Program-made: the position numbers and the translations under genes
Source of the DNA: a virus
Direction: 5' to 3' (one strand)
Length of the DNA: 20,421 nt
IMG/VR virus record: IMGVR_UViG_3300031722_000947
Coordinates: 1 to 20,421 of that record
Shown: piece by piece, positions 1 through 20,421 of the stretch
Layout: each line of letters begins with the position of its first letter
How positions within the stretch are numbered: position 1 is the stretch's first letter
The notes under the pieces: model-generated
What the model was told of the DNA's origin: nothing
Database searches by the model: none
Seen by the model: the letters and a program-made list of their open reading frames with translations, nothing else

Positions 1-1079
1 TCGTCGGCCCAGCCAATACCCAAACCAGTCGCGTCAATGCAAACACGGTCACACAACTCGAACCAGGGATACAGGATCTTTTCCTGCTCGCTCTTTCGCA
101 TGCGCTCCATCACCTCGACATGCCTGGTGTAGGCCACATCGCCAAGCACCTCCACCACCCATAGCACGGTCAGATCCTTCTTGCGACCGATATCGACGCC
201 GGCATACAGGCGACCCTGGAAAGGGCCTTCCAGGCCGCGCTGCCAGTTGGTTCCACCTGAATATTCACAGGCGGTGATCAGGCCGTACTCCAGGAACTTG
301 GCATCGTCGTCAGCCGGAATGCACATGTATTCCTGGTCAAACGACTCTTCATCGGCCGCGCCGCGCTTGATGAAGTCGAAGTACTCGGCTTCATCCATAT
401 CCTGCTGCTCAGCGTCGGCCGGCAGGGCCTGCTGCAGCTTGAACAAGAATCCCTGGTCCAGAGCGTCCTGCAGGGTGACACGGTGCAGGCTGATCTTCTT
501 GGGGTTGCCGCCGTGACGCGCTTCGCGGATCAACTGGTTGAAGAAACTGTAGGAGCCACGGTGCGTGCTGATCACCTCCATGCAGCCACCCCAGGTGATA
601 CCTGGATAGGCGATGGCCCACAGCTTGCGCTGGTCAGCATGTAGTGCGAATTCGTCCAGGATACGGCTGCCACGTTTACCGGCCTGGGCATCCGGGTTGC
701 TGGACATGCTATGGATACGACGGCCGCTTGCGAACTGCAGCACGTAGGCGCTGATGCGCTTTTCAGCATCTAGCACGACTTCGCCCAAATCCTTTGCAGC
801 CCTGTTCATGACCTGGGCCCACAGCTTGCAATCTTCAATAAACAGGCGTGCCTGGATATCGTCTCGGCTGCTGACCCACTCATCGTATCGTGCGCCCTGG
901 GCTGCAGCACGCTCATCAGATGCAAATGCCGTCGACCAGCTCAGACCAATCTGGCGCGCTTTCTCCATTGCCTTCAGGCGCGACTCATCCTTGATCCACG
1001 CATTCTGGTAGGGCAGGAAGATCGCGTCCCGATCCTTCGGGATGCATTTGGCGCGACCCTTGATCTTGTTGGTAACCAT
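1..1079 (-). CDS. Phage terminase large subunit, Mu gp28-like (3' end off window)
   Basis: This is the ATP-driven DNA-packaging motor that also cuts phage DNA at the head portal. Translating from ATG at 1079 gives 359 open codons to the window edge. A Walker A-like segment ARQIGLSWS lies at residues 41-49, and Walker B RILDEF ends around residues 142-143 (D142, E143). A C-terminal RNase H-like nuclease follows, with YAGVDIG (D296) and VCIDATG (D349) as likely metal-binding acidic residues. The ATG overlaps the TGA of the small subunit by one base (TGATG), so the two are probably translationally coupled. The Walker A lacks the canonical GK(S/T): Leu46 sits before Ser47, as is common in terminases with a displaced lysine or arginine (K40 or R42 here). 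Family assignment rests on motifs and neighbours. Confidence 0.93.
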   Translation of the reverse strand, partial: MVTNKIKGRAKCIPKDRDAIFLPYQNAWIKDESRLKAMEKARQIGLSWSTAFASDERAAAQGARYDEWVSSRDDIQARLFIEDCKLWAQVMNRAAKDLGEVVLDAEKRISAYVLQFASGRRIHSMSSNPDAQAGKRGSRILDEFALHADQRKLWAIAYPGITWGGCMEVISTHRGSYSFFNQLIREARHGGNPKKISLHRVTLQDALDQGFLFKLQQALPADAEQQDMDEAEYFDFIKRGAADEESFDQEYMCIPADDDAKFLEYGLITACEYSGGTNWQRGLEGPFQGRLYAGVDIGRKKDLTVLWVVEVLGDVAYTRHVEVMERMRKSEQEKILYPWFELCDRVCIDATGLGIGWAD

Positions 1080-1609
1080 CAGACGATACCCAGTGCCTCA
1101 CGGATCGCGGCCTTGGTCTCGGCGGTAACACCACCCTTGTTGGGAAGCGCGTCCAGCTTCTCACGCTGTTCCCTGAGCAGCTCTTCGCGAGCAGCTGCTC
1201 TGGCTTCCAATGACCAGCGCTTTTGCCCGATGCTGCTGCGTGCCAGATCGGCAATGCTCTTGGTCAACTTGGGCAGGCTGACCGATGCCGGATCCACGTC
1301 CAGCTCCACCAGAATCCCAAAGAGTTTGTCCTGGGTCAGCCGGATCAGCGCCTCATTCATCGCACCTTCATCATCCGGGCTGGCAGCCACCACGGCCTTG
1401 GCCTGTTCCGTACTGGCCTTGAGCTGGGCCATGCGCTCTTCAAATTTGGAGCCGTACCTGTGCAAGCTGCTCTTAGACAGGTCAGCCCCCTTCTTCTGCA
1501 GATCTGCGGCAAGCTGCACGTAGTCTGCAAAGCCGCGCTTGAGCAGCTCGCCATCCAGCCAGGCTTTGAGCTCGGGTGGCAGCGTCTCCACCTTACTGCG
1601 CTTTGGCAT
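1079..1609 (-). CDS. Mu gp27-like small terminase, DUF3486 family
   Basis: A 176-residue, helix-rich, charged protein. The N-terminus reads MPKRSKVETLPPELKAWLDG, typical of DUF3486 (Mu gp27-type) proteins, which are thought to be the DNA-recognising small terminase subunit. Residues 20-60 look like a helix-turn-helix segment (KSSLHRYGSKFEERM). The rest is alpha-helical, with a basic ARAAAREELLREQREKL stretch near the C-terminus. The frame is open 15 codons further upstream, but the ATG at 1609 matches the family start and follows a purine-rich AAGGGTAAGGAC ribosome site. It is five bases downstream of the gp26-like gene and one-base overlapped with the large subunit, so packaging subunits are co-expressed. 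Confidence 0.88.
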   Translation of the reverse strand: MPKRSKVETLPPELKAWLDGELLKRGFADYVQLAADLQKKGADLSKSSLHRYGSKFEERMAQLKASTEQAKAVVAASPDDEGAMNEALIRLTQDKLFGILVELDVDPASVSLPKLTKSIADLARSSIGQKRWSLEARAAAREELLREQREKLDALPNKGGVTAETKAAIREALGIV

Positions 1610-1613
1610 GTCC

Positions 1614-1934
1614 TTACCCTTGCGTAATGATGGGGCGGGAGATGCCAGGCTCACATGGGAGCGTGTACTCCACCACGTCGATGCCGTAGCGGGTCAGTTC
1701 CACCATCCAGCGGTCGATCGGATCCTTGGCGATCTTCACCAGATCGCGCTCTTGCAGGTAGTCGAGCTCGCGGCGAATCTCCAGCTCAGTGGAGTCTGGA
1801 TACACCGACTGGATGATGGGCAGCAGGCTGCTGGTGTACATCCCTTGGGGGCGTGACAGATTGACGGTGGCAAGTAGATGCCAGCGCATGGCGCCGCGAC
1901 GGACCTGTGCAATTTGGATAGGGTTGATGCTCAT
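1614..1934 (-). CDS. Mu gp26-like protein with winged-helix character
   Basis: A 106-residue protein in the position held by gp26 in Mu-like phages, between DUF2730 (gp25) and DUF3486 (gp27). It begins MSINPIQIAQVRRGAMRWHL and contains a segment resembling a winged helix: a helix around LLPIIQSVYP, a recognition-like helix ELEIRRELDYLQERDLVKI and a beta hairpin DRWMVELTRYGIDVVEY. This is compatible with DNA binding or with a packaging accessory role, but the function is not established. The ATG at 1934 follows a good GGAGTAACC ribosome site. Only two bases separate it from the upstream gene, so it belongs to the packaging operon. Confidence 0.8.
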   Translation of the reverse strand: MSINPIQIAQVRRGAMRWHLLATVNLSRPQGMYTSSLLPIIQSVYPDSTELEIRRELDYLQERDLVKIAKDPIDRWMVELTRYGIDVVEYTLPCEPGISRPIITQG

Positions 1935-1936
1935 GG

Positions 1937-2281
1937 TTACTCCGCGCTGCGACCGACAACAAACGCACGCTCCACGCGCAGTGCCATGTTGTCGATCTTG
2001 GTTTCAATGGTTCCGATTGCTCGGATGAAGTCCTCGCGGCGTACATAGTCGCGTGGTAGCTCTGCCTTGAACTGCAGCAGCTCGCGCTCCAGGCGCTGCG
2101 TTGTCTCCTGCTCACGGGCAATGGAGCCATTGACGCTGCTGAGGCTGTCTGCAAGGGCTTTGAAACGGGTTTCAATAGCCTTTTCTTGCTGCACCACGAT
2201 CACTTTGACCAGCACCCAGAGCGCGGCAATAAAGGCGGAGGCCAACGCGGCCAGGTTGAAGATATTCAATTCAATAGTCAC
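1937..2281 (-). CDS. DUF2730-family membrane/coiled-coil protein, Mu gp25-like
   Basis: A 114-residue protein starting at GTG 2281, which follows AGGGAG at a good distance. A longer upstream reading exists in the frame, but it is shadow sequence of the preceding gene. Residues 8-31 form one hydrophobic segment (LAALASAFIAALWVLVKVIVV), followed by a long charged coiled coil with heptad-like spacing (ERELLQFKAELPRDYVRREDF). A single N-terminal membrane anchor plus coiled coil is what DUF2730/Mu gp25-type proteins look like. Their role is unknown. The position directly ahead of gp26-like and small terminase genes supports the assignment. One alternative is a spanin-like accessory, but a complete Rz/Rz1 pair lies upstream. 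Confidence 0.82.
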   Translation of the reverse strand: MTIELNIFNLAALASAFIAALWVLVKVIVVQQEKAIETRFKALADSLSSVNGSIAREQETTQRLERELLQFKAELPRDYVRREDFIRAIGTIETKIDNMALRVERAFVVGRSAE

Positions 2282-2294
2282 AAACCACTCCCTG

Positions 2295-2606
2295 TTAAAA
2301 ATTCTGTACCGGCAAAATTGAAATGCGCGTGAGCTTCCTGCCGCTTGAGAGCGTGGCCACGCACTTGAACTGATAGACAACGGGTGCCAGGCGCCCAGCA
2401 AAGGACTGCAGCACCTCGTATGTGAGGTTGATGATCTGCGGCGTGCCCACAAAAGAGAGCGCGGGCGAAGCATCAGTGCCGGTATTGACCTTGACGGTCA
2501 GTTGCACGCTCAGAATCGTTTCCCCCACCTCTATTTCTTTGGCATAGGGAAACCGCAGCACGATCTGCTCGGTAACGTCAACGGCGTCCAATAGGGTGGG
2601 TTTCAC
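2295..2606 (-). CDS. Putative phage fibre-tail adaptor protein
   Basis: A 103-residue all-beta-looking protein. The pattern EVGETILSVQLTV near the middle, a mid-region proline/glycine stretch (TDASPALSFVGTP) and a C-terminal VVYQFKCVATLSSGRKL strand pair resemble small phage proteins annotated as fibre-tail adaptors, which have an immunoglobulin-like beta sandwich. The start is GTG at 2606, overlapping the TGA of the LamG gene (GTGA) and preceded by GGAGATCCT, so it is translationally coupled to it. Coupling with a putative fibre component fits a role in attaching it to the tail. The family call is by resemblance only and no catalytic motif is expected. Confidence 0.6.
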   Translation of the reverse strand: MKPTLLDAVDVTEQIVLRFPYAKEIEVGETILSVQLTVKVNTGTDASPALSFVGTPQIINLTYEVLQSFAGRLAPVVYQFKCVATLSSGRKLTRISILPVQNF

Positions 2607-4243
2607 AGGATCTCCATATCAGCGGCTGTGAAGTTGCGGCGGCGATCCTCAGCGGTCCAGTTCCTGCGGGTGTCTGGCGCAGACCAGTTGCGGCGAACAT
2701 CTGCAGCACTGCGTGAATGCTTGAGCACATTCATCAAAGGCTGAACGGTCAGGGTGGCGGCAGCTGTGGCAACCGACTCACCATCTGCAGATAGCTGTAC
2801 GGGGCCTGAAAGCGCAGCCGTGGCAGATCCGCTGGAAAGTGCAGCGGCATTCAGATTCACAACCAGCTTGATTGATCCGCCTGCAGCTGCTTGCTCCAAC
2901 GCTGTGGCGCTCAGAGCAACCTGCAGCCAAAGGGTTGTGCCGGCACTGGCTTGGGCCTGAGCAGCGGCGCTGAGTGGTTTACCAACAGCCAGGGCGGAAG
3001 AAGCCTGCGCATTGGCGATCGCAGCAGCCGTCAAAGCGGCAGATCCCCCCAGGCCCGCAGTTGCAACAGCCTGCGCGATCGCGGCGGCGGACAGGTTCAC
3101 GGCCAGGGCCAGTGTGGCACTGGCAGTATCTGAGGATGTGGCATTGGCGCCGAGGCTCACATTGGATCCACCAGCACCGGTGCTAAGGCTTGCCGTTGCC
3201 GCGTCAGATGACTGAGCTGCAGCAGCCAGGCTCTTCGACAAAGCCATTGCTGCCGTCCCCGTGGCAACTGCAACTGCTGACGCGCTGAAGCTGATCGTCA
3301 AGGCAATTTGCCCAAATCCTGAAGCCTGGGCGGATGCGGATGCGGCCAAGGGTACGGTGTGCAACATGCCGGCTGTCGCGCTGTCAACGCTCAAAGCAGA
3401 ACCGGCCAGGCTCACACCATTGAGCAGTGAGGCGGTCGCTGCATCCTGAGCTGTGGCAGATGCAGCAAGGGTGACACTACTGCCGCCAGCGCTGCCAGCA
3501 AATGGAATATTCAACGCTGCGCCGTAGAGCAACGATGGATTGGTTGAAATTGCCGCCACTTCACGGGCACTCAAAGCGGCGGCAAGGTATGCCCAGCCAG
3601 CCATCGCACCCATGAAGCCAGCAACTGCAAAGTCACCAACATTCAAAACCTCATTGCCAGTTAGATATAGCGTAGTCATCGCTGCAGAGCCAGCGAGCAC
3701 GCCATTCACATAGAAGGCAATTGTTGCCCCGTCCCAAGTGACTACCAACGCGTAGGGTGTGTTGGATACTGCCGTGGCCCCGGTTACTTGGACGTTGGTT
3801 CCAGCAGAGGTATAACCAAAAGCTCGGAGAGCACCTCCGGAGGTAGTCTTGATACCGATGCCGGAGCCACTACCTGCGCCAAGACCATTGTCGAAAATTC
3901 CCAACTGGCTATTGAAGGCCGTGGTGGTTCCCAAAGTGCCAAAGAAAACTAGAGTCAGGCCCTTAGCAGGTGACTCCCTTAGAGGGTAAATATTCCGATT
4001 CGCCCCGCCCGTCACACTGGTCCCAATGAGTGCTGATCCGACTTTTGACACAGACTTCTGCACGAGGCTATTGCTGGTCGGGTTCAGACCTGTGACCCTA
4101 TCCATCGGAGAGTCACCGAAGCCGCACGTAATCACCTTTCGAGTAATCGGTATCTCGCCATCAACGGCAACAGGTCCCTGCGGCTGCCGCCCCATAGCGG
4201 CATCGGGATAAAGGTAATCACTGAGGTCAAGAAAGTTGGCCAC
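2603..4243 (-). CDS. LamG-domain phage fibre/decoration protein with Ala-rich repeat array
   Basis: A 546-residue putative virion surface protein. The start is GTG at 4243 after a clear GGAGG. After about 75 residues comes a LamG/concanavalin-like domain (about 90-245): LTLVFFGTLG, YALVVTWDGATIAFYVNG and the typical closing AREVAAISTNPSLLYG. Residues 256-500 are twelve copies of a 20-residue Ala/Ser/Thr-rich unit. The last 46 residues carry a short basic repeat ending in ADMEIL. LamG domains usually bind sugars, which fits host-surface recognition. The Ala-rich array may form a stalk, which is inference. It lies in a run of putative structural genes and is coupled to the adaptor-like gene downstream. 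Confidence 0.75.
   Translation of the reverse strand: MANFLDLSDYLYPDAAMGRQPQGPVAVDGEIPITRKVITCGFGDSPMDRVTGLNPTSNSLVQKSVSKVGSALIGTSVTGGANRNIYPLRESPAKGLTLVFFGTLGTTTAFNSQLGIFDNGLGAGSGSGIGIKTTSGGALRAFGYTSAGTNVQVTGATAVSNTPYALVVTWDGATIAFYVNGVLAGSAAMTTLYLTGNEVLNVGDFAVAGFMGAMAGWAYLAAALSAREVAAISTNPSLLYGAALNIPFAGSAGGSSVTLAASATAQDAATASLLNGVSLAGSALSVDSATAGMLHTVPLAASASAQASGFGQIALTISFSASAVAVATGTAAMALSKSLAAAAQSSDAATASLSTGAGGSNVSLGANATSSDTASATLALAVNLSAAAIAQAVATAGLGGSAALTAAAIANAQASSALAVGKPLSAAAQAQASAGTTLWLQVALSATALEQAAAGGSIKLVVNLNAAALSSGSATAALSGPVQLSADGESVATAAATLTVQPLMNVLKHSRSAADVRRNWSAPDTRRNWTAEDRRRNFTAADMEIL
2606..2710 (-). repeat. C-terminal 9-residue basic repeats of the LamG protein
   Basis: Residues 512-538 are three consecutive nonapeptides, SAADVRRNW, SAPDTRRNW and TAEDRRRNF, followed by a partial fourth (TAAD) and the terminal MEIL. 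The consensus is [ST]AxDxRRN[WF]. The tail is strongly basic and aromatic, unlike the Ala-rich array it follows. It may be a docking tail for the adaptor-like protein encoded immediately downstream; this is inference. Confidence 0.85.
2744..3478 (-). repeat. Twelve 20-residue (60-nt) coding repeats in the LamG protein
   Basis: Reading codons 256-500 of the LamG gene, the protein divides without gaps into twelve units of exactly 20 residues, apart from one five-residue insert (GAGGS) after unit 5. The consensus is roughly x-V-x-L-x-A-x-A-x-A-x-A-x-A-T-A-x-L-x-x. Examples are GVSLAGSALSVDSATAGMLH, AVNLSAAAIAQAVATAGLGG and VVNLNAAALSSGSATAALSG. The period is conserved while the DNA units are diverged, which points to selection on protein structure rather than recent duplication. 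Confidence 0.85.
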
Positions 4244-4255
4244 ACCAGCCTCCTA

Positions 4256-4696
4256 TCAAGCGCCGGGCGACCAAGCCAAATAGCTCAGTATTGCGCCGCT
4301 GTTTATCTGCTGACCGGTTGCATTGTTGAAGATGTAGACATCCGAATCAGCAGGCAATGGCACCTTTTCAACGGCCATGTCAAACGTTGCACCCGTGTTG
4401 GTAGGACCAATCGAAGGGCCAAAGTTGTAAACCAAGTTCGGAAGAAGCATGGCAGACGGTGTCGGTCCAGCGGCTCCCGCCGCAATGCGTGGCACCACAA
4501 TCAATTGCACCGCTCCAGCGGTGGGGGCGGCGCCAAAGGTGACCACGGTCAATCGAAAGTCTGCCAGCAACAAATTGGGCGTGGCTAACCCAGAAACCGT
4601 TATGCGATTGCCTGTGGAGTAAGAGCCAGACGTGATCGCGGCATATGCCGAGAAAGCAACAGCGCCAATCTGATTGCGAACGATGGGTGCAGTCAT
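4256..4696 (-). CDS. Hypothetical phage virion-associated beta-rich protein
   Basis: A 146-residue protein rich in Ala, Gly, Thr and beta-type residues, with no signal peptide or membrane segment. Motifs such as NLVYNFGPSIGP, KVPLPADSDVYIFNNATGQQ and the closing LSYLAWSPGA resemble small conserved proteins found beside phage tail-fibre genes, where they are presumed structural. The ATG at 4696 has GAGGAAGA upstream. The gene ends 12 bases before the LamG gene and begins one base after its neighbour's stop, so it belongs to the same transcription unit. No specific family can be named with confidence; a fibre-tip or baseplate-associated role is inference from context. Confidence 0.7.
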   Translation of the reverse strand: MTAPIVRNQIGAVAFSAYAAITSGSYSTGNRITVSGLATPNLLLADFRLTVVTFGAAPTAGAVQLIVVPRIAAGAAGPTPSAMLLPNLVYNFGPSIGPTNTGATFDMAVEKVPLPADSDVYIFNNATGQQINSGAILSYLAWSPGA

Positions 4697-4697
4697 G

Positions 4698-5129
4698 CTA
4701 TTGCTCTTCCTCGTTCAGAATGGTTGACACAAGGTCTTGCGTGATGACTGGTGGGCCAATGGTCAACGCTTTGAGCGCGTTCACCTGTTCCAGCCCGAAG
4801 CCAGCGATCACCCCATTCGCAGCCCAGGCCTCAAACGTGGCCTGCAGATCTGCATCGTTCAGGTCGATGGACTCAGCCTTCACGGCATATTTGAATTGGG
4901 CGTCGGCAGCAATGGCGTCCAGCAGCGCGTTGCTCACGGCATGCCCAAGTATTGGCAGAAGATTGGAATACCACACCAGCGTGGTTTGCGTCCTTGGAAC
5001 ACTCGCATTCAGGCGGATGGCCAGATCGCGGTCATTGCGGATCGCCAACAGGTTGAGCTCTTCCTGCGTGAGGCCACGATTCAGCCCGAGCGCAGCAAAG
5101 GCAGCGGCTTGCTTTTCTGTCAAAGTCAT
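4698..5129 (-). CDS. Hypothetical phage protein, helical
   Basis: A 143-residue protein, not recognised. It starts MTLTEKQAAAFAALGLNRGL and looks mostly alpha-helical, with a moderately acidic composition and no transmembrane segment. An internal part (SNALLDAIAADAQFKYAVKAESIDL) is regularly amphipathic. The ATG at 5129 overlaps the stop of the papain-like gene by four bases (ATGA), and its own stop lies one base from the next start, so it is translated within the structural cluster. It could be a chaperone or a minor structural partner for a fibre protein; nothing in the sequence decides this. Confidence 0.65.
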   Translation of the reverse strand: MTLTEKQAAAFAALGLNRGLTQEELNLLAIRNDRDLAIRLNASVPRTQTTLVWYSNLLPILGHAVSNALLDAIAADAQFKYAVKAESIDLNDADLQATFEAWAANGVIAGFGLEQVNALKALTIGPPVITQDLVSTILNEEEQ

Positions 5130-5554
5130 CTGTGGTCGTAGCTCTCTTGTGGACTGATACTGAAAACGTCTTCACGCCAGCGATTGCAACCGCCAGCCAA
5201 CAAACATGCCTCCAGAAACTCAGCACACCAAAAGCGCGCTGGATCCTGCCAATGGGCACGCCAGGGAACACCTAGCGCCCCCCAATAGTCGTACCCGGCG
5301 CCTTTCTTCTTCCTGGCTGATTCATACGCCAGCTCTGGATAGGGGCACTCGATCTGCACCACCGTGTGGTGCGGGCAGCGTTCTTTCCAGGCCTCGAAAG
5401 GCGTGGGTTGAACGCCGTACCAGATGCGCGCTTCGTAGACTTCATTGCCTACGATGAGCCCGCAGTGGTTCCAATCCGCATTGCGTGTAGCCAGCCGCCC
5501 AAGCGCGCTTAAGGGGTCTCTGTTTGCGCTATAGACTGCTGACACATAGGGCAT
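5126..5554 (-). CDS. Permuted papain-like (NlpC/P60-clan, YiiX/YebB-type) cysteine hydrolase
   Basis: A 142-residue protein with the layout of a circularly permuted papain-fold hydrolase. An N-terminal histidine strand, WNHCGLIVGNEVYEA, holds H30 and the acidic E41. The nucleophile follows near the C-terminus in FWCAEFLEACLLAGG (C110). In this clan the His comes before the Cys, unlike classical NlpC/P60. Substrates in relatives are peptide or lipid amide bonds, so either cell-wall cleavage during entry or another amidase role is possible. There is no signal peptide. The start overlaps the stop region of the fibre protein gene without an obvious strong ribosome site, suggesting coupled translation. 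It is embedded among putative fibre genes rather than next to the amidase/holin, which favours a virion-borne enzyme. The motif call is good; the function is inferred. Confidence 0.65.
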   Translation of the reverse strand: MPYVSAVYSANRDPLSALGRLATRNADWNHCGLIVGNEVYEARIWYGVQPTPFEAWKERCPHHTVVQIECPYPELAYESARKKKGAGYDYWGALGVPWRAHWQDPARFWCAEFLEACLLAGGCNRWREDVFSISPQESYDHR

Positions 5555-5555
5555 G

Positions 5556-6074
5556 TCAGTTGTCGATCTGGTTGGTCAGCGATCCAGCCGGGAAGCTCAC
5601 CGTGTCCCCGCTGTTGATGGTCTTGCTCACCGTCAGCGCCGTGCACACAAGCAAGTTGCCGGAAGTCACTGCGTCCATCAGACCGATGTACGTCACGGTG
5701 CCCCAGCCCGCACTGGGCGTTGCAAAGTTGATCGCCACGTTGTTACTGGTGGTTCCACCGGTACCGGAGCTGGCCGCAGTGCTGCCTGCCGACTGCGTTC
5801 CGGCCCAGTTGGTCAGGCTGGTGGCCAAGCCGGGGCGGGCATAGCTGCCGCCGCTCACCTCGGTTCCGGCCGCTGAGTCGCTGCAGGCGCTTGTGAACAG
5901 CGCCACATAGATGGTTGTCGGGGGCGTGTAGGTCTGCCCCCGGAAAACAAAATCCGTGAGCTTGTTCTCCAGGTAGTCACTCAGTGCGCCAGCATGCGCT
6001 GCAGGGGCAACGATGCAGATGGCAGACAGCGCCAGCAGGGCGATGGCGGAGACACGTTTAAAGAGGCTTTTCAT
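5556..6074 (-). CDS. Gp80-like phage tail fibre protein with N-terminal signal peptide
   Basis: A 172-residue protein. The body from about residue 29 (GALSDYLENKLTDFVFRGQ, then TTIYVALFTSACSD, GTEVSGGSYARPGL and LTNWAGTQ) matches the pattern of small phage proteins annotated as tail fibre (Gp80-like). Ahead of it is a classical Sec signal peptide: positive MKSLFKR, hydrophobic ALLALSAICIVA and an AHA cleavage motif before residue 29. The ATG at 6074 overlaps the Rz stop (ATGA) and has AAAGG upstream, so the signal peptide is really part of the ORF. An exported fibre is odd, because virions assemble in the cytoplasm. It may act in the periplasm or at the cell surface instead. Confidence 0.75.
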   Translation of the reverse strand: MKSLFKRVSAIALLALSAICIVAPAAHAGALSDYLENKLTDFVFRGQTYTPPTTIYVALFTSACSDSAAGTEVSGGSYARPGLATSLTNWAGTQSAGSTAASSGTGGTTSNNVAINFATPSAGWGTVTYIGLMDAVTSGNLLVCTALTVSKTINSGDTVSFPAGSLTNQIDN

Positions 6075-6694
6075 TGGGGTTTACCTTTCAGGAAATCAAT
6101 CAGGTGTTGGTAGCGGAGTCGGTCATCGGCACAACTTCGGGCGTTGGTGTCGTGGTTGTCCCAGGCGTCTTGGAGGGTGAGGCCGGACGCAGCAGCACAG
6201 GCGCCTGTGGAGGTATCAGCAGATCCGCAGGTACCGGAGGGGACGTCTGCACCTGCGAGGGCTGAGTTCCACATCCAGATAGCGCGGTAAGTGAGCACAG
6301 GGCCAGGATCGGCAGTGCGCGCAGCTTCGCCATCGCCAGATGCTTGAGTACTTGGCGAAGCAACGGCCTGCACATCAACCGTGACGGCGTCACCACCAGG
6401 ACACACATTGCTGCTGCCAACAACAAGAGGCACGCGGTTGCGAGGATCATGGAATTTCCTTTCAAGGTCGGAGTAATTTGTTTTCAGTGCGTCTCTGTCT
6501 TGCTCAAGGGCAGCGACGGCATCGTTGCCGCGTGTGACTTCAGCATCGAATTTCTCTTGAGCCTTCAATGCAGACTTCGCCTGATTTGCCAACCAGGCGT
6601 TGTTGCGGTTGTGGTCGCCCCACCAATAGCTGCCAGCTGCCAACGCCAGCAGAAGCACAGCGCCCGCAATGACCTTTGCCAGGATCTGATTCAT
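6071..6694 (-). CDS. Rz: Rz-like inner-membrane spanin
   Basis: A 207-residue inner-membrane spanin subunit that joins inner and outer membranes to disrupt the envelope at the end of lysis. One N-terminal membrane anchor is visible (VIAGAVLLLALAAGSYWWG, residues 8-26). It is followed by a charged periplasmic coiled coil (ALKAQEKFDAEVTRGNDAVA to about residue 85) and a Cys-containing C-terminal region ending QHLIDFLKGKPQ. A second lysis gene encoding a lipoprotein (Rz1) is embedded in another frame, the hallmark arrangement of Rz/Rz1 pairs. The start at 6694 has AAAGGTGAG upstream and overlaps the holin stop (ATGA). The length is above the usual ~150 residues because of a low-complexity linker rich in Ala, Ser and Asp. 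Confidence 0.88.
   Translation of the reverse strand: MNQILAKVIAGAVLLLALAAGSYWWGDHNRNNAWLANQAKSALKAQEKFDAEVTRGNDAVAALEQDRDALKTNYSDLERKFHDPRNRVPLVVGSSNVCPGGDAVTVDVQAVASPSTQASGDGEAARTADPGPVLTYRAIWMWNSALAGADVPSGTCGSADTSTGACAAASGLTLQDAWDNHDTNARSCADDRLRYQHLIDFLKGKPQ
6100..6333 (-). CDS. Rz1: Rz1-like outer-membrane spanin lipoprotein embedded in Rz
   Basis: A 77-residue protein read in a different frame entirely inside Rz. The ATG at 6333 opens MAKLRALPILALCSLTALSG followed by Cys21, a lipoprotein signal with lipobox LSG-C. The mature part is proline-rich (PSQVQTSPPVPADLLIPPQA), as in known Rz1 proteins, which reach from the outer membrane to the Rz coiled coil. The frame is open upstream to 6465, but those 44 codons would place the signal internally, so the shorter start is chosen. 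Full embedding, lipobox and proline content together make the call firm. Confidence 0.85.
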   Translation of the reverse strand: MAKLRALPILALCSLTALSGCGTQPSQVQTSPPVPADLLIPPQAPVLLRPASPSKTPGTTTTPTPEVVPMTDSATNT

Positions 6695-6906
6695 TGGCTC
6701 ACCTTTGACGGGTTGACCGTGATGGACGTGGAAGAGATAAATCGCAGGGCGGCATTGCCCACCGGCAGTACAAATGCCAGCCAGGCGTACAGGCCACCTG
6801 GCAGCACGTCCTTCAACACGTTGAGCTGGGATTCAGCTGCAGCCGCCATCAGCACGACCAGGTTGAACAGCAGCGTCTTGCTGCGGTACCAGGGCTTGCA
6901 GTTCAT
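6691..6906 (-). CDS. Putative holin, small two-helix membrane protein
   Basis: A 71-residue protein with two predicted membrane helices, LLFNLVVLMAAAAESQL (about 11-27) and LPGGLYAWLAFVLPVGNAAL (about 35-54), joined by a short turn. It starts MNCKPWYRSKTLLF and ends in a polar tail. The pattern WYRSKTL...LP.GNAALR is common in small holin-like proteins beside phage amidases. The ATG at 6906 overlaps the amidase stop (ATGA). The frame extends upstream to 6996, but only inside the amidase coding sequence. A holin would release the cytoplasmic amidase, which lacks its own signal peptide. The role is inferred from size, topology and position. Confidence 0.78.
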   Translation of the reverse strand: MNCKPWYRSKTLLFNLVVLMAAAAESQLNVLKDVLPGGLYAWLAFVLPVGNAALRFISSTSITVNPSKVSQ

Positions 6907-7568
6907 ACGACCCCCCTGAAAACATTCTTGGGATCTGGTGTCATGGCGGTGCTGGTCCAGTCGGCCACGCTGAATCCGGGGCAGGTTTTGAGCCACTCGA
7001 ATGGTTCGATTTTTCCGTCACCGGACTTGTCCGGGCTGAGGTCACGATGTCCACACACGCCGCCATACACGGTGTACCCTGCGGCGTACTGGCCACCGTA
7101 GACGCGTTTGGGCGCAGCCAGTGGGATGCCGTACTCGGCCAGCAGCATCGCAACGATCTTGGAAAGGCTAGCCCATTGCGCAAGGGTGTACTGTCCGTCG
7201 CGCTCAGCACCGCCGACCAAGCAAATGCCCACTGAATTGGCATTGAAGTACTGTGCATGCGCACCGACTTCGTCCAGGCCGCGACCGGTGCACACGTCGC
7301 CATTCAAGTCAATGACATAGTGGTAACCAATGGACGGCAGATTGCTGCTCAGCGCCTTTACAGCTTCAGGGTTGCGATGGAACCCGCGAGCAGCGTGCCA
7401 CTGGTCGATAATTTGCGGCGCATTGAGGTAACCAGGCTGACCAGGCGTTCCCTGGCGCAGCGGCCTACCACTGGGTGTGGCGGAACAATGGATGACGACC
7501 AGATTCACCGCACGACGTGCAGGTGTTTGAGAGGTCGCTTGTGATGGGGTGGTTGTGGTGGTGTCCAT
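6903..7568 (-). CDS. Endolysin, N-acetylmuramoyl-L-alanine amidase (Amidase_2)
   Basis: A 221-residue zinc amidase that would cut the MurNAc-L-Ala bond of peptidoglycan at lysis. The Amidase_2 signature is complete: VVIHCSAT (H27), GYHYVID (H83), VGAHAQ (H104), VCGHRDLSPDK (H174) and KTCPGF (C196). H27, H174 and C196 are the expected zinc ligands. The first 18 residues are a Thr/Gln-rich non-hydrophobic tail, so there is no signal peptide and export depends on the holin that follows. The ATG at 7568 sits directly after a perfect hairpin, with only a CAGGG-type weak ribosome site inside that hairpin. Late, regulated expression from the region upstream is therefore likely. Confidence 0.93.
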   Translation of the reverse strand: MDTTTTTPSQATSQTPARRAVNLVVIHCSATPSGRPLRQGTPGQPGYLNAPQIIDQWHAARGFHRNPEAVKALSSNLPSIGYHYVIDLNGDVCTGRGLDEVGAHAQYFNANSVGICLVGGAERDGQYTLAQWASLSKIVAMLLAEYGIPLAAPKRVYGGQYAAGYTVYGGVCGHRDLSPDKSGDGKIEPFEWLKTCPGFSVADWTSTAMTPDPKNVFRGVV

Positions 7569-7651
7569 GCCCTGAATTCTTCAGGGCATAGGGGGCGGCG
7601 CGCAGTGTGACGCGTGTCACCCGCTACGGGTGATGGCATGAATTGTCGAAT
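7569..7651 (-). promoter_or_regulatory. Lysis-operon leader with hairpin and interleaved dyads
   Basis: These 83 non-coding bases separate the exported coiled-coil gene from the amidase. Immediately before the amidase ATG is a perfect inverted repeat, GCCCTGAA-TTC-TTCAGGGC (7569-7587), which buries the only purine-rich ribosome-site candidate. Further upstream are two overlapping dyads: GTGAC-GCGT-GTCAC (7607-7620) and TCACCCG-CTA-CGGGTGA (7617-7633). No U-run follows any of them, so they are weak as intrinsic terminators. They could be an operator for a late activator and a translation-controlling hairpin. The structures are seen directly; the roles are inferred. Confidence 0.6.
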
Positions 7652-8224
7652 CTAGCGTGTCCATGCAACGACTCTGCCATTCATAGCTTGAATTATGTAA
7701 CCTGATCCTTCATAAGTAGTTACGACACCGTCTGTTCGATTGATCTGTCCAATTTCATCTACCTGCGCTACACACAGCTGAAATCGTGTAACAGTCTGGC
7801 CGATCATCGGGCGACGAAAGTCGGCCCCGCATTGCTTTTTAAGTTGTGCAGTTACACGTCGCTCTTTAGCTTCCTGCAGTTTCTCTTCTTTTGCCTCCTG
7901 TTCTGCAAGTACTTTTTGTTTTTGCAAATCAAGTTCATTGCGATTCTCATTAGCTTGTTTTTCTGCAGCCAAACTATCGGCGCGAACCCTCTCTTGCGCG
8001 AGCAGTTCTTGTCGTTGAGCATTAAGACGCTCCTGCACCTTCTTTTGGTGTGCGGCCTCATCAGCCTCATCATCCGCTTTCAACTTTCGAAAGAAGTTGC
8101 AATCCCGCTCATTCATGTCGCGGCCGTCGCGCCATTTACAGTTCACCGTGTCGTTGTAGTTTGGCTGAGCGTTGCCCGAGCCAGCCAATAAAAATGCTAT
8201 GAGTGTTAACGCAACTTTTTTCAT
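7652..8224 (-). CDS. Exported coiled-coil protein coupled to the repressor (possible moron)
   Basis: A 190-residue protein with a signal peptide (MKKVALTLIAFLLAGSGNAQ). A highly charged coiled coil spans about residues 45-128 (AAHQKKVQERLNAQRQELL, ELDLQKQKVLAEQEAKEEKL). A C-terminal globular part contains IGQTVTRFQLC, QINRT, TYEGSGYIIQ and a final NGRVVAW, loosely reminiscent of small SmpA/BamE-like periplasmic domains. Four cysteines lie outside the signal region (about C29, C42, C132, C151). The start overlaps the repressor stop (ATGA) and has a strong GGAGGTGAG, so it should be made whenever the repressor is, i.e. in the lysogen. The DNA is visibly AT-richer than its neighbours. Not recognised as a named family; a lysogenic-conversion role is inference. 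Confidence 0.78.
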   Translation of the reverse strand: MKKVALTLIAFLLAGSGNAQPNYNDTVNCKWRDGRDMNERDCNFFRKLKADDEADEAAHQKKVQERLNAQRQELLAQERVRADSLAAEKQANENRNELDLQKQKVLAEQEAKEEKLQEAKERRVTAQLKKQCGADFRRPMIGQTVTRFQLCVAQVDEIGQINRTDGVVTTYEGSGYIIQAMNGRVVAWTR

Positions 8225-8976
8225 CGCTCACCTCCAATCCAAATAATCTTCCCCACTAGCCTGACCTGATCAATCGCGCCTGGCTTTACTTCTTCCGCAG
8301 GCCATTCTGGATTATCCGAACAGATCCGCAGGCCACCATCAACCAACGGCATCAACCGTTTACATCGGGACTCGCCCCCATAGTCGATCACGTACATGCC
8401 CTCTGACAGCTTGAGCTGCTCCGATGTGTCCACTAGTAATATGTCCCCATCCCGCACGGTTGGCTCCATTGATCGGCCACGCGCTGAGATGACTCTGAGT
8501 TTTCCCGGTATGAGCCCCTTTCTCTCAATCCAAGAACGCCTGAACGCAAACCGACCAATTTCAATTTCTTCTTCAACCATTTGACCAGCACCTGCGCTAG
8601 TTCGAACGTTGAGCTGCGGCACAAACAAAAAGTCGCTGGATGGATCCGTTGACCGTTCTTGTTCCTGCTTTTCCTCCGTTCGGCTTATTTGTTTCTCTCT
8701 TCCGGGAAAAAAATTTGATGGTTCCTCTTCATCTAGGTAGCGCCACCTGGTGAACCACTCTACGGGTCTTCCAGAAAGTTCACTCACTTTCATGAGCTGG
8801 CTGCTCGGTATCTTCCCGCGCTTTCTCCAGGTCCTAACCGTTTCAGGTTGAACCTCCATTTTCCTCATCCAGTCGGCAGGCACACGTGCATGCAAGGCCG
8901 ACGCTATGCGCTCTATCACCTGATCTACAGAGGGTGCCTCCCCGACTCCGTGTACGTCGGTCAGTAATTTTTTCAT
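8221..8976 (-). CDS. CI-like phage repressor with S24 (LexA-type) autocleavage domain
   Basis: A 251-residue lysogeny repressor. The N-terminal CI-type helix-turn-helix (about 15-75) includes VIERIASALHARVPADWM, VQPETVRTWRKRGKIPSSQL and SGRPVEWF. An acidic, low-complexity linker follows. The C-terminal peptidase S24 domain has an Ala-Gly cleavage region, TSAGAGQ (A128-G129 or A130-G131), the catalytic serine in RGRSMEPTVRDGDILLVD (S169) and the catalytic lysine in SRCKRL (K206). SOS-induced RecA-stimulated self-cleavage is the known behaviour of such repressors, so this phage is probably DNA-damage inducible. The ATG at 8976 follows AGAGGG. It is divergent from ner, with three operator-like dyads between them. 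Confidence 0.92.
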   Translation of the reverse strand: MKKLLTDVHGVGEAPSVDQVIERIASALHARVPADWMRKMEVQPETVRTWRKRGKIPSSQLMKVSELSGRPVEWFTRWRYLDEEEPSNFFPGREKQISRTEEKQEQERSTDPSSDFLFVPQLNVRTSAGAGQMVEEEIEIGRFAFRRSWIERKGLIPGKLRVISARGRSMEPTVRDGDILLVDTSEQLKLSEGMYVIDYGGESRCKRLMPLVDGGLRICSDNPEWPAEEVKPGAIDQVRLVGKIIWIGGER

Positions 8977-9062
8977 AAGCCCTCTTGCTGGTGGTTCAAA
9001 ATGAACCTAGAATACGGTTCAGCTTGAAACGTTTCTTTCTGAACCACAAATTTAACACCGAA
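8977..9062. promoter_or_regulatory. Divergent early/lysogenic control region with three operators
   Basis: These 86 bases lie between the repressor and ner starts. They contain three dyads fitting GGTTCA-N3-TGAACC: 8993-9007 is perfect (GGTTCA-AAA-TGAACC), 9016-9030 has one mismatch (GGTTCA-GCT-TGAAAC) and 9031-9045 has two (GTTTCT-TTC-TGAACC). Their first bases are 23 and 15 apart. They probably bind the repressor, Ner or both. Rightward promoter elements are uncertain: TTGAAA at 9024-9029 could be a -35, but the resulting -10 is poor. For the leftward direction TATTCT (complement of 9009-9014) could be a -10. The ner ATG has no clear ribosome site, so its message might be nearly leaderless. 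Confidence 0.8.
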
Positions 9063-9296
9063 ATGCATCCAGAACAAATAAAGGCTGAAATCCGCATGAA
9101 GGGCACCACGCCTGCAGCGATTGCCGATGATTTGCATCTGTCTCGGATGACGGTAAGTAACGTCATTCATGGCCGAATTACTTCACGACGTGTAGCAGAT
9201 GCAATCTCCAGCGTGATCAAAAAGCCGGTTCATTCGCTTTGGCCGGGTCGTTATGAAACGGTAGTTCGTGTCGGATTGAAACGGAGGGGCGCATGA
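9063..9296 (+). CDS. ner: Ner-like transcriptional regulator
   Basis: A 77-residue DNA-binding protein. It opens MHPEQIKAEIRMKGTTPAAI, the family-typical Ner/Nlp start, with a helix-turn-helix in AAIADDLHLSRMTVSNVIHG (about 18-38) and KPVHSLWPGRY at the end, a conserved Ner-type closing motif. Ner of Mu turns down early and repressor transcription after induction. The frame is open to 8985, but that extension crosses the operators and has no family similarity, so ATG 9063 is preferred despite lacking a clear ribosome site. It is the first gene of the early operon and overlaps the next gene by ATGA. Confidence 0.85.
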   Translation: MHPEQIKAEIRMKGTTPAAIADDLHLSRMTVSNVIHGRITSRRVADAISSVIKKPVHSLWPGRYETVVRVGLKRRGA

Positions 9297-9610
9297 AACC
9301 CCATCTCAAGCTGCTCGGTTCCGGAAAATTAGTTTTGCTTAACGAAGGCATTTCAGGCTTGTCTGAGCAACAGACCAGGAAACGCATTCGTGAACGTCAT
9401 GGATCGTTGAGAGCTTTCTCCATCCGATTCGGGCTTGACTACTCGGCACTCTTGCTCTCCCTGACCCCCCACAGCACAAAGTTTGCCGGTCGTGTTGCTG
9501 ATACGCGCCGCATGCTGGGCCTGCCTTCCAACCCAACTGCCAGGAACGTGTCCCTTGCGTTGACCCATGCACGGCGGCGTGGCGAGACATTGGCGAGGGC
9601 CGCATCATGA
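9293..9610 (+). CDS. Small early protein, basic, possible HTH
   Basis: A 105-residue basic protein, not assigned to a named family. The central part, GSLRAFSIRFGLDYSALLLS, could form a helix-turn-helix, and the C-terminus is Arg-rich (THARRRGETLARAAS). The ATG at 9293 overlaps the ner stop (ATGA) and has GGAGGGG upstream. The gene's own end overlaps the transposase start in the same way. Genes in this slot of Mu-like phages are often small DNA-binding proteins; a regulatory or transposition-accessory role is inference. Confidence 0.72.
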   Translation: MKPHLKLLGSGKLVLLNEGISGLSEQQTRKRIRERHGSLRAFSIRFGLDYSALLLSLTPHSTKFAGRVADTRRMLGLPSNPTARNVSLALTHARRRGETLARAAS

Positions 9611-11736
9611 CGTGGGCCACCGCAAAACAGCTCGCTGGTCTTCCAGGCTTTCCTTCGAGTGAGCGTCGTGCACAAGAAGCCGCCAAACGTGCTGGCTTAC
9701 CGACTCGCCCACGTTCTGGCCGTGGTGGTGGACTTGAGTATTCAGTGGAGTCCCTTCCTCCAGCTGCGCGCATGGAATGGGCTGCAAGGTTTGCAGCAGC
9801 CAATGACGACGCTTCGCCCAAGGGCTCAATTGCCACCCTCACACAATCCAGAGCCAACTCCACACGGGAGGCCGCTTTGGTTACCGGCTGGCGCAAGGAC
9901 CGCCAAGACGCCATCGCCCGCGTGCTGATTGTGTTTCAGCGGTTCTGGCAAGGCTTCGGCGGGCAGGTCACACCAGCGCTTCATGCCTTCTGCGCCCAAT
10001 GGAATGCGTCCAAACTGGAAGTTGACGCGGGCTTACGACTTCAATTCCCAACGTTGACGTTCACCACAACGCGCCGCTGGTATGTTGGTGTGCAGGAGCG
10101 TGGCCTTTCGTCTATCACTCCACCAGAGCGTGCACGTAAGGGGCAGTATTCAGCACTTACAGGTGAGGTCGGAACAGCCATGCTGGCAATGCTGATTCAG
10201 CAACCACATCTTTCTGCCCAAGCGCTGTATGAGGCGCTTCAAACCCAGTCTTTAGACCTGCCCAGCATATGGTCATTCCGTCGCGCACTGGCCTACTGGA
10301 AACAGCAGAACGCTCAGCTCTTTGAAGCGGCCATCAACCCGGACGGCTGGCGCAACAAGTACATGTCGGCAGCGGGCAGCTACAGCGAAGGCATCACCCG
10401 CCCCAATCAGAAGTGGGAAATGGACAGCACGGTGGGAGACATCATGCTGGCCGACAACTGCCGCCATCACATCGTGGGCGTCATCGATGTGTACACGCGC
10501 CGTCGCTTGTTCATCATCACGCGCACCAGCCGGGCCAACGCCATCATGAGCTTGATCCGTATGGCTATCCAACTGTGGGGTGTGCCCGAGTCGATCAAGA
10601 CCGACAACGGAGCCGACTACGTGGCCCAGGTGCTGGAGACCGCGTTGCTCGGGCTTTCGATCGACCACCCTCTTTGCGCGCCCTTTAGCCCGCACCAAAA
10701 GCCACACATTGAGCGCGCCATCGGCTCACTGATGCATCAGCTATTTGAGCAGCTGGACGGATTCATAGGTCACAGCGTCGCCGATCGCAAGGGCATTGAA
10801 TCGCGCAAGGGCTTTGCCGAGCGCATCCTGAAGGACAAGACTTTCACGGTCGATATGCGCCTGTCACCTGAACAGGTGCAGGGCGGGCTCAACACGTTCT
10901 GCACCCGCATGGACAGCAAGCCGCGTGACTACCTGGGCGGTAAATCACCGCTGCAGATGGCAAAGGGCTTTACTGCCAAGACCATCAGCGAGCGCGCCCT
11001 GGACATATTGCTGGCGCCCAGTGCCGGGTCTGGTCTGCGCACCATCGGCAAGAAGGGTATCAAGATCGCTGGCGGCTTCTACAACCATGCGCACCTCGGC
11101 GGCATGGAGGGCACACAGGTGCAGGTCAAGGTGGACGATTCCAACCTGGGCCGCTGCTGGGTGTTCGACATGGACGGCCAGTTTGTCTGCGAGGCCCTTG
11201 ACTACCAGCGCCTGGGCATCAACAGCGCAGAGGTCGCCGCAGCACGTCGATCGCACCAAGCGATGGTGGTTCGGGAGCAAAAGCGGGAACTGCGCGATGC
11301 CAAGAAGAGCTTCGATACCCGCGCTGCGGTGGCTAGCATCAATCGCATACGCACTGAAGAGGCGGTTGCAGCAGCTCCCAACGTGGTGCTAATCCAGAGC
11401 GCGGCCTCAGTTGCTCCCGTAGAGCACACCAGCCTGTCCATTGCGTCCATTGATGCCGCAGCTGCACCGGTCATTGACCAGGCCCAGGTGGACGCAGCGC
11501 AAGCCGCATTAGTTGCGCGCCTCGCTGAACCCGCGCAGGTCCGCCCCATCGCTGAAACACCGCAGATGCGCTATGCGCGCTGGCTCAAGTTGCAGGAGCG
11601 TGTGCAGCGCAGCGAGGCCTTGGGTGCTGATGACGGCAATTGGTTTGAGGGGTACGCGCAAGGGTCCGAGTGGGCCTCTATGAAGCGCTACTTCGATGTT
11701 TTTGGTCTGTCGGCTGACCAGGTGTTGACCGGCTGA
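9607..11736 (+). CDS. tnpA: Mu-family DDE transposase A
   Basis: A 709-residue transposase for integration and replicative transposition. The N-terminal Mu-type DNA-binding domain (about 3-60) includes WATAKQLAGLPGFPSSERR and GGLEYSVESLPPAAR. The catalytic RNase H-fold core holds D273 (KWEMDSTVG), D333 (IKTDNGADYV) and E369 (KPHIERAIG). That leaves 35 residues between the second Asp and Glu, a classical DD35E spacing. A Mu transposase C-terminal beta-barrel region follows (GGFYNHAHLGGMEGTQVQVK, about 490-540), then an Ala-rich charged tail that in MuA contacts MuB. It sits directly upstream of the ATPase gene. The start overlaps the previous stop by ATGA. Length is close to MuA (663 residues) but somewhat longer at the C-terminus. 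Confidence 0.95.
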   Translation: MTWATAKQLAGLPGFPSSERRAQEAAKRAGLPTRPRSGRGGGLEYSVESLPPAARMEWAARFAAANDDASPKGSIATLTQSRANSTREAALVTGWRKDRQDAIARVLIVFQRFWQGFGGQVTPALHAFCAQWNASKLEVDAGLRLQFPTLTFTTTRRWYVGVQERGLSSITPPERARKGQYSALTGEVGTAMLAMLIQQPHLSAQALYEALQTQSLDLPSIWSFRRALAYWKQQNAQLFEAAINPDGWRNKYMSAAGSYSEGITRPNQKWEMDSTVGDIMLADNCRHHIVGVIDVYTRRRLFIITRTSRANAIMSLIRMAIQLWGVPESIKTDNGADYVAQVLETALLGLSIDHPLCAPFSPHQKPHIERAIGSLMHQLFEQLDGFIGHSVADRKGIESRKGFAERILKDKTFTVDMRLSPEQVQGGLNTFCTRMDSKPRDYLGGKSPLQMAKGFTAKTISERALDILLAPSAGSGLRTIGKKGIKIAGGFYNHAHLGGMEGTQVQVKVDDSNLGRCWVFDMDGQFVCEALDYQRLGINSAEVAAARRSHQAMVVREQKRELRDAKKSFDTRAAVASINRIRTEEAVAAAPNVVLIQSAASVAPVEHTSLSIASIDAAAAPVIDQAQVDAAQAALVARLAEPAQVRPIAETPQMRYARWLKLQERVQRSEALGADDGNWFEGYAQGSEWASMKRYFDVFGLSADQVLTG

Positions 11737-11747
11737 CCAAAAAGGAA

Positions 11748-11778
11748 CGCCCAGCTGCTGTAGGAGGCGGGCTGGGCG
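11748..11778 (+). terminator. Intergenic hairpin between tnpA and tnpB (attenuator-like)
   Basis: A perfect 8-bp inverted repeat CGCCCAGC / GCTGGGCG (11748-11755 and 11771-11778) with a 15-base loop lies in the 76-base gap after tnpA. This is the largest gap in the first half of the early operon. Only GTGTTT follows, not a strong U-run, so termination would be partial. It could lower tnpB and downstream expression relative to tnpA, or stabilise the 3' end of tnpA mRNA. The role is inferred. Confidence 0.5.
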
Positions 11779-11812
11779 GTGTTTAGGTAAACGAAAAAGA
11801 GGATTTGAGTAT

Positions 11813-12559
11813 ATGACAAAGAAAATGGCAACCGCAAGCGGGGGTGGCGTTATTGCCCCCACCAGCAACATTGGCCTGGTACACACGCTGATGGAGCAGC
11901 TCACAGGACGCGCTGCTGGCCTGCCTGGTATCGGTGCCTTCTATGGCCGCTCCGGACTTGGTAAGAGCTTTGGTGCTTCGTACGCCAGCCACCCTGCCGG
12001 GTTCAATGGAATCTATGTCAGCTGCCGCAGCTTTGAGACCAAGAAAAGCTTTGCAGAGCAGATCTGCAAATCCATTGGTATCACCGCCAAGGGCAATATT
12101 CCCTTGATCGTGGACGCGATCGTAGAGGTGCTGTCCATCACTAACCGCCCGCTCATCGTGGATGAGGTGGACTACATCGTGGAGAGCCGCACCCTGGAGC
12201 TGATCCGCGACATACATGATGCCAGCGGTGCCGCGATCCTGTTGATCGGCGAAGAGCATCTTCCTGCAAAGCTCAAGCGCCATGAGCGGTTCGACAACCG
12301 TGTGTTGACCTGGCAGCCCGCCGCAGTCTGCAGCAGCGGAGATTTTGACCTGCTCGCAAAGCAATATGCCGGTGATATTCAGGTATCAGCGGATCTCAAG
12401 AAGCGCGTCCTGGCCGAGACCAACGGGATTACCCGACGCGTGGTGGTCAACCTGGAGAACATCAAACGCTGGTGCGATCGCAAGGGTGTCAAGGAAGCCC
12501 CGGCCAATTGCGACGTGGATCTGTACACAGGCCGCGCTCCTGGAAGGGCAGGTCTGTAA
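11813..12559 (+). CDS. tnpB: MuB-like transposition ATPase (AAA family)
   Basis: A 248-residue AAA ATPase that, in Mu, binds target DNA and activates the transposase while preventing self-insertion. Walker A is GRSGLGKS (45-52) and Walker B LIVDEVDY (114-121). A sensor-like LLIGEEHLPAKL follows, then an Arg-containing ERFDNRVLTWQ and a helical C-terminal domain. It lacks the N-terminal helix-turn-helix of MuB (312 residues) and is shorter, as in BcepMu-type TnpB. The ATG at 11813 has AAGAGGA upstream; a second ATG at 11825 is possible. Its TAA overlaps the next start (TAATG). Position right after tnpA confirms the assignment. Confidence 0.93.
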   Translation: MTKKMATASGGGVIAPTSNIGLVHTLMEQLTGRAAGLPGIGAFYGRSGLGKSFGASYASHPAGFNGIYVSCRSFETKKSFAEQICKSIGITAKGNIPLIVDAIVEVLSITNRPLIVDEVDYIVESRTLELIRDIHDASGAAILLIGEEHLPAKLKRHERFDNRVLTWQPAAVCSSGDFDLLAKQYAGDIQVSADLKKRVLAETNGITRRVVVNLENIKRWCDRKGVKEAPANCDVDLYTGRAPGRAGL

Positions 12560-13188
12560 TGGCAAGAAAACCCATTCACCTGGAGGTGACTGGCATGCTC
12601 ACGCCCCGCGACCGCATGTGGGCCTTCATTCGCAAGGCGCGCAAGGTCACCTGCCAGCAGCTGCAGGAGGGCGTTGGAAGCCCACACCTGAACCTGGAGA
12701 CCATTCAGGATTACCTGCTGGTGCTATGCCGATCGGGATACCTTAAGCAGCTCAACAAGCAGGGCCATGACGCCCGCGTGCGATTTGACGAAGTGCATTT
12801 CGAACTGGTCAAAGACAGCATTGAGGCACCTCGCATAAACAAGGAAGGCGGCAAGGTCACCCAGGGTGTCGTCACGCTGGCTATGTGGCGCGCCATGAAG
12901 GCTATCAAAGAGTTTGACTACAGGGACATTCAGCGCGCTGCCAGCCTGGGCGATGTTTTGCAGGTCTCTGCGCAGACTGCCAAGAGCTACGTTGTACTGC
13001 TGGCACGCGCCGGGTATTTCAAGACGGTACGTGCTGCCAAACCTGGCATCCCTGCGCGCTATCGAATGGTTCGGGATACCGGTCATCACGCGCCTGCCAT
13101 TACACGCCGCAAGTGCGTCTTTGATCGCAACACTGGCGCGTTCACCTGGCAGCAATCAGAACAGGAGGTGTGCGATGGCCTCCAATAA
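12559..13188 (+). CDS. Putative regulator with two winged-helix-like domains
   Basis: A 209-residue protein, not a named family. Two successive segments look alike. TPRDRMWAFIRKARKVTCQQ...LVLCRSGYLKQL (about 14-70) and LAMWRAMKAIKEFDYRDIQR...VVLLARAGYFKTV (about 105-160) each give helix-helix-turn-recognition helix and an 'RSGYLK/RAGYFK' wing entry, suggesting an internal duplication of a winged helix. The C-terminus is basic and Cys-poor. The ATG at 12559 overlaps the tnpB stop by one base and there is an AAGGGCAGG purine stretch upstream. Longer in-frame starts lie inside tnpB. It is likely DNA-binding; the target is unknown. Confidence 0.75.
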   Translation: MARKPIHLEVTGMLTPRDRMWAFIRKARKVTCQQLQEGVGSPHLNLETIQDYLLVLCRSGYLKQLNKQGHDARVRFDEVHFELVKDSIEAPRINKEGGKVTQGVVTLAMWRAMKAIKEFDYRDIQRAASLGDVLQVSAQTAKSYVVLLARAGYFKTVRAAKPGIPARYRMVRDTGHHAPAITRRKCVFDRNTGAFTWQQSEQEVCDGLQ

Positions 13189-13537
13189 AACGCCCGTTGC
13201 CAAGTCACTTCCAGACGATGCGCTCAATGCCCTCATTGAGCTGAAACAGCATTCCACCCAGGCCGATATCGCCCGCCGTATAGGCGTTAGCGAAGGAACT
13301 ATATCGAACGCGCTCAAAGGCCGTTACATCGGCAACGTGGACGCCCTGGCTGAGCGGATCCGTGGGGAGCTGCTCAATCAGACAGTCGCCTGCCCGATCC
13401 TGGGTGAGATCACCTCACGCATGTGCCAGGACGAACGCAAGAAGCCCTTTCACACCGCCAACCCACTGCGTGTGCAGCTATATCGCGCATGCAAGACCTG
13501 CCCCCATAACCAAGCTAATAAAGGAGACCAGTCATGA
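13175..13537 (+). CDS. XRE-type helix-turn-helix protein with Cys motif
   Basis: A 120-residue protein. Residues 25-55 are a helix-turn-helix (STQADIARRIGVSEGTISNA). The C-terminal half is VACPILGEITSRMCQ, then PFHTANPLRVQLYRACKTC and CPHN. This Cys-spaced tail recurs in small phage regulators and may bind metal. The ATG at 13175 has a strong AGGAGG eight bases ahead and overlaps the previous gene by 14 bases. A much longer upstream reading in the frame is a shadow of that gene. Its stop overlaps the next start (ATGA). The function is probably DNA binding within the early operon; the operator is unknown. Confidence 0.75.
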   Translation: MASNKTPVAKSLPDDALNALIELKQHSTQADIARRIGVSEGTISNALKGRYIGNVDALAERIRGELLNQTVACPILGEITSRMCQDERKKPFHTANPLRVQLYRACKTCPHNQANKGDQS

Positions 13538-13668
13538 GCAAGCTGGCTTGGATTAAACGCAGGGCACGCCGCCTGCAGAACTTCTACAACGTCTCGCGTC
13601 GCATTGCTGTGTTTGACGCATGGCGCGACTGGATGGACTTCACCGGTGCAAGGGGGGCAAAGTCATGA
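13534..13668 (+). CDS. 44-residue basic microprotein
   Basis: A 44-codon ORF that starts at ATG 13534 in an ATGA overlap with the previous stop, preceded by AAAGGAG, and ends in an ATGA overlap with the next gene. It is strongly basic and aromatic at the N-terminus (MSKLAWIKRRARRLQNFYNV) with three tryptophans. Neat overlaps on both sides and a good ribosome site argue that it is real. No family is recognised; it could be a membrane- or nucleic-acid-associated peptide. Confidence 0.6.
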   Translation: MSKLAWIKRRARRLQNFYNVSRRIAVFDAWRDWMDFTGARGAKS

Positions 13669-13928
13669 GCCAGCGCTCTTGTTACGAACTTGGCGTCTGC
13701 CAGGGTAAGAACCCTGCCTGCAATGGATGCGACTGGAAGACCTTTGCGCCGGGAACGATTGAAGGCCCATTTAGGCGCACCCGCAAATACCTACTGCTGT
13801 CGCGTATGAGTCGCCGCGCCAAAGTCGTGCTGGTGGTATCAGCTGCCGTGCTCGCACTTGCTTGCGTGTCGATGGTCACAGGCTTCTCTGCAGGCTACCT
13901 CATCTACCTTCCTGGAGTCTTCAAATGA
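13665..13928 (+). CDS. Small Cys-rich single-pass membrane protein
   Basis: An 87-residue protein. The N-terminal part has closely spaced cysteines (CYELGVCQGKNPACNGCDW: C6, C12, C19, C22), resembling a zinc or redox knuckle. It is followed by basic residues RRTRKYLLLSRMSRRAK and one long hydrophobic helix (VVLVVSAAVLALACVSMVTG, about 54-83). With positive charges before the helix, the Cys knuckle is likely cytoplasmic. ATGA overlap with the microprotein gene fixes the start at 13665. Not recognised; an early membrane protein of this shape could act in superinfection exclusion or host takeover, which is inference. Confidence 0.65.
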   Translation: MSQRSCYELGVCQGKNPACNGCDWKTFAPGTIEGPFRRTRKYLLLSRMSRRAKVVLVVSAAVLALACVSMVTGFSAGYLIYLPGVFK

Positions 13929-14167
13929 CCTGCCAAGGCTATTTAAAACCGTCCATCTTGTATTTTCTGATGAGGATAGGCACAGCAACACCAAAACAGC
14001 TTGCCAGTTGCATTGGCACAGCGCGCATGTATGTGCGCAAGAAGCTCAATCAAATGCAGGCCGAAGGTCTGGTTGCACCCTCAGCAGAGTCTCCAGAGTA
14101 CGCCCTGACTAAAGCGGGCATTGCTGCCGCACTCTATGTCTCCAAAGAAGATGTGGAGCGCGCATGA
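13925..14167 (+). CDS. Small winged-helix protein
   Basis: An 80-residue protein that reads as a compact winged helix: SILYFLMRIGTATPKQLASC, a recognition-like helix ARMYVRKKLNQMQAEGLV and a final hairpin YALTKAGIAAALY. This is the MarR/Lrp-like 'helix, turn, helix, EGLV wing' pattern. The start is ATG 13925 in an ATGA overlap with the membrane-protein gene; the longer in-frame start lies inside that gene. The end overlaps the next gene by ATGA. Likely DNA binding; no specific family can be named. Confidence 0.7.
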   Translation: MTCQGYLKPSILYFLMRIGTATPKQLASCIGTARMYVRKKLNQMQAEGLVAPSAESPEYALTKAGIAAALYVSKEDVERA

Positions 14168-14400
14168 GCAATCCCCGCATCACCATTGAGCAATTGCTGG
14201 CATTGACCACCCAGGTCGGTGAGTTTGCTACGGCTTCTGGCAATCACGAACTTGCCCTGAATGCCCTGATGAGCGCGTATTGCGCTGTTGCGATGGCACA
14301 CCCGTGCTGCCAGCAGGCAAGCGCAAACCAAGCGCTCCATGTAGCCATGCTGCTCGCAGCCAAGGCCGCAGAAATTCCTGCCAATACCCCTATCCACTGA
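14164..14400 (+). CDS. Hypothetical small helical protein
   Basis: A 78-residue Ala-rich helical protein (ITIEQLLALTTQVGEFATAS, LNALMSAYCAVAMAHPCCQQ, HVAMLLAAKAAEI). The composition suggests two or three amphipathic helices, possibly a small dimeric bundle, without a clear membrane segment. The start overlaps the preceding stop (ATGA). Not recognised. It sits in the series of small early genes, and nothing in the sequence gives its role. Confidence 0.62.
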   Translation: MSNPRITIEQLLALTTQVGEFATASGNHELALNALMSAYCAVAMAHPCCQQASANQALHVAMLLAAKAAEIPANTPIH

Positions 14401-14412
14401 ACGGAGCCTTCC

Positions 14413-14757
14413 ATGATGCAAATCACTGCTGCCCAGGTGCTTACCGAGCTGTCTCACCACATCGGAAAAGAAACGGGCATCCACGTCCGCGACATTGTTT
14501 CGCGCATTACCGGTCAGCAGGTTGTCAACGAGCCGATGGAGCGCAAGGTGCGCCAGATCGTTGCCGAACTGCGCATGGAAGGCAACCACATTTGTGCCCA
14601 CCCGGCAAATGGCTACTACATGGCAGCCAGCCCGGAAGAGCTCAACGACACATGCGAGTTCCTGTACGAGCGCGCAATGACCAGCCTGACGCAGATCAGC
14701 CGCATGAAACAAATCAGCCTGCCCGATCTGCGCGGGCAACTGCACCTGCCTACCTAA
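14413..14757 (+). CDS. Winged-helix-like early phage protein
   Basis: A 114-residue protein. The segment VLTELSHHIGKETGIHVRDI, followed by MERKVRQIVAELRMEGNHIC and AHPANGYYMA, looks like a winged helix of the kind seen in small phage replication/regulatory proteins ('LR.EG..I.a...GYy.a'). The C-terminal half is helical (FLYERAMTSLTQISRMKQIS). The ATG at 14413 follows ACGGAG; an overlapping second ATG lies at 14416. It precedes the DUF3164 gene by 32 bases. Probably nucleic-acid binding; exact role unknown. Confidence 0.7.
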   Translation: MMQITAAQVLTELSHHIGKETGIHVRDIVSRITGQQVVNEPMERKVRQIVAELRMEGNHICAHPANGYYMAASPEELNDTCEFLYERAMTSLTQISRMKQISLPDLRGQLHLPT

Positions 14758-14789
14758 ACCACTTTTAACCCCCTTCAAAGGAGATTCAT

Positions 14790-15404
14790 ATGAAACGAGA
14801 CCTACCCCCCGGCTACTGGGAAGATGCCAACGGCTCCCTGGTGCCAACCTCCAAGATCAAGGCGATCGACAAGGATCGCAACCAGGTTGTGACAGACATC
14901 TGCGAAGAAGCCAAGAAGGTTAGCGCCGCGCTGTTTGGCTTCAAGGCTAGCGCAATGCATGCAGTGAATGACTTTGTGGAGCGCAGCCTGGCTGCGTACG
15001 ATGTGAAGAGCGGCGGCAAGAAAGGCAACGTCACGTTGCACAGCTTTGATGGCCGCTTCAAGATCATCCGCCACATGCAGGAGAGCATCGCCTTTGATGA
15101 GCGCCTGCAGGCCGCCAAGGCGCTGATTGACGAATGCATCCAAGGCTGGAGCAAGGGTAGCAACGTCAACATCAAGGTACTGGTAAACGATGCCTTCCAG
15201 GTTGACCGCGAGGGCAAGATCAGCACGGGTCGCGTGTTGGGCCTGCGCCGCCATGACATCAAGGATGAAGCCTGGCAGCGCGCCATGCAGGCGATCAGCG
15301 ATAGCATGCGGGTTACCAGTACCAAGCCCTACGTGCGCTTCTATGAACGCAACGATGCCACGGGCGAGTACTTGCCCATCAGCCTCGACGTGGCGGCGCT
15401 ATGA
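14790..15404 (+). CDS. DUF3164 family protein
   Basis: A 204-residue protein of the DUF3164 family, common in the early region of Mu-like phages. The recognisable start is LPPGYWEDANGSLVPTSKI. Later come YDVKSGGKKGNVTLHSFDG, IRHMQESIAFDERLQAAKAL and a closing KPYVRFYERNDATGEYLPI. Function is not established; placement among early genes suggests involvement in DNA metabolism or host takeover. The ATG at 14790 has AAAGGAG upstream. The stop overlaps the next start (ATGA). Length fits the family. Confidence 0.88.
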   Translation: MKRDLPPGYWEDANGSLVPTSKIKAIDKDRNQVVTDICEEAKKVSAALFGFKASAMHAVNDFVERSLAAYDVKSGGKKGNVTLHSFDGRFKIIRHMQESIAFDERLQAAKALIDECIQGWSKGSNVNIKVLVNDAFQVDREGKISTGRVLGLRRHDIKDEAWQRAMQAISDSMRVTSTKPYVRFYERNDATGEYLPISLDVAAL

Positions 15405-15811
15405 AGGCCCATGAGCTGTTTGCATCATGCGTCAGCGCTGGTGAGCGTCTGACGAAATTGCGCACCTTCGATATTGAGCAGCTTTGGTGCGTGCTGTATG
15501 CCGAGCACGTCCAAAAGTCTGTCTTGGCGGCTGCGCGATCGCGCTTGAATCGTCTCATCAAAGAGGCTGGCCATTTGGTTATCACCTTCGAGGACCAGGG
15601 GCAGGACTTCCTTAAATGGACGCTCGACAAGAGTGGGAAAGTCATCGATAGCGACGCACAGGCTTGGGCCTGGGTTGGCGGGCATGTCACAGACCACGGA
15701 TCCCTCACGCCCGGCGTTCATCCGCTTTACCAATCGAAAACCGATGGGGCTGTGAGGCCAGTCAACTACCCGCTGGACAAGGTGCAGCGCTTCAAAGGAG
15801 TGAAGTCGTGA
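15401..15811 (+). CDS. Hypothetical early phage protein
   Basis: A 136-residue protein, not recognised. The N-terminal half is helical (TFDIEQLWCVLYAEHVQKSV, LAAARSRLNRLIKEAGHLVI). The second half looks more extended, with WAWVGGHVTDHGSLTPGVHP. The start is ATG 15401 in an ATGA overlap with the DUF3164 gene. Its stop forms a GTGA overlap with the following small gene. No membrane segment, signal peptide or catalytic motif is apparent. Confidence 0.68.
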   Translation: MKAHELFASCVSAGERLTKLRTFDIEQLWCVLYAEHVQKSVLAAARSRLNRLIKEAGHLVITFEDQGQDFLKWTLDKSGKVIDSDAQAWAWVGGHVTDHGSLTPGVHPLYQSKTDGAVRPVNYPLDKVQRFKGVKS

Positions 15812-15990
15812 AATCCTTTGAAGCACTGGCTCAGAGCGCCTATGAGGCGTACTGCAAAAAGGCACAGGACCTGGACGATGAGGGCCTGGCTGCGCACGCG
15901 TTGCCGTGGGGGCAACTTGATCCTGGAACACAGCAATTCTGGGTTGCCAGTGTTCAACAGCTCTGGTCTGAATTCACCACCATCCACTAG
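15808..15990 (+). CDS. 60-residue hypothetical protein, GTG start
   Basis: A 60-residue protein that begins at GTG 15808 with KSFEALAQSAYEAYCKKAQD. It is acidic and helical, with AHALPWGQLDPGTQQFWVAS further on. The start is set by a good AAAGGAG seven bases upstream and by the GTGA overlap with the previous stop. The open frame extends upstream, but only as shadow of the previous gene. Short 'aYeAYc...W..L.p..q..W.a' proteins of this type are common in phage early regions; their role is unknown. Confidence 0.68.
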   Translation: MKSFEALAQSAYEAYCKKAQDLDDEGLAAHALPWGQLDPGTQQFWVASVQQLWSEFTTIH

Positions 15991-15999
15991 GGAGATCGC

Positions 16000-16398
16000 A
16001 TGATTCAGATCACCCAAATGGAATATGACCGACTTGAACGCAAGGCGGAAGAGCGTGATCGCCTTGACGCACTCATCAATAATCCGCAGACCGCTGAATT
16101 CCTATCGACTGTCCAGGCAGAAGCCGCCCACCAGCGTATTCGTTGGGGCGACGCGCACGATCGCGGCAAGAGTGCCGAAAACTGGTTTTGGTTGGTTGGC
16201 TACCTTGCTGGAAAGTGCCTGCGTGCTTGCATTACAGGCGATAAGCATAAGGCCTTGCATCACACCATCAGCAGTGCTGCAGCCCTAGCCAACTGGTATG
16301 AAGCCATCAAACGCGACGAGACCGGAGTTTGCATCGGAAAAGATGCGGATATTCGACCGATTGAGATTGCGCGGTTTGAGGGAGGTTCTCATCCATGA
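16000..16398 (+). CDS. MazG-like all-alpha protein (possible NTP pyrophosphatase)
   Basis: A 132-residue helical protein. The middle section has EAAHQRIRWGDAHDRGKSAE, then NWFWLVGYLAGKCLRA and HHTISSAAALANWYEAI. This order (E...HQ..RW, DW/NW-type helix, ylaGK, AA.a.w.eai) resembles the phage relatives of the all-alpha NTP pyrophosphatase (MazG) fold. If the activity is kept it would hydrolyse nucleoside triphosphates or alarmone-type nucleotides. The usual EExxD metal motifs are not clearly complete, so it may be inactive. The ATG at 16000 has GGGAGATCGC upstream. The stop overlaps the next ORF (ATGA). Confidence 0.6.
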   Translation: MIQITQMEYDRLERKAEERDRLDALINNPQTAEFLSTVQAEAAHQRIRWGDAHDRGKSAENWFWLVGYLAGKCLRACITGDKHKALHHTISSAAALANWYEAIKRDETGVCIGKDADIRPIEIARFEGGSHP

Positions 16399-16532
16399 GC
16401 ACCAATACCAAGAACTATGTTCCTCCAGTGATGACGCCCGTTCGCCCGTTCGCCCTGGCGCTACCGACGCGTTCCAACTGCCGAGCCTATCCAATGGAAA
16501 GCCACACACGCCCCCTAGGGCGTTCTGTGTAG
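16395..16532 (+). CDS. Possible 45-residue microprotein
   Basis: An ORF starting at ATG 16395 in an ATGA overlap with the MazG-like gene, preceded by GGGAGG. It encodes 45 residues opening MSTNTKNYVPPVMTPVRPF, proline-rich and basic. It would fill an otherwise empty 160-base gap. Overlap geometry and ribosome site support it, but the short length and lack of any family make it tentative. Confidence 0.45.
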   Translation: MSTNTKNYVPPVMTPVRPFALALPTRSNCRAYPMESHTRPLGRSV

Positions 16533-16560
16533 GCCGTCCGGTATTTACGGGGAATGCGAA

Positions 16561-17049
16561 ATGACTGATACGGCAAACGTGAGCCGAGAGCTGTTGCAAA
16601 GAACCTCGGACTACTTGATTGGCGGTGGCGTAGCCGCTGGTCAACTGTATGGGGAGCTGAAAGCTGCACTCGCTGCTCCACAGGCGCTGACACCCTACGG
16701 CATACAGGAGTGCCACGATCTGACCTGCATGGTGTACGGTGCACCGTGGCCAGATGATTATCTTCAAGGCCTGGTTGCAGTTCTCGCTCTGTATGACAGC
16801 CTCCGCGCTTCCGGGGAAATGCCAGTAGACCCAGCTAGCGCACCCGTGCCATCCGACACCACGGGTTCTGAAACGGAACTTCAGGAGCAGGTCGGATCGG
16901 TACAGTGGGCAGTGGTGCATCAAGCTGTCTCCGCAGCCATCGAAAAATGCAAGGAGGCGACGGGACAGCATAGGCATATTGATCTGGTCGTGAACGCAAC
17001 ACAGATAACCCATGATGCGCTAGGAACCGAGATTGGCGGTCTCGTATGA
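16561..17049 (+). CDS. Hypothetical early phage protein
   Basis: A 162-residue protein, not recognised at family level. It starts with a helical TANVSRELLQRTSDYLIGGG and YGELKAALAAP. This short motif is common at the N-terminus of small phage proteins involved in accessory functions. A middle linker rich in Pro, Ser and Glu (MPVDPASAPVPSDTTGSE) separates it from a C-terminal helical part. There is no signal peptide or membrane segment. The ATG at 16561 has GGGGAA upstream. Its stop overlaps the next start (ATGA). Confidence 0.68.
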   Translation: MTDTANVSRELLQRTSDYLIGGGVAAGQLYGELKAALAAPQALTPYGIQECHDLTCMVYGAPWPDDYLQGLVAVLALYDSLRASGEMPVDPASAPVPSDTTGSETELQEQVGSVQWAVVHQAVSAAIEKCKEATGQHRHIDLVVNATQITHDALGTEIGGLV

Positions 17050-17387
17050 GCGCAATCAAAGTCTTCTCTCCCGTCCGCGCCTTTCATTACATCGAGGTTG
17101 CTGGCCAGCAGTACCGGCCAAGTAACGGAACCGAGGGTATGGCGTTCATCGATGCCTGGTGCTCACACTGCGCTCGCGATAGAGCAATGCGGGAAGGTGA
17201 ACCTGTTGAAGAGTGTGACGATCGTGAAATCTGCCCAATCATTGCTCGCTCTATGGCTGATGGTGGCGCACCCGAGTGGGTCTACGGATCAGATGGTCAA
17301 CCGCGTTGCACCGAGTATGTAGAGCCTGGTCAGCCCATTCCCTATCGCTGTCCAGAAACCAAAGACATGTTCGGAGGTACTGCATGA
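17046..17387 (+). CDS. Cys-rich small phage protein (possible zinc-binding)
   Basis: A 113-residue protein with a characteristic Cys/His cluster: DAWCSHCARDRAMREGEPVE, then ECDDREICPIIARSMADG and a C-terminal PRCTEYVEP...YRCPETKDMF. The motif CSxCARDxAMREGEP is one I associate with widespread small phage proteins of unknown function. The pairs of cysteines could bind zinc. Start and stop are both in ATGA overlaps, so it is firmly within the operon. A host-directed or regulatory role is inference. Confidence 0.75.
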   Translation: MSAIKVFSPVRAFHYIEVAGQQYRPSNGTEGMAFIDAWCSHCARDRAMREGEPVEECDDREICPIIARSMADGGAPEWVYGSDGQPRCTEYVEPGQPIPYRCPETKDMFGGTA

Positions 17388-17662
17388 GCCGCACCATGAA
17401 AAACGTTCCCATGTGCGTCGTCAACATAGGCTTCCACTGCGAGCTGCTCATGCCTGCAGATAAGGGAATGAAGCTGGTAGCGTTGCTGCAGGAGAGCTTG
17501 CTGGTTAAGACGGACTATGCATCGTCGTCGCGCAGCAAATATATTCCTGGCGAAGTTCCAGAAGTGAACTTCACGTCTGTGAGGGCTGACCAGATTGTGA
17601 TGCCAATGACCGTCAGCACGTCGCGGCGTCCAAAGGGACCACTTCTGCTGGAGCAATCATGA
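17384..17662 (+). CDS. Hypothetical small early protein
   Basis: A 92-residue protein, not recognised. A hydrophobic, probably beta-strand start (VPMCVVNIGFHCELLMP) is followed by a helix (KGMKLVALLQESLLVKTDYA) and a more extended C-terminus with VNFTSVRADQIVMPM. The start is ATG 17384 overlapping the preceding stop (ATGA); the longer upstream frame is shadow sequence. Its own stop overlaps the next start in the same way. The function cannot be inferred. Confidence 0.65.
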   Translation: MSRTMKNVPMCVVNIGFHCELLMPADKGMKLVALLQESLLVKTDYASSSRSKYIPGEVPEVNFTSVRADQIVMPMTVSTSRRPKGPLLLEQS

Positions 17663-17937
17663 GTCGTCGAACCTGTGATGCCATCGGTTGCACCGTAGTT
17701 GTTGGCACTGGCCGCTTCATGTGCATTGACCATTGGCGTGGAGTGCCGCTGCAGCTCCAGCGCACTATCAATGCCCGCTACCGCGCCAGCAGCAGTGTCC
17801 GCGACCTGATGCGCGACCCAGCTTATCTGGAAGCATGTGCCAGGGCCATTGAGCAGGGTCAACCAGTGGGAACACCACCGAACAGCTATCGGCGATTGCT
17901 GACGCTGCTCCAGCGCGACTCCCAGGGAGCTGCATGA
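17659..17937 (+). CDS. Small protein with C...C...H zinc-type N-terminus
   Basis: A 92-residue protein. The N-terminus CDAIGCTVVVGTGRFMCIDH contains three cysteines and a histidine (C6, C11, C22, H25) spaced like a small treble-clef or zinc ribbon. It is followed by WRGVPLQLQRTINARYR and a helical C-terminus (YLEACARAIEQGQPVG). The pattern 'C..HW..vP..Lq..i...YR' is common in small phage proteins. Both ends are in ATGA-type overlaps. Metal binding is inferred from cysteine spacing. Confidence 0.7.
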   Translation: MSRRTCDAIGCTVVVGTGRFMCIDHWRGVPLQLQRTINARYRASSSVRDLMRDPAYLEACARAIEQGQPVGTPPNSYRRLLTLLQRDSQGAA

Positions 17938-18227
17938 TGCCGTTCTATCGTTTTAACGGCATGACGGTCCACATGCGTGGCCGGAACCTTCCACACCCAT
18001 GCCTGGAGCTCGTCGGCTTCCACAGTCAGGCCGCTGAGTGGAGCGTTTGCGGTGGCATAAGCGCGTTCCAGTGCGACTGGGACGTGGGAGATGGCAAGAC
18101 CTGTGACCGCCACCTCTGCGCCACCCATGCGCACGAAGTCGGTAAGAACCGCCACTACTGCCCAGACCACAACCTGGCACACATCAACACCCAACCGCAG
18201 TTGGGACTATTCACATCATTGGTGTAG
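17934..18227 (+). CDS. Zinc-ribbon-like small phage protein
   Basis: A 97-residue protein with a Cys/His-rich core: FQCDWDVGDGKTCDRHLCAT, then HAHEVGKNRHYCPDHNLAHI. The pattern 'CD..vGdGkTCDr.lC..HA.evg....yCp.H' strongly suggests a double zinc-binding fold. The N-terminus FYRFNGMTVHMRGRNLPHP is beta-rich. The start is ATG 17934 (ATGATG, so the second ATG is possible) overlapping the preceding stop. Two bases separate it from the next gene. Probably a nucleic-acid or protein binder; the partner is unknown. Confidence 0.73.
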   Translation: MMPFYRFNGMTVHMRGRNLPHPCLELVGFHSQAAEWSVCGGISAFQCDWDVGDGKTCDRHLCATHAHEVGKNRHYCPDHNLAHINTQPQLGLFTSLV

Positions 18228-18229
18228 CC

Positions 18230-18472
18230 ATGCGTTTTATCCAACACCCTAGCAATAACAAGGTTCTCGGAGCACCAGCAGGATGGGACCAAAAAGACCT
18301 TCCTTGTGGCGCACTGCCAGTCACGGTCACTGATGAAAACGGAACCCCCGCAATGGTCTCGTTCTGGAAGCCTGATGCTGATGAACTTGCGGCTCTAAAT
18401 GCCGGGCACAGTGTTCACCTGTGGGTCCTCGGTAGTGTGCATCCTGTAGTCTCTATGGAAGTTGGACCATGA
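18230..18472 (+). CDS. Conserved small phage protein
   Basis: An 80-residue protein. It begins MRFIQHPSNNKVLGAPAGWD and continues with LPCGALPVTVTDENGTP, FWKPDADELAALNAGHSVHL and WVLGSVHPVV. The signature 'NN.vLGAP.GWDq..lPCGaLPVt' and 'W.PdadELaaLnaG..V.L.v.G..HPpV' is one I recognise from many small phage early proteins, but no function is attached to it. The stop overlaps the gemA start (ATGA). Confidence 0.72.
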   Translation: MRFIQHPSNNKVLGAPAGWDQKDLPCGALPVTVTDENGTPAMVSFWKPDADELAALNAGHSVHLWVLGSVHPVVSMEVGP

Positions 18473-18906
18473 GCAAACTTGCCCGCGATCACCGCAACAG
18501 TGACCTGGCAAAGATCCACGTCGCTAAGAAGCAGCTCGGCCTCACTGATGCCGACTACCGGGCCATGCTTTGGACACAAGGCCGTGTCACCAGCTCCAGT
18601 GAACTGGACCATGCTGGCCGCCAGCGGGTTTTGGATCACCTCAAGGCATGCGGTTTCAAGCCTGTTGCAAGTGACAAGACCAAGCGCCCGTCTAGGCCTA
18701 CACCAGCGCCTGAGAAGATCAAACTCGTGCGCAAAATCCGCGCTCAGCTCATCAGTTTGGATAGGCTTCCCGACACCTATGCGGATGGAATTGCAAGCCA
18801 GATGTTTGGCCTGCAGTTTTACGAATGGGCAACCTGCGAGCAGCTCCAAAAGATCAGCGCAGCGCTCACATATCAGCAGAACAAACAGGGAGCAGCAACG
18901 CGATGA
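18469..18906 (+). CDS. gemA: GemA-like regulatory protein (Mu gp16, DUF1018)
   Basis: A 145-residue protein of the GemA/gp16 (DUF1018) family. The N-terminus LAKIHVAKKQLGLTDADYRA MLW pattern, a middle RVLDHLKACGF, a basic linker (KTKRPSRPTPAPEKIKLV) and a C-terminal QFYEWATCEQLQKISAALTY are all typical. In Mu, GemA modulates host gene expression and DNA topology. It overlaps the mor gene (ATGA), the same gemA-mor adjacency as in Mu and many relatives. Length fits the family. Confidence 0.9.
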   Translation: MSKLARDHRNSDLAKIHVAKKQLGLTDADYRAMLWTQGRVTSSSELDHAGRQRVLDHLKACGFKPVASDKTKRPSRPTPAPEKIKLVRKIRAQLISLDRLPDTYADGIASQMFGLQFYEWATCEQLQKISAALTYQQNKQGAATR

Positions 18907-19343
18907 GCGTCCGCCGCCAAGTCATGCCGCCACGCGAGCAGTACTCCCTTTTTGACACGACGATTCCGCTGCGCGACGTGGAAGAAGTCGACGCGCTTCC
19001 GGCCAGCGCAAAAGAGCTGATTGAGGTCATGGGCCTGGACGCAACCATCGACCTGGTCAAGATGTTTGGCGGCGACGATCTGAAGATTCCAGAGGTGGTA
19101 AATGGCACTTCGCGGATGTGGGAGATCCTGGTTGAAACGGTGGGGCCAGAAGCGGCCGAAAAGTTGGTCAAGCGTTACGCCGGAACCCCTGTTTACATCC
19201 CGGTCTGCCGCATGGCATTATTGGCACACCGCGACCGTGAAATTGCCCGCCGATTTGATGCAGGAGAGGCCTTTGATCTGTTGCGCCGGGAGTTCAAATT
19301 GACCCGTCGACACCTGTATCGTGTATTGAAGAAACCCACTTGA
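18903..19343 (+). CDS. mor: Mor-family middle transcription activator
   Basis: A 146-residue activator of the Mor/C family, which turns on middle (and, in some relatives, late) phage promoters. The central dimerisation part includes LIEVMGLDATIDLVKMFGGD and LKIPEVVN. The C-terminal helix-turn-helix is IARRFDAGEAFDLLRREFKL followed by TRRHLYRVLKK. The ATG at 18903 overlaps the gemA stop; the longer upstream frame is gemA shadow. Its late position in the early operon gives a timed switch. Only one Mor-like gene is in the window, so it may serve the role of both Mor and C; this is inference. Confidence 0.9.
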   Translation: MSVRRQVMPPREQYSLFDTTIPLRDVEEVDALPASAKELIEVMGLDATIDLVKMFGGDDLKIPEVVNGTSRMWEILVETVGPEAAEKLVKRYAGTPVYIPVCRMALLAHRDREIARRFDAGEAFDLLRREFKLTRRHLYRVLKKPT

Positions 19344-19352
19344 TTGGATGCC

Positions 19353-19628
19353 ATGAAACTCGTTAAACCGACAAAGTACTTTGAACTGCCACCGATCACT
19401 CTCGATGCGGATCCGCTAGTGGTTGGCCATGCAAAAGAGATTTTCGAACTGACCGGTGGAACGGATCTGCCACCGCGATCTGAGGTTTTGCAGCCGGACG
19501 GTCAAGTTTTGAAAGCCTGGTGGCCGGACGATGTCCAAGAGATACTTTTAAAACATCCTGCGGTGCTTAAGATCATTGGCGTCGATTTGGCCTCTGAAGT
19601 TGATCCCGTCAATAAAAGCCAGGGTTAG
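19353..19628 (+). CDS. Last gene of the early operon, hypothetical
   Basis: A 91-residue acidic protein, not recognised. It reads MKLVKPTKYFELPPITLDAD, then a helical VVGHAKEIFELTGGTDLPPR, DGQVLKAWWPDDVQEILLKH and a final LKIIGVDLASEVDPVNKS. No clear ribosome site precedes ATG 19353; TTG 19344, directly after the mor stop, is an alternative start adding three residues. The stop codon lies inside a short perfect inverted repeat (AGGGTTAGAACCCT, 19621-19634), just before the intrinsic terminator. Function unknown. Confidence 0.62.
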   Translation: MKLVKPTKYFELPPITLDADPLVVGHAKEIFELTGGTDLPPRSEVLQPDGQVLKAWWPDDVQEILLKHPAVLKIIGVDLASEVDPVNKSQG

Positions 19629-19653
19629 AACCCTCTTTTCAGCCCCCAAAAAC

Positions 19654-19676
19654 GCCCCTTAAATGGGGCTTTTTTT
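19654..19676 (+). terminator. Intrinsic terminator of the early operon
   Basis: GCCCC-TTAAAT-GGGGC (19654-19669) followed by seven T residues. It lies 25 bases after the last early gene and would end the 10.5-kb transcript from the ner promoter before the phage end, keeping early transcription from entering the host gene. The perfect inverted repeat at 19621-19634 just upstream could add a second structure. Confidence 0.88.
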
Positions 19677-19685
19677 CGTCCCAAA

Positions 19686-19843
19686 CGTCCGAGTTAGCGT
19701 CCGAGTTCTGCACAAAAGTTATGCAATTGGCGTCCGAGTTCTCTTTTCTGCCAGGAAACCGCCTAGCGTTGAAACTCCATACAAATCAGTCACTTAGCGA
19801 AACTCGGACGCTCAGTGCGAACTTGGACGGTAGCGTCCGAGTT
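19686..19843. repeat. Six copies of CGTCCGAGTT in direct and inverted orientation
   Basis: Non-coding DNA between the terminator and the phage end carries the 10-mer CGTCCGAGTT at 19686-19695, 19698-19707, 19731-19740 and 19834-19843 on the plus strand. It appears inverted as AACTCGGACG at 19801-19810, and AACTTGGACG (one mismatch) at 19820-19829. The first two are 12 bases apart. The last two form a dyad with a 4-base spacer. Copies are often extended to GCGTCCGAGTTC. Protein-binding sites near the end are likely, for the transposase or a regulator. They are seen directly; the ligand is inferred. Confidence 0.85.
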
Positions 19844-20122
19844 CGACGCTGACCGGAGTGCCGCCCGCTGGTGATCAGATCGGCCAACTATGCCCAAAAA
19901 GCCTGTATTGGCGCGGGGTTACGGTGGTTTCAGAGGGGAGAGCGGGCTGCGGAGACCGACGCGCCAAAACGGCCCAGGAGACGCGATCGGTCCGATGTCC
20001 TTGCGTCCGGTGCTACGATGGCTCCCGATGCCCCATAGGCCCGATTTGCCCCGCAACCCCTTGATTTCATTGGCCCCGGCCCGTTTTGTCCCGGCTCATC
20101 CCGCCCCTTCCCGGATATGCCA
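19844..20122. other. GC-rich phage-end region, no gene seen
   Basis: About 280 bases with no convincing coding sequence. Open frames exist (for example from 19858 and 19890), but their translations have no family character. The frame that leads into gspK is not GspK-like before about 20120. The second half (20020-20107) has diverged repeats of a GGCCCGATTTGCCCC-like element. The phage terminus probably lies at the right edge of this segment. It could also hold the packaging start, as the left end does in Mu; this is inference. Confidence 0.6.
20020..20107. repeat. Diverged ~18-bp end-proximal repeats, candidate transposase sites
   Basis: Two clear copies 40 bases apart are GGCCCGATTTGCCCCGCA (20038-20055) and GGCCCGTTTTGTCCCGGC (20078-20095), which share 14 of 18 positions. 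A related element with a small gap shift is GGCTCCCGATGCCCCATA (20020-20037). A weaker one is GGCTCATCCCGCCCC (20093-20107), and GGTCCGATGTCC (19989-20000) may be a fifth. Multiple diverged sites close to a terminus are what Mu-type transposases bind. Confidence 0.6.
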
Positions 20123-20132
20123 TCCTGTGCGC

Positions 20133-20348
20133 TCGGTCACAGCCGGCATCCGCGAAGGCACGACGGCACAGGTGGATGCCAAGGACTTCAGTGTGGGTAG
20201 CCGCTACTTCGCCGTACGGGGCCGATTGCGCCTGGGTGACTCTGCCGTACAGGAGGTGTCGCTGGTGGAACGCAACGGCACGGTGAGCAAGGTGATCTGG
20301 CGCCAGCGCGAGGCGCTGCATACCGCCACAACGGCTTCCCTACAATGA
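20133..20348 (+). pseudogene. gspK: 3' fragment of type II secretion minor pseudopilin gspK
   Basis: The reading frame ending at TGA 20346-20348 encodes about 71 residues of GspK-like C-terminus: AQVDAKDFSVGSRYFAVRGR, LRLGDSAVQEVSLVERNG and KVIWRQREA. 'S.SRYF.VRGR.RL' with 'V.V.WR.R' at the end is typical of GspK, the large minor pseudopilin that caps the type II secretion pseudopilus. Upstream of roughly 20120 the frame stops resembling GspK and runs into phage-end DNA, so the gene is cut by the prophage. The 5' part would lie beyond the other phage end. The exact junction is uncertain, so the start given is approximate. Confidence 0.7.
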
Positions 20349-20361
20349 GCGCACTGAAGCC

Positions 20362-20421
20362 ATGTCCACATTGATTCTTACCCTCCCCCTCACCGCTGTC
20401 TCAGCCACGCCTGAATATGAC
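20362..20421 (+). CDS. gspL: 5' end of type II secretion gene gspL (runs off window)
   Basis: ATG at 20362 opens MSTLILTLPLTAVSATPEYD to the window end. 'MSTLIL.LP' is a usual opening of GspL, the cytoplasmic/inner-membrane assembly-platform protein that follows gspK in type II secretion operons. It starts 13 bases after the gspK stop, which fits operon order K-L. With the upstream gene split by the prophage, its transcription may be reduced. Only 20 residues are visible, so the call depends on context. Confidence 0.6.
   Translation, partial: MSTLILTLPLTAVSATPEYD

Follow-up and report, generated by a model that had tools for sequence, protein, structure and literature searches.

A six-site array near the right end of a Mu-like phage as a probable transpositional enhancer read by the transposase N-domain

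Near the right end of a Mu-like phage, six 10-bp sites form a cluster that, judged from its sequence, is probably a transpositional enhancer (internal activation sequence) of the Mu type, bound by the N-terminal domain of the transposase, bent by IHF and separate from the repressor operator. The sequence of this array changes in step with the DNA-reading residues of the transposase. The window analysed here is a 20,421-base IMG/VR record that carries the right part of the phage, and its array is best read as a new form of a known Mu element, with a recognition code that can be tested.

In the window, the gene for an S24-type repressor on the minus strand (8221-8976) is followed, in this order, by those for a Ner-like HTH protein, the transposase, a MuB-like protein, GemA and Mor. 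The plus strand carries a DDE transposase of the MuA type, TnpA (9607-11736; HTH_Tnp_Mu_1, rve and Mu-transpos_C domains; phrog_310, PF02316, PF09299, rve), and its MuB-like AAA partner (11813-12559; phrog_296). Adjoining the MuB-like gene, most but not all relatives have the phrog_2030 regulator (12472-13188 in the window), which apparently consists of two tandem winged-helix domains. A terminator-like hairpin followed by a T run (19654-19669, plus strand), present in relatives as well, closes the early operon.

Relatives were collected via the transposase, and the phage termini were placed where similarity breaks off in an alignment of three left ends and six right-end regions. Phages among these relatives begin with TGTAAGCGG and finish with CACA, and their TG...CA ends are flanked by 5-bp duplications (GAAGG in L006, GTGGG in L008, GTTCG in L016). 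A previous placement of the left end of L006 at position 1202 of reversed L028, with a 4-bp duplication AAGG, was overturned by alignment with L008 and L016. By the same comparison the phage in the window would terminate at 20141 with GGTCACA, the last bases of a terminal transposase end site (20118-20141, plus strand), and host DNA would start at 20142 with the presumed target-site copy GCCGG (20142-20146), so that only the right end is contained and the left copy falls outside the window. A conserved end-type site found by alignment, TGCGTCCG (20002-20009, plus strand), lies about 135 bp from the phage end. In the host part (20142-20421) an open frame resembles what we take to be the end of the type II secretion gene gspK, followed by gspL; a Pfam search of this part gave no match. 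DNA similarity searches of the end region against annotated phages returned short spurious matches only.

The motif CGTCCGAGTT occurs in five exact copies and one single-mismatch copy within 158 bp, four on the plus and two on the minus strand. The left sub-cluster consists of three plus-strand sites, S1 (19686-19695) and the exact copies S2 (19698-19707) and S3 (19731-19740), and the right one of S4 (19801-19810, exact) and S5 (19820-19829, CGTCCAAGTT, one mismatch) on the minus strand and S6 (19834-19843, exact) on the plus strand, giving offsets of 0, 12, 45, 115, 134 and 148. The original prediction had described a six-copy cluster of mixed orientation, which is confirmed except that copy S5 is imperfect. 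The 12-base tandem (19686-19707) and the dyad (19820-19843) it named are both there, the latter as a 10-4-10 near-palindrome of S5 and S6 with one mismatch, and the position between the hairpin and the phage end was correct. A mutational or chance repeat without function, for which the shortness of the motif may speak, has next to no probability, since the window, shuffled as a whole 100 times with its dinucleotides preserved, gives 0.04 exact copies on average against the five observed, the geometry is kept across diverged phages and the same base is changed in all sites. Searches of the array region detected no promoter-like sites and no Rfam match, on which grounds a promoter or an RNA element was rejected, and downstream of the array there is no conserved gene. 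Literature searches with the 10-mer found only papers with unrelated titles.

Between sites 3 and 4, and hence between the two sub-clusters, lies a perfect IHF consensus, AATCAGTCACTTA (WATCARNNNNTTR; 19784-19796, plus strand), which an earlier reading of the window had overlooked. At the equivalent place the consensus is perfect in eight phages and has one mismatch in five more; in several members the match is weak or absent, and in L013, L055, L103, L104, L107, L017 and L161 it is no better than in shuffled sequence. By consensus, the putative enhancer thus contains a predicted IHF site. A second perfect consensus (20054-20066, minus strand) is situated about 80 bp from the right end, with similar sequence in some relatives.

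The layout of three plus-strand sites, the IHF site, two minus-strand sites and a final plus-strand site recurs at near-fixed spacing in L006, L011, L097, L008, L013 and L016, with identical orientations and offsets within a few bases of those in the window (0, 11-12, 44-45, 112-116, 131-135 and 145-149 for S1 to S6), and L096 retains five of the six sites. The outer edge of the array is 298 bp from the phage end in the window and 267-284 bp in L006, L011, L007, L008, L016, L096 and L097. Absence of the motif from the ends of close relatives, or its abundance in host DNA, would have spoken against the original prediction; close relatives do carry the array, and the 10-mer is uncommon in host DNA: a relative genome of 4.8 Mb has 11 exact copies, of which four belong to the array. 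The 10-mer, which might have been expected at the opposite phage end as well, was absent there in three relatives, and the internal cluster is separate from the terminal sites and occurs at one end only. In L007, the whole unit of end, array and hairpin (8389-8900) lies on the side of tnpA opposite to that in the window, which indicates that the array goes with the end and not with a promoter, and that a rearrangement has changed the position of this end relative to the early genes. In one bacterial genome (G190:C1), two Mu-like prophages that differ from each other and are separated by about 44 kb, L096 at about 3.978 Mb and L103 at about 4.022 Mb, share the CGTCCGAGTT arrays, and the transposase of each might bind the enhancer of the other.

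The distribution of the arrays points to the N-domain of TnpA (9610-9801, plus strand), a homologue of the enhancer-binding domain of the Mu transposase. Common to all array-bearing phages are only TnpA, through this domain, and the MuB-like protein; in some of these phages the repressor, Ner, Mor, GemA or the phrog_2030 regulator is either lacking or unrelated. In L052, L055 and L102-L106 the likeness of the transposases to that of the window is concentrated in the N-domain or first 60 residues (about 50%), and the remainder is about 23-25% identical where it can be aligned. In profile comparisons the domain matches the Mu transposase (1tns, E 3e-13) and the Mu repressor domain (E 9e-6), and its AlphaFold model (pLDDT 90.8) superimposes on 1tns with Z 9.3 and 1.8 A over 64 residues. 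In this model the recognition helix begins at Glu19. By both profile and fold, TnpA carries the MuA I-alpha enhancer-binding domain. Internal transposase-binding or enhancer sites, one of the options first proposed, are strongly supported, as the arrays of the relatives track the transposase N-domain.

The start of the recognition helix, Glu19-Arg20-Arg21 (codons at 9661-9669, plus strand), covaries with site bases 4 and 6. Glu or Asp at 19 followed by Arg20-Arg21 accompanies sites with a CGTCCGA core. In L008, L013 and L016, which have Glu-Phe-Arg, all sites read CGTGCGAGTT or a close variant retaining G4, and in L054/L110, which have Ala-Phe-Arg, they read CGTGCAAGTT. With the N-domain left out of the tree, the changes Arg20Phe and C4G each occurred twice, on the same branches, and Glu19Lys in L007 and L107 is accompanied by A and C in place of G6; the array of L007 is degenerate, and the covariation comprises four coupled changes. 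Changes at residues 19-20 go along with changes in all or most sites of an array. For L105 and L106 (Glu-Arg-Arg), GTCCGA-core arrays were predicted and then found, as five copies each of CGTCCGACC[AT] and CGTCCGACCT. The sites of L102 (Glu-Lys-Arg) read CGCCCGACTT, which a simple residue-base code fails to explain.

These observations bear on the question of which transposase domain reads the array. It is conceivable, if unlikely, that the sites are additional end-type sites, gripped by the terminus-binding domain as in transposons with many terminal sites: GCGTCCG is common to the terminal sites and the array, the array is near an end, and the tandem array of L017 may abut an element end. 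However, in the Phe20 clades the array sites have become CGTGC(G/A) while the terminal sites still read GCGTCCG, the array goes with the N-domain even in phages whose TnpA is otherwise about 23% identical, and it is confined to one end. The alternative raised at the outset, that two domains of one protein act here, is strongly supported by the same facts, with the array following the N-domain and the terminal sites staying GCGTCCG when the array changes. Cooperative binding of a dimer, suggested at the outset from the dyad and the tandem, may occur, and the enhancer reading does not depend on it.

The original prediction had also allowed for a regulatory array, which was not borne out: the region has neither a promoter-like site nor a conserved downstream gene, and the array is retained in phages whose repressor, Ner, Mor and GemA differ or are lacking. 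That the cluster is an operator array for a phage regulator, be it the repressor, Ner, Mor or the phrog_2030 winged-helix protein, is a very improbable reading, although the dyads suggest a regulator and the arrays of L052 and L055 overlap the repressor gene at its start. The repressor-ner gap of the window holds GGTTCA/TGAACC repeats, a motif other than that of the array, the early promoter is about 10 kb away, and some phages with the array have no genes, or unrelated ones, for the repressor, Ner, Mor, GemA and the phrog_2030 regulator; on the motif mismatch in the gap and the gene distribution, an operator for the repressor, Ner or Mor was rejected. Least favoured among the functional readings, and improbable in the extreme, is a packaging start (pac/cosB-like) recognised by the small terminase subunit together with IHF. 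The position near one end would suit such a site, and lambda cosB likewise combines repeated sites with an IHF site. Against this, the site sequence covaries with TnpA residues 19-20, and the array is kept in otherwise unrelated phages that have the TnpA N-domain in common. The window contains no terminase gene.

For the enhancer reading, further evidence comes from phages found by DNA pattern. IMG/VR was scanned twice with patterns of the motif alone, and the multi-copy non-coding matches were, besides the known relatives, MuA-type phages (L017, L021/L040, L052, L054, L055 and L056), some with transposases as little as 23-37% identical to that of the window; the remaining matches examined were isolated single ones. 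L051, L057, L018-L020 and L023-L025 were discarded as isolated matches, from phages that lack either the N-domain or the Mu-transposase C domain. Among all fetched loci, several of which overlap, 28 clusters of CGTNNNASTT were counted vs 2 of the reversed pattern. The arrays of L017 and L040 are long tandems, which may double as end sites. In L017 (4741-4915), fourteen tandem CGTCCGAG[AT]T units adjoin the repressor gene of a MuA-type element, and the last unit continues into AGCGCTACA, possibly the element end; a matching duplication was sought at the far end of this element and not found. L145, with an Asp-Arg-Arg helix, has no array in its record, which starts just upstream of tnpA.

When 8-mers repeated in mixed orientation were sought de novo, further arrays came up where the transposases have other recognition helices, several of them just upstream of tnpA; shuffled loci gave no matches, and some of the real matches lie inside coding DNA. 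Examples of these arrays, which differ in sequence, come from more distant MuA-type phages (L111:19829-19969, L120:834-960, L126:1594-1714, L146:2364-2490, L149:779-903 and L161:2172-2302), and are possibly the enhancers of those phages.

In the mechanism that we propose, copies of the MuA-type transposase would grip the six 10-bp sites, arranged as three on the left and three on the right of the IHF site, through their N-terminal winged helix-turn-helix domains, while other domains of the transposase hold the phage ends. IHF would bend the DNA between the sub-clusters, and the left end, the right end and the enhancer would be brought together ahead of DNA cleavage. Binding to the array, bending by IHF and an effect on transposition are inferred here; as the parts known from Mu are all present, the same role is the best inference. 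The array is about 10 kb from the repressor-ner gap with its different repeat, so that the staging of transposition and the control of lysogeny appear to be separated, and the arrangement is a variant rather than Mu's own, in which enhancer and operator coincide. The arrays of L052 and L055, which overlap the repressor start, indicate that both arrangements exist.

A wider reading, on which our confidence is evenly balanced, is that the enhancer is a general and independently evolving part of Mu-like phages with an I-alpha domain, with a code readable from residues 19-21 and bases 4-6, and that it occurs stand-alone near an end, upstream of tnpA, at the repressor start or, as one of several arrangements, fused with the operator as in Mu. 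If so, phages that share a code within one cell could cross-react. The Mu enhancer is the textbook example of a DNA site that stages transpososome assembly, and a 2021 study of transposable prophages in Leptospira described the enhancer-binding domain as so far seemingly specific to Mu (PMC8705779). In the phages compared here, the domain occurs together with a matching array in many that are only distantly related, and the array is usually separate from operators, an arrangement that separates the control of transposition from that of lysogeny. Natural matched pairs of domain and site thereby become available for tests of specificity, and enhancers and phage ends could be located from sequence.

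Several known systems can be compared with the array of the window. In Tn7 (TnsB), CAST and Tn552-type elements, short repeated sites near the transposon ends are bound by a DDE transposase; these end-binding sites are found at both ends, whereas the array is at one end and apart from the terminal sites. The closest likeness is to Mu, where six MuA subunits use their end-binding domains to hold both ends and their N-domains to form a bridge to the enhancer (PMC3562280), the N-domain being the enhancer-binding part of MuA (PMC3362531), and where the enhancer, bent by IHF, raises transposition about a hundredfold in vivo (PMC5847225). It lies immediately to the right of the repressor gene (PMC5977238); enhancer and operator coincide and are drawn as O/E (PMC3820752). 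The Mu enhancer (IAS; operators O1-O2) and the array are both internal cis sites near one end with an associated IHF site, six subunits in Mu compare with six sites here, an N-terminal wHTH domain is bound to the enhancer in Mu and is the predicted binder in the window, and TG...CA ends with a 5-bp duplication are shared by Mu and the relatives. In Mu, the DNA-binding domain of repressor c (1qpm) belongs to the same fold family as the TnpA N-domain; the repressor of the window matched only Peptidase_S24 in Pfam, and competition of repressor and transposase for one site is therefore not expected. In contrast to the Mu enhancer, which is the repressor operator between c and ner, the array of the window stands alone about 300 bp from the end, consists of different, strictly spaced 10-bp sites, and is accompanied by an S24-type repressor with another operator-like motif.

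Follow-up and report, generated by a model that had tools for sequence, protein, structure and literature searches.

A candidate transposition enhancer beside the right end of a Mu-like prophage inserted in a host gspK gene

At which base does the phage end where GspK-like coding resumes, and which DNA sites near that end could serve transposition? This question is raised by the right-hand part of a 20421-base virus record (IMGVR_UViG_3300031722_000947), which we analysed over its whole length and call the window; the left junction of the prophage lies outside the record. The original prediction saw here the right end of a Mu-type prophage adjoining resumed gspK coding, and this general picture is borne out by our analysis. 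We consider it fairly probable that the whole locus is explained as the attR of a Mu-like prophage in gspK together with a candidate enhancer bound by the phage transposase, TnpA.

The window holds a Mu-like transposable prophage inserted in the host gspK. It contains the early half of the phage, with a rightward arm running from the repressor to the Mor genes and the terminase on a leftward arm, and its gene set comprises a CI/S24 repressor, a Ner-type protein, a transposase, an AAA ATPase, GemA, Mor and a terminase. Several hallmarks of a Mu-like phage are present: a DDE transposase whose N- and C-terminal domains are of the Mu type, accompanied by an AAA partner, genes of the GemA and Mor types, and a terminal CA (TG read inward), which is found by alignment at the right end of the window and at both ends of seven relatives. 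The helix-turn-helix protein encoded at 12914-13537 matches the N-terminal part of phrog_296 and the AAA protein at 11813-12559 matches its later part, a possible sign that MuB is divided between two genes in this phage. Beyond the last phage gene, some 500 bases hold no conserved gene; the next 280 bases are host DNA and include the gspK tail.

The 152-aa ORF at 19890-20348 is a fusion of the phage end with the gspK tail: the 12 GspK homologues compared matched its final portion alone, and its upstream part lacks their GspK core. Alignments with homologues begin at about residue 2-17 of the 68-aa tail. At E 0.001 or better, a match to this tail was found in 116 of 150 genomes from the family to which G008 belongs. 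GspK-like coding does resume, as had been predicted, and does so at 20142; when we looked in the 12 homologues for an intact gspK containing 20020-20122, none contained that stretch. The gspK product is a minor pseudopilin of type II secretion, and the gene is truncated by the insertion, so that the lysogen may be without a type II secretion system.

Relatives of this prophage were located through Mor and transposase searches. Over the stretches compared, G002 and G008 carry one and the same prophage, as do G003 and G010, and each such prophage was counted once; the right end of G004 stops at a contig end, short of the terminus, and was excluded from counts needing the terminus. One match to the left-end pattern (L035) was dropped as chance, as it had no second left-end site and no related transposase was found. 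Wider sampling (the order, the genus of G010, the class and relatives of G175) gave no additional close relative. Among more distant relatives, a search for arrays of the kind described below and for ends gave no array and no convincing ends in G323, G448, G539 and G597, and a search for the array found none in G249, G239 and G022. Megablast of the window against phages returned 12 partial matches of 1-2% coverage, and the right end alone had no match in the phages or plasmids searched. Base-exact ends are available for a prophage group without a close match among the deposited phages searched. In the last 900 bases of L034 (from G009), a left-type phage end (TGTAAGCGGACGCGTGG read inward) lies to the right of the early region, so that this prophage differs in the order or the orientation of its arms.

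Both junctions were found in seven relatives, with prophages of 38.8-42.5 kb, and all seven have TGTA...CACA ends and a 5-bp duplication (GTGGG, GAAGG, GTTCG, GCAGG, GCTTT, ATCCG and GCTTG). The junction search presupposed TG/CA-type ends and a 5-bp repeat, and the last four duplications were picked by that rule; these four are supported by inward sequence matching at both ends and by agreement with close relatives. In G007, the prophage splits a tRNA-Asp(gtc) gene: joining the flanks minus one GTTCG restores the tRNA gene, which neither flank alone contains. This prophage (L025, L026) lies inside the tRNA-Asp gene within a tRNA cluster. The window aligns to the relatives' ends through CGGTCACA at 20134-20141, and the placement of the last phage base at 20141 is strongly supported by this alignment together with the relatives' duplications and the restored tRNA gene. 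By the same alignment, the target duplication of the window would be GCCGG at 20142-20146, and the left junction of the prophage would be expected to read GCCGG, then TGTAAGCGG. A CA-type terminus with a 5-bp duplication had been anticipated correctly, as the relatives indicate, but at the wrong base and with the wrong target: the CA at 20121-20122 and the TCCTG proposed as target are present as letters, but they lie 19 bases inside the end defined by relatives, which imply a duplication located elsewhere. Read in phage orientation, ten flank 5-mers (seven with both sides known, the window and G001 with the right side only, and G009 with the left side only) fit GNNNG in 7/10 cases and CNNNC in 0/10, which would be odd for a strand-symmetric target preference. 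Target use may be oriented, a post hoc pattern from a small number of flanks.

The repeats of about 18 bp that had been proposed as transposase end sites are indeed present as a pair, 14/18 identical by eye, with one weaker partial copy at 20069-20078, but their match over 18 bases is near chance. In dinucleotide shuffles of 20020-20141, an 18-base pair as good as the repeats appeared in 24 of 300, and a 16-base pair with 14 matches in 2 of 300, so that the claim of an 18-base repeat is near chance and its 16-base core modestly above it. Across six aligned right ends, 2/18 and 7/18 columns of the two repeats are invariant, as against 45/60 in the nearby array sites. At the left ends of five close relatives the sites are GGACGC or GGCCGCG and not of the GGCCCG type, and inverted copies of the GGCCCG repeats are absent from them. 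That these repeats are the transposase end sites, with the terminus at 20122, is hardly credible any longer: the pair exists, but it is weakly conserved, and the ends and duplications of relatives set the terminus at 20141.

Better candidates are found at other positions. In the left ends of the same five close relatives, the GGACGC or GGCCGCG sites lie at 8, 30 and 58-59 bp, and in 4/5 also at 77 bp. An exact GGACGC or GGACTCA is found at 8 bp in four of nine right ends, G001 and G008 carry looser versions of it, and GGACGC recurs at 123-134 bp from the terminus in six of the nine; the two most distant relatives have different end sequences. In the window, the corresponding positions are occupied by R1, a degenerate copy of CGGACGCATG, and R2, which reads CGGACGCAAG. 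Judging by position and conservation, R1 and R2 are likely candidate transposase end sites.

Between R1 and R2 lies a perfect match to WATCARNNNNTTR, which we take to be the IHF consensus. A perfect IHF-type match occurs 86-88 bp from the terminus in five of the nine ends with a known terminus (the window, G008, G175, G254 and G008b) and is absent from this place in G001, G218, G010 and G007. The last 460 bp of the nine right ends contain eight perfect matches, five near the terminus and three in the array; shuffled versions averaged 0.15 and never exceeded 2 in 300 rounds, although the shuffles overstate independence, the right ends being related by descent. The whole window has three perfect matches, two of them in the right-end region. 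In bases 1-4000 of Mu, taken as a control, just one perfect match occurs; it lies at 947, in the c-ner interval.

Table 1. Positions of the phage, host and putative regulatory features of the window
Feature	Position	Strand	Remarks
CI/S24-type repressor	8221..8976	-	without Mu-type winged helix
Operator-like GGTTCA/TGAACC repeats between repressor and Ner	8991..9047	.	putative function; differ from array
Transposase TnpA	9607..11736	+	domains HTH_Tnp_Mu_1, rve, Mu-transpos_C; N-terminal model matches 1tns
MuB-like AAA transposition protein	11813..12559	+	family matches
Mor-type late activator	18825..19343	+	true start may be internal to frame
Terminator-like hairpin and T run, 3' of last phage gene	19654..19676	+	
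Array site 1, CGTCCGAGTT	19686..19695	+	
Array site 2, CGTCCGAGTT	19698..19707	+	
Array site 3, CGTCCGAGTT	19731..19740	+	
Central array IHF-type match, AATCAGTCACTTA	19784..19796	+	
Array site 4, CGTCCGAGTT	19801..19810	-	
Array site 5, CGTCCAAGTT	19820..19829	-	one mismatch
Array site 6, CGTCCGAGTT	19834..19843	+	
R2, candidate inner transposase site, CGGACGCAAG	20000..20009	-	one mismatch to CGGACGCATG; binding inferred
First 18-bp repeat of original prediction	20038..20055	+	2/18 columns invariant
IHF-type match between R1 and R2, AATCAAGGGGTTG	20054..20066	-	perfect match; also between the two 18-bp repeats
Second 18-bp repeat of original prediction	20078..20095	+	7/18 columns invariant
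R1, candidate terminal transposase site, degenerate copy of CGGACGCATG	20117..20141	-	position 8 from terminus in relatives; binding inferred
Right terminus (CA), last phage base 20141	20140..20141	+	alignment to relatives' ends fixed by duplications and G007 tRNA-Asp
Right copy of putative 5-bp target duplication GCCGG	20142..20146	+	5-bp duplication present in 7/7 relatives with both junctions; left copy of this prophage outside record
Host gspK tail, 68 codons and stop	20142..20348	+	homologue matches and alignment with 12 homologues

The region further contains an array of six sites situated 300-460 bp from the right end and 10 kb from the repressor. These sites form the largest 10-mer family in the region, with six members compared with at most four in 40 shuffles. 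Invariant columns make up 45/60 of the array sites versus 21/98 of the positions between them. Successive site starts in the window are 12, 33, 70, 19 and 14 bp apart, and the seven other phages with five or six sites agree within 2 bp at each step. An IHF-type match with at most one mismatch lies 16-17 bp before site 4 in 7/8 phages with a five- or six-site array. As judged by sequence motif, the array is thus a repeated-site cluster with an internal IHF site, like the Mu enhancer. In a sister lineage (G010, G007 and G004) the array sites read CGTGCGAGTT, so that the two lineages have CGTCCG and CGTGCG types, and position 4 of each of the six sites, and no other column within them, shows a lineage-fixed change. 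Two distant relatives, whose transposases are 39-40% identical, have three sites reading GCCCGAATT or TTCCGAATT, spaced by 33 and 14 bp and at a distance from the end similar to that of the array.

Which protein could recognize these sites? Residues 1-78 of TnpA are predicted to adopt the winged-helix fold of the enhancer-binding domain of MuA, the best PDB match of the model being 1tns. The change of the array in the sister lineage goes in step with two substitutions in the Mu-type enhancer-binding helix of TnpA: R20F and E24A distinguish the two array lineages and fall within predicted helix 19-29. Among the columns invariant in the first lineage, 4/42 in the N-terminal domain and 13/281 elsewhere carry fixed differences (17 in total, R20F and E24A included), a modest N-terminal excess. 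The array and helix changes probably represent one event on the tree, as the sister lineage comprises three phages of one close lineage.

In the main rival reading, which we regard as unlikely, the array would be a cluster of sites for the Mor-type activator encoded beside it and would serve the control of a promoter instead of transposition. The Mor gene is the nearest DNA-binding gene and co-occurs with the array, and Mor remains a rival given that R162S, one of its four lineage-fixed differences, falls in its C-terminal helix-turn-helix. However, no sigma-70-like promoter was found in 19560-20200 (the search covered this promoter type), a terminator-like hairpin precedes the array, and no conserved gene follows it. 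Moreover, the window has a single copy of the inverted site pair, that of the array, and none in the part of the late arm that it includes. The array could also be bound by the regulator encoded at 12472-13188 or by the helix-turn-helix protein at 12914-13537, or serve partition, packaging or replication. We find this quite improbable: both proteins are conserved across the phage group, and their matches are to regulator or DNA-transposition families, but their lineage-fixed differences are few and mild, in 2/47 and 1/19 invariant columns, respectively (the latter count covering four of the five first-lineage phages).

An operator of the repressor or of Ner would come to mind from Mu, where operator and enhancer are one element according to the available text of PMC3820752. 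Here, however, the repressor and Ner have been exchanged among phages that keep the same array, so that phages with one array have unrelated repressors or Ner proteins, and the distance to the repressor also speaks against such a role. In the window, the repeats of the repressor-Ner gap differ from the array, and no IHF-type match occurs there even when one mismatch is allowed; the GGTTCA/TGAACC repeats at 8991-9047 are a likely repressor operator. A cluster that lies near the left end, between c and ner, and doubles as repressor operator, as in Mu, is thus not what we find, and the array is very unlikely to be an operator. On balance, the sites and their conservation make it probable, if by no means assured, that the array is a candidate transposition enhancer beside the right end, separate from the repressor operator, unlike in Mu.

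If the array is such an enhancer, the right end could work as follows. TnpA would bind both R1, at the terminus, and R2, some 130 bp further in, as their conservation suggests, and IHF would bend the DNA between them at 20054-20066, where its motif lies. The six phased CGTCCGAGTT sites and the second IHF-type match, 200-360 bp further inside, would form the enhancer for the N-terminal winged helix of TnpA. This enhancer would be the third DNA site, gathering the two ends as in Mu. The generalization that Mu-like phages of the Burkholderiales have an enhancer uncoupled from the operator, within 460 bp of the right end and with its own IHF bend, that some have a second bend in attR, and that coevolution of sites and helix gives orthogonal pairs, seems to us a proposition that could go either way.

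The resemblance to Mu extends to the MuA enhancer-binding fold in TnpA, the AAA partner, the CA ends, the 5-bp duplication (seen in the relatives), the several end sites and the multi-site cluster with an IHF-type match. In the text available from PMC3562280, PMC3362531 and PMC3820752, the Mu enhancer is bound by the N-terminal domain of MuA, lies nearer the left end and is drawn as an operator/enhancer. The available parts of PMC3562280 and PMC3820752 place it between c and ner; by contrast, the cluster of the window phage is at the other end, far from a repressor that lacks the DNA-binding domain of the transposase. An enhancer on the right-end side nevertheless fits what the accessible portion of PMC3562280 describes for Mu, where assembly is initiated by interactions of the right end with the enhancer.

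By transposase, the nearest named phages (29-36% identity) are Rhodovulum phage RS1 / Rhodobacter phage RC1 and Pseudoalteromonas phage HS6. In RS1 and in HS6 (a circular record) the repressor and transposase lie near the record end, as in Mu, and the array sequences, searched for in HS6 and in positions 1-12000 of RS1, were absent from both. BcepMu and KS10 are grouped together as similar systems. According to the text available of PMC2628397, the early region of Burkholderia phage KS10 is inverted with respect to that of Mu, and its end sites are imperfect repeats; it differs in that these are 15-nt repeats and that no flanking duplication was identified, and that text does not mention an enhancer. 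Tandem end sites have been described in Pseudomonas Mu-like phages (PMC4378225, in part), and in phage Ab30 the enhancer is placed to the right of its repressor gene (PMC5977238, in the portion available). The available portions of PMC2837660 and PMC8541194 add nothing further on enhancer position, and our literature search, with slight coverage of subscription journals, found no title or abstract describing a right-end enhancer. In Mu, the roles in transposition and regulation are hard to separate because the enhancer doubles as repressor operator; if our reading is true, an enhancer and an operator 10 kb apart, together with natural variants of site and helix, would make the three-site synapse testable with lysogeny control untouched.
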